From positions 1 to 45,611 of the forward strand of contig JADGRO010000002.1 of the NCBI GenBank assembly GCA_017880905.1: a stretch of DNA of 45,611 nucleotides, written 5' to 3'. Both the position numbers and the translations under genes were made by a program. A model generated the notes under the pieces. The model searched no databases and was not told the origin of the DNA. It saw only the letters and a list, made by a program, of their open reading frames with translations. The stretch's first letter is position 1. Each line of letters opens with the position of its first letter. Positions 1 to 45,611 of this stretch are shown here, piece by piece. This DNA is from Methylotenera sp. Lineage in GTDB: Bacteria > Pseudomonadota > Gammaproteobacteria > Burkholderiales > Methylophilaceae.

Positions 1-3000
1 AGACGGAAGCCGCCAATCGAAGGGATTCTTCCGCTGCTTTACGCTGCGTTTCACGATCAAAATTATCCAGCGCGAAAGAAATATCTGTCGACATCTCTTC
101 CAGTAATGCGATAGCCTCCTCATCGAAGGCATTGACCAGCGCATGACAAACGGTGAGCACTGCAAAAGGCTGTCCGCCACGCTGGATTGGGAACGCAGCG
201 GCCGAAGCCCAGCCAAGACTCTCGGCCTGCGCATGCCATGGTGCAGTCATGGGATTATTAAGGAAATCATTGACGATGATTGATCGATTCTCTCGCATCG
301 CCCTGCCGGTGGTGCTTCGGTCTTCCGGGGCATTGGCATCGGAGGGGACGCGTAGGCTGTCCAGGTAGCCTGTCGAATCACCATAACTTGCGGCTGGCAC
401 AATTATTCCGTTCGTCTTATCCAGCTGGCCGATCCAGGCCATCTTCATGCCGCCAAATTGGACGGCGCAGCGGCATACCAGCGGAAACAGGTCAGCTTGC
501 TGTTCCATGCGTACGATAGCCTGATTAGTCTCGCTGAGGGCCTTGTAAAGATGGGACAGGCGTTGGATGCGCTCTTCTGATTGCTTGCGCTTGGTGATGT
601 CTTGCACGAAAACGAAGCTATACTCTTCTCCATCGGAGTCAATAACATTGCCGATCACCTCAACCGGAAAAATCGTCCCATCCTTGCGCCGGTGGCGTGT
701 CTCGATTTGGATTACCTTGGTTTGTCTGAGCCCCTCCCACATAGGACCCCATGCTTCGAGAGGAAAGTCCGGGTCGAATCCCCAGACTTTCATGCTGAGT
801 ATTTCCTCCCGAGTATACCCTAGGCTCCGGCAAGCAAAGTCATTGGCATACAGCACCATGCCAGCCGCATTCACCATGAAGAAAGCGCTTTGGCTTTTTT
901 CAATGGCCGTCTGTGTTATCAGCAGCTCCCCTTCAATCCGATTGCGCTCCTTCTCGGCACGTGCACGCTCGATGATAGCCCAGCAACGCTCGACGACTTC
1001 CTCGACTAAAGAAACTTCGCCGGGAGTCCACTCGCGTGAGGTCGTCTGGTGTACGGCCATCATCGCGCGCAACACACCCTGTTTCACCAGCGGACAACAG
1101 ATAGCCGCCTTGATCTCAATGGCGTTGAACATATCCCTGCCTTCATCGGGAGACAGGTCAGCATCCACATCACTAATCACAAAGGTGTGGCCCGCCTGTA
1201 GTTCGGAAACAGCGCGCGGACCGAAAAACGAAAGTTGGTAATTCCCTACCATGCTTGCACAGCCGTCCGTGTAGTCGTGCGGAATGGTGAAGCGGTCGCC
1301 ATCGGCCTCCACATCTGCGTAGGCACAGCGGGAAGCCTGTAGGTGGCTACCTAGCAGACGGGTGATATTAGCCAGAATTTCCTCAGGCTTCGTCAGGATA
1401 CGCGTCGCATCCCCGAGCTCATTGAGGAAGCGAAGGCGCCGTTCGCTATCCGCCAAGACAGCCTCGGACTGTTTGCGTTCGGTAATGTCTTGAATAAAAC
1501 CTTCAAGATAGGCTCCGACCCCCTCGGGGTCGAGAGCCTTGCGCATGATAATGTTCGTCGTAATGAAATTCCCATCCTTGCGGCGAAGATCAACCTCCTC
1601 ATGAACCCATCCATCCTGTTCCAGGACGGTCTCAACGATATGTACACGTTTTTGCGGGTCTGTGTAAATTTGGGTGCCAATATCGGTAATATCCGCGATT
1701 AATTGTTCTGGAGATGCATATCCCAGCATCGTAGCCAGCGCCTGGTTGGCAATCAGAATTCGCCCTATCGGTAACGAATGGAATAAGCCGACAGGAGCAT
1801 TCTGAAAAAGACTAAGAGATCTTTCCTCGCTTTCGTGACGAACTTTCAGTGCAGTAAAGTTGCTTAGGCTATCAGAAACCCGAAGTGCAATACCTTTAAA
1901 AATAAGCTGATCATTTTCATCATGGAAGTGTGCTTTTGAACAGTGATGCAGACCCATCACCCATGCTTTGCCGACTTTTGGCCGGAGCGCGATTACCATC
2001 TGGGATTTTATTGAGAACTGTTCGGCAAAGAGAGGATGAACGGGACGGGAAGCCATCGTGCCAGCTTGGATGCACTCATCAGTTGCCAATAGGCTTTCAA
2101 TCAAGTCTTTTGTTTCAGAATCTATGGGCATCGTCTTGCCAAGTGCGTGAATACCTGGCCATTCCTGACGTGTACGTTCCATGGGCACCCCCAAGGAAAG
2201 CGCCTCGGGATCGCATGGGTACAAAAACCAGGCACGGTCCGCATCAAAAGTTCTCAGGATTTCTTCGAGCACGTCCTCAAGCATTTCTTCGACAGTTTCG
2301 GCAATAATGCTGGCTCGATTGACGCGTTCCATGATATTCAGATAGCAGATCTGGGAGATTTTCTCCAGTTCCAATTTCTTACGTTCTTCAAGAAGCGTCG
2401 CTAGCGCGATGCCAACCACTGCTACCACGAGCATATATAACCAGAAATTAAGCAGTCCAAAGGGAACCTGGTTAGTAGTAGAACCGCCGACCTCCAGCAC
2501 CATACCCAGCAACATTTGTATTGCTGTCATAACAATGATAAGTAAGGCCCCGTGACGGCCGAAACGCACGGCGCCCCAGGTCATGAACAAAAACACCCAG
2601 AAGCCTCTTGCCGTAATACCAAAGACTTCGTGAAACCAGCCCAGAAAGATAATCTGGCCAGCAAAAAAAGCCAGTCCGAAACAGGCAATGGTCTCCACCA
2701 CGCGCTCTCGACTAATCCAGCCATAAGGCAGATGGCGCCACACCAGGATCAGTGGCGCGATCAGAATAATGCCGAGCGTATCACCTAGCCACCAATGCAG
2801 CAGATTCTCTGCGACTTCCTGCCTTGTCAGGATTCCCGCTAGCAGTAGCGTAGTAACCCCGATGAGGGCACCTACGCAGGAACCGAGTCCTCCCGAAATC
2901 CCCAGCCACAGAAAGTCACGCGGCTGAGTCAAATCAGAATTTAAGTTATGGATGCGAACCAGCAGCCAGACGCAAGCCAGTGCTTCCAGCGTATTGCCCG

Positions 3001-3262
3001 ATGCAATGAAAATGGATATTCCGACAGAACTGCCAGCCATGACATTGCCGACGAGCGCCCCGATAAAAACACCCGGCCAGTACTTCTTGCCGCCAATCAG
3101 AAGCGCTGCCAGAGCGAGACCACTGGACGGCCACACCATAGAGACGACGCCATTAGCTGAAAAAAAGCCAAGCGCCAATTTGGCGAGGATAGCGTATGCT
3201 ACCGCTAGATATACCAAACGAAGTAAGTCAGACCTACTGTAAATAAAAGTTGGCTGTAACAT
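1..3262 (-). CDS. MASE1-GAF-PAS multi-sensor signalling protein (3' end outside window)
   Basis: An open reading frame runs from ATG at 3262 to the window edge with no stop: about 1087 codons are visible and the C-terminus is missing. I translated it codon by codon. Residues about 10-300 are very hydrophobic and contain WPSSGLALAALL, typical of the MASE1 membrane sensor domain. Then follow a GAF-like region (about 330-470), a PAS/PAC ending in DITERKQ (about 480-600), a second GAF (about 610-750), a second PAS/PAC ending in DITKRKQ (about 755-880) and a third GAF (about 885-1065), with a linker ETQRKAAEESL that in such proteins leads into another PAS, GGDEF, EAL or kinase domain. Which output it has cannot be seen. 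The base composition is visibly more GC-rich than the neighbouring genes. It is divergent from the rhodanese gene. A cyclic-di-GMP or kinase output is inference. Confidence 0.85.
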   Translation of the reverse strand, partial: MLQPTFIYSRSDLLRLVYLAVAYAILAKLALGFFSANGVVSMVWPSSGLALAALLIGGKKYWPGVFIGALVGNVMAGSSVGISIFIASGNTLEALACVWLLVRIHNLNSDLTQPRDFLWLGISGGLGSCVGALIGVTTLLLAGILTRQEVAENLLHWWLGDTLGIILIAPLILVWRHLPYGWISRERVVETIACFGLAFFAGQIIFLGWFHEVFGITARGFWVFLFMTWGAVRFGRHGALLIIVMTAIQMLLGMVLEVGGSTTNQVPFGLLNFWLYMLVVAVVGIALATLLEERKKLELEKISQICYLNIMERVNRASIIAETVEEMLEDVLEEILRTFDADRAWFLYPCDPEALSLGVPMERTRQEWPGIHALGKTMPIDSETKDLIESLLATDECIQAGTMASRPVHPLFAEQFSIKSQMVIALRPKVGKAWVMGLHHCSKAHFHDENDQLIFKGIALRVSDSLSNFTALKVRHESEERSLSLFQNAPVGLFHSLPIGRILIANQALATMLGYASPEQLIADITDIGTQIYTDPQKRVHIVETVLEQDGWVHEEVDLRRKDGNFITTNIIMRKALDPEGVGAYLEGFIQDITERKQSEAVLADSERRLRFLNELGDATRILTKPEEILANITRLLGSHLQASRCAYADVEADGDRFTIPHDYTDGCASMVGNYQLSFFGPRAVSELQAGHTFVISDVDADLSPDEGRDMFNAIEIKAAICCPLVKQGVLRAMMAVHQTTSREWTPGEVSLVEEVVERCWAIIERARAEKERNRIEGELLITQTAIEKSQSAFFMVNAAGMVLYANDFACRSLGYTREEILSMKVWGFDPDFPLEAWGPMWEGLRQTKVIQIETRHRRKDGTIFPVEVIGNVIDSDGEEYSFVFVQDITKRKQSEERIQRLSHLYKALSETNQAIVRMEQQADLFPLVCRCAVQFGGMKMAWIGQLDKTNGIIVPAASYGDSTGYLDSLRVPSDANAPEDRSTTGRAMRENRSIIVNDFLNNPMTAPWHAQAESLGWASAAAFPIQRGGQPFAVLTVCHALVNAFDEEAIALLEEMSTDISFALDNFDRETQRKAAEESLRLAASV

Positions 3263-3406
3263 GATTGATACCTAACGGTTATTTTAGATATTTCTGCTCT
3301 AATTATATTACTCTTAAATTAAAGTGGTTCATACCTTAACAACCAGATTTTGCAAAATCGCAATTACGTTTATAAAAATCGTAGTAAAATCAATCTACTT
3401 AAAGCA

Positions 3407-3434
3407 TTCACATATGATATTTCATGTGTACAAT
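3407..3434 (+). promoter_or_regulatory. Candidate sigma-70 promoter for the rhodanese-tusA pair
   Basis: TTCACA (3407-3412), 16 bases, TACAAT (3429-3434), ending 24 bases before the rhodanese ATG. The remaining 3263-3458 divergent region is AT-rich, and I see no other clear element. Motif match only. Confidence 0.4.
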
Positions 3435-3458
3435 AGGCATACTGGTTAGGGTGTTATC

Positions 3459-3782
3459 ATGAAAAGTTACTCTGAAATTGAAGCAAGCGATTTATTTGAT
3501 CATATCACTAAGCCAAAAGTACTTTTGGTTGATGTGCGTAACGACGACGAAGTCGCGCGCGGCATTATTCCAGGCGCAATACATATTCAACTCTCGATGT
3601 TACCGTTACAATACGAAAAGCTAATGAATGCTAATTCTGTTGTATTTTATTGTCACAGTGGTGTGCGCTCAGCTCACGCAGCAGATTTTGCAGTGAGTAA
3701 AGGCGTGAAAGATGTATTTAATCTTGTTGGTGGCGTAGTCGCTTGGGGCAAAGCCGGTTTCTTACTTAGTAAGAAAAAATAA
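3459..3782 (+). CDS. Single-domain rhodanese-like sulfurtransferase
   Basis: A 107-residue protein that is one complete rhodanese domain. The start of the fold is visible as LLVDVRNDDEVARGIIPGAIHI, and the active-site loop is YCHSGVRS, with the catalytic cysteine that carries the persulfide. There is no signal peptide, so it is cytoplasmic. The family moves sulfane sulfur from donors such as thiosulfate or glutathione persulfide to acceptors. Thirty-five bases downstream lies a TusA-family gene, a natural sulfur acceptor, so the two probably form a small sulfur-relay operon. The specific donor cannot be told from sequence. The ribosome site is weak (AGGG about 9 bases upstream). Confidence 0.88.
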   Translation: MKSYSEIEASDLFDHITKPKVLLVDVRNDDEVARGIIPGAIHIQLSMLPLQYEKLMNANSVVFYCHSGVRSAHAADFAVSKGVKDVFNLVGGVVAWGKAGFLLSKKK

Positions 3783-3817
3783 ACCATTGGTGTAGTGTTT
3801 ATTCTGATTGGAAAACC

Positions 3818-4054
3818 ATGGAATTCGATAAAGAACTAGATGCGAAAAATCTGAAGTGCCCTTTACCTATTTTGCGCTGCAAAAAAGGCTTGAGCGAAAT
3901 TAACGCAACCCAAATACTAAAAATTGTGGCAACTGACCCAGGCTCGGTTAAAGATTTTCAAGCGTTTTGCAAACAAACTGGCCATGAATTATTGCAGCAA
4001 GACAACGCTGACGGTGTTTTTACGTTTTATATCAAAAAACGCGCAGACGCATAA
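3818..4054 (+). CDS. TusA-family sulfurtransferase
   Basis: A 78-residue protein with the TusA/SirA signature LDAKNLKCPLPILRCKKGL near the N-terminus; the cysteine of the CPxP motif carries persulfide in this family. The length and the C-terminal beta-hairpin pattern (GVFTFYIKK) fit. TusA proteins pass sulfur for tRNA 2-thiouridine, molybdenum cofactor or sulfur-oxidation pathways. Co-direction with the upstream rhodanese suggests it receives sulfur from that protein. It is convergent with valS. Because several TusA paralogues with different jobs usually exist per genome, I do not assign a symbol. Confidence 0.88.
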   Translation: MEFDKELDAKNLKCPLPILRCKKGLSEINATQILKIVATDPGSVKDFQAFCKQTGHELLQQDNADGVFTFYIKKRADA

Positions 4055-4077
4055 AACTAGCTTGGATGCGAGCCTGT

Positions 4078-7029
4078 TTACTTAAGCTTGGTTAGTTGAC
4101 CTTGCAGTTTTTCTAAACTCGCACTAAATTCTGCTACCCGCACTTTTTCTTGGCTTACAACTGCCGCTGGCGCCCGCGCCACAAAACTTTCGTTGTTTAG
4201 CTTGGCGTTTGCTTTAGTTATTTCTGCATCAATTCTAGCTATTTCTTTGGCTATACGCTCTTTTTCAGCGGCGACGTCAATCTCAATTTTTAGCATCAAT
4301 TTAAAATCGCCCGCCAACATCACAGGCGCATCGGCTTCAGGCAATTCAGCTACAATTGCTACGTCTTCTAATTTAGCTAGCGCCTTCAAATACGGCGCAT
4401 AAGACGCTAATTTATTCGCGTCACCCGCGGCAATAAGTGGCACACGCGTTGCGGGCGAAATGCCCATTTCACCACGTAAGCTACGGCAAGCATCCACGGC
4501 CTGTTTTAGCCACGCAACCCAGCTTTCGGCAGCTTCATCAATTTTATCTGGCTGCGCTTTTGGATAAGCTTCCAGCATAATGCTGGTACCATGTTTTTCT
4601 GTCATAGGTGCAATGGTTTGCCAAATTTCTTCAGTTATAAACGGCATAATCGGGTGGGCTAAACGCAAAATGGTTTCCAACACTCGCAGCAAAGTACGAC
4701 GCGTGGCGCGCTTTTCAGCCTCATTACCATTTTGAATTTGTACTTTGGCGAGCTCTAAATACCAGTCACAGTATTCATCCCACACAAATTCATAAATAGC
4801 TTTTGCCGCTAAATCAAAACGATAGTCTTCAAAAGCGCGTTCCACTTGAGCCTCAGTGCGCTGTAATATACTCACAATCCAGCGATCCGCTTGAGAAAAT
4901 TTTCGCCCGCCTTCACCGCAACTTGCCGCATCAAAACCGTTATCTTGCCCTTCAGTGTTCATCAGCACAAAACGCGTGGCATTCCATAATTTATTGCAGA
5001 AATTACGGTAGCCATCGCAGCGTTGCAAATCAAACTTAATGTCACGCCCTGGGCTAGCAAGCGCGGCAAAAGTAAAACGCAACGCATCTGTGCCGTAAGC
5101 GGCAATGCCTTCGGGGAATTCTTTGCGCGTGCGTTTTTCAATCTGTTCCGCTTGTTTCGGGTTCATCAAGCCAGTGGTACGTTTTTTAATCAACTCATCC
5201 AAGCTAATGCCGTCAATTAAATCAATCGGGTCAAGCACATTACCTTTGGATTTGCTCATCTTTTGGCCTTCAGCATCGCGGATCAGGCCGTGCACATACA
5301 CATGCTTAAATGGAATTTTGCCAGTGATGTGCGTAGTCATCATCACCATACGCGCCACCCAGAAGAAGATAATGTCAAAACCTGTCACCAAAACACTGGA
5401 AGGCAGATATTGCTGCAAGGCAACATTGGCGAGGTCTTTGGTTGCATCTCCCGTCCAGCCTAGTGTTGAGAACGGCCATAGTGCAGAAGAATACCAAGTA
5501 TCGAGTACATCATCGTCACGCTTCAAATTGCCTGTGTAACCGTCTTTCGTGGACAAGACTTTTGCCTCGGCCTCATCATGTGCAACATAAACCTGACCAG
5601 CATCACCATACCAAGCTGGAATTTGATGCCCCCACCACAGCTGACGGGAAATACACCAATCTTGAATATTGTTCAGCCATTGGTTGTAAGTGTTCACCCA
5701 GTTTTCCGGGTAGAACTTGATCTCACCTTTGGCAACAACGTCCAGTGCTTTTTGGGTAATAGATTTACCATCAGCTGCTGGCTTGCTCATGGCGACAAAC
5801 CACTGGTCAGTGAGCATAGGCTCAATGATAGCATGTGTGCGGTCACCGCGCGGCACTTTCAGTTTGTGCTTTTCGGTTTTTTCCAGATGGCCTTGCACTT
5901 CAAGGTCGACGACGATTTGTTTGCGGGCATCGAAGCGATCAAGTCCCCGATACGCTTCGGGAAGCATATCAACAACCTCATGGTGTTCAACCGCAGCAAC
6001 AATTGTTCGACGGACGCTATCGCCTTTTATATTAATGGTTGCGTTTGTTTTACCTTTCACTTTCCCATCTAAAGTTAGCACCGAAATCATTGGTAGCTTA
6101 TGGCGCTGCCCCACTGCATAGTCATTAAAGTCATGTGCTGGCGTGACTTTCACCACACCAGTACCAAATTCTTTATCTACATAGTCATCGGCAATAATCG
6201 GGATTTCGCGGTCGCACAACGGCAACTTCACTTTTTTACCAATTAAATGCGCGTAACGCTCATCTTCAGGATGCACCATCACTGCAACATCGCCGAGCAT
6301 AGTTTCTGGGCGTGTCGTCGCCACGGTTAAATGCGTTAATCCTTTTACTGTATCTGGCTCAGCAAGCAGGTAGTTGATGTACCACATAAAACCATCTTCT
6401 TCCTCTTGTACCACTTCCAGATCCGACACAGCTGTTTGCAGCTTCACATCCCAATTCACCAAGCGTTTGCCACGATAAATCAGACCTTCGTTATACAGAC
6501 GCACAAAGGTTTCGGTGACGGTTTTGCTCAAACCCTCATCCATGGTAAAGCGTTCGCGCGACCAATCAGGTGAGGTGCCAAGGCGACGCATTTGGCGAGT
6601 GATGGTGGAGCCTGAATGCGCTTTCCACTCCCAAACTTTTTCAGTAAATTGCTCGCGTCCAAGGTCGTGCTTGGAAACGCCCTGTTTTTCCAGCTGACGC
6701 TCCACAACCATCTGCGTAGCAATACCGGCATGGTCTGTACCTGGTTGCCACAACGTGTTGTCACCGCACATACGCCGATAACGAATAAGCGCGTCAATCA
6801 ATGTCTGCTGAAAGCCATGCCCCATGTGCAAGGTGCCTGTGACATTGGGTGGCGGTAATAAAATACAGAAATTATCTTTTTTGGTTTGGTCTAGCCCTGC
6901 GGCGTAATAGCCTTTGTTCTCCCAAAATTCGTACCATTTGCTTTCGATAGATTTAGGGTCAAACGACTTTGCTAATTCTTTAACTAACTCGGGGGCTAGC
7001 TCTTTTGGTGGTGTACTTGCTGTAGTCAT
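4078..7029 (-). CDS. valS: Valyl-tRNA synthetase
   Basis: Class Ia aminoacyl-tRNA synthetase that charges tRNA-Val. The HIGH-type motif is in [15 protein letters not shown] (residues about 60-75) and the KMSKS motif is in [10 protein letters not shown] (about residue 590). A long CP1 editing domain lies between them, and the last ~70 residues form a lysine/glutamate-rich coiled-coil arm, as expected for bacterial ValRS. The length of 983-985 residues is usual. An in-frame TTG at 7035 would add two residues, but I prefer the ATG at 7029. It is followed by the convergent rhodanese-tusA pair and is probably cotranscribed with nothing downstream. Confidence 0.97.
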
Positions 7030-7063
7030 GGCCAATATTTTAACATAGGCTGGCCAATCTCTT

Positions 7064-8002
7064 TTAGGTAACCCTTAAGTAGAAAATCAATAGCAGACTC
7101 AATAATCCTAAATGTACCGATACCCAAGTTTTATAATCGTCTCGTAATTGCTGTGGTGATTTAGCTGATATCAAAAATAAAGACTGGCTATTAGGTTTTG
7201 AGAGAGTAAAACAGCCCCTACTTTCGTTTGTAAGGTTTGCTTGCATGGCGCGCTCTGCTGTTACTTGTTTAATCGCGTCCTGACGAACCAACTCCCATTC
7301 ATCCATATCAATTTCCCCATCTAAATTTTGGTCATAACGATTTAGTAACTGTTGTGGACGCGTTTTCCAATCTGCAAGTTTTTCACTTAAATCGCGATTA
7401 AACGATGCTTCATCGAATACGTCTTTTCGCGTATCAAGCTGACCAATTACATAAACCAATTTATCCGCAGGTAAAAATTCCTCCACATAACGGTGGTCAT
7501 TTTTTCGCCATGTGTGCGCCTCAAAATAAACCACCTCTGCTCCTTGTGGATTCACTGTACATTGCGCTGTGCCGTCATCCAAAATAAACATTACTTGGCT
7601 TTCGCTATAATCTAAAAGCCTTGAATTTAATAGGTTATCGGCCAAATCATCAGATTCGGCGTCACTTTCTATATTAGCGTAGACCCATGCGCGATACCAC
7701 ACGCAAGGGATACTTTGATAAGGCGTTGTAATTGGTTTTTCGGTTTTGGTGACGCCATAAAGTTCGACATAACCTTGAGCGGCAGCGGCAATAGTTGAGA
7801 TTGGTGCTTCAGAAATTTTAAGCAAACGCCGATAATTGAGTATGCAGGCAAAAAAGCTTATCGCAATTACGCCAAGCAACAAAAAATGCCAAGTTTCGTT
7901 TTCATGGCCACTTAAATGCATTAGATAAGCCGCATAGGAAGTGCCGCCTATCAGCACCAACGCGGCCAAGTTTACACCGTGGCCTTTTAATCGTTGGAAC
8001 AT
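7064..8002 (-). CDS. GIDE-domain membrane protein with an EF-hand
   Basis: A 312-residue membrane protein. Two transmembrane segments lie near residues 10-28 and 38-56, and another near 296-311. Between them is a region (about 70-195) resembling the GIDE domain of the MULAN/MUL1 E3-ligase family: [10 protein letters not shown], then [12 protein letters not shown], then [13 protein letters not shown]. Unusually, residues 224-235 ([12 protein letters not shown]) are a textbook EF-hand calcium loop. No RING domain is present, so it is not a ubiquitin ligase. It follows lemA by 19 bases in the same direction; LemA plus GIDE-type proteins are a recurring pair. Function unknown; envelope stress or membrane organisation is only a guess. 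Confidence 0.75.
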
Positions 8003-8021
8003 TTAAAACTGAAACTTTACT

Positions 8022-8582
8022 TTAAGCATTAAAGCGCGCACTTACGTCCACGTCTTTTAATTCTTCAGATACAAATTGCAGCATATTTTTTTGTTCGAAA
8101 CCAAATAGCGAAGCCACAATCACATCAGGAAACTGGGTGATTCTAACGTTGTTATTATTTACAGAATCATTGTAAAATTCGCGGCGGTCGGCAATTTGGT
8201 TTTCTATCCCTGTAATGCGCTGCTGTAAATTTAAAAAAGTTTGATCGGCCTTTAAATCAGGATAGTTTTCAGCCACAGCAAATAATCCGCCCAAACTGGT
8301 TGCGAGCGTTGACTCGGCTTTACTCAAACCAGCCAAATCTTGCGTTTGGCGCGCGGCGTCAACACCCATGCGCGCTTGAGTAACTTTTTCTAGCGTTTGT
8401 GCCTCATGCGCCATATACACTTTGCAAGTATCAATCAGTTTGGGTAGTTCATCATTGCGCTGCTTTAGCAACACATCAATGTTCGCCCAAGCCTTTTCAA
8501 CGTTGTTTTTAACACTTACCAAACTGTTATAGGTAATAATGAAATAAATGACAATTAAGGCTAATGCAATATAGAAAATCAC
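8022..8582 (-). CDS. lemA: LemA family protein
   Basis: A 186-residue LemA-family protein. It has an N-terminal transmembrane helix (residues about 2-20), then the family segment YNSLVSVKNNVEKAWANIDVLL and a long helical body ending with FPDVIVASLFGFEQKNML, the usual LemA C-terminal motif. The start is a GTG at 8582, chosen because AAGGGAG lies eight bases upstream and the hydrophobic helix starts at once. LemA proteins are anchored in the inner membrane with a helical bundle; their biochemical role is not settled. It is followed directly by the GIDE/EF-hand gene. Confidence 0.92.
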   Translation of the reverse strand: MIFYIALALIVIYFIITYNSLVSVKNNVEKAWANIDVLLKQRNDELPKLIDTCKVYMAHEAQTLEKVTQARMGVDAARQTQDLAGLSKAESTLATSLGGLFAVAENYPDLKADQTFLNLQQRITGIENQIADRREFYNDSVNNNNVRITQFPDVIVASLFGFEQKNMLQFVSEELKDVDVSARFNA

Positions 8583-8599
8583 TGTTATGCTCCCTTCCG

Positions 8600-9838
8600 T
8601 TATGTTTGACTGCTCACATTGTCACCAAATAATTCTGTGCCTACTTTATCCCAATAGCGTGAAAAGCGTTGTAAGCGTTTTTCACTAATTTCGGACTCGG
8701 TAAATTTAACCTCGGGCTGCCATATTGGATTAAATGGCTCTAACAGCAATTTTACTTGTCGATTTGGTGTATCTTGTGCGATTACTTGGCCTACACCGCG
8801 TGCTTGCAATACCTCACGCGTATCGCCAATCCACACTTCTACATCTTGCAACTCGTTCAAACAGTCTGCTACAAATTGTAAGCGCTTAATCGGCCATTTG
8901 CTGTATAAAATTTCATCGAACACAAAAAACTTTGGCATAGGCTTACGTAATAGCGGATGCGCAGAAGAAAGCATTTCATCATGCACAAAAATTGCGACTG
9001 CTCTATGGGTTGAAATGGGTGCTCTCACGGGCAACATTACACGATGCGCTTTGGCTTTTTCTGGAGCCGCATTCCCAAATAATTTTTCGATAAGCGCCTC
9101 GTGGCTGCCATCAAATGGGCAATTAACTTTACAAGTTGAGCAGTATTTTTCGCCGGTGTGGCGTGCTAAACTTTCCTTATTAAAGAAATAAGGCCTGGAG
9201 CTATTTAATGAGGCCACCCATTGCCAAGAAAGATGATTAGAGCCTTTATCACCATCGAGCAAATAATTTTCGAACCAATCAGCTGCCTCGCGCCAATCTA
9301 CTTTAAGCCAGTGCACCATATAGGCCGCGAACCATTTACGCGCGTGGTTGTGCACATAACCATCCTGCATTAGATTACGTATAAAACCATCCATACAAGG
9401 CAGGCCTGTTATGCCCTGACGAATGAAATCTGGTATTAATTTATCGCCTAGTGCTACTTTGGGGTCTTCAATATCGCTAAAAATACCATCGCCCAATTGA
9501 TACCAAACACGGCGCCAATAATCACGCCAAGCAAGCTCGCCCACAAATTCTTCAGCTTGCTTACCAAAACGATAGCGCACACTATCGGATGCCTCTTTTA
9601 AAGTTAAACAACCATGCCGAAAATAAGGCGAAAGCTTAGAAACCGCGCCATTGAGAAAGCTTCGATTACGGTTATATGCTTCAATATCAATTGTATTAAG
9701 GCGTTTTAGCGCCTCGTGCCTACCACCGCGCCACTCATCAGCCAGAAACGAGCCTGGCGCTTGTGGAAACATGCGCCGCATATACTGTAAACGTTCTACA
9801 CGATCTGATGGTATTGTGAGTTTATAATAATTTGCCAT
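8600..9838 (-). CDS. Photolyase/cryptochrome-like FAD protein, apparently circularly permuted
   Basis: A 412-residue protein. Residues about 60-220 carry the photolyase FAD-binding signature: VSKLSPYFRHGCL (66-78), ELAWRDYW (101-108), GFIRNLMQDGYVHNHARKWF (151-170), then LLDGDKGSNHLSWQWVAS (193-210). In ordinary photolyases this block is C-terminal, after an alpha/beta domain. Here no alpha/beta domain precedes it; instead residues about 278-368 (AVAIFVHDEM, PKFFVFDEILY, IKRLQFVADCLNEL, VEVWIGDTREVL) read like that alpha/beta domain placed after the FAD domain. Cysteines C233, C236 and C240 (CSTCKVNC) could hold a metal or Fe-S cluster. DNA repair or blue-light sensing is likely but not proven. 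Confidence 0.75.
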   Translation of the reverse strand: MANYYKLTIPSDRVERLQYMRRMFPQAPGSFLADEWRGGRHEALKRLNTIDIEAYNRNRSFLNGAVSKLSPYFRHGCLTLKEASDSVRYRFGKQAEEFVGELAWRDYWRRVWYQLGDGIFSDIEDPKVALGDKLIPDFIRQGITGLPCMDGFIRNLMQDGYVHNHARKWFAAYMVHWLKVDWREAADWFENYLLDGDKGSNHLSWQWVASLNSSRPYFFNKESLARHTGEKYCSTCKVNCPFDGSHEALIEKLFGNAAPEKAKAHRVMLPVRAPISTHRAVAIFVHDEMLSSAHPLLRKPMPKFFVFDEILYSKWPIKRLQFVADCLNELQDVEVWIGDTREVLQARGVGQVIAQDTPNRQVKLLLEPFNPIWQPEVKFTESEISEKRLQRFSRYWDKVGTELFGDNVSSQT

Positions 9839-10045
9839 TAAAATAATTCTAGTCGTAATCTATGCATATCAATAGTTTACACTCTTTTTATGAGTTTGTT
9901 TCGAGAATATTCTGCTAATTATAGTAGATGAATTATCAATTGCAATTGTTATAAGTTATTTTTGGTAAATTGGTAATTAATAAAAAACATAAAATTAGTG
10001 CTAAGATAATTCTAGTCACATTTTAACGGGTGAAAAGAGACTAAT

Positions 10046-10498
10046 ATGATAGATGCTATGTGGGTTTGGGGTGCCATTGGCTTAGTTTTATTGGCAGTAG
10101 AAATGGCCACAGGTACGTTTTATGTGCTGTGGTTTGGCATTTCGGCTTTAAGTGTGGCTATCGCCATGTGGATGTTCCCAAATATTCCACACGCCGTTCA
10201 ATTTGTCATGTTCGCTGTGCTTTCTATAAGCTCACTTACTATTTGGAAACTTAATTACAAAAAACATGAAACACATTCGCGCGTTGGCCAAGCGCAAGGC
10301 GAGGAAATTGGCCGCGTCGGCACTGTAATAGAAGCTTGTAGCCCAACTCAAAATGGCAAAATTCACTTTACGCAAGGCTTAATGGGTAGCCGTGAATGGG
10401 CAGCGATTTCAGATGAAACAATTGATGCTGGTAGCAACGCAACTGTTATGGCTGTTGAAGGTAACGCACTTCGCATTAAAAAACCAATTAATTTTTAG
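10046..10498 (+). CDS. NfeD family membrane protein
   Basis: A 150-residue protein with two to three N-terminal membrane helices (residues about 5-70: WVWGAIGLVLLAVEMATGTF is typical) followed by a small OB-fold domain (GRVGTVIEACSPTQNGKIHF ... NATVMAVEGNALRIKK). This is the short NfeD/YbbK-partner architecture without the serine protease part. It is followed 27 bases later by an SPFH/stomatin gene, the conserved partner; the pair is thought to organise membrane microdomains or quality control. Two in-frame ATGs (10046 and 10058) are possible starts. Confidence 0.9.
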   Translation: MIDAMWVWGAIGLVLLAVEMATGTFYVLWFGISALSVAIAMWMFPNIPHAVQFVMFAVLSISSLTIWKLNYKKHETHSRVGQAQGEEIGRVGTVIEACSPTQNGKIHFTQGLMGSREWAAISDETIDAGSNATVMAVEGNALRIKKPINF

Positions 10499-10525
10499 GC
10501 AATTTAATTTTTTTAGGGAAGCATC

Positions 10526-11368
10526 ATGACTACATTTGGCTTAGTACTCATATTTTTAGCACTTGTTGCCATTATAAAGGGCGTACGTATTGTGCCGCAG
10601 GGCGAAGAATGGGTGGTAGAACGTTTAGGCAAATTTGCAGGCATACTCACGCCTGGCCTGCATGTGATTAACCCCATATTCACCAAAGTGAGTTACAAAA
10701 TCACCACCAAAGATATTATTTTGGAAGTGCCAGAGCAAGAGGTGATTACCCGCGACAATGCCGTGATTTTGGCTAATGCGCTTGCGTTTATTAAAGTCTC
10801 GAATATTGAGCGGGCGGTATACGGTATCGAGAATTTTCGTGATGCCATGCGTAACATGGTGCAGACTTCACTTAGGTCAATTATTGGCGGCATGGATTTA
10901 AACCAAGCACTCACCTCGCGCGACCGCATCAAGGCTGAGCTTAAAGATGCCATTGCCAATGAAGCACTGGATTGGGGCTTAACAGTGAAGTCGGTAGAGA
11001 TTCAAGATATTAAACCATCGCAAAATATGCAAGATGCAATGGAAAGGCAAGCTGCAGCCGAGCGTGAGCGCGTTGCTGTGGTAACCGAAGCTGAAGGTGC
11101 CAAACAATCGTTGATATTAAACGCTGAAGCAAGGCTAGAAGCCGCGCGTAAAGATGCCGAAGCACAATTAGTGGCCGCTAAAGCATCAGCCGAATCTATT
11201 AAAATGATTTCCGAATCTGTAAAAGAAAACAACAGTTCTGCCACGTTTTTATTGGGCGACCGCTACATACAATCCATGCAAAAAATGGCCAGCTCAAACA
11301 ACAGCAAAATTGTGGTGGTGCCAGGTGACTTAGTAAGCGCGGTTAAAAACTTAGTCGGCGGAAAGTAA
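10526..11368 (+). CDS. SPFH/stomatin-like protein (QmcA-type)
   Basis: A 280-residue protein with one N-terminal membrane helix followed by the SPFH domain: RIVPQGEEWVVERLGKF, TPGLHVINPIF, then SLRSIIGGMDLNQALTSRD and the EIQDIKPSQNMQDAM segment of the slipin/paraslipin subfamily. A heptad-rich helix follows (residues about 170-225, rich in Ala/Glu). AGGGAAG sits just before the ATG. It is coupled to the upstream NfeD gene. Such proteins oligomerise on the inner membrane and often regulate FtsH-like proteases. It is convergent with moeB, the two stop codons being only one base apart. Confidence 0.93.
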   Translation: MTTFGLVLIFLALVAIIKGVRIVPQGEEWVVERLGKFAGILTPGLHVINPIFTKVSYKITTKDIILEVPEQEVITRDNAVILANALAFIKVSNIERAVYGIENFRDAMRNMVQTSLRSIIGGMDLNQALTSRDRIKAELKDAIANEALDWGLTVKSVEIQDIKPSQNMQDAMERQAAAERERVAVVTEAEGAKQSLILNAEARLEAARKDAEAQLVAAKASAESIKMISESVKENNSSATFLLGDRYIQSMQKMASSNNSKIVVVPGDLVSAVKNLVGGK

Positions 11369-11369
11369 A

Positions 11370-12116
11370 CTAGCCAGAACAAATCCTACAAGCTGGATCT
11401 TTCTTCAGCTTGATGGTGCGCCATTCCATAGAGAGTACATCAAGCAACAACAATCTGCCCTGCAAGCATTCACCAATATTCATTATTAGTTTTAAGGCTT
11501 CTGCTGCTTGAGTAGTGCCTATCATGCCCACTAATGGCGCAAATACGCCATTTTCTGCACAGCGCATTTCTTGGTCGCTGCCAGTGTCTGGAAACAAACA
11601 GTGGTAACATGGGCTATCTTTATGCCTAAAATCAAACACCGTAATTTGCCCTTCAAAGCCTATCGCCGCGCCGGAAACCAATGGTTTTTTAAGCTGCAAG
11701 CACACACGATTTAAAGCATAACGCGTAGCAAAATTATCACTGCAATCTAGCACCACATCGGCCTCTTTGGCTAGTGTTTTAAACTCCGCCACGGATGATT
11801 TTTGTTGAATAGTTTGCACCACAACATCGGGGTTGATTTCATAAATGGTTTGCTGTGCCGAGACTGCTTTGTTGATACCAACACTTTGCGTGGTGTGAAT
11901 AATTTGCCGCTGCAAATTGGTTAAATCAACATTGTCAAAATCGCAAATCGTTAATTTACCTACACCAGAAGCCGCTAAATATAAGGCTGCTGGCGAACCC
12001 AAGCCACCCACACCGACAATTATCGCATGACTTTTAGTAAGCTTTTCTTGGCCTTCATAACTAATCTGCGGTAATAATATATGGCGGCTATAACGCAGTA
12101 GTTGAGTGTCATTCAT
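11370..12116 (-). CDS. moeB: MoeB/ThiF/HesA-type adenylyltransferase
   Basis: A 248-residue E1-like enzyme that adenylates the C-terminal glycine of a ubiquitin-like sulfur carrier (MoaD or ThiS). Visible features are the nucleotide loop GVGGLGS (35-41), DFDNVDLTNLQRQ (59-71), the aspartate in DCSDNFATRY (124-133), zinc cysteines C170/C173 and C243/C246, and the catalytic-type cysteine C186 in RCAENGVFAPLVG. Its ATG overlaps the stop of the upstream pilin-like gene (TAATG), so translation is probably coupled even though the functions look unrelated. Whether the partner is MoaD or ThiS cannot be decided from sequence alone. Confidence 0.85.
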   Translation of the reverse strand: MNDTQLLRYSRHILLPQISYEGQEKLTKSHAIIVGVGGLGSPAALYLAASGVGKLTICDFDNVDLTNLQRQIIHTTQSVGINKAVSAQQTIYEINPDVVVQTIQQKSSVAEFKTLAKEADVVLDCSDNFATRYALNRVCLQLKKPLVSGAAIGFEGQITVFDFRHKDSPCYHCLFPDTGSDQEMRCAENGVFAPLVGMIGTTQAAEALKLIMNIGECLQGRLLLLDVLSMEWRTIKLKKDPACRICSG

Positions 12117-12766
12117 TAAGGCAATTTACCGGCCGCAACCATGCGGTTAAACAATACATTAGGTGAAATCCAGACCACAACATCATCAAAAGTTGGCGAA
12201 AGGTTATGGCTAACAAAATTAGCGTCAAACTTGACTCCTGTCGTTGTATTTTCTAGCTCATCAGCACTAACAGGGGGCTGAGTAGCGCCATTTTTTCCTG
12301 AAGAATAAATTACTGAGGGAACGTTATTTGCTACCGTAGTTGCAAGAGTGCTATCTGTGTACACCCTAAGAATGCCGGCACCGGTACCTGTAGTACTTAA
12401 AGTAAATAGCGTGCCAAACGCATTGTTTACACGATATTGGTAAGGATTATTCCATGGATCCATTCTCTGCACTCCCAAGGTTACCCAAGGCAAATTACCG
12501 GCTGTAGACGCACTTGCAAAGACTGAACTGCATGCGTCTGAGATGCCATCTCCATTTGTATCAGGGCATGGTAAGCTACCGTTGACAATTGCATATCCAT
12601 ACAATGCCTCCTTTATCTGCTCCAAATCGGTTCTAACTTGGTTATAATTTTTTATATCCAACTGAGCGTTTAAAGGCGCTAAAAGAGTACTTATTAATAA
12701 GCCAATGATAACCAACACTATGGCTATTTCTATGAGAGTGAAACCAAAATTATGTTTTGTTTTCAT
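12116..12766 (-). CDS. Type IV prepilin-like protein, MSHA-associated
   Basis: A 216-residue type IV prepilin. The leader is MKTKHNFG followed by the prepilin peptidase site before FTLIEIAIVLVIIG, with glutamate at position +5 of the mature protein. I chose the ATG at 12766 because it gives this short basic leader; the upstream in-frame start at 12778 only adds four residues. The globular part has YGYAIVNGSLPCPDTNGDG, GNLPWVTLGV and MDPWNNPYQYRV, a minor-pilin-like pattern. It is the second-last gene of the msh-type transcription unit. It could be a major or a minor pilin; no MshA-like short pilin is visible in this window. Confidence 0.82.
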   Translation of the reverse strand: MKTKHNFGFTLIEIAIVLVIIGLLISTLLAPLNAQLDIKNYNQVRTDLEQIKEALYGYAIVNGSLPCPDTNGDGISDACSSVFASASTAGNLPWVTLGVQRMDPWNNPYQYRVNNAFGTLFTLSTTGTGAGILRVYTDSTLATTVANNVPSVIYSSGKNGATQPPVSADELENTTTGVKFDANFVSHNLSPTFDDVVVWISPNVLFNRMVAAGKLP

Positions 12767-12767
12767 A

Positions 12768-13739
12768 TTAGGGCACAACCAATGATTGACCGTATAAATT
12801 CATTGTTACTGTTTGTCTACTGGCTGAAATCTGATAGTTAATTAATAACATCCAGCCATTGTTTACTAATATAGTTTTCAGTGTCGTATTGAAAAATAAA
12901 TTGTTAGGATCAGTGTTACTTATTCCCTGATATGACGGCGTTCCCACCAATTGACCTACGTCAATATACCCATCATTATTTGTATCTGCAAAGGCATAAT
13001 TATTAGAATTTGCCGCATAGAATTTGACCAACCCTTGTGTATTATCTCCACGTGCCTCGCGTAAAATTCTGCGGGCTACCAAGCGAAACAGATCTGATTG
13101 CGTTACCAACAATAACCCATCATTAAATGTCCCGGTTGAGCCAGTACTAGAAAAATTAATATCTCCGTCATTGTTTGTCAAATCCAAATAATCCGATACT
13201 AACGGTGGCGAAATTGCAGTAGGAATCGGTCTATTCTGCCCTGCTAAAATTACACCAGGAGAAAATATAATCGCAATCGCTGCATTAGGAGTACCATCAA
13301 CATTAAGTTGCCCGATTGAAGTAGAATTAATTGGGGTAGTACGGAAGCCTGACGATAAAGCATACCAAAGTTTATCCCCGTTGCCGTCTCTTAAATCACC
13401 CAAACCTAACGTTTTCCATGGTAATCTGCCAACTACAGGTGAGGGAGAATTACAATTTGCCAAAGCAGATCCTTCATTTGCAGTTCCAATTAATGTAGTA
13501 TCCTCTGGACAAGGCAACTGACCTGGCATCCCGGACACTCCCGTAGTACCGCGTAATACTGACCATCCCAATAAAGCGTTTTTTGCTTCAAAAAGTGCTT
13601 TTGCAGTTTTATCTTTTCTAAAGACCTCCAACTGTTTCGGATTTAGATAATTGAATGCAAATGTAAGAATTATTAATGAAACTATTACCGCAAAAATAAT
13701 AAGTGCTATGCCTTTTTGCTTAGTAATTGGCTTTTGCAT
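12768..13739 (-). CDS. Pilin-like membrane protein (PilX/GspK-like N-terminus), MSHA-associated
   Basis: A 323-residue protein with an N-terminal hydrophobic helix after a short basic leader (KQKGIALIIFAVIVSLIILT). The G|IALII pattern resembles the PilX/GspK class of pilin-like proteins, which lack the usual +5 glutamate. Beyond residue 45 it shares a motif order with the next gene: ALLGWSVLRG, LPCPEDT, GRLPWKTLGL. The remaining ~200 residues are rich in Asn, Thr and Ser and give no recognisable domain. It starts 12 bases after mshK, and its stop overlaps the next leader region, so it belongs to the same operon. It is probably a tip or minor subunit; the exact role is unknown. Confidence 0.7.
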   Translation of the reverse strand: MQKPITKQKGIALIIFAVIVSLIILTFAFNYLNPKQLEVFRKDKTAKALFEAKNALLGWSVLRGTTGVSGMPGQLPCPEDTTLIGTANEGSALANCNSPSPVVGRLPWKTLGLGDLRDGNGDKLWYALSSGFRTTPINSTSIGQLNVDGTPNAAIAIIFSPGVILAGQNRPIPTAISPPLVSDYLDLTNNDGDINFSSTGSTGTFNDGLLLVTQSDLFRLVARRILREARGDNTQGLVKFYAANSNNYAFADTNNDGYIDVGQLVGTPSYQGISNTDPNNLFFNTTLKTILVNNGWMLLINYQISASRQTVTMNLYGQSLVVP

Positions 13740-13751
13740 AAAACTTAAACT

Positions 13752-14228
13752 TTAATCGCCGATCGTACCGCTATCGCCTTGCGCGGCGTGGTTGCGTGCT
13801 TCGTGCACACGATTGTTTTCTGGGTCGTAAACTTGGCCAGCTTTTAAACTAAGGTGCTTGCCATTGGCAGATAATTCGAGAGGCACGCGGTTGCCGGCTT
13901 CTGATAATTTGCCTACTTGTACATCTTTATTGCCCGAATTTTCTTGCAGGGCTTGATTGTTCACCCACACAGTGCCTTGTTTGCCATCGTTACGCTTTAC
14001 ATAGCCTTGCAAATTAACCGCGTTGGGCAATACGATTGACGCTGGTTCGGTCTCTACCTGCGACTCAACTTTTACAGGTTTGACTAATTTTTTAGTTTGC
14101 CTTAAATAATCTAAGTTGCTGCGCTCTGCTGGCGATGTGAACAATCGACCGATTGAATCACCTGCTAGTGATATTTGACTAAACACGATAAATACCGATA
14201 CGAAAATCAACGTAAAAATTCTCATCAT
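13752..14228 (-). CDS. mshK: MSHA biogenesis protein MshK (PilP-like)
   Basis: About 158 residues, with a signal peptide (MMRIFTLIFVSVFIVFSQISLA) and a short periplasmic domain, VNLQGYVKRNDGKQGTVWVN ... LKAGQVYDPENNRV, which has the beta-rich pattern of PilP/GspC-homology-region proteins. The tandem ATGs at 14228 and 14225 overlap the mshJ stop (ATGATGA), indicating coupled translation; a longer upstream reading is disfavoured because it would bury the signal peptide. In the family this protein links the inner-membrane PilMNO-like platform to the secretin. The assignment rests on position after mshI-mshJ and on architecture. Confidence 0.68.
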   Translation of the reverse strand: MMRIFTLIFVSVFIVFSQISLAGDSIGRLFTSPAERSNLDYLRQTKKLVKPVKVESQVETEPASIVLPNAVNLQGYVKRNDGKQGTVWVNNQALQENSGNKDVQVGKLSEAGNRVPLELSANGKHLSLKAGQVYDPENNRVHEARNHAAQGDSGTIGD

Positions 14229-14842
14229 AAGGCTCCCGCTAGTTGTGGATCCCGCAAAGTTAGCCAATCTATCTGGCAATTTGCTTGCATGTTAGAAGTC
14301 ATATTTTTTGTGTTCACTATCGCACCAACTGGGCGTTTTATTTCGCAATCACGCACAATAAATAGTGTGGTTTGCTCATGCAGGCCATCTAACAGTGCCA
14401 ATAAATCGCCTTCGTGTAGCATATCTAGCTTAAGGCTCATCACCGAGCGTTTTAATCTAAAATTGCCCAAGTTAGTCAAAAAGCTTGGCCTATAATTTTC
14501 TTGCAAACCAATGTTGTAATCAATACTAAATAATTTATGCTGTGCATGAATTTTGCGTAAAGTTTCTATCCACTCGATGCGGTGCTCTTCGCCAATAAAA
14601 CCCTTTGCCAGCAATTCATTATAGATTGGTAAATATTGAATAATCGTTTCTTTCTCTAAACCAGAAGACTGATATTTTTGACGTGCTTGATTTAGCAAGT
14701 TTTGTTGCGTTTGTAAGGTTTTTTCATTTTTCGTACGATATTGATCTGCATAGCTCACCAGCAAACCCACCAGTATTAATGCGGCTCCCAGCCCTATTGT
14801 AGGGTAGCGAAGTTTACGCCAATCTTGTTGGGTTAGACTCAT
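14225..14842 (-). CDS. mshJ: MSHA biogenesis protein MshJ (PilO-like)
   Basis: A 205-residue bitopic inner-membrane protein. It has a membrane helix at residues about 15-32 (TIGLGAALILVGLLVSYAD), then a coiled-coil stretch (about 33-65) and a small ferredoxin-like domain, which is the PilO/GspM layout. The start ATG overlaps the mshI stop (ATGA). It sits between mshI and mshK, the order of PilN-PilO-PilP. It is expected to form the periplasmic ring of the alignment complex. The sequence motif evidence is weak; synteny and topology carry the call. Confidence 0.7.
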   Translation of the reverse strand: MSLTQQDWRKLRYPTIGLGAALILVGLLVSYADQYRTKNEKTLQTQQNLLNQARQKYQSSGLEKETIIQYLPIYNELLAKGFIGEEHRIEWIETLRKIHAQHKLFSIDYNIGLQENYRPSFLTNLGNFRLKRSVMSLKLDMLHEGDLLALLDGLHEQTTLFIVRDCEIKRPVGAIVNTKNMTSNMQANCQIDWLTLRDPQLAGAL

Positions 14843-16446
14843 GACGCGACCTCAATATTCGTCGGCTTTAATATAATTTTTAGTTTAAATATCGCCGGTG
14901 GACGCTCTGTGGTGGCGTTTTCATCGGTAGTACTACCTTGCAAGTTGGCGAGTGAGCTCACATTAACGGGTTCTTGCAGCACTACAACTTGGTCAATCAA
15001 TGGATTTTCGCGTAGGTGATTCACAAATATATTGACGCTGTTTAGAGCCGCACGATAATCTCCAGTAAAGCCTTTGATCTCTGCATTGACAAATCCTACT
15101 TGAATGAGTTTTGTAGGATTACTATTAGTAGCAACAACCGGCTGGTTATTTTGACTTGTCGTAGAATTTGGACTACCTTCTTCGTCTTTAAGCTCTCTGT
15201 CATTGGTTTGCGTCCAACGTATTCTACTTAATGTAATCTCTGGTGAGACTTCAAATGCCTTGCTTAACACTTGCATGAGTTGGCGCGGCGATTGATTATT
15301 ATTTTTTATTGTTTGCGCCAATTCAGCCGCGATTTTTAGCTCGGTACTTGGGATAGGTGTATTAGGAAAATTTTTCGCTACCTCTTCATATTGCTGTTGC
15401 TGATGCTGGGTTTGTGCAGTGATAAATTGCAATTGATCTTTTTGTTGCTTACCCTGCCATGCATAAAACCCAGCTAACACTATACCAATTGTCGCCACAC
15501 ACGCAGTTGCTATATTTATTTTACGGCGAACATTATTTAGGTTATGAATTTTACTAAACGTTAGGGGCGCCAGATTATCGGGCACATTACCATTGGCCAA
15601 TAGCTGCATATGCAAAAATTCTGGATGTGCCTGAATCAAATCTGAGGCAATATGCACGTTTTTGGCGTACGCCAATATATTCACTGCTTTGCACTCTAAG
15701 CCTTGCTCTTGACTGATACTTTTAGCGATTTCATCGTATGTGTTATCTATCGCAGGCATCACCATTTGTAGCGGAGTTTCGGCCGCAATCAGGCGCTGGC
15801 TCAATAAGTACAACCGCGTTTTGTCTATTTCTACCAAATAAAAATAGGCGAGCTGGTTAGGCTTAACGTCTTTCATGGGCACCAAGCGGCTCATACGTAG
15901 CCGCCCATTATGCAAATAAGTTTGACGCAACCCTGAAGATAATCGCTCGCAAAGCAAAATATGCTGCGCCATTAATTTCATTTGACGCACTACCACTTGG
16001 CTTATCATCGGCAATAAATACACACCCACTAGTGGAGCATGGTTAGCTTGAATAGCGTCCATCCAGCCTTGTAAGAAATCAGCATTGCTAAGTGCAACAA
16101 ATAAGAAATTATCGTCTTTACGCCTATCAGCAGCGCGATTAATAAAGTGTGCAGCACGATATAAACTATTGCGGTTAAATTGATTTAGTTTGCGCTCGAC
16201 AATTTCACGTCGTGCGCCGCCTGTGGTGTGTGGCAGGCTTTCTAGTTTGTAGTCTTCCTCGACCGCATCAACGATTAAATAAATATTGGTATCAGCATGC
16301 TGTCCTAAATACTCACTAAATGCCGTGTAGTCCTGATCTGTATTACTAAAAACTGCATACGTTTGCAATTTTGTGCCATTCCACAAACCAGCAGTTAAGC
16401 TGGTGTTGGTAGCGCATAAAATTAATTTTTTAGAATTTTCAAACAT
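14839..16446 (-). CDS. mshI: MSHA biogenesis protein MshI (PilM/PilN-like fusion)
   Basis: 535 residues. The first ~300 residues form a soluble domain resembling PilM/GspL-type actin-like folds (LILCATNTSLTAGLWNGTKL, then IYLIVDAVEEDYKLESLP). A single membrane helix at about 315-335 (INIATACVATIGIVLAGFYA) is followed by a coiled coil and a periplasmic PilN-like domain to the end. It thus joins PilM- and PilN-type parts, the usual MshI arrangement. It overlaps mshJ by four bases and lies 12 bases after mshG. It should recruit the cytoplasmic ATPase side to the periplasmic ring. Confidence 0.75.
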   Translation of the reverse strand: MFENSKKLILCATNTSLTAGLWNGTKLQTYAVFSNTDQDYTAFSEYLGQHADTNIYLIVDAVEEDYKLESLPHTTGGARREIVERKLNQFNRNSLYRAAHFINRAADRRKDDNFLFVALSNADFLQGWMDAIQANHAPLVGVYLLPMISQVVVRQMKLMAQHILLCERLSSGLRQTYLHNGRLRMSRLVPMKDVKPNQLAYFYLVEIDKTRLYLLSQRLIAAETPLQMVMPAIDNTYDEIAKSISQEQGLECKAVNILAYAKNVHIASDLIQAHPEFLHMQLLANGNVPDNLAPLTFSKIHNLNNVRRKINIATACVATIGIVLAGFYAWQGKQQKDQLQFITAQTQHQQQQYEEVAKNFPNTPIPSTELKIAAELAQTIKNNNQSPRQLMQVLSKAFEVSPEITLSRIRWTQTNDRELKDEEGSPNSTTSQNNQPVVATNSNPTKLIQVGFVNAEIKGFTGDYRAALNSVNIFVNHLRENPLIDQVVVLQEPVNVSSLANLQGSTTDENATTERPPAIFKLKIILKPTNIEVAS

Positions 16447-16458
16447 ATCTTAAGTTTA

Positions 16459-17667
16459 TTAAAAAAGTTTCATTTTTCCGAACGAATCGTAAACAGGCAG
16501 AAGCACTGAGGCCATAATAAATAATAGTACTAAACCCAAAATAATGGTAAGCGCGGGCTCGATTAGTTTAAGCGCTTTTTGCATCAGCTCGTTCACATCT
16601 TTATCGTAAAAATAACTTACGTTAAGTAGCGATTTATCCAGCGCACCGGTACCTTCGCCAACTTTAATCATACGCACCACAAGTGGCGGAAACAAGCCCG
16701 CGTTATGAAAACTGTCACTCATGCTATCGCCTGCATTAATCTGTGCATGGGCGCGGCTAAGTGCATCTGCAACAACGCGATTGCCAACGATATTTTCGCA
16801 AGTCTTAATCGCCTGCAAAATAGGAATGCCGGTTTGGTACATCAAGGCAAAATAGCGTGCAAAACGCGCCATAATAATTTTTTGCAAAATATCACCAGTT
16901 AAAGGTAACTTAAGTTTAAAGTAATCAAATTTATAACGCGCCTCTGGACTTTGTCTTATATAGGCTGCCAAGCCAACAATTACCACAATAGGAATCGAGA
17001 TTAGTAACCACCAATAATTGACAAAAGCATTAGAAATAAAAATTAAAAGTTTAGTATTCCATGGTAACTCTTGCCCAAGGCTTTTTAAAAATTTCACCAT
17101 TTCCGGCACCAAAAATACCATTAATACAGTTACCGCCACGGATACAACCACCAACACAATTAACGGATACATCAAGAGGCGTTTGGTTTGTGCTGTTAAT
17201 TCGTCCTGCCATTTTAAGGTATTAGAAAGATTATCAAACACCACTGGCAATTGGCCAGTTTGCTCGCCTGCTGCAACTAGATTAACAAACACTTCATCGA
17301 ATACATCTGGGTGTTCCGCTAATGCTTGCGAGAGCATTTTGCCGCCTTCCACCTCTCCTGCTATAGCGCCTAGCACCTTCTGAAAATACGGATTCGTATT
17401 ACTTTCGCGTAGATCATTCAAGCCTTCTAGCATCGGCACGCCTGCACTTGTGAGCTGTTCCAGCTGAAAGCAAAACATAACCAAATCGCGATTACTAACT
17501 CTGTTTTGCGAAAACGCTTTTCTGGATTTCTCGGTCGATTTAAAAGTAATTAAATCTAAACCCATACGCTCAAGGCGGATTTCCAAATCTACCTCGTTAA
17601 GCGCATCTATCTGCCCTTGTGCATGGCGGCCAGTTTGATCAATTGCCCTGTAGTTAAAGGTTGCCAT
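16459..17667 (-). CDS. mshG: Pilus platform protein MshG (GspF/PilC family)
   Basis: A 402-residue polytopic membrane protein of the GspF/PilC family. It has the duplicated T2SSF domain: the N-terminal part begins ATFNYRAIDQTGRHAQGQID, the first repeat has FCFQLEQLTSAGVPMLEGL, and the second has FARYFALMYQTGIPILQAI. Three membrane helices are visible (about 165-190, 215-235, 370-392). It anchors the assembly motor in the inner membrane. It is separated from mshE by 45 bases. Confidence 0.9.
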   Translation of the reverse strand: MATFNYRAIDQTGRHAQGQIDALNEVDLEIRLERMGLDLITFKSTEKSRKAFSQNRVSNRDLVMFCFQLEQLTSAGVPMLEGLNDLRESNTNPYFQKVLGAIAGEVEGGKMLSQALAEHPDVFDEVFVNLVAAGEQTGQLPVVFDNLSNTLKWQDELTAQTKRLLMYPLIVLVVVSVAVTVLMVFLVPEMVKFLKSLGQELPWNTKLLIFISNAFVNYWWLLISIPIVVIVGLAAYIRQSPEARYKFDYFKLKLPLTGDILQKIIMARFARYFALMYQTGIPILQAIKTCENIVGNRVVADALSRAHAQINAGDSMSDSFHNAGLFPPLVVRMIKVGEGTGALDKSLLNVSYFYDKDVNELMQKALKLIEPALTIILGLVLLFIMASVLLPVYDSFGKMKLF

Positions 17668-17712
17668 GATTGCGTTGGACTAATTCCAGATTTGCCTTGC
17701 TACCAATTCAGT

Positions 17713-19419
17713 CTAATGCAAAATGCGTGATGTAAGATCAATCACACGCATCACTTCATCGATACTAGTATAGCCTTCTAAAATCCGTCGCACGCCATCA
17801 TCCGCCAAGGTGGAAAAACCTTTTTCAAGAGCCGCATTGCGTAATTCGTCAAAATGCGCGCGACGTGCAATGAGCGAATCCATATCACTATCAATACGCA
17901 ACAATTCCATAATGGCCATACGACCACGGTAACCTGTTTGGTTACAACGTTTACAGCCCTTGTGTTTGAATATTTGAATCGCCTCATTGCGTTTAACGCC
18001 CAAAATTTTGCGCTCTTCTTCATTCGGTTTAGCTGACTCTTTACAGTGCGGACAAAGCACACGTACCAAGCGTTGCGCAACCACGCCGATAATGTTGCCC
18101 GCCATAATATCGGGCGAAATACCAATGTCTATGAGCCTTGGAAAGGCACCTAAAGCAGAGTTTGTGTGTAGTGTAGTAAATACTTGATGCCCTGTCATGG
18201 CGGCTCTAAAAGCCATAGTAGCAGTATCTGTATCGCGCACCTCGCCCACCAAAATAATATCCGGGTCTTGCCGCATAATCGAGCGAATACCATTGGCAAA
18301 ATCGACCTTGTTCACCTCCGCCACCGAGGTTTGCCGCATTTGCGTGACCGGATATTCCACAGGGTCTTCCAAGGTCATAATATTGACTGACTCGGTATTT
18401 TGGTGCGATAGCAATGAATAGAGTGTCGTGGTTTTACCACTACCGGTCGGCCCCGTGACTATCAAAATACCTTCTGGTCGCGTCATCATCAATTTAAGCT
18501 GTTCTAAAGTAATAGTCCGCAAGCCCATGCGCTCAAGCGGAATAATTGATCTTTCGCGATCCAAGACGCGCAATACAATATTCTCGCCATGAATAGTAGG
18601 GTGAGAAGAAACCCTGAAATCAATCGGGCGACCACACAAATTCATGTTTAAACGACCATCTTGCGGCGAGCGTGTTTCGGCGATGTCCATACCACTAATG
18701 ACTTTTAAGCGCACCGCAATGCCCGGCCAATAGCTTTTGTGCAAGCTACGCACTTGTTGCAACACACCGTCGATACGGTAACGAATACGCAAAAAAGCAT
18801 ATTCTGGCTCAAAATGGATATCCGATGCACCACGTTTTACGGCATCCATCAACAATGCACCAACCAAGCGCACTACAGGTTGCGTGTATTCATCACCTTC
18901 TGCGGTTAAGCTTTGATAGTCAATTTCACCCGTTTCTATCTCGCGTAAAATACCATCAACCGAAAGCTCATAACCGTAAAATTGGTCGATATGTTCTTCT
19001 AATTGTGCCTCGGCCGCCAATACTGGTTTAAGCTGAATTTGCCCACCCAGCATGGCGCGCAGCTGGTCTAATGCCACCACGTTGAACATGTCCGCCATCG
19101 CTACAATCATGGTTTTGGTCGCGTCTTCATAGGCAACTGGAAGTAAGTGATAGCGCCGAGAAAAATCTTCCGGCACCATGCTCATGGCGTCCACATCGGC
19201 CACCACTGTAGTTAAATCAATACTTTCTTGGCCGATGGTATGCGCAACTAAATCACGCACCATGTTCTCTGACACGAAACCTAGACGTACCAATTGGCGA
19301 CCAAGCGGAATATTATTTTGCTCTTGCTCGATTAAAGCGATACGTAGCTGATCCTGACTAATCAGGCCTTGCTGTATCATCAATTCGCCTAGGCGTAGTT
19401 TACGTCTCTGTTCTGCCAT
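17713..19419 (-). CDS. mshE: MSHA assembly ATPase MshE (with MshEN c-di-GMP domain)
   Basis: A GspE/PilB-type hexameric ATPase of about 568 residues. The N-terminal region has two tandem MshEN-type motifs (RLGELMIQQGLISQDQLRIA and IPLGRQLVRLGFVSENMV), which in Vibrio MshE bind cyclic di-GMP. The catalytic core shows Walker A GPTGSGKTT, an Asp box near LEDPVEY, Walker B DPDIILVGEVRD, a histidine box near GHQVFTTLHTN, and a tetracysteine zinc motif (CPHC ... CKRC). The ATG at 19419 follows the mshN stop; an upstream start at 19443 would overlap mshN by 17 bases. Pilus extension is thus probably under second-messenger control. Confidence 0.92.
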   Translation of the reverse strand: MAEQRRKLRLGELMIQQGLISQDQLRIALIEQEQNNIPLGRQLVRLGFVSENMVRDLVAHTIGQESIDLTTVVADVDAMSMVPEDFSRRYHLLPVAYEDATKTMIVAMADMFNVVALDQLRAMLGGQIQLKPVLAAEAQLEEHIDQFYGYELSVDGILREIETGEIDYQSLTAEGDEYTQPVVRLVGALLMDAVKRGASDIHFEPEYAFLRIRYRIDGVLQQVRSLHKSYWPGIAVRLKVISGMDIAETRSPQDGRLNMNLCGRPIDFRVSSHPTIHGENIVLRVLDRERSIIPLERMGLRTITLEQLKLMMTRPEGILIVTGPTGSGKTTTLYSLLSHQNTESVNIMTLEDPVEYPVTQMRQTSVAEVNKVDFANGIRSIMRQDPDIILVGEVRDTDTATMAFRAAMTGHQVFTTLHTNSALGAFPRLIDIGISPDIMAGNIIGVVAQRLVRVLCPHCKESAKPNEEERKILGVKRNEAIQIFKHKGCKRCNQTGYRGRMAIMELLRIDSDMDSLIARRAHFDELRNAALEKGFSTLADDGVRRILEGYTSIDEVMRVIDLTSRILH

Positions 19420-19426
19420 TTTTACT

Positions 19427-20776
19427 TTATTGAATCGCCGCAATGCGCGCTTCTAGCGCGGCTTTATCGATGCTATTAGGGCTGCTTTGCGCCAATTCTA
19501 GTGCGCGCTGATAATAGGGTAAGGCTAATTTCGACCTGCCCATTTGGTCTAGGCTAACCGCCAAATTAAATGCGTTATCTGCACTTCCATGCAATCTGTA
19601 CGCATCAAAATAGGCTTGCTGCGCGGCTGGCCACTGATTTTGCTCTGCATATAAATTACCCAGTGCAACATGCAGATTAGCGTCTTCTGGATGTTTAGCG
19701 AGCATACTTTTGAGACGACTTTCGCTATCTTGCGTATTCACCTGCGACTGATCAGCTTGCAGTTGATTATTTAGCAAAGTGGTTTGCGCTAAGTTGTTAC
19801 GTGGGTCAACTTCGAGTACTTTACCGTACCAGCCATTTGCATCAGCGATACGCCCTTGTCGCGATGCAATCGCACCTAAACCTAACAGAGCGTCTACGTT
19901 GCGTATATCATGCTGTAACACTTGCTTGTAAAGCTTTTGCGCTTCAGTATCATTGCCAGCATTGTAAGCTTCGTAGGCGCTCATTAAAGTTGGATTACCG
20001 CTAATTTCTGATTTGGTTTTGGTCACAGTGATTGAAGCACTATCTGATGCGATAGCCTTACCAAATTGTAATGTTTTTCCACCTTTTTTGTTTGTTTTGG
20101 TAGTAACTAAAGTCTCATTAGTTAATTCCGAATTCTCGTCCACAGCAAATTCGCCATCTTCATTAATAACATGTTTTTTCGAGATTTTTTTTGTTGTGTT
20201 TTCTTGCCTATCGGCTAATTGTATTGATTCTTCAGTTTCAGAATCCGGTTGTGTAGCGATTTCAGCCGTTTGTGCTGGAGCTACAGGTATATCCGGCAAA
20301 GTTGTGTTGGCTTTAATTTCTGGTTGCGGACTTTGCGGCACTGGTTGCAATGCAACTGGCCGAGGTGCAATCACCAAATCGGGCGTGTTTACAAACTGAT
20401 AATAATAAAACCCTAGGCCCAGCAAAGCTAATAAGCCCGCCCCTGCTATGAGTGCCAGTTTCGAGTTTTGATTGCTAGCTTCTATACCTTTAGCAGAAAA
20501 TACACTTGCGGCACTTTTTGATGACAAATTTGACGTAGGTGGCAAAGTTAATAATGGCGGCGTTTTTATAGCGTTGCTGCTATTTTGTACTACACCACTT
20601 TCCGCTACAGCACTCGCAATGCTGAACCCCGCCGGTGAGCTGCCAGTAGGACTAAGTGATAGCGTAGAATCTAAATCTATTTCAGTTTCAGACTTGCTAG
20701 CTTTGGCTTTTTCAGCTTCTGTTTGCTCAGTTTTAGCGTTCTGGGCTTTATCTAGTGCTTTAATTAATAGGCTCAT
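19427..20776 (-). CDS. mshN: MSHA biogenesis protein MshN (TPR protein)
   Basis: About 449 residues, beginning MSLLIKALDKAQ, the usual MshN/GspB-like start. A single membrane helix lies at about residues 104-126 (KLALIAGAGLLALLGLGFYY). A Pro/Glu/Thr-rich linker follows, then tetratricopeptide repeats from about 270 to the end (for example AYEAYNAGNDTEAQKLYKQV and ALLGLGAIASRQGRIADANG). In this family it is an inner-membrane protein whose periplasmic TPRs assist secretin assembly. I moved the start from an in-frame TTG at 20782 to the ATG at 20776. Confidence 0.82.
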   Translation of the reverse strand: MSLLIKALDKAQNAKTEQTEAEKAKASKSETEIDLDSTLSLSPTGSSPAGFSIASAVAESGVVQNSSNAIKTPPLLTLPPTSNLSSKSAASVFSAKGIEASNQNSKLALIAGAGLLALLGLGFYYYQFVNTPDLVIAPRPVALQPVPQSPQPEIKANTTLPDIPVAPAQTAEIATQPDSETEESIQLADRQENTTKKISKKHVINEDGEFAVDENSELTNETLVTTKTNKKGGKTLQFGKAIASDSASITVTKTKSEISGNPTLMSAYEAYNAGNDTEAQKLYKQVLQHDIRNVDALLGLGAIASRQGRIADANGWYGKVLEVDPRNNLAQTTLLNNQLQADQSQVNTQDSESRLKSMLAKHPEDANLHVALGNLYAEQNQWPAAQQAYFDAYRLHGSADNAFNLAVSLDQMGRSKLALPYYQRALELAQSSPNSIDKAALEARIAAIQ

Positions 20777-20794
20777 TACCAATCAACCTAATAA

Positions 20795-22624
20795 TCAGTT
20801 GGCTTCTTTGAGTACGTTTTGTAATTGTTGCTCAGGAAGATACTGTTTGTAGCTTTGCAATTCATCACTTTCTAAGCTAGCATTGGGGATAACGGTTGGA
20901 CGCAAGAAAATCACCAATTCAGTTTTGTTATTTAAATCATTACGGCCTGTAAAAAGTTTACCCACGCCAGGGATACTGGCTAAACCCGGTACTTTTTCTG
21001 TAGTGCGCTGAACGGTATCTTGCATCAACCCCCCCAGTACCGCTGTTTTACCACTATCGACTTGCAACATAGATTCCATTTCGCTTACATGTATTACAGG
21101 AATAATGCTTGGTATTGATAATGGTAAGGAAGGATTTGGGTCTCGGATATTATCTAGTGGGTCTTGTGAGTTTGTACTTGTAATAGTTGGCCTAACATTT
21201 AAGTTGACAGTACCAGCATCACTAATTTGCGGCGTTACACTCATTACCAAGCCGACTGGCACTGTATTTGGTGTGGTAGTCACAGTAGACAAAATTCCGC
21301 CGCCAACCGAACCCTGTGACTGCTGAGCTTGTACTGTAAAATACACTTTATTTGTTACCACTTTCATCACAGCGGTTTGATTATTTAATACCATCAATTT
21401 AGGGCTGGATAGCACTTTGGTATCGCCAAACTGTTGCAATAATTGCACAGAACTTAATATGCCGCGATTGCCATTGACGTAGCCTGCAATAATGCCAGAA
21501 CCGTTATTAGTAACGTTAGCTGCGCTGGTAACCGCACCTAATTGTGGACCTAACACCTGCGAAAACACAAAGCCTGAACTTCCCAATTGACCAAGCCTGC
21601 TCCAATCTATACCCGCTTGGTAGCCATCATTCAATGTCACTTGGACAATCGTCGCCTCAATCAGCACTTGGCGTCTTGCGCTTCCCATCACCCTATCAAT
21701 AAACTCTTGCACTTTTTCGTGTTGTTTATTGGTGGCGCGCACACTAATCACACCAGTTTCCGCGTTAGCAATTACGTTGGCCGCGAATAGCGTTTTATAT
21801 TCTGTTTTTTCTCGCTCACGCTCTTCTGCAGCTGCTTTTGCTGTATCAGATTGGCTGTTAGCGATATTCGTTGCCCCGCTTGTTTGATTATTACTTTGCG
21901 TGTCCGACTGTCCCGAAGTGCCTATGCGTGTCACGATCACCTCTTTATCGGTTTCTGCCAATAAATCTTTGATGTTTTGTATTAAATTCACCCACAAATG
22001 ATTTTCTGAGGAACTTTTAACAGAAGTTCTTGAGCTATTATTTGCACCATTGCCATTGGTTGAAGTTTTATCGCCCACCTGTGCAGAACTAGAAATCTGG
22101 CCGTCTGCGCCTATAAAGCTATCTGTATCACGCTTCATATTCACGTAATCTACTTTGTAATTACGTAACACCGGTAAATCCGGCGCAATGTAGAGCACAT
22201 CGCCATCCATTCTATAAGTTAAATCCACTTGTTTGGCTAAGCGCTCTAAAATTGCAGGCAAGGTTTGATCCACCGCATTTAATGTTGCGCGGCCTTGTAT
22301 CGCTGGGTGGATATCAATATTGATTTTGCTTTCACGTGCCAACGCAAACAGAATTTCCTTCACCGGCACTTCGTTTACCACTACACTATAGGTTTGTGCC
22401 TTTGTGGTGGCTTTTGGTGGTGGTAACTGCGGGCTGCTTCTTACGAGTTTGGGAATTGGCGCTGTAGTTGCATTACTGTCATTAGCGCTTGTAGTAGTTT
22501 TGCCATTGATATGGCCTTTAGAGGGCTGCACTGCCGACTCATGCGCACAACCCGCTACAATCAAACCAACAGCTACCACAAAGTTAAATCTGCCCAAATA
22601 GACTTTAATATTGTTTTTAAGCAC
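20795..22624 (-). CDS. mshL: MSHA secretin MshL
   Basis: A 609-residue outer-membrane secretin. It has an N-terminal lipoprotein signal with lipobox VAGC (cysteine about residue 26), a secretin/TonB short N-terminal domain (VNEVPVKEILFALARESKIN), an N1-like domain split by a Ser/Asn/Thr-rich insertion (about 185-265), and the secretin core with VLIEATIVQVTLNDGYQAGI, VTPQISDAGTVNLNVRPTI and the terminal VPGLASIPGVGKLF ... ELVIFLRPTVI. The start codon is GTG at 22624. It forms the pore through which the pilus exits. It is followed 18 bases later by mshN. Confidence 0.92.
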   Translation of the reverse strand: MLKNNIKVYLGRFNFVVAVGLIVAGCAHESAVQPSKGHINGKTTTSANDSNATTAPIPKLVRSSPQLPPPKATTKAQTYSVVVNEVPVKEILFALARESKINIDIHPAIQGRATLNAVDQTLPAILERLAKQVDLTYRMDGDVLYIAPDLPVLRNYKVDYVNMKRDTDSFIGADGQISSSAQVGDKTSTNGNGANNSSRTSVKSSSENHLWVNLIQNIKDLLAETDKEVIVTRIGTSGQSDTQSNNQTSGATNIANSQSDTAKAAAEEREREKTEYKTLFAANVIANAETGVISVRATNKQHEKVQEFIDRVMGSARRQVLIEATIVQVTLNDGYQAGIDWSRLGQLGSSGFVFSQVLGPQLGAVTSAANVTNNGSGIIAGYVNGNRGILSSVQLLQQFGDTKVLSSPKLMVLNNQTAVMKVVTNKVYFTVQAQQSQGSVGGGILSTVTTTPNTVPVGLVMSVTPQISDAGTVNLNVRPTITSTNSQDPLDNIRDPNPSLPLSIPSIIPVIHVSEMESMLQVDSGKTAVLGGLMQDTVQRTTEKVPGLASIPGVGKLFTGRNDLNNKTELVIFLRPTVIPNASLESDELQSYKQYLPEQQLQNVLKEAN

Positions 22625-22745
22625 GAGGTGCTGACTCCCAAAGATTCTTATACTTTGACAGTTATCGCATAATCTGCATTAAATTGCAATACTAACTAAT
22701 TGAAACTTTTATAAATTTACTTCTAAATTAGACTTTTTCACCAAT

Positions 22746-24128
22746 TTATTTAGTTTCTTGCAACACTCCAGCAATGGTGCGCAATTGCGGCCGATTTTTC
22801 TGAAGCTCAGCTGGCAATTTCTGTAAGGCTTTTATGGCCTCAAATCGATTGGCAAAACTGCCATACAACACAGTTAAAAATGGCTGGTTGTTCACTTTGG
22901 TACGATAGACATAAATATTGTCCATTTCGATTTGCTGGCTTAAAGCTTCAAGATCATTTTTAAGCTGCGCGTCACTACTCGCCCCCATCAACTGAATGCT
23001 CACCGTCTCGGGCGCTTGGCTTGCCAGCCAAACTCTTGTGGCGTTTAAACGGCGCGTTAAAATATCTTCTTGTGGCACAAGTGAGTTAGTTGGAGCTGAA
23101 GTTGGAGTAGTTTGCTTAACTTCGTCAGGTTTGACTTCGCTTGCTTTCTGCAGAACTGTAGTCGCACTTTTTGGCATCGTCGTAGCCTCCGGTTGTTTAA
23201 GCAATTGCGTTGTCCTGTGCGACCACGTACTTACCGCATAGCCAAGCGCCAAGCCTAATGTCAGCAAGGCTGCCCACATTAAGACTTGCGATTTTTTTGC
23301 GGCAGATTTCAATTTTTCTACACCAAATTCACTATCACCAATGGCTGCTTGTACGTGTTTGGGCGTGACTTGATACTCATTTTCTGCATAAGCAGCAAGC
23401 AAAGATTTATCTGCAAGTATATTCACGCGCCGAACTAGCCCTTCTGCTGAGGTTGCGATTTTATAAATAGCCGCTTTTGTGAACAAATGAGGGCCAAAAT
23501 AACCCGCCGCACGCAGCCTAAAAATCAGGTATTCGCCGATTTCTATTGGTTGCAAGGGCGCCAAACTGAAACTATGTGTAATACGTTCGCGAAGCTGACG
23601 AATATTAGCTTGGTTGAGATTTTCATCAAGCTCAGGTTGGCCAAACAAAACAATTTGCAACAACTTGTCGCGCTTAGTTTCCAAATTTGAAAGCAACCTG
23701 ATTTCTTCTAATGTTGCAAGCGGCATACCTTGCGCCTCTTCAACAAAAATCACCACTTGCTTGCCGGCTGCATGCCGCTTCAGTAAATGCATTTGCAACA
23801 CTTGCATCACCTTCAATCGGTCGGCATTTTTGGGTAATTTTAATTGCAATTCAAAGGCAATCGCATGCAATACATCTTCAGGCGCGACGCTTGGATTTGC
23901 TAGATAAATACTCTCGACCTTATCGGGCAACATAGTTTGCAGCATGCGGCACAGCATGGTTTTTCCGCTACCCACCTCACCCACTACTTTGACAATACCT
24001 TCACCGCTATTAATGGCGTAAATTAAGGCATCCAACACCGCGCCGCGATTACCGCCAGTGTAAAAAACTTCGGTATTTGGAGTGATTTTGAAGGGCGGCT
24101 CTTTTAAGCCAAAATGCTCGTAATACAT
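22746..24128 (-). CDS. mshM: MSHA biogenesis AAA ATPase MshM (ExeA/GspA-like)
   Basis: A 460-residue protein. The start MYYEHFGLKEPPFKITPNTE is the characteristic ExeA/GspA/MshM beginning. Walker A GEVGSGKT is at 50-57 and Walker B is VVIFVEEAQ near 126. A membrane helix at about 282-302 is followed by a Pro/Thr-rich linker and a C-terminal domain (about 370-455) with a SPOR-like pattern (NIYVYRTKVNNQPFLTVLYG ... ANRFEAIKALQKL) that could bind peptidoglycan. These proteins help the secretin pass or insert through the cell wall. It lies 11 bases after the regulator gene, so it is probably cotranscribed with it. The 121-base gap before mshL may hold an internal promoter. Confidence 0.87.
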   Translation of the reverse strand: MYYEHFGLKEPPFKITPNTEVFYTGGNRGAVLDALIYAINSGEGIVKVVGEVGSGKTMLCRMLQTMLPDKVESIYLANPSVAPEDVLHAIAFELQLKLPKNADRLKVMQVLQMHLLKRHAAGKQVVIFVEEAQGMPLATLEEIRLLSNLETKRDKLLQIVLFGQPELDENLNQANIRQLRERITHSFSLAPLQPIEIGEYLIFRLRAAGYFGPHLFTKAAIYKIATSAEGLVRRVNILADKSLLAAYAENEYQVTPKHVQAAIGDSEFGVEKLKSAAKKSQVLMWAALLTLGLALGYAVSTWSHRTTQLLKQPEATTMPKSATTVLQKASEVKPDEVKQTTPTSAPTNSLVPQEDILTRRLNATRVWLASQAPETVSIQLMGASSDAQLKNDLEALSQQIEMDNIYVYRTKVNNQPFLTVLYGSFANRFEAIKALQKLPAELQKNRPQLRTIAGVLQETK

Positions 24129-24139
24129 ATCGCTTAATG

Positions 24140-25564
24140 TTAGCTTTCTTCTTGCAGTTGTATGCGGCTATACAATGTGGTGCGGTTAATGCCCAACATT
24201 TTCGCGGCTTGGCTCAAATTACCGTGAGTAATACGCATGGCGGCATCCACGTAGGCTTTCTCCCACGATTTTAAAACTTGATCCAAACTTACATTGGCCT
24301 CATTTTGTAAATGCTGCATAGCGTAGCTCGATAAATCACCAGTATTACTCATCACCGGCGCGGCGCCATCTAACTCGTTTTGACACGATAAATCAAGCTC
24401 GGCAGAAAGCTGTACTTCGTTGACGGTTTGACCGGCGTATTTTGCAATCAGGCGGATAATGATATTACGCAACTCGCGCACATTGCCCGGAAAATGGTAA
24501 CTTAACCAGCGCGCCTTAGCCTTATCGTCCAACTTGAAAGTTTGCTGACCGGTTTCGCGTGCATAAAACGCATTAAAATGTTCCAGCAATATAAGACTAT
24601 CCTCACCTAAATCGCGCAAAGGCGGCACTTTAACTGCAAACACACCCAAACGGTGATACAAATCTGACCTAAAATTACCTGCGCGCACCTCTGCACGTAA
24701 ATCTCGGTTAGTTGCGGCCACCACACGCGCTTTGCTCTTGCGTACTTGCGTTTCACCCACGCGGGTGTACTCACCATTTTCAAGCACGCGCAACAATTTG
24801 GCTTGCATTTCCAGTGGCAATTCGCCAATTTCATCTAGAAAAAGCGTGCCTTCATTCACATCTTCAAAATAGCCCGCATTAGCTGTATTGGCGCCAGTAA
24901 AGGCGCCTTTGGCATGGCCGAATAATATTGATTCTGCCAGCATGGGCGAAATAGCCGCGCAGTTAATCGATAAATAAGGCTGTTTAGCGCGTTTGCTAAA
25001 ACGGTGAAAGTTGCTGGCGACACGCTCTTTGCCGCTACCAGATTCGCCCTCAATCAGCACTGGGAAAGGTGAATCGGCAAATTGACGAATTTGCGTAATC
25101 AGCGTTTGCATAGGCAAACTCTCACCTATCATGCCGCCATTTTTGTCTTCCGGTTTTTCGGTTAATTCAACACTTTGAACTTTTAACGAATTGAGTAAAA
25201 GCTCTTTTAAACGCTCTACATCACAAGGTTTTGGAATAAAATCGAGCGCACCCAAGGCTAGCGCGTGTTTCACATTCACATCATCACTTTGACCAGAAAG
25301 TACATGGATCTTCATGCTGGGTGAATGCGCAAGCAATTCACCAATCATCTTAAAGCCCTCGTCAGGCTTGTGCTGCATGGGTGGCAAGCCTAAATCGACC
25401 AAAGCGAGTGACGGCGGCTCTTCTAACTGACGTAGCAAGCTTTTGGCCTGTGCGCGCGAATCGGCCACGCACACCTCAAAGTGTTTGCTTAGCACAAAGT
25501 GCAAAGTATCGGTAATAAGCGGGTCATCATCAATGATGATAAGCACCGGACGAAGCTCAGCCAT
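24140..25564 (-). CDS. Sigma-54-dependent response regulator (PrsR/NtrC-like)
   Basis: A 474-residue NtrC-family activator. The receiver domain has acidic triad D12-D14, phospho-acceptor D57 in LALVDLGLPP and K112 in FIPKPC. The AAA+ domain has Walker A GESGSGKE (173-180), the GAFTGA sigma-54 loop (220-225) and LFLDEIGELP (241-250). The C-terminal Fis-type helix-turn-helix is NLSQAAKMLGINRTTLYSRI. The start is the ATG at 25564, with AAGGA upstream; a longer frame upstream has no support. The receiver resembles PrsR of the PEP-CTERM/exopolysaccharide systems. It heads the msh unit and probably regulates it or surface polysaccharide; no cognate kinase is in view. Confidence 0.85.
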   Translation of the reverse strand: MAELRPVLIIIDDDPLITDTLHFVLSKHFEVCVADSRAQAKSLLRQLEEPPSLALVDLGLPPMQHKPDEGFKMIGELLAHSPSMKIHVLSGQSDDVNVKHALALGALDFIPKPCDVERLKELLLNSLKVQSVELTEKPEDKNGGMIGESLPMQTLITQIRQFADSPFPVLIEGESGSGKERVASNFHRFSKRAKQPYLSINCAAISPMLAESILFGHAKGAFTGANTANAGYFEDVNEGTLFLDEIGELPLEMQAKLLRVLENGEYTRVGETQVRKSKARVVAATNRDLRAEVRAGNFRSDLYHRLGVFAVKVPPLRDLGEDSLILLEHFNAFYARETGQQTFKLDDKAKARWLSYHFPGNVRELRNIIIRLIAKYAGQTVNEVQLSAELDLSCQNELDGAAPVMSNTGDLSSYAMQHLQNEANVSLDQVLKSWEKAYVDAAMRITHGNLSQAAKMLGINRTTLYSRIQLQEES

Positions 25565-25613
25565 TGATATATCCTTATCTTTTAAAACAACAATTGTTTT
25601 TGCTATTAAAGAC

Positions 25614-25642
25614 ACTATAACTGTTAAAAAGCGGGCTATCAA
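25614..25642 (-). promoter_or_regulatory. Sigma-70-type promoter of the regulator-msh unit
   Basis: On the minus strand: TTGATA, exactly 17 bases, TATAGT, about 50 bases upstream of the regulator ATG. This is a close consensus match with ideal spacing. It is probably the main promoter for the regulator and mshM. Confidence 0.6.
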
Positions 25643-25681
25643 TGGCAAAGCAGTGTTAAGTACAACTAAAGGAAGGAGGGA

Positions 25682-25710
25682 GTGGCTGATGAGGCTTAAA
25701 CCCACGACAA
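25682..25710 (+). repeat. Decayed copy of the tRNA-His 3' end (possible old attachment site)
   Basis: 29 bases match the tRNA-His T-arm/acceptor region (45514-45542 area) at 26 positions: GTGGCTGATG, then A for G, then GGCTTAAACCCACGACAA. The conserved end modules seen next to the other copies are not recognisable here. It lies in the 600-base non-coding stretch 25565-26164. Confidence 0.6.
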
Positions 25711-25965
25711 ACAATAAAGATTTTTAAACTATCTTTAGAGCATGATTACACATACATTTCACGTGTGGTGGTTATTTACTCATTCTATTTGAATGTTTAT
25801 TGAATAAATGCACTTTTTTAATACATTATGCACATCAAGTAAGCATGATTTATCATCATCATTTAGCAATAAACAACCATTAACTTAACTTGATAATCAA
25901 CGTATGACAGACATTTAGGCACTTTGCCGTCACTTAATAATCGTTGCTTAGCATCTAAATTACAA

Positions 25966-25993
25966 TTGGCATATCTTATGCTGGAACTATAAT
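25966..25993 (+). promoter_or_regulatory. Candidate promoter upstream of the HAD gene
   Basis: TTGGCA (25966-25971), 16 bases, TATAAT (25988-25993) on the plus strand, 171 bases before the HAD ATG. The same stretch also fits a sigma-54 GG-N10-GC spacing (GG 25968, GC 25980), so the sigma factor is open. The rest of 25711-26164 is AT-rich with no gene that I can see. Confidence 0.4.
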
Positions 25994-26164
25994 CAGCCTT
26001 ATCACATCTTAAGCCCTGATGAATAGTTTATTTTGAATGAAAATCTTGGCTAGGTTAACGTAGTTTTAATAAGTACCTTGCTTACACAAAGCATACTTTA
26101 GTATTAACTAAACCTAGCGCCACGTTTGGCATATATACTAGCGTGGTTTCAAAGGTAAAAAAAC

Positions 26165-26971
26165 ATGAAAAACATAACAAGCAAACCTGATACAACCATT
26201 GATTACCTTATCGCCAGCGACTTTGATCAGACGCTAAGCTTCAATGATTCAGGTTCTGTATTGGCTGAGATGGTAGGCGTTTCTGATTTTAAAGAGAAAG
26301 TTGCAGGGCTCGCACGTTCTAATCTTGTTCAGCAAGGCGCTGAACTGGCCTATCTACTACGCCACGACCCTGCGTTTCGCGGAGTTCGTCTTGAGCACCT
26401 GATTGAAACTGGCAAACGTGTTCGCATCAAAGATAATGTCAAATTATTCGCAGAAATATTGAGTGATGGCCTTGATGGATATCGCTTCCAATTCTTCGTG
26501 ATTTCAGCTGGGCCAAGAGAGGTTGTGCGTTCAGCACTAGCGGGCATCGTTCCACCAGAGAATGTGTTTGGCTCAGAATTCGAGTTTGACCCCAAAACAG
26601 GAGAGATTTGCTCAGTTCTTCGTGTACCTGCTGGCAATGGCAAGGTTGAAGTTCTACAAGAATTAGCTCTCGAGCACCAGATAAGCCCAGACCGCTTAAT
26701 CTATGTGGGCGATGGCAGCTCGGATCTTTATGTGATGCACGATGTAAACAGCCGTGATGGCCATACCATAGCCGTGTCAGAGACGAAATCCATCGGCCGT
26801 ATCGCCAATCGAACCGTTCTGAGTGACAATGCAGTTAGTGTATTAGTGCCGATTCTTGAGGATGTTCTCAAGTGGGACTCACATCAGATTCGTGAATTGT
26901 TTACTTCCCATGGTTTGGCGCTTCAAGATTGGGACAAAATCCATACCGACTGGATTACGTTTCATAGTTGA
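26165..26971 (+). CDS. HAD-superfamily phosphatase (PSP-like)
   Basis: A 268-residue haloacid dehalogenase-type phosphatase. Motif I is [12 protein letters not shown] (catalytic aspartates about D19 and D21), motif II includes [12 protein letters not shown], and motif IV is [12 protein letters not shown] with the metal-binding GDGxxD. The overall pattern resembles phosphoserine phosphatase/MtnX-like members. AAAGG precedes the ATG. The substrate cannot be told; no serine or methionine-salvage genes are next to it. It is followed 56 bases later by a SemiSWEET gene in the same direction. Confidence 0.85.
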
Positions 26972-27027
26972 GTGATGGCCTTTGGAAATCATAGCGGTTT
27001 ATTTATTAATAATTTGATAAGCGAAAT

Positions 27028-27282
27028 ATGAACACAACAAATCTAATTGGTTATCTTTCAGCATTTTTAACTACCTTTGCCTTTGTACCTCAAGCCTATC
27101 ACTCCTGGAAAACACGTGACTTATCGGGCGTTTCTCTGCCTATGTACAGTATATTTAGCCTAGGGGTAATGGGCTGGATAGTCTATGGCATCATGATTGC
27201 CAGCTGGCCCATCGTTGTGGCAAACAGCGTTACTTTGGTGTTGGCTTTGGCAGTGTTTTGCCTAAAATTAAAGCACCGCTAA
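27028..27282 (+). CDS. SemiSWEET family transporter
   Basis: An 84-residue protein with three membrane helices, the single triple-helix bundle of bacterial SemiSWEETs. The PQ motif is at residues 21-22 (FAFVPQAYHSWKTRDLSGVS), the hallmark of the family, and the third helix has WPIVVANSVTLVLALAVF. Such proteins work as dimers and move small sugars. Whether it shares a transcript with the HAD gene is uncertain. Convergent with cysA; a weak 6-bp stem (27334-27351) lies between them. Confidence 0.9.
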   Translation: MNTTNLIGYLSAFLTTFAFVPQAYHSWKTRDLSGVSLPMYSIFSLGVMGWIVYGIMIASWPIVVANSVTLVLALAVFCLKLKHR

Positions 27283-27371
27283 ATTTTTATATCGTCATTC
27301 GTTCCCGCTATGTGTATTCTTGACGGTTCAAAGTGAATTGACTCTAATTCAATCAAAAGTTGTCATTCGTA

Positions 27372-28430
27372 TTAATTCTGCAAAAACACGCGTAAATTAT
27401 GCGGTCTTAGAAAAACAGTTTCACCTTCATTTAACTTTAAGGAATCAAAACGCTCACGAGTGAGTTCCACCTCAACATGTGCGTTTGTATCTAGGCGCTT
27501 TAGCTCTAAGTGCACAATTGGGCCAACAGCGTGTATATAACTAATTTTTGCCTGAATGCTTGTACCATCTGGGTAACGTAGTATCTCGATATCATGTGGC
27601 CTCACATAGGCTAGTGCAGGACTATCTTGAATCTGTTGATGTTCATCTAACTCAAGTTCTATATCGCCGATTTTGGCAAACCCGGCATGAACTCGGCTAT
27701 GAAACAAATTAACATTGCCTAAGAATTGATAAACAAATGGAGAAGCCGGATTATCGTAAACCTCTTGCGGGCTACCTATTTGCTCCACAACGCCTTGATT
27801 CATTACCACGATACGATCAGCCACTTCTAACGCTTCTTCTTGGTCGTGTGTCACGAATACGCTGGTAATGTGCAATTCATCATGCAGTCTACGCAACCAG
27901 CGCCGCAAGTCTTTGCGCACTTTGGCATCTAGTGCACCAAATGGCTCATCAAGAAGCAATACTTTTGGTTCCACCGCTAGAGCACGAGCCAATGCGATAC
28001 GTTGCCGTTGGCCGCCGGAAAGTTGTGGTGGATAACGATCTGCCAGCCAATTGAGTTGCACGAGGTTTAGCAGTTCATGCACACGACGTTTGATTTCTGT
28101 CTCATTTGGACGAGTGTGTTTAGGGCGCACACGCAAGCCAAAGGCCACATTCTCAAATATAGTCATATGCCGGAACAATGCATAATGTTGAAATACAAAG
28201 CCCACTCCTCGCTCACGTACGGCTATATCTGTGGCATCTTCTCCTTGAAAATGAATGCTGCCTGAATCTGGCGTTTCCAAACCAGCAATAATACGCAATA
28301 GCGTGGTTTTCCCACAGCCAGACGGGCCTAACAAAGCCACCAGCTCGCCAGTAGGAATATTTAGCGACACACCATTAAGCGCACTAAAACTACCGAAATT
28401 ACGTTTAATATTTTTTATTTCAATGCTCAT
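27372..28430 (-). CDS. cysA: Sulfate/thiosulfate ABC transporter ATPase CysA
   Basis: A 352-residue ABC ATPase. Walker A is GPSGCGKTT (35-43), the Q-loop is in [13 protein letters not shown], the signature is [15 protein letters not shown], Walker B is [11 protein letters not shown] and the H-loop is [12 protein letters not shown]-terminal TOBE-type domain (about 240-350) has YVRPHDIEI. The length and [14 protein letters not shown] motif fit CysA. It powers sulfate and thiosulfate import with CysT and CysW. It is the last gene of the unit sbp-mop-cysT-cysW-cysA, three bases after cysW. Confidence 0.95.
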
Positions 28431-28433
28431 AAT

Positions 28434-29330
28434 TTATTCCTTAATCTCTTTTTCAATGTCTGCCGCATTTTTAGCTGCTTGCCATTCCACGTAGCTTTTG
28501 AGTGCTAGTGTAAGCAATGCCAGCAACGCCAAGAGTGAAGCTACTGCAAATGCAGCTGCATAGTTATATTCGTTGTACAAAATTTCCACATGCAAAGGCA
28601 GAGTATTGGTAAGTCCGCGAATATGTCCAGAAACCACTGAAACTGCTCCAAACTCACCCATGGCACGTGCGTTACACAAAATCACACCGTACAAAAGACC
28701 CCACTTGATATTGGGCAAAGTCACCCGCCAAAACATCTGCCAACCCGATGCGCCTAGCACCAGCGCCGCCTCCTCTTCCTCTTTGCCTTGCGCCTGCATT
28801 AGTGGAATCAGCTCACGTGCCACGAATGGAAAAGTGACGAATGTCGTGGCCAACACAATACCAGGAATAGCAAAAACAATTTTAAAGTCATGATCCGACA
28901 ACCACCCTCCAAACCAGCCTTGCAGGCCGAACATCAACACATAAATTAATCCTGCAACGACAGGCGAAACTGCAAATGGCAAATCAATTAAAGTGGTTAA
29001 AAAACTCTTACCTCTAAATTCAAATTTGGCAATTGCCCATGCTGCTGCTACACCAAAAACAAGATTCATTGGCACCGCGATACCTGCGACAATCAAGGTC
29101 AACTTAATTGCCGAGAGTGCATCCGGTTCAACAATCGCTGCAAAGTAAGTTTGAGCACCTTTTCTCAACGCTTCTGTAAACACAGCCGCAAGCGGAATGA
29201 ATAAAAACAAACTTAAAAATAATAGCGTCAAGCCAATTAGGGTGTAACGCACCCAAGCGGCCTCGGATATAGCGCGATTGCTCGCAACTTTGTCAGTGTA
29301 TTTGGTGTATTGTGAAATTGTTACTGACAT
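28434..29330 (-). CDS. cysW: Sulfate ABC transporter permease CysW
   Basis: About 298 residues, with six predicted membrane helices and the binding-protein-dependent permease EAA loop ([20 protein letters not shown]). [20 protein letters not shown] and [13 protein letters not shown] are typical CysW segments. I take the start at 29330 ([10 protein letters not shown]) because GGAAG lies just upstream and the longer frame would overlap cysT. It partners CysT in the membrane channel. Confidence 0.95.
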
Positions 29331-29343
29331 CAAATCTTCCTTC

Positions 29344-30180
29344 TTATCTAGCATTACCAAAGCGTCGATTTGACCACCACTGAAAGCCATTAATAGCAAA
29401 CAGCAATATAAAAGAAATTACCAACATCACGGCTGCGACGGCCGTTGCGCCCGCATAGTCATATTGCTCCAACTTGGTGATAATAATAAGCGGCGTAATT
29501 TCCGAAACCATCGGCATATTGCCTGCAATAAAGATTACTGAACCATATTCGCCCACAGCTCGCGCAAATGCCAATGCAAAACCTGTTATCAGTGCTGGCC
29601 ATATTGCAGGTAGAATGATTTTATAAAATACCTGCCAGCGATTGGCCCCTAGGCTTGCAGCGGCTTCTTCAACCTCAGCACCTAAATCTTCTAAAACCGG
29701 TTGTACTGTACGCACAACAAATGGCAAGCCAATGAATGTAAGTGCCACAACTACCCCTAAAGGCGTATAGGCAACATGAATGCCGAAAGGCTCAAGCCAG
29801 CTACCAATCCAGCCATTGGTAGAATAAATAGCCGAAAGCGCAATGCCTGCGACAGCAGTGGGTAATGCAAAAGGAAAGTCCACAAACGCATCCACAAATT
29901 TTTTACCAAAAAAGTGGTAGCGCGTGAGTACCCAAGCCGTGAGTAGACCAAATACCACATTGATAAGTGCTCCAATCAATGACGCGCCAAAGGTCAATTT
30001 GTAAGAAGCCACAACACGTGGTGAGGCGACCGCCTGCCAAAAATCTGCCCAACTTAATGTAAAAGCCTTGAAAAATGTGGCTGAAAGTGGAATAAGTACA
30101 ATCAGGCTTAAATAAAGCACCGCATAACCTAGTGACAAATTAAAGCCTGGCAGTGTATTTTTATTGTGTTTATTTTTCAT
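29344..30180 (-). CDS. cysT: Sulfate ABC transporter permease CysT (CysU)
   Basis: A 278-residue polytopic permease. Typical CysT segments are [17 protein letters not shown], the EAA loop [19 protein letters not shown], and [15 protein letters not shown]. It forms the channel with CysW. A strong hairpin followed by a T-run lies just before its start (30199-30231), so its expression may be lower than that of sbp and mop. Confidence 0.95.
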
Positions 30181-30198
30181 CGTTTATTTTCACAAAAA

Positions 30199-30231
30199 CA
30201 GCCAGTTGAATGATAAATATTCAACTGGCTG
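30199..30231 (-). terminator. Hairpin with T-run between mop and cysT
   Basis: Perfect 13-bp stem (CAGCCAGTTGAAT and its complement) with a 7-base loop. Read on the minus strand it is followed by TTTTTG. It looks like a rho-independent terminator or attenuator inside the sulfate operon. Confidence 0.75.
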
Positions 30232-30251
30232 ACAGCTAAGTAATTGTTATA

Positions 30252-30467
30252 TTAGATTTTGGCTATTGCAACATCGGTCGCTTTCACTAACGCCAGCACC
30301 TCGGAGCCTTTTTCTAATGCGAGCTCTTTGATTGAACGTGTTGTGATGACTGATGTAATGATTCCGGACGAGGTTTCAACCTCAACTTCAGAGACCACGT
30401 CTCCCCATAAAATGTTTTTAATCTTACCGCGTAATTGATTACGCACATTGATTGCTAATAAAGCCAT
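30252..30467 (-). CDS. Mop/TOBE-domain oxyanion-binding protein (molbindin)
   Basis: A 71-residue single Mop/TOBE domain: MALLAINVRNQLRGKIKNIL, then VEVETSSGIITSVITTRSI and LEKGSEVLALVKATDVAIAK. The start at 30467 is supported by AAAGGAG eight bases upstream; a longer in-frame start at 30542 would translate a strong hairpin. Molbindins bind molybdate or related oxyanions; within a sulfate operon it may buffer or sense an oxyanion, perhaps reducing cross-talk between sulfate and molybdate. It lies between two hairpins, 30199-30231 and 30487-30509. Confidence 0.88.
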   Translation of the reverse strand: MALLAINVRNQLRGKIKNILWGDVVSEVEVETSSGIITSVITTRSIKELALEKGSEVLALVKATDVAIAKI

Positions 30468-30486
30468 GACTGTTTCTCCTTTGCCG

Positions 30487-30509
30487 TTATTGGGCGTTAA
30501 GCCCAATAA
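30487..30509 (-). promoter_or_regulatory. Hairpin between sbp and mop
   Basis: Perfect 9-bp stem (TTATTGGGC and complement) with 5-base loop, about ten bases before the mop ribosome site and after the sbp stop. There is no T-run, so it is more likely an mRNA-stabilising or processing hairpin for sbp than a terminator. Confidence 0.6.
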
Positions 30510-30566
30510 TTGGGTATTGGTAACGTATTGAACTACTCTCATTTCTCTGGTCTCATTTTTTTAGTT

Positions 30567-31577
30567 TCATTTCTGATAAATTTGGTCAAAAACACCACCA
30601 TCGGAAAAATGCGTTTTTTGCGCTTTAGTCCAACCACCAAATACATCGTCAATTTTGACTAAATTGAGTTTAGGAAATTGTGATTCGTATTTTTTAGCAG
30701 CGGCTTCCGAAGTTGGACGGTAGTAGTTTTTACCAATGATGTCCTGCGCTTCGTCAGAGTATAAATACTCTAAATAGGCTTTTGCTACTGCTTCATTTCC
30801 ATGTTTCTTGGCAAATTTATCTACCACAGTAACTGGCGGTTCAGCCAAGATAGAAAGCGATGGCACGACGATTTCTACTTTGCCGGCACCCAATTCTTTT
30901 TGGGCTAAAAAGGCTTCATTTTCCCAAGCAAGCAACACATCGCCAATGCCACGCTCGACAAAGGTAGTGGTTGATCCACGCGCACCGCTATCTAGCACAG
31001 GTACGTTTTTGTATAACTTTCCAACAAACTCTTTAGCCTTAGCATCATCGTTGTTGTTATGCTTCAATGCATAGGCATAAGCTGCTAAGTAATTCCAACG
31101 CGCTCCGCCCGATGTTTTAGGATTTGGCGTAATCACTGAAATACCTGGCTTGACGACATCGTCCCAATCCTTGATGTTTTTCGGGTTGCCTTTACGCACC
31201 AAAAATACAATGGTTGAAGTGTAGGGGGAGCTGTTATGCTGTAAGCGTTTTTGCCAATCTTGCGGAATCAGCTTGCCTTTTTCATATAGCTGATCCACGT
31301 CATAGGCCAAAGCCAAAGTAGCTACATCGGCCTGCAAGCCATCAATCACGGCGCGGGCTTGTTTGCCAGAGCCCCCGTGTGACTGATTCACCTTGACAAT
31401 ATCACCGGTTTTGGTTTGCCAATATTTGCTGAAAGCTGCGTTGTAATCCACATATAACTCACGTGTAGGGTCGTACGAGACATTCAGCAAAGTAACCTCT
31501 TTTGCCGAGGCTACTGTAACCGCTGCAAAATTAAGCACGGCAGCGGCTAGTACAATTGATAATAGTGTTTTTTTCAT
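30567..31577 (-). CDS. sbp: Periplasmic sulfate-binding protein
   Basis: A 336-residue protein with a signal peptide ([20 protein letters not shown], cleavage near ASA-KE) and the sulfate-binding family motifs [65 protein letters not shown] and [16 protein letters not shown]. It captures sulfate in the periplasm for CysTWA. It is the first gene of the transporter unit, after an upstream porin gene 139 bases away. Sbp and CysP cannot be fully distinguished from sequence alone. Confidence 0.93.
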
Positions 31578-31716
31578 TAATAAATCCTTTAAATTTTAAA
31601 ACTTAATATTTGTTAAACGGTGTACTTCAGATATTTTTTACAACAGCATTCCATTTTATGCTCCATTTAAAACAGACCTTTGCTCAATTAGGTGACGAGC
31701 AGTATGTGTTTGTTGA

Positions 31717-33192
31717 TTAGTATGAAAGTTGCAAGCGAGTAAATAATGTTCGCTCGCTGGGTCTATTTGCAATATCTATAAATGACCCCGCTCCGGCAGT
31801 ACCAGCGGCATTTGCGTTGCCGCCGCCATTAAAACTTGTGTTCTCATAATCCAGCGCCAACTTCACATTTTGATTGAGATACCAGTTCACCCCCGCAGCC
31901 CACGATTTGGCAGAGCGGGCGTTATTTCTTGGGTCTGCATAACGAGTAGTTGTAACTACGCCCGCAGCTGTGCCAGAACTAAAAGCGCCACTGTCAATAT
32001 CATTTTCCTGATAACGTGCAACCAATTCCCAAGCACCCCAACCGCCTTTCTCGGTATCAAAAGGCTGGCTTGGTTTAACGCCTTTGAATGAAGCATCTTC
32101 ACCGGTAAGCAGATATGAAGCGGCTATTTGCCAAGCATCGTTATCTAGGCGATTTGATAGAGCGCCGTTACTAACATCTTGCGATACGCGCGCATATTCG
32201 GCGATTAGGCCAAATGGCCCATAATAGTAATAGGCTTGTGGGGAGAGGCGGTCTCTATTGCCATTACCGAACACGCCGGAAGAGTAAGTGAAGAAGTTTG
32301 ATTCTTGCCCTGCCGTTTTATAGTTTGGTAAGCCGCTTGCTGTTGTTGTACCTTTAAAGTTGCCATGCGTAGCAGCAAGGCCGAAACCTAAGCCTGCAAC
32401 TAGATTATCACTGTCTTTAAATGGTGTTGTGAATATTCGTAGTGCATATTCTTTATCTTGATTGGTATCTTGGGCGGTTGAATTATCCCCGCCATCAACT
32501 ACCCCATTGTATATACCCGCTGAATAATTTAGCTTACCATCAAGCAGATCACCATGAATCGCAGCACCAAGATCGCGATTTGGTAGGATGTTGTTGCTGA
32601 CATAACTGCGTTCAATGAATTTAAGTTCGCCTCCACTTTGTAGGCGCTCTAGGCCGACATATGGCTTGAATTTACCAGCACGCACCTGAAACCAAGGCTG
32701 AAAGCGTGCGTCGACATAGGCATCTACGATGCCGCTAGTACTGGTAGCATTGGCAGTTTTAGCTTCGCCAAATTCTGGTGCGAAACGAAAATCATATTTG
32801 TCATACACAGTGCCTTCAACGATTGGTCGAATACGGCGCAAATCAAAACCACTTATATTTTTACCGTCAGCACCCAGTCCGCCTACATTGCTGTAGTTGC
32901 GTTCGTCAACTTGTAACAGTCCACGTAATTTAATCTTAAAGTTACCATCTGCAGATTGAAAACCAAATCCATCTTTGGTGGTATTAACTACTGGCGTTTC
33001 TTTTTTAGCGGTTGCTGCAATTTCTTGTGCTATTTCATCTTTGCGCTCTAATATTTTTACTTTTTGGTTAAGCTCTTGCACCAAGCCACGTAATTCCTCA
33101 AGTTCTGCGCTATCGTTTGCGAATGCGATGATTGGACTTGCAACCAAGCCAGATAGCACTAAAGCGGATACTATTTTTTTGTATTGCATCAT
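31717..33192 (-). CDS. OprO/OprP-type porin
   Basis: A 491-residue outer-membrane protein. It has a signal peptide (cleavage near AFA-ND), a short coiled coil (residues about 28-55: LEELRGLVQELNQKVKILER), then GFGFQSADGNFKIKLRGLLQ, the usual start of the phosphate-selective porin O/P barrel, and a terminal phenylalanine-like strand ending RLQLSY. Asn/Gly-rich beta-strand repeats continue throughout. Between oscA and sbp it is probably the outer-membrane entry for sulfate or sulfonates; that is inference from context. Confidence 0.85.
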   Translation of the reverse strand: MMQYKKIVSALVLSGLVASPIIAFANDSAELEELRGLVQELNQKVKILERKDEIAQEIAATAKKETPVVNTTKDGFGFQSADGNFKIKLRGLLQVDERNYSNVGGLGADGKNISGFDLRRIRPIVEGTVYDKYDFRFAPEFGEAKTANATSTSGIVDAYVDARFQPWFQVRAGKFKPYVGLERLQSGGELKFIERSYVSNNILPNRDLGAAIHGDLLDGKLNYSAGIYNGVVDGGDNSTAQDTNQDKEYALRIFTTPFKDSDNLVAGLGFGLAATHGNFKGTTTASGLPNYKTAGQESNFFTYSSGVFGNGNRDRLSPQAYYYYGPFGLIAEYARVSQDVSNGALSNRLDNDAWQIAASYLLTGEDASFKGVKPSQPFDTEKGGWGAWELVARYQENDIDSGAFSSGTAAGVVTTTRYADPRNNARSAKSWAAGVNWYLNQNVKLALDYENTSFNGGGNANAAGTAGAGSFIDIANRPSERTLFTRLQLSY

Positions 33193-33286
33193 AAAACCCC
33201 TTATTTTTCTTCCAGTGGTCTGGTCAGAGTCTTATCAATTAAATTATTTAGCTCCCGTTATCAGGTAGCTTTTTAGTTTTTTAAAC

Positions 33287-33484
33287 TTATGTTCTTGAAA
33301 CAGTGGCTTTGTGCTCAAAGCGCACTTTTTCTCTACGTTCAATTTGTGTCACACGTCCATCATGCACAGTAATTTCAATTGAGCCATAACCAGTTTGCTG
33401 TTGCACTAAAGCAATTGCCTGCGCAACTGCCTGTAGTACCTCACTATCTGTATCTAGCAATAATTTTGATTTGGTTAAACTCAT
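33287..33484 (-). CDS. oscA: OscA-like sulfur-starvation protein (DUF2292)
   Basis: About 65 residues, with the DUF2292/YezD pattern VLQAVAQAIALVQQQTGYGS followed by IEITVHDGRVTQIERREKVR. Members named OscA lie upstream of sbp-cysTWA in Pseudomonas and are linked to sulfur starvation, and the gene order here is the same. The start is uncertain: the ATG at 33484 fits the family better than the one at 33496. A 15-base inverted repeat (33544-33558, ATACTTTTTAAGTAT) upstream could be an operator. Confidence 0.8.
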   Translation of the reverse strand: MSLTKSKLLLDTDSEVLQAVAQAIALVQQQTGYGSIEITVHDGRVTQIERREKVRFEHKATVSRT

Positions 33485-33543
33485 TTTTATGCGCACGTTT
33501 CAAAGAATGAGCGCACTTTAACAAAGCTTTTTAATAATTAAAA

Positions 33544-33558
33544 ATACTTTTTAAGTAT
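33544..33558. repeat. Short inverted repeat upstream of oscA
   Basis: ATACTT TTT AAGTAT, 6-bp arms, about 60 bases before the oscA start. Possible operator; AT-rich sequence makes chance occurrence fairly likely. Confidence 0.3.
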
Positions 33559-33628
33559 ATTTATATTCCGTATAGTTATATAAAATAGGCAATTGTGACA
33601 AGGGATTTTGAACACTTGAGAGCGGGGG

Positions 33629-33825
33629 TGGGGTGGCTGATGGAGCTCGAACCCACGACAACAGGAACCACAGCCTGAGTTGCATAATCATATAACTATA
33701 TAAAATATGATGATATTTTAGAATTTCTTGTCTAATATTTTTGCTTACTTTGCCTTAGTAAGCCTAGTTTCTGCCTTGTACGCCCTCATTTTATTAGACA
33801 TAATAATGGCAGAATTCGGCCAAAA
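33629..33825. repeat. att-like repeat A: tRNA-His 3' fragment plus end module
   Basis: 33629-33675 matches the tRNA-His 3' end (three substitutions, one deletion). After 53 bases follow TGTCTAATA (33729), then 52 bases with TAGTTT-type repeats, TTATTAGACA (33791-33800) and the GAATTC-centred imperfect palindrome (33808-33821). The preceding right-end motif is badly decayed. The flanking stretch 33497-34031 has no gene. Confidence 0.85.
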
Positions 33826-33981
33826 TCGTAAGTCCAACCTATTCCATAATTCCAGCTAATTTGCAAATCAGTTATACGCTCTCTGTCGCATTGCTGCATA
33901 ATTCTGATGGTTTGCCCGACCACTAAATCCGCCCCAGCTCACTGCTGGTAGTCACTTGCTTCAAGTCAGATAGCTCTTTGC

Positions 33982-34011
33982 TTGCCTTTTCAATTTTTCG
34001 CTGCGTATAAT
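33982..34011 (+). promoter_or_regulatory. Candidate sigma-70 promoter of the MlaE-type operon
   Basis: TTGCCT (33982-33987), 18 bases, TATAAT (34006-34011), 20 bases before the ATG at 34032, with ribosome site AAGGGGA. It lies inside the cargo unit, so the unit brings its own promoter. Confidence 0.55.
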
Positions 34012-34031
34012 CGTGCTAAAGGGGAAATTGA

Positions 34032-35147
34032 ATGGTCGCAGCTAGCTTTCGCGTTGCCCAGGATGACCAAGGTCGACGTCATGTTCAGCTTTTTGGTCAG
34101 TGGTCATTACGAGCGCCATCAAATGATTTTGCCAAACTTAAAAAATCATTACAGCCGTTTTTTGCGGATACTTTAACAAGATGGGATTTGCAGAAAGTTG
34201 AACAGCTAGACGCCGCCGGCGCCTCTACCCTCTTATCCGGATGGGGCAACAAACTCGATAGCAGCACCTCTCTCAAACCTGAACATGCAGAACTTTTTAA
34301 TACTCTAATCGGTATAACAAAACCGCCCAGTAAAAAAACTGAACGTGACTGGCTCGCACTGTTTGCTGGGGTTGGCAAAGGCATGTTCCACATCGCGCAC
34401 CATTTCACAGAGTTTATTCGTTTACTCTTTTCACTTTTAATCGAAATTGCCTATTTGTTTCGCCGGCCACAAGATTTTCCCTGGCGCGAATTCAGCGCTA
34501 ACGTATATAAAAGTGGCGTGAACGCCTTGCCAGTTACAGCACTATTGGGCTTTATGGTTGGTGTTGTAATGGGTTATTTAATGTCAAGGCAACTGCATAC
34601 GTTTGGTGCCGACATTTATATTGTCAATATTCTGGGACTTAGTATTATTCGAGAACTTGGCCCTGTACTGATGGCAGTGTTGGTTGCAGGCCGATCGGGC
34701 TCTGCAATGACAGCGCAAATAGGCGTGATGCGTGTAACGGATGAGATTGACGCGCTGACCACAATGGGGATTTCGCGTACTTTACGGGTTGTCCTACCCA
34801 AGGTGCTGGGACTGACCTTTGTCGCGCCTTTACTGGTGTTATGGACTTCTGGCTGGACGCTCGCTGGCGGTGCCTTTGCATCCAATTTAGAGCTAGGTAT
34901 CAGCTTTCGCTTCTTTTTTGATTATTTGCCGTTGGTTGTTCAGCCTATAAACCTCACGCTCAGCCTAATCAAGGGGCTGATGTTTGGTTTCGTTGTTGCG
35001 TTGGTCGCTTGCCACTTTGGCTTACGTATCAAGCCAAATACCGAGAGCTTGAGCAATAGCACAACAAGTTCAGTGGTAACGGCGATATCCGGAGTGATTC
35101 TGGTCAATGCTTGGTTTGCAATTTTGACACGTAGCATAGGCGTATGA
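34032..35147 (+). CDS. MlaE-family ABC permease with N-terminal STAS domain
   Basis: A 371-residue protein. Residues about 1-80 form a STAS-like domain (VQLFGQWSLRAP ... WDLQKVEQLDAAGASTLL), fused to an MlaE permease (about 100-370) with GVNALPVTALLGFMVGVVMG, ELGPVLMAVLVAGRSGSAMT and EIDALTTMGIS, the family's core motifs. Five to six membrane helices are visible. This fused form differs from E. coli MlaE, where the STAS protein (MlaB) is separate. It probably moves phospholipids or other lipids between membranes with the next three genes. It overlaps the ATPase gene by four bases (ATGA). Confidence 0.9.
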   Translation: MVAASFRVAQDDQGRRHVQLFGQWSLRAPSNDFAKLKKSLQPFFADTLTRWDLQKVEQLDAAGASTLLSGWGNKLDSSTSLKPEHAELFNTLIGITKPPSKKTERDWLALFAGVGKGMFHIAHHFTEFIRLLFSLLIEIAYLFRRPQDFPWREFSANVYKSGVNALPVTALLGFMVGVVMGYLMSRQLHTFGADIYIVNILGLSIIRELGPVLMAVLVAGRSGSAMTAQIGVMRVTDEIDALTTMGISRTLRVVLPKVLGLTFVAPLLVLWTSGWTLAGGAFASNLELGISFRFFFDYLPLVVQPINLTLSLIKGLMFGFVVALVACHFGLRIKPNTESLSNSTTSSVVTAISGVILVNAWFAILTRSIGV

Positions 35148-35947
35148 GCGAGGATTTCATTCAAAACGCCGCAGATGGAGATGCTTCAGATCAGGATATC
35201 ATCTGTGACATACAGAATGTTTGTACGGAATTTGGTGACAATATTGTTCACCATAATCTCAACTTAAAGGTTAAGCGTGGCGATATCCTTGCCCTGGTGG
35301 GGAGGTCAGGCTGTGGCAAAACTACATTATTGCGTCACATCATAGGGCTGACCAAACCAATAAGCGGTAATGTGCTATTGTTCGGACAAAATCTGCACGC
35401 CATGGAGCGTGTAGCACAACGACGCCTGATGGATCGTTTTGGCGTGCTGTTTCAACAAGGCGCTTTATTTTCGGCGCTTTCTGTATTCGACAATATTGCT
35501 TTTCCGTTACGTGAATTAAAACAATTTGATGAATCCATCATCTACCAACTGGTGATGCATAAACTATCATTAGTTGAACTTGAGCCGCGCAATGCAGACC
35601 TGCTTCCTGCTGAGCTTTCAGGTGGCATGGTGAAACGTGTGGGGCTCGCGCGCGCGCTTGCTCTAGAGCCAGAACTATTAGTACTTGATGAACCCACCGC
35701 AGGATTAGATCCTGATCGTAGTCATAATTTTATCGATCTTGTTAAACAGCTAAAAAAATCATTGGGACTAACCGTGCTTTTTGTCACCCATGATATGGAC
35801 ACCCTAGCTTCGCTAGCCGAACGCGTGGCAGTATTAGAGGACAAACATATTATTGCAGATTGTTCATTACATGAATTGGCTGAAATTGATCACCCCTTTG
35901 TAATCAATTTCTTCCAGAGTATCCGTAGCAGACTTGAGAGATTATAA
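35144..35947 (+). CDS. MlaF-like ABC ATPase
   Basis: A 267-residue ABC ATPase. Walker A is GRSGCGKTT, the Q-loop is FGVLFQQGALFSALSVFDN (MlaF-typical), the signature is LSGGMVKRVGLARALALEP and Walker B is LLVLDEPTAGLDP. The LSGGM variant is characteristic of the MlaF/Ttg2A family. An N-terminal extension of about 20 acidic residues is unusual. It energises the MlaE-type permease. Start and stop are coupled with neighbours, supporting one operon. Confidence 0.93.
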   Translation: MSEDFIQNAADGDASDQDIICDIQNVCTEFGDNIVHHNLNLKVKRGDILALVGRSGCGKTTLLRHIIGLTKPISGNVLLFGQNLHAMERVAQRRLMDRFGVLFQQGALFSALSVFDNIAFPLRELKQFDESIIYQLVMHKLSLVELEPRNADLLPAELSGGMVKRVGLARALALEPELLVLDEPTAGLDPDRSHNFIDLVKQLKKSLGLTVLFVTHDMDTLASLAERVAVLEDKHIIADCSLHELAEIDHPFVINFFQSIRSRLERL

Positions 35948-35953
35948 TAAGTT

Positions 35954-36904
35954 ATGGAAAACCGAGCTTATGCAATTGCAGTTGGTATCTTCACTTTAAT
36001 GCTTGGAATAGGCATGACGTTCGCCTATTGGTGGATCGGTGGCTCGCAGAAGGATCGCACAGAATACACTGTAACATCTCAATTGCCAGTCACTGGCTTA
36101 AGCCCTGAGGCTGTAGTTAAATTTCGTGGTGTAGATATAGGCAAAGTGATGAAAATATCACTTGACCCTTCCTCCCAAACCACCGTCCTAATTGACATTG
36201 CGGTCGCACAAAACTTGAAGCTTAGTAGTGAAGCTTATGCTGAGCTTCGTCGACAAGGGCTAACAGGGCTTGCTTATATTGATCTAAATGATGAAAGTAA
36301 AAACGCGTCTAAGCTGCCAACTGGCGGCAACATTCCGCTTCGGCCAACTTTTGTGGACGATTTAATGTCCAAAGGTCCAGAACTTACTGCGCAATTTGAA
36401 GTACTGTTGCGAAACAGTACTCAGCTCTCCGACTCTGCCAATCGTATTTTGACAAATATTGATATTCAAAAATTGAATAATACCATTGCAAATTTTGAAA
36501 AAGCATCTGAGAAAGTTTTACCAGTAATTAATTCCGCGACAAATATGTTTAGCAATGCCAATAAAATGGTGTCCGAGAAAAATCAAGCCCAGTTCGTAAA
36601 ATCGTTAGAAAGCGCGCAACAGACTTTTGATGCTGCAAGACCAGTCATCAATGAACTGAGCATAACAACTAAAAAATTCCACAGCACAGCTGATCAAATT
36701 GAAATCAGTACCAATCAGCTTGCCAACACACTTGGTAATGAAACCTTACCGCAGTTATATACGCTGACTCAAAATATAGACCGAAGTGCCATTCATTTCA
36801 ACCAGCTTATTGATGTTCTAGAAGATAATCCGCAAAGTATCCTGTTTGGAAAACCAGTTCTGCCAGCAGGACCTGGTGAAGAAGGATTTATCGCTAAGCC
36901 ATGA
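35954..36904 (+). CDS. MlaD-family MCE-domain protein
   Basis: A 316-residue protein with an N-terminal membrane helix (residues about 7-27) and the MCE domain (about 38-115): EYTVTSQLPVTGLSPEAVVK, FRGVDIGKVMKISLDP and ELRRQGLTGLAYIDL. A long helical/coiled-coil tail follows (about 130-290), more like PqiB/LetB or Mycobacterium Mce helices than the short E. coli MlaD. It probably forms the periplasmic lipid channel or tunnel. It starts seven bases after the ATPase stop. Confidence 0.9.
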   Translation: MENRAYAIAVGIFTLMLGIGMTFAYWWIGGSQKDRTEYTVTSQLPVTGLSPEAVVKFRGVDIGKVMKISLDPSSQTTVLIDIAVAQNLKLSSEAYAELRRQGLTGLAYIDLNDESKNASKLPTGGNIPLRPTFVDDLMSKGPELTAQFEVLLRNSTQLSDSANRILTNIDIQKLNNTIANFEKASEKVLPVINSATNMFSNANKMVSEKNQAQFVKSLESAQQTFDAARPVINELSITTKKFHSTADQIEISTNQLANTLGNETLPQLYTLTQNIDRSAIHFNQLIDVLEDNPQSILFGKPVLPAGPGEEGFIAKP

Positions 36905-36912
36905 GGATCAGA

Positions 36913-37512
36913 ATGCAACCTAATATTTTACTGTTAACTAGCAGCCTGATTATAAGCACTCTAGCCGCTTGCGTTCCTATAAACAAAACTAAACAAAATA
37001 CGGCTGTTTACGATTTTGGTTTGTCTGTTCCAAGCGAAAGTAATCAACAAATTACTTTAAAAATATTGTTAGAAGAGCCGGTTGTAGCGGAGTCTCTCAA
37101 TCATAATAAAATTCGTTATCGCCTGAACTATCAAAACCCTTCGCGAGTTTTTTATTATACCGAGAGCCGTTGGGCAGCCACGCCCTCAGAGCTGTTTTCA
37201 AGCAAACTAAGCAAGATGGTAAATTTAACAAATAACCCAACGAACTGTAGCCTGAAAATAAAAATAGAAGCTTTTGATCACGTGTTTCAAACAGCAGCTA
37301 CCAGTGATGGCATAGTTCAGTTGAGCGCATTAGTAGTTGAGAGAAAATCCAAAAAGATTGTCTCAAGCCAACTTATTACAGAAAGCGTCACTTCCCCCTC
37401 ACCTAATGCACAAGGCGGAACAGTCGCGCTGCAACGGGCGGGCGAAAATGCGCTGAAAAAAGTAATTAATTGGGGAAATATGATTGCTGATAACAGCGAG
37501 CTTTGCCAATAA
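36913..37512 (+). CDS. ABC-type auxiliary lipoprotein (PqiC/LbcB-like)
   Basis: About 199 residues, with a lipoprotein signal and lipobox LAAC (cysteine about residue 19). The body fits the ABC-transport auxiliary family: ITLKILLEEPVVAESLNHNK ... RYRLNYQNPSRVFYYTESRW. PqiC-type lipoproteins sit in the outer membrane and receive the MCE tunnel. GAGGA just before the ATG at 36913 favours it over the overlapping ATG at 36901. It is the last gene of the operon and of cargo unit I. Confidence 0.8.
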   Translation: MQPNILLLTSSLIISTLAACVPINKTKQNTAVYDFGLSVPSESNQQITLKILLEEPVVAESLNHNKIRYRLNYQNPSRVFYYTESRWAATPSELFSSKLSKMVNLTNNPTNCSLKIKIEAFDHVFQTAATSDGIVQLSALVVERKSKKIVSSQLITESVTSPSPNAQGGTVALQRAGENALKKVINWGNMIADNSELCQ

Positions 37513-37533
37513 GCGATTTTAAATGTCAGTTTG

Positions 37534-37761
37534 GGGTCGATATTAGACACTTTAAAACAAGTATTTGGGGTGGCTGATGGGACTCGAAGCCACGACAACA
37601 GGAATCATAACCTGAGTTGCATAATCATATAACTATATGATTAATAAATATATATTGGAATTAGTGTCTAATAACTTTGCTTAGTTTGCCTCAGTAAGCC
37701 TAGTTTGTGCCTTGTATGCCCTAGTTTTATTAGACAAATTAATGGCTGAATTCAGCCAAAA
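37534..37761. repeat. att-like repeat B: right-end motif, tRNA-His fragment, left-end module
   Basis: GGGTCGATATTAGACAC (37534-37550), 15 bases, tRNA-His 3' fragment 37566-37612 (three substitutions, one deletion), 52 bases, TGTCTAATAA (37665-37674), 52 bases, TTATTAGACA (37727-37736) and a perfect palindrome GGCTGAATTCAGCC (37744-37757). All parts are present. It fills most of the gene-free stretch 37513-37857. Confidence 0.9.
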
Positions 37762-37857
37762 CCGGCCAGTCCAGTTTATAAACTCAAGAAATATCATACT
37801 CAAATTTATTGTTTTGACATACAATTTGCATCCCTAACCACAGAATAGGCAGAACAA

Positions 37858-38376
37858 ATGAGTGAGGAGACTAAGGCTTGTCCAGTATGTGGGGAAAGCA
37901 TCAAAATGGCGGCAATCAAGTGCAGATTCTGCAATACCGATTTGGTCGCCTATTCAGCTGCGAAAGAAGCTGAAACTGAGAATGCTTTATTCAATGGCCA
38001 CCCTGCAGTCATTTACAACTTCTGGCAATGGCTGGCTGTTCTTTTCACCTTTGGTATTGCCTACCTTGTCTACTGGATTCGAAGCATCTCAACAAACTAC
38101 GAGATAACAACGCAGCGAGTCAGAATTGAACGAGGCATCCTCTCCAAATCAAAAGAAAACATCGAGTTGTTTCGCATTGATCATTTCGACTTGCAAAAAC
38201 CTCTAGGAATGCGACTAGTTGGTAAATGTATCCTCCACCTTCGCTCGTCGGACACTAATTTTCCGACAGTGATTATCCTAGGCATACCAAACTTAGAGTC
38301 TCTGGCTGACACACTACGTGAATGTTCGTTACGCGAGCGTAAGAGAAGACAAGTAACTACATTCGTGCAAGCCTGA
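37858..38376 (+). CDS. Zinc-ribbon plus bacterial PH-domain membrane protein
   Basis: 172 residues. An N-terminal zinc ribbon (CPVCGESIKMAAIKCRFCNT, two CxxC pairs at residues about 8-26) is followed by a membrane hairpin (about 56-80: FWQWLAVLFTFGIAYLVYWI) and a bPH2/YdbS-like PH domain (YEITTQRVRIERGILSKSKE ... IELFRIDHFDL). Proteins of this build are membrane-associated with unknown roles. It lies 13 bases before the beta-propeller gene, so the two are probably cotranscribed. Confidence 0.82.
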   Translation: MSEETKACPVCGESIKMAAIKCRFCNTDLVAYSAAKEAETENALFNGHPAVIYNFWQWLAVLFTFGIAYLVYWIRSISTNYEITTQRVRIERGILSKSKENIELFRIDHFDLQKPLGMRLVGKCILHLRSSDTNFPTVIILGIPNLESLADTLRECSLRERKRRQVTTFVQA

Positions 38377-38389
38377 TGCCCCCTACCAT

Positions 38390-39439
38390 ATGCACATTAA
38401 ATTTTTAATTTGGACTTTGGTTGGCATCTATCTTTTAAGTAGCTATGTTGCACAAGCAGCGCAGTCGACAGAAAGCCTCAAATTCACGATTACGAATCGT
38501 TATAACGTTGGTGGTGAAGGTGGATGGGATCTACTCACTTTTGATACAAAACATCACCATTTGTTTATCAGCCGGTCATCTCACGTTCAAGTCATAGATG
38601 CTGATTCAGGCAAAATGGTTGGTGATATTCCTGACACCGAAGGCGTACATGGAATAGCGCTTGCAGATGATTTAAATCTTGGGTTTACAAGTAATGGCAA
38701 AAGTAACTCAGTGACAGTATTTGATTTGACTACACTCGACGTAGTCGAAACCATTAAAATTTCTGGCTTGGGTCCAGATGCTATTCTTTATGAACCTATA
38801 TCAAAGCATATATTTGTTTTTAATGGACACTCTTCCAACGCTACTGTCATTGATGCAATTACGCGTAAAGAAATTGATACGATTAACTTACCTGGAAAGC
38901 CTGAGCTTGCAGTACGCAATCATGCGGGCAATATTTTTGTAAATATTGAAGATAAAAATGAAATTGTCGTTATCGACAGTAACACTAACAAAATATTAAA
39001 GACTTTTCCAATTGGAAGCAGTGAAGAACCTAGTGGATTAGCCATTGATAAAGCACATAATCGACTATTCTCAGTCTGTGCCAATAACAAAATGGTGGTT
39101 CTGGATTCTGAGACTGGAAGAATTGTTTCCGAGCTTGCTATTGGCTCATCGCCAGACTCAGCGGCATTTGACCCAAATTTAGGCATAGCATTTAGCTCAA
39201 ATGGAGATGGGACGCTCACTATAATAAAAGAGAATGACCCTGAGCACTTCTCTGTATTGCAAAACCTGATTACCCAAAAAGGTGCACGCACCATGGCTTA
39301 TGACTTGGACAAACATAGGGCTTATCTTGTAACAGCTTCGTTTGGTGAGACCCCACCAGCAACAACAGAACATCCGAAACCCAGACCAGCAATCATTCCA
39401 AATAGTTTTATTGTTTTAGTAGTTTCATTGCAGCCGTAA
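38390..39439 (+). CDS. Exported YVTN-type beta-propeller protein
   Basis: 349 residues. It has a signal peptide (cleavage near AQA-AQ) and then about seven blades of YVTN/NHL-like repeats: HHLFISRSSHVQVIDADSGK, ANDLN-type turns, HIFVFNGHSSNATVIDAITR and NRLFSVCANNKMVVLDSETG. Such proteins are periplasmic scaffolds or binding proteins; some take part in metal or surface-layer functions. No catalytic motif is visible. It is the last gene of cargo unit II. Confidence 0.83.
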   Translation: MHIKFLIWTLVGIYLLSSYVAQAAQSTESLKFTITNRYNVGGEGGWDLLTFDTKHHHLFISRSSHVQVIDADSGKMVGDIPDTEGVHGIALADDLNLGFTSNGKSNSVTVFDLTTLDVVETIKISGLGPDAILYEPISKHIFVFNGHSSNATVIDAITRKEIDTINLPGKPELAVRNHAGNIFVNIEDKNEIVVIDSNTNKILKTFPIGSSEEPSGLAIDKAHNRLFSVCANNKMVVLDSETGRIVSELAIGSSPDSAAFDPNLGIAFSSNGDGTLTIIKENDPEHFSVLQNLITQKGARTMAYDLDKHRAYLVTASFGETPPATTEHPKPRPAIIPNSFIVLVVSLQP

Positions 39440-39470
39440 TTTTTTAGTTGTTGATTAACGACCGCTTTTA

Positions 39471-39517
39471 TCCGATATTAGACACTTAAAAAAACTAAAA
39501 TGGGGGGTGGCTGATGG
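39471..39517. repeat. att-like repeat C (truncated)
   Basis: TCCGATATTAGACAC (39471-39485), 15 bases, then only about 17 bases of the tRNA-His end (39501-39517, with two extra G) before homology stops. The left-end module of the next unit is missing. I see nothing else in 39518-39678 apart from a ribosome site (GAGAGG) for the next gene. Confidence 0.8.
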
Positions 39518-39678
39518 CTACGGAGTATGGGGCATGCTACTTGATATACCAATTATCGTCATCATAAAGGTAGCCTGCGTGCATATTGAGAATTTGCAAC
39601 CAGTTGCTGAGCTTTTAGGTGATTAGCTAGTGACTCAAACTCTATAGAAGTACTTTGATAGTAACAGAGAGGTAAATT

Positions 39679-39918
39679 ATGGAAGCTACAATACACAGCC
39701 TTGGCAATCTTTTTGCACAACTTGGCTTATCTTCTGACGAGTTAGCAATAGAGAACTTCTTTAAAACTCATAGCTCTTTGGCAACGAATGATTTGCTTTC
39801 TGACGCACCATTCTGGACTCTGGCACAAGCCTCATTTTTGTGTGAAGAAATTCTAAACGATGCAGATTGGGCAGAAGTGATTGACCAATTAAACGTAAAA
39901 TTGCATGAAAAAAATTAA
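39679..39918 (+). CDS. DUF2789 family protein
   Basis: A 79-residue helical acidic protein matching the DUF2789 pattern: HSLGNLFAQLGLSSDE, then LSDAPFWTLAQASFLCEEI and ADWAEVIDQLNVKL. The family is small, cytoplasmic and of unknown function. GAGAGG lies seven bases upstream of the ATG. It is convergent with the ICMT-like gene. Confidence 0.85.
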   Translation: MEATIHSLGNLFAQLGLSSDELAIENFFKTHSSLATNDLLSDAPFWTLAQASFLCEEILNDADWAEVIDQLNVKLHEKN

Positions 39919-39991
39919 TGCTTTGGCAAGCCGATGACTGTTGACTAGGATCATATTTACCTAGCATTGTTTTGTTCAATTTTTGTGGTGA

Positions 39992-40447
39992 TTAAATCCA
40001 GCGTCGAACACGTTGCTGGTAGTTCCGATATTCCTGCCCGAATTTATCCATTAGCATTAATTCTTCTGGAACGATTTGCTGTTTGTTAAGTATCCATACA
40101 AATAAGGGTAGCATCGACCATGAGCTAAGGCTTCCCAAAAACAATGCCCAACCACTTAACATAACCAGCAAACCCAAATACATCGGATTCCGCGAAAAGC
40201 GATACAGCCCATCTGTGACCAAGTGACTAGTATTACTCGGTTTCATCGGATTGGGAGTAGTTTTGGCTTGGTAAAATAAAAATAGTGACCAAAGGTCTAG
40301 TATTATCGCTACTCCGATTATGACTAATCCTAACGTACTTAATGGCTTACTCAACCATTTATACAAAGGAAAATATTTATCTAGCAACCACATCATGCCT
40401 GCAGCTATAAGCACGTAGATAGGAGGCGGAATTTTAGTTTTAAGCAT
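39992..40447 (-). CDS. Isoprenylcysteine methyltransferase-like (ICMT/PEMT) membrane protein
   Basis: A 151-residue protein with three to four membrane helices and the ICMT/PEMT SAM-binding signature LVTDGLYRFSRNPMYLGLLV near residues 83-105, followed by FVWILNKQQIVPEE and FGQEYRNYQQRVRRWI, the usual C-terminal pattern. The bacterial members methylate small membrane-embedded or lipid-like substrates; the substrate here is not known. GGGAG precedes the start. Confidence 0.88.
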   Translation of the reverse strand: MLKTKIPPPIYVLIAAGMMWLLDKYFPLYKWLSKPLSTLGLVIIGVAIILDLWSLFLFYQAKTTPNPMKPSNTSHLVTDGLYRFSRNPMYLGLLVMLSGWALFLGSLSSWSMLPLFVWILNKQQIVPEELMLMDKFGQEYRNYQQRVRRWI

Positions 40448-40639
40448 GATGACTCCCTGAATCTATTTTATTTTCAATATACCTCATATGTAACTTTTTA
40501 ATTGATCAGTAACATATTAATTATGTATTAGCTTGTTTGGTTTGAGTGGGGTCTATTTTTTTATTTATGCTATGTGTTATCGAACTGAAGTCAGAATGTT
40601 ATAAACTTGATAATGTCTATTCCAACTTTTAAGGAGTAG

Positions 40640-40819
40640 ATGATGCAAAATCGCAGTAATAGCATATTTGATCAAATAGTTAATAAGGGAATTGTTATTT
40701 CTAGGTTTAAAGGTATGGTACCAGCAAATAAAATGATGAAAATAGCAGGAATACCTGATCATATTATTGAACGAGTTTTATTTGAGCCACAAAAGCTCAG
40801 AAGCACTGACTGGAGTTAG
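40640..40819 (+). CDS. Small ORF of 59 residues (hypothetical)
   Basis: ATG at 40640 preceded by AAGGAG at ideal distance, with an open frame of 59 codons to TAG at 40817. The product includes GMVPANKMMKIAGIPDHIIE and ends QKLRSTDWS; the AGIPxxIIERVL pattern looks like a short helical motif. I do not recognise a family. The good ribosome site and its isolated position in cargo unit III support it. A 61-residue frame on the opposite strand (40577-40762) is judged a shadow. Confidence 0.5.
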   Translation: MMQNRSNSIFDQIVNKGIVISRFKGMVPANKMMKIAGIPDHIIERVLFEPQKLRSTDWS

Positions 40820-40899
40820 CTAACCAGAATACCAAACCAATGGTTTTATTTGTGCAAAATGACCCCATTAATACTAATCCCACCTAACCTCAATTCATT

Positions 40900-41125
40900 C
40901 GATTTTAGATGCTTAAAAAAGGTAATTGGGGTGGCTGATGGGGCTCGAACCCACGACAACAGGAATCACAATCCGTGTTGCATAATCATGTAACTATCTA
41001 ATTAATTTATATATTTCAAATTTTACTGTCTAATAAATTTGCTTAGTTTCCCCTAGAAAGCCTAGTTTCTGCCTTGTATGCCTTAGTTTTATTAGACAAA
41101 TTAATGGCTGGATTTAGCTAATAGA
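40900..41125. repeat. att-like repeat D
   Basis: Degenerate right-end motif (40900-40920), tRNA-His fragment 40927-40974 identical to the real gene over 48 bases, 52 bases, TGTCTAATAA (41027-41036), 52 bases, TTATTAGACA (41089-41098), then a decayed palindrome. It fills most of the gene-free stretch 40820-41223; I see nothing else in it. Confidence 0.9.
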
Positions 41126-41223
41126 GGATATTTACGTTTTTTATCTATAATTCAGTCACTAGGAAATGCTGAATATCAAATTAGGTTTCTAAATTTATTC
41201 ATATCTGAAAATCATCTAAATAT

Positions 41224-42543
41224 TTAGCCAATTGATTCATTAATATTTTCTTCATCTTTTGGCAAATAAATCACTCCAGTATTGAAATTGTATTCAAACA
41301 CATCCCCATAACGACCCCACTCGATTGCGATACTCAGTGCACGCTCGGCTTCAACTTGATTAAGAGTGAAGCGTAATAACTTGAGAAAGAGATCTTCGGG
41401 AAGATCACCTGATGGATCTTGTTCCAAGCCATGTCGAATGTAGGCTATCAAAGGAACATGTTCCAGTAGTTGTTTACTAAAAATTCTTTGACGTTCAGCA
41501 TTAGTTGAAGCGATATAGTTGATGCCCAGTTTAGTAATAACAACATCACCTTGAGCGAGTTGTACAAAACCTAGGAGCGTTAGGGCACGTGAAACTTCTA
41601 ACAATTCATTATCCGTGAGTTCAGTATCTTCCGCTAGCTTGGGTAAGTCAGCTCGACCGTGAAAGGGCTCCTCAGTAAGTAGCTCAAGTATACCTTCCAT
41701 GCGGGTAATATCCGCTTCTGGCAGCCGGTCGCCTAACTGCAGCTTGATTTCGACCCCTGCCAGACGGCCAGGTCGCGCAGAGCCAGTAGTCATAAGCCCA
41801 TAAACGTTATCAATCAGTGCACGTATTTCCTGACTTTCAACTTCTCTAGGATGATTTAGGGTAATGGGTAGCTCAGCCCGTACCCGTCCTGGATCACTCG
41901 CAAATATAAGTACGCGGTCGGCCATCATCACTGCTTCTTCAATATTGTGCGACACAATGAGGATTGCCTTTGTTGGGATTTCTTTGTTATTCCATAGTTC
42001 CAGTATGTCCTCACGCAAGCGTTCTCCTGTTAGCACATCCAGTGCAGAGAATGCTTCATCCATAAGCAAAACTTCCGGCTCAAGTACCAATGCACGTGCG
42101 ATGCCAACCCGTTGACGCATCCCGCCTGATAATTCCCGTGGTAATGCGCCTTCAAAACCAGTCAAGCCTATCATTTCAATTGCTGCCTGTGCACGTCTTT
42201 CTCTTTCCTTGATGGACACTCCTTGTGCTTCTAGACCAAGCTCCACATTTTTCTGAACCGTGAGCCACGGGAAAAGTGCAAATGACTGAAATACCATACT
42301 AATACCGCGCGCAGCACCATAGATGGGTAAACCTTGATATAACACTTCACCTTTGTCGGCTGGGATCAGGCCAGCCATAATACGCAGCATAGTGGATTTG
42401 CCTGAACCAGACTGTCCGAGCAAAGCCACTATCTCACCTTCGTTCAGCGTAAAGTCAACATCTTGCAATACTAAACGCGCTGTGCCGTCAGCTGAATGGA
42501 ATGACTTATTAACAGATTTAAGTTCGACAATCGGTGTACTCAT
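41224..42543 (-). CDS. NitT/TauT-type ABC ATPase with C-terminal AAA-associated domain
   Basis: 439 residues. The ATPase part (1-250) has Walker [11 protein letters not shown]-loop [20 protein letters not shown], signature [19 protein letters not shown], Walker [12 protein letters not shown] and H-loop VSHNIEEA, typical of the nitrate/sulfonate/taurine group. The extra C-terminal ~170 residues match the AAA-associated domain that some of these ATPases carry ([20 protein letters not shown] ... [15 protein letters not shown]). It is coupled to the permease gene upstream (11-base gap, AAGGAAG before ATG). No substrate-binding gene is nearby. Confidence 0.88.
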
Positions 42544-42554
42544 ATGCTACTTCC

Positions 42555-44285
42555 TTAAAAGTGTAGGCGGTTTTCGGCCATACGATAAAGTCGCCGCCAG
42601 ACAAAATGATTAAATCCCATGACAAATATACACATAATGCCTATACCTAAGGCTATACGGGGGAAGTCACCTTTGGATGTCATCTCTGCGATATAGCTAC
42701 CAATACCATGCGCTTGCAACGTAGTGTGACCCCAAGTCACGTACTCAGCTACGATACTGGCGTTCCAAGAACCACCTGTTGCTGTGATCGCGCCAGTCAC
42801 AAAGCTTGGGAAAATTGCTGGCAACAGGTAGCGTCTCCATTTAAGCCAACCACTCAACTCTAGGTTCTGTGCGACATAGTGCAGTTCTGTCGGAATGGTA
42901 GAAGCGCCCGCGATAACATTGAACAGCAGATACCATTGTGTTCCGAGGATCATCAATGGCGATAACCAGATGTCGGGATTGAGTCCAAAATGTACAATCA
43001 GCACCACCGCGCCAGGAAACATTAAGTTGGCCGGAAAAGCAGCCATGAATTGGGCAATAGCTTGTACCTTCGAGGATAGGTTAGGCCTCATGCCTACCCA
43101 AACTCCAATCGGAATCCAGATCAAGGCAGCCAGAACAATTAAGATGACGACACGGGATAAGGTAAAGAGGCCGAGTACAAATACGTGCCCAGCTTCACCC
43201 CAGCCAACTTCGGTATGAATAAAGTGAATGAGCAACCAAAGCGCATAAAAAGCCGCTGCTGCAATGATCGCATCCCAGATCCGTTCACTTACTGAAGATT
43301 GTTTACTTGGTCTAGCTTGTATCGAGGTGCCATCATAAGTCCGTCGAAACAGAACAAATGTCATTTGCATAAGCCTTCCAACTCTTTCTACTATTACTTC
43401 TACCCAGCTGGCCCTATGTAGCCAAGTCAACATCCATGACTGCTGGGCTGTTTCATTACTGGATTCTTCAAAACGAAATTTATCAGCCCAAGCAACTAGC
43501 GGCCTAAAGAAAAGCTGGTCATAGAGTAAAATACCTATGAACATGGTACCAATCGCCCAGCCAATTGCATTTAAATTTTGTTGTTCAATGGCCAGTGCAA
43601 TATAAGAGCCTATACCGGGTAATTTGATATTTTGATTAGACACGGAAATTGCTTCTGAAGCCACTACAAAGAACCAGCCGCCTGACATGGACATCATCAT
43701 ATTCCATAATAAGCCGGGCATAGCGAAAGGTAGCTCTAAACGCCAAAAACGCTGCCAGCCTGACAACTGAAACACTTCCGCAGCCTCTATCAGCTCCGCA
43801 GGAACGGTGCGAAAACCTTGATAAGCACTAAAGGCCATGTTCCAAGCTTGTGATGTAAAAATAGCAAAGATTGCTGCGCATTCCACCCCAAGTAAACTGC
43901 CTGGAAACAATGCAATAAACATTGTGACCGTAATCGATAAAAACCCAAGAATGGGTATCGACTGAAGGATATCTAGGAGGGGTACTAGGATTTTTTCGGC
44001 AACTTTATATTTCACTGTCATGGCCGCAAAAACGCAGCTAAATACCATTGAAGCCGCTAGTGCGATAAACATCCGTATTGTAGTACGTAACAGGTAATAT
44101 GGTAAGTTAAGCGGGTCTAGCGACAATGGTAATGTTTCACCCAGTTGAAACGGGCGAGCCATCTGCTCAGCGCCGTAAGCGAGTAATACGAGCAAGGCCA
44201 AGACCATGGGAAGCAATGCCCAATCCCAGCGATTACCACCGGCCTCGACTACCTGTTTTGGGAAAAACTGCCTAATTTTGCTCAT
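42555..44285 (-). CDS. Tandem-domain ABC permease (NitT/TauT-type)
   Basis: 576 residues with two complete permease domains in one chain. The first EAA loop is in ELIEAAEVFQLSGWQRFWRL (about residues 165-185) and the second in LHYVAQNLELSGWLKWRRYL (about 465-485), each flanked by five or six membrane helices, with a soluble linker at about 285-335. Such fused permeases pair with AAA-associated ATPases like the one downstream. The substrate is unknown, possibly an organic anion such as nitrate or a sulfonate. No clear ribosome site is seen before the ATG. Confidence 0.88.
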   Translation of the reverse strand: MSKIRQFFPKQVVEAGGNRWDWALLPMVLALLVLLAYGAEQMARPFQLGETLPLSLDPLNLPYYLLRTTIRMFIALAASMVFSCVFAAMTVKYKVAEKILVPLLDILQSIPILGFLSITVTMFIALFPGSLLGVECAAIFAIFTSQAWNMAFSAYQGFRTVPAELIEAAEVFQLSGWQRFWRLELPFAMPGLLWNMMMSMSGGWFFVVASEAISVSNQNIKLPGIGSYIALAIEQQNLNAIGWAIGTMFIGILLYDQLFFRPLVAWADKFRFEESSNETAQQSWMLTWLHRASWVEVIVERVGRLMQMTFVLFRRTYDGTSIQARPSKQSSVSERIWDAIIAAAAFYALWLLIHFIHTEVGWGEAGHVFVLGLFTLSRVVILIVLAALIWIPIGVWVGMRPNLSSKVQAIAQFMAAFPANLMFPGAVVLIVHFGLNPDIWLSPLMILGTQWYLLFNVIAGASTIPTELHYVAQNLELSGWLKWRRYLLPAIFPSFVTGAITATGGSWNASIVAEYVTWGHTTLQAHGIGSYIAEMTSKGDFPRIALGIGIMCIFVMGFNHFVWRRLYRMAENRLHF

Positions 44286-44412
44286 GTTGAAATTAAATAA
44301 GAATTATTGTTCTTAGAATATCATAGCAAAGTTACGGATTTAAAATACCGTATGCGAACCTAAGTTCTCCCAATATTTACGGGTCAACAGAGTATTTCCA
44401 AAGGGTGCTTAA

Positions 44413-44640
44413 GGGTCGATATTAGACACTTAAAATCGGTAATTGGGGTGGCTGATGGTGCTCGAACCCACGACAACAGGAATCACAATCCGCGTTATAA
44501 AATCACGTAACTACCTAATTAATAAATAAAATATTGATGTTCCTTGTCTAATAAATCTGCTTAGTTTGCCTTAGAAAGCCTAGTTTCTGCCTTGTACGCC
44601 CTCATTTTATTAGACAGAATATGGCTGAATTCGGCCAAAA
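44413..44640. repeat. att-like repeat E
   Basis: GGGTCGATATTAGACAC (44413-44429), 14 bases, tRNA-His fragment 44444-44491 (47 of 48 identical), 53 bases, TGTCTAATAA (44545-44554), 52 bases, TTATTAGACA (44607-44616), palindrome GGCTGAATTCGGCC (44623-44636). Complete copy. It covers most of the gene-free stretch 44286-44693. Confidence 0.92.
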
Positions 44641-44693
44641 GAGACCGTTCAAATTAGTATTGAAAAATTGATATTGGCAACTTCGCACGACTG

Positions 44694-45191
44694 CTACCAC
44701 CGCGTATTCCGGATTCCTAGCTGAAATGACAAATGATTTATTATGATATCACCGACGAAGCTCACGGTGAGTATCATGATAACGTCAAGCCAACCCAGGC
44801 GTACCCAGAAGGACAAGGCAAGCAGACCACCAAGAACAAAGTCAAGTTGATCGGCGGGAATCCACGATTGTCCGGGGGCGATTTTAAGCCGCCGCTTGAC
44901 GTAGCTCTTCAGGCTGTCCCCAATCATGGCGCCGCAGCCACTAGCCAAGCCAAGTAGAAACCACTGCTCATAACTCACCAAGTCACCCTGCCAGTGAATC
45001 CTGGACTGAAATAAAGCAGTCAGAATCGCTGCTGCAAGGCCTAAGAAAAAGCCCACCACCGTTTTGTGGCTCCCAAGCCAACGCCTACTGATAGGCCAAT
45101 TCCGCCACCGCCAATACCTGACGAATGGCGGTGCCATATTCGCAAAGTAGATCGGCAACATCATATAAAACAGTTCAACGATTCTGATCAT
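44694..45191 (-). CDS. CarS-like CDP-archaeol synthase family protein (CDP-alcohol/lipid)
   Basis: A 165-residue membrane protein matching the CarS (DUF46) family: PIYFANMAPPFVRY, then GSHKTVVGFFLGLAAAILTA, GCGAMIGDSLKSYVKRRLKI and IPADQLDFVLGGLLALSFW, with five membrane helices. The GD..KS.(R)R and PADQ-D motifs, which bind CTP and metal in CarS, are intact. In archaea it makes CDP-archaeol; bacterial members probably activate another lipid alcohol. It is preceded by a long palindrome (45220-45242). Confidence 0.88.
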   Translation of the reverse strand: MIRIVELFYMMLPIYFANMAPPFVRYWRWRNWPISRRWLGSHKTVVGFFLGLAAAILTALFQSRIHWQGDLVSYEQWFLLGLASGCGAMIGDSLKSYVKRRLKIAPGQSWIPADQLDFVLGGLLALSFWVRLGWLDVIMILTVSFVGDIIINHLSFQLGIRNTRW

Positions 45192-45219
45192 AGGCTTAGC
45201 AGAGCATGTTAAATATAGT

Positions 45220-45242
45220 CATATTGCATCAGATGCAATATG
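45220..45242. promoter_or_regulatory. Perfect 23-base palindrome upstream of the CarS-like gene
   Basis: CATATTGCATC, A, GATGCAATATG: 11-base perfect arms around one base, 29 bases before the ATG. It overlaps a possible promoter on the minus strand (TTGCAT, 17 bases, TATTTA). It has the form of a repressor operator. No regulator gene is in the unit. Confidence 0.55.
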
Positions 45243-45478
45243 CTTTCAACTATTGAAACGGAGTGCGAAAATGCTAGACGCAGATTCCAGAAACTACGTC
45301 TCCGCATTATCTGCACCGAGTTCCACATCAGGTCTAGACCGTCTCTCAGTTGCAGGATACAGTAGGTCGCATCATTAGTAGTGAGATATGCGAAAACCAC
45401 GCGGCACACAATGAGCTTCCAGTCGAGGTCCACGTTCGGAGTAACTACGGCTTAACTCGTACATTCATCGTCCGCTTT
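45243..45478. other. Gene-poor stretch of cargo unit V
   Basis: About 236 bases of more GC-rich sequence. A 35-codon frame (45271-45378, plus strand, GGAG upstream) and a 74-codon frame on the minus strand are both unconvincing. It may be the remnant of a gene; I cannot identify it. Confidence 0.3.
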
Positions 45479-45495
45479 GGGTCGATATTAGACAC
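45479..45495. repeat. att-like right-end motif (copy F) beside tRNA-His
   Basis: GGGTCGATATTAGACAC, 15 bases before the tRNA 3' end, the same spacing as in copies B, C and E. In tRNA orientation it lies just downstream of CCA. Confidence 0.85.
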
Positions 45496-45510
45496 TTAAA
45501 AGGGCTTAAA

Positions 45511-45587
45511 TGGGGTGGCTGATGGGGCTCGAACCCACGACAACAGGAATCACAATCCTGGACTCTACCAACTGAGCTACAGCCACC
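45511..45587 (-). tRNA. tRNA-His (anticodon GTG)
   Basis: An intact tRNA on the minus strand. The acceptor stem GTGGCTG pairs with CAGCCAC, and the G at 45587 can pair with discriminator C, the extra G-1 hallmark of tRNA-His. The D-arm contains AGCTCAGTTGGTAGAG, the anticodon loop is TTGTGAT (GTG) on a CAGGA/TCCTG stem, and the T-arm has GGTTCGAGCC. The CCA end is encoded (45511-45513). Its 3' 48 bases are copied in repeats A, B, D and E. Confidence 0.97.
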
Positions 45588-45611
45588 ATAGAGAACATAT
45601 TTGGCCTGCCC

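Follow-up and report, generated by a model that had tools for sequence, protein, structure and literature searches.

The window, a 45,611-nt stretch of Methylotenera sp. DNA, contains a tandem array of gene blocks separated by copies of the 3' end of tRNA-His. The array is likely the product of serial site-specific insertion at the tRNA-His gene of cargo-only units, moved by a tyrosine integrase that acts in trans or, by accretion, in cis from an adjacent element. Features of the array are summarized in Table 1. The four good copies consist of the last 44-48 nt of tRNA-His and run in the same direction as the intact gene. A sequence-only reading had noted copies at 33629, 37566, 39501, 40927 and 44444, and all of them are confirmed, the third starting here at 39503. 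This one retains about 15 nt of the core; the conserved arm just before it (39472-39491) supports its being a genuine truncated copy. When a decayed copy (25679-25710; 32 nt, 88% identity) is included, the array probably has six units, of 7.95, 3.94, 1.94, 1.42, 3.52 and 1.07 kb from the outermost to tRNA-His; the five blocks listed earlier stand and a probable sixth is added. Their description as operons is loose for the units at 39503-40927 and 44444-45511, because each carries a single cargo gene. The 48-base repeat holds as a core but not in its length, since conserved arms flank it.

Table 1. Features of the tRNA-His array and its chromosomal flank (positions in the window)
Feature	Position	Strand	Remarks
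Response regulator, conserved chromosomal neighbour	24140..25567	-	start is an ATG inside a longer listed ORF, our choice
Decayed att core, probable outermost border	25679..25710	+	112 bp from response-regulator start
Unit 0 cargo	25711..33628		HAD-family protein, ABC transporter genes, solute-binding protein, porin O/P
att core copy, unit 0/unit 1 border	33629..33672	+	3/45 mismatches
Distal (P') arm, unit 1	33673..33828	+	TGTCTA 33729, TAGACA 33795
Unit 1 cargo	34032..37512	+	MlaE permease, ABC ATPase, MlaD/MCE protein, ABC_trans_aux-like lipoprotein
Proximal (P) arm, unit 1	37537..37556	+	TAGACA 37544
att core copy, unit 1/unit 2 border	37566..37610	+	3/45 mismatches
Distal arm, unit 2	37611..37765	+	TGTCTA 37665, TAGACA 37731
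Unit 2 cargo	37858..39439	+	bacterial PH-domain protein, beta-propeller protein
Proximal arm, unit 2	39472..39491	+	TAGACA 39479
Truncated att core, unit 2/unit 3 border	39503..39517	+	unit 3 without visible distal arm
Unit 3 cargo	39992..40447	-	PEMT/ICMT-type membrane methyltransferase
Proximal arm, unit 3	40899..40918	+	3 mismatches, without TAGACA
att core copy, unit 3/unit 4 border	40927..40974	+	0/45 mismatches
Distal arm, unit 4	40975..41121	+	TGTCTA 41027, TAGACA 41093
Unit 4 cargo	41224..44285	-	ABC ATPase with AAA-associated C-terminal domain, BPD-type permease
Proximal arm, unit 4	44416..44435	+	TAGACA 44423
att core copy, unit 4/unit 5 border	44444..44491	+	1/45 mismatches
Distal arm, unit 5	44492..44640	+	TGTCTA 44545, TAGACA 44611
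Unit 5 cargo	44694..45191	-	CarS-like membrane protein
Proximal arm, unit 5, adjoining tRNA-His	45482..45501	+	TAGACA 45489
Intact tRNA-His(GTG)	45511..45586	-	insertion target; 3' half is the att core; ARAGORN, Rfam

Chance repeats can be rejected, since a 51-nt tRNA-His pattern (up to 3 mismatches) matches three times (the gene, 40927 and 44444) and never in 100 shuffles. Across the organism's own genome, matches of at least 44 nt at 90% identity or more are confined to the array contig, plus the tRNA-His at the start of contig C42, which repeats this gene through a 127-bp overlap with the array contig. Long copies are thus limited to the tRNA-His locus, and repeats throughout the genome, which the earlier reading had regarded as evidence against itself, were not seen. 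Core mismatches from the farthest to the nearest good copy are 3, 3, 0 and 1 of 45, a series that fits outward accretion only loosely. The G+C content of the units (36.5-46.2%, against 44.3%) is uninformative.

The cargo consists of ordinary genes. We read the ABC transporter genes of unit 0 as sulfate type; the lipoprotein of unit 1 falls just under the Pfam cut-off. Phage_integrase has no match on the window contig, the genome bin (92% complete) encodes no integrase of the family found at tRNA-His in relatives, and no transfer genes are apparent among the named ORFs of the units. Relics of an integrase, a Rep or a 164-aa protein were sought in the window and none was convincing (best E 0.023).

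The conserved arms have a fixed geometry. In the distal arms of the four good copies TGTCTA stands at about +100 and TAGACA at about +166, and in the whole window this spaced pair occurs only at these four distal ends (minus-strand matches are the identical sites). A proximal arm resembling TCGATATTAGACACTTAAAA closes five of the six units; allowing up to 3 mismatches, the motif is found at five places in the window, each directly before a core. The cores at 37566, 40927 and 44444 carry both arms, as expected if each unit went in beside one already present. Identity between the window's distal arms is 67-77% across some 190 bp, around unrelated cargo.

The same spacing recurs in relatives. Among 22 distinct partial tRNA-His cores in the retrieved loci, both hexamers are in place in 12, one in 2 and neither in 8; this count was limited to cores of at least 39 nt, so that the copies at 25679 and 39503 in the window (neither has the pair) fall outside it. 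Five cores retrieved by the arm motif itself and further partial copies (e.g. G040, G043 and G026) are outside it as well. Some of the 22 were recovered by BLAST with an att query, and those of G010, G021, G202 and G006 matched beyond the core. From genome to genome the distal arms mostly share only 35-50% identity, and the hexamer spacing kept in spite of this points to putative protein binding sites. Since 8 of the 22 cores lack the geometry, other integrases probably also use tRNA-His. In G013 we read one fragment as part of a different integrase.

Five of 15 same-genus (Methylotenera-type) genomes encode a tyrosine integrase of about 333 aa at tRNA-His, 85-100% identical to that of G008. 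The distal border is seen in four of the five, with both hexamers in three and one hexamer in one. G210 encodes an 84% identical integrase, yet its distal border has neither hexamer. The integrase elements at tRNA-His in sister species also encode an RstA-like Rep; of eight cargo proteins of these elements submitted to PADLOC, only a dGTPase protein was named. The G010 element, whose distal arm is 56-64% identical to the window arms, precedes an alanine dehydrogenase unit that has no integrase, and in G006 a single integrase-less unit bears a similar distal arm.

Arm sites vary jointly at the two ends. The G015, G202 and G178 elements combine TGTCTAC/GTAGACA at the distal end with a GTAGACA..GTCTAC palindrome at the proximal end, and G180 has a GTAGACA-type variant on two contigs; in G010 and G011 the sites at either end are of TTAGACA type, with the distal TGTCTA of G011 changed to CGTCTA. 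The proximal arms are not alike: a cargo unit carries a single TTAGACA at most, near -23, and an integrase element a palindrome near -66 (in G002 at -42), so it is not certain that one enzyme serves both. The proximal motif of the window (up to 3 mismatches) occurs as an att arm in no other same-genus genome, its lone match, in G014, having no core beside it; G006 and G010 have looser versions.

Empty sites are present as well. In G007, a complete same-genus genome, some 364 bp lie between tRNA-His and the same operon and there are no copies, and in G170 the distance is 117 bp; in such relatives the response regulator and the next genes follow tRNA-His. In the window 112 bp separate the decayed copy from the regulator; in G010 the distance is 113 bp. 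Relatives' tRNA-His loci hold one or two units whose content differs between species, and in several the unit adjoining the tRNA encodes a tyrosine integrase. Serial insertion, as proposed from the sequence-only reading, is thus supported by the empty site, by the differing units and by the integrases. That reading would have been refuted by relatives sharing the same blocks with no variation at the repeat borders; at E 1e-15, none of the window's cargo proteins is found at the relatives' retrieved tRNA-His loci, save for general ABC-ATPase similarity in one locus.

The repeats, the arms and their geometry, the integrase elements at tRNA-His, the empty site and the integrase-free array were seen directly, and we propose the following model. 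A tyrosine integrase would recombine within the 3' half of tRNA-His and insert each unit; because recombination takes place inside the gene, every insertion would restore tRNA-His and displace older units outward. The units hold ordinary metabolic or envelope genes between attachment arms and lack an integrase gene. The distal arms match the integrase elements of sister species in the core and in the TGTCTA/TAGACA spacing, which makes movement by an integrase in trans or in cis most likely. The helper would be an integrase of the G008/G010 type, predicted to bind the window arms; units may be excised one by one and may travel between cells. A viral or plasmid source of the helper was sought: viral contigs contain 0 stretches with the distal-arm pattern and 0 confirmed relatives of the integrase, and every match to the integrase in phage and plasmid records (160 and 109 records) was below 60% identity. 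The model is a concrete one, in which recombinase-free islands at tRNA genes grow by way of cargo that carries docking sites only and depends on another element. Mobilisation in trans becomes directly testable with short DNA and one protein, since the sites in the arms, a candidate enzyme, an unoccupied tRNA-His and, in G010, a natural locus of helper plus cargo are all named.

A bolder version, that small Rep-plus-integrase helpers mobilise in trans minimal cassettes of two arms and one operon or gene, and that a cargo operon may be re-armed for different tRNA genes, seems rather unlikely to us. It bears on the Mla operon, which in different genomes lies at or near genes or fragments of tRNA-His, -Arg(ACG), -Arg(CCT), -Leu and -Lys. 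Relatives of this cargo (at least 67% identity) occur in 11 of 187 family genomes, the own one included. All 10 other loci were retrieved, and six are near a tRNA or tRNA fragment. The G004 operon is flanked by 3' pieces of tRNA-Arg(ACG), 45 and 27 nt long, one per side; that of G010 has a tRNA-Lys fragment at its tail and an intact tRNA-Lys(CTT) at its head, and that of G184 a tRNA-Lys(CTT) at its head. The tRNA-Lys isoacceptor assigned to the tail fragment of G010 is our own reading. In G157 and G190 a tRNA-Arg(CCT) is 17 bp and 452 bp away, and in G160 a tRNA-Leu is about 60 bp away; no convincing second tRNA fragment was found in these three, so they represent adjacency rather than proven insertion. 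Neither a tRNA nor a tRNA fragment is near the operon in the other four (G192, G195, G200 and G201, the last on a cut contig). The relatives of cargo 4 and of cargo 2, in five other genomes each and all retrieved, have a tRNA or tRNA-fragment border in 0/5 and 0/5, several contigs being short and border repeats having been sought in 5/5 and 4/5; this weighs against the preferred model. In G022, one of these cargo relatives, a tRNA-Arg(CCT) lies 811 bp away.

The units could instead be decayed remnants, as in classical CIMEs, with their own integrase and replication genes deleted and the cargo left, now static, between old attachment sites. We give this reading some probability, though it appears doubtful. 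Two reports, in the text available, describe decay of this type as the way in which tandem integrase-less islands arise (PMC5704250; PMC3146451), two borders of the array (25679 and 39503) are degraded, and the matching integrase is missing from the genome. Against it, the search for relics described above gave no convincing one; moreover, the common proximal arm at five of the six ends, which is absent from integrase elements and has looser forms in G006 and G010, suggests that the cargo units are a separate lineage. Shared distal arms fit either origin, deletion from an ICE or IME or a separate one.

Homologous recombination between tRNA-His repeats or arms of related strains might also have added cargo, with no integrase acting on the units. 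The similarity of the window arms around unrelated cargo means that recombination among them could swap cargo, and the arms around like Mla cargo differ at other tRNAs. Such exchange requires a pre-existing first array, and both the hexamer spacing kept across diverged arms, as putative protein binding sites would have it, and the occupation of tRNA-His by integrase elements speak against it; we regard it as improbable. That the repeats are an artefact of assembly or RNA elements, structured or regulatory, instead of attachment sites has a probability close to nil. The contig stops 25 bp beyond tRNA-His, with an overlap into C42, so the assembly was broken at this gene, but all internal junctions lie inside the contig and like layouts occur in other genomes. 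The RNA-element reading was rejected, as Rfam over 25-45.6 kb gives only tRNA-His and one match below the family cut-off. Serial insertion of cargo-only units remains the reading that we prefer.

Tycheposon elements contain a tyrosine recombinase and hallmark genes inside the element. Unlike them, the window units have no recombinase, and the integrase elements at tRNA-His have an RstA-like Rep. The two systems are alike in tRNA targeting, tyrosine recombinase and nutrient-type cargo, so far as the available account of tycheposons goes (PMC10872708). As in elements that a tyrosine integrase inserts at a tRNA, copies of the 3' end of the target gene stand as direct repeats at the borders, the intact gene lies at one end and empty sites exist (G007, G170), whereas no integrase is encoded within the units. 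Integron cassettes and CALINs are likewise integrase-less and rely on an integrase elsewhere, but the site here is a tRNA 3' half with arms, probably not attC, and units reach whole operons (PMC11389934, in the portion available).

The earlier reading knew of no described cassette system with this exact repeat; the novelty of the array is narrower than that, as Dehalococcoides ssrA islands and tRNA-Lys islands are close in the accessible parts of their descriptions (PMC3146451, PMC10872708). In the former, as there described, the islands lie in tandem downstream of one tRNA-like gene with 3'-end copies and a conserved flanking motif, and 15 without an integration module were proposed as possible cis-mobilisable elements; they use a serine recombinase (DsiB) and a tmRNA target in place of a tyrosine integrase and tRNA-His, and the array differs in units down to one gene and in arm sites that flank the core at either side (PMC3146451). 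In Methylophilaceae, the family of the array's host, tRNA-Lys repeats mark the additive islands of fGI-2 (PMC10872708). Additive flexible islands share cassettes beside a tRNA, 3'-end direct repeats and transport or metabolic cargo, while tRNA-His, arm sites and an arm-sharing integrase element are not reported in the text available for them (PMC10872708; Alteromonas, PMC4119200; Actinomarinales, PMC7771536). Variable cassettes at a conserved tRNA locus are found here too, between species with one genome per species; in this set no unit is present in one strain and missing from another. The likeness to cis-mobilisable elements drawn earlier is apt, the units having kept attL and attR with integration genes absent, and the G010 layout appears compatible with mobilisation by an adjacent integrase-bearing element. 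Accretion of ICESt1 type is similar in retaining attL/attR without integrase, in tandem with integrase-bearing elements; CIMEs are defined in the part of that source available as having lost integration and transfer genes, whereas the array has no relic found and its own common proximal arm (PMC5704250). Tandem integrase-less islands at tRNA or tmRNA genes are already known as CIMEs, Dehalococcoides ssrA islands and additive flexible islands, and the tRNA-His array is a variant of these.

Copies of the last 44-48 nt of the tRNA-His gene lie at 33629, 37566, 40927 and 44444, oriented like the gene itself; compared over 45 nt, they show 3, 3, 0 and 1 mismatches, respectively. Together with a truncated copy, these are the same-orientation copies of the tRNA 3' end that the sequence-only reading had described, and they are present as it said. 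No other copy of at least 44 nt and at least 90% identity was found in the genome beyond those on the array contig; a second full match, where contig C42 begins, is the tRNA-His gene again, because the two contigs overlap by 127 bp. This overlap (45485-45611 on the window contig) falls on the island side of the gene, the side on which draft contigs of three relatives also end, 2-20 bp from its 3' end (G003:C25, G004:C162 and G012:C15). Contig breaks beside tRNA-His may stem from differences between strains at this locus.

Features of the tRNA-His array and of related loci
Feature	Location	Coordinates	Strand	Content
tRNA-His	window	45511-45586	minus	ARAGORN; sole tRNA called in window
Truncated core copy	window	start ~39503
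Decayed core copy	window	25679-25710
Unit 0	window	25679-33629		HAD protein, ABC transporter genes, binding protein, porin O/P
Unit 1	window	33629-37566		MlaE-type transporter operon
Unit 2	window	37566-39503		bacterial PH protein, beta-propeller
Unit 3	window	39503-40927		PEMT/ICMT-type methyltransferase
Unit 4	window	40927-44444		ABC transporter, BPD type
Unit 5	window	44444-45511		CarS-like protein
Integrase elements at tRNA-His	Methylotenera-type genomes	L046 13631-18830; L049 982-6428; L050 952-6557
tRNA-Arg(ACG) repeat	own genome (G000)	C38:25669-25753; C7:9451-9588; C10:1359-1408
tRNA-Arg(ACG) repeats	locus L192	2548-2758; 6788-6996

The repeat is larger than the 48 bases first assigned to it: the core copies hold, and conserved arms flank them. 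The proximal (P) arm, left of the core, resembles TCGATATTAGACACTTAAAA; allowing up to 3 mismatches, the window has five occurrences of this sequence, every one just before a core; the copy at 33629 lacks such an arm. The distal (P') arms of the window units are alike over about 190 bp (67-77% identity), yet the cargo behind them is unrelated. They carry TGTCTA at about +100 and TAGACA at about +166 from the core start. Within the window, no place other than the four good distal ends has this pair in its set geometry; the truncated and decayed copies are without it. The junctions at 37566, 40927 and 44444 read P arm, core, P' arm, as expected of a second insertion beside a first.

The ABC transporter genes of unit 0 are presumably of the sulfate type. 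This unit is probably part of the array, because the outermost, decayed core copy lies 112 bp from the response regulator gene that bounds the array, a distance of 113 bp in the relative G010. The array is free of integrase genes: a Pfam Phage_integrase search of the whole genome gave six matches, none on the array contig, and tblastn with the integrase, Rep and 164-aa protein of relatives' elements found no convincing relic in the window (best E 0.023).

Serial insertion at tRNA-His, as originally proposed, is supported by relatives, which carry differing units there or an empty site. In the complete genome G007, about 364 bp free of core copies separate tRNA-His from the response-regulator operon; the corresponding distance in G170 is 117 bp. 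Of 15 genomes from the same genus, Methylotenera-type Methylophilaceae, five have a tyrosine integrase at tRNA-His that shares 85-100% identity with the G008 enzyme (G002, where a contig end cuts it, G008, G009, where it is split across two contigs, G010 and G011). The elements of G008, G010 and G011 measure 5.2-5.6 kb between core copies and encode a Rep_trans-type protein, a conserved 163-175-aa protein and cargo that varies: a DUF3800 protein in G008, a dGTPase in G011 and proteins without a name in G010. Their Rep shares about 30% identity with inovirus replication initiators, which hints at rolling-circle copying; no such integrase element was found in viral contigs. The elements at L046, L049 and L050 resemble very small integrative elements that replicate, and their cargo may serve defense. 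Units without integrase also occur: one in G006 encodes an M13 peptidase and an EF-hand protein, and one in G010, behind the integrase element, an alanine dehydrogenase. Outside the genus, a Methylophilaceae MAG (L157) has a unit with window-type arms; in the units of G129 and G144, neither these arms nor an integrase of the G008-type family was found. In the 1.3-Mb relative G067, a flank bearing ATATTAGACA immediately precedes the intact tRNA-His (L146 18620-18758). The 19.7 kb of fetched sequence holds no core copy, and the flank may be left over from a unit that was excised or has decayed.

Cargo units and integrase elements share one core. Among 22 distinct partial tRNA-His cores in the fetched loci, leaving out those found by the motif itself, 12 have both hexamers in distal geometry: the four window units, G006 and borders in G008, G009, G010, G015, G178, G180 and G202. 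Two have one hexamer (G011, G021) and eight neither (G013, G029, G050, G129, G144, G156, G210 and a second core in G180). G210 is a counter-example, its integrase being 84% identical and its distal border lacking both hexamers. Distal TGTCTAC/GTAGACA accompanies a proximal GTAGACA..GTCTAC palindrome in G015, G202 and G178, and the same variant sites lie on separate contigs in G180; G010 and G011 have the form TTAGACA at both ends. The site changes in step at the two ends, which suggests that one protein reads both arms. Identity to the window's distal arms is 56-64% for the G010 integrase element, above the 52-56% of G006, and 36-53% for the others. The proximal site lies near -23 in cargo units; in integrase elements the palindrome lies near -66 (-42 in G002), and no cargo-type proximal arm with at most 3 mismatches was found beside a core in other same-genus genomes. 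Judged from these sequences, the case for shared attachment-site use by cargo units and integrase elements is good but not final. The same distal-arm geometry was seen at tRNA-His cores of Gallionellales, Sulfuricella and Methylococcaceae MAGs (L151, L154 and L158, fetched by motif), which suggests that this site type extends beyond Methylophilaceae.

We propose that a tyrosine integrase of the G008-type family most likely joined circular units with the order P-core-P' to the 3' half of tRNA-His, at its anticodon-loop end. Every insertion would restore tRNA-His and shift earlier units outward. The crossover point, hexamer binding, excision of single units, movement in trans or in cis and the route between cells are putative parts of this model.

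Cargo genes are patchy across the family. Over 187 family genomes, each count including the window's own genome, the unit 4 permease occurs in 6 (E 1e-40), the unit 2 propeller in 6 (E 1e-20), the unit 5 protein in 1 (E 1e-8) and the unit 1 lipoprotein in 33 (E 1e-8), 11 of them with at least 67% identity. Among 10 other genomes with a close relative of the unit 1 Mla operon, six have the operon close to other tRNA genes or tRNA fragments and four do not; for unit 4 and unit 2 cargo, no relative was found at a tRNA border (0/5 each). In G004, the operon sits between repeats holding 3' pieces of tRNA-Arg(ACG); these belong to another repeat family, which has arms of its own. The window's own genome has an integrase directly beside tRNA-Arg(ACG) and more pieces of that repeat on other contigs. 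In two genera, an intact tRNA-Lys(CTT) has its 5' end about 105 bp from the head of the Mla operon (L189 1-3896, L194 6554-10292). In G010, a tRNA-Lys 3' fragment lies near the operon tail; this arrangement is not accounted for by simple insertion.

Tandem integrase-free islands with tRNA 3'-end repeats are already known. Examples are Dehalococcoides ssrA islands with tandem arrangement, 3'-end repeats and integrase-free cases (PMC3146451), CIMEs (PMC5704250), and additive flexible islands at tRNA genes (PMC4119200, PMC7771536), including tRNA-Lys repeats in Methylophilaceae itself (PMC10872708, in whose main text the term tRNA-His is absent). Among the titles and abstract starts listed on tRNA genes and integrases in Methylophilaceae or Methylotenera, and on integrases and attP sites at tRNA-His, none described such a tRNA-His array. 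The array is less novel than first proposed. To the known systems, our analysis adds an arm architecture common to cargo-only units and integrase elements, units down to one gene, and one cargo operon at several tRNA loci.
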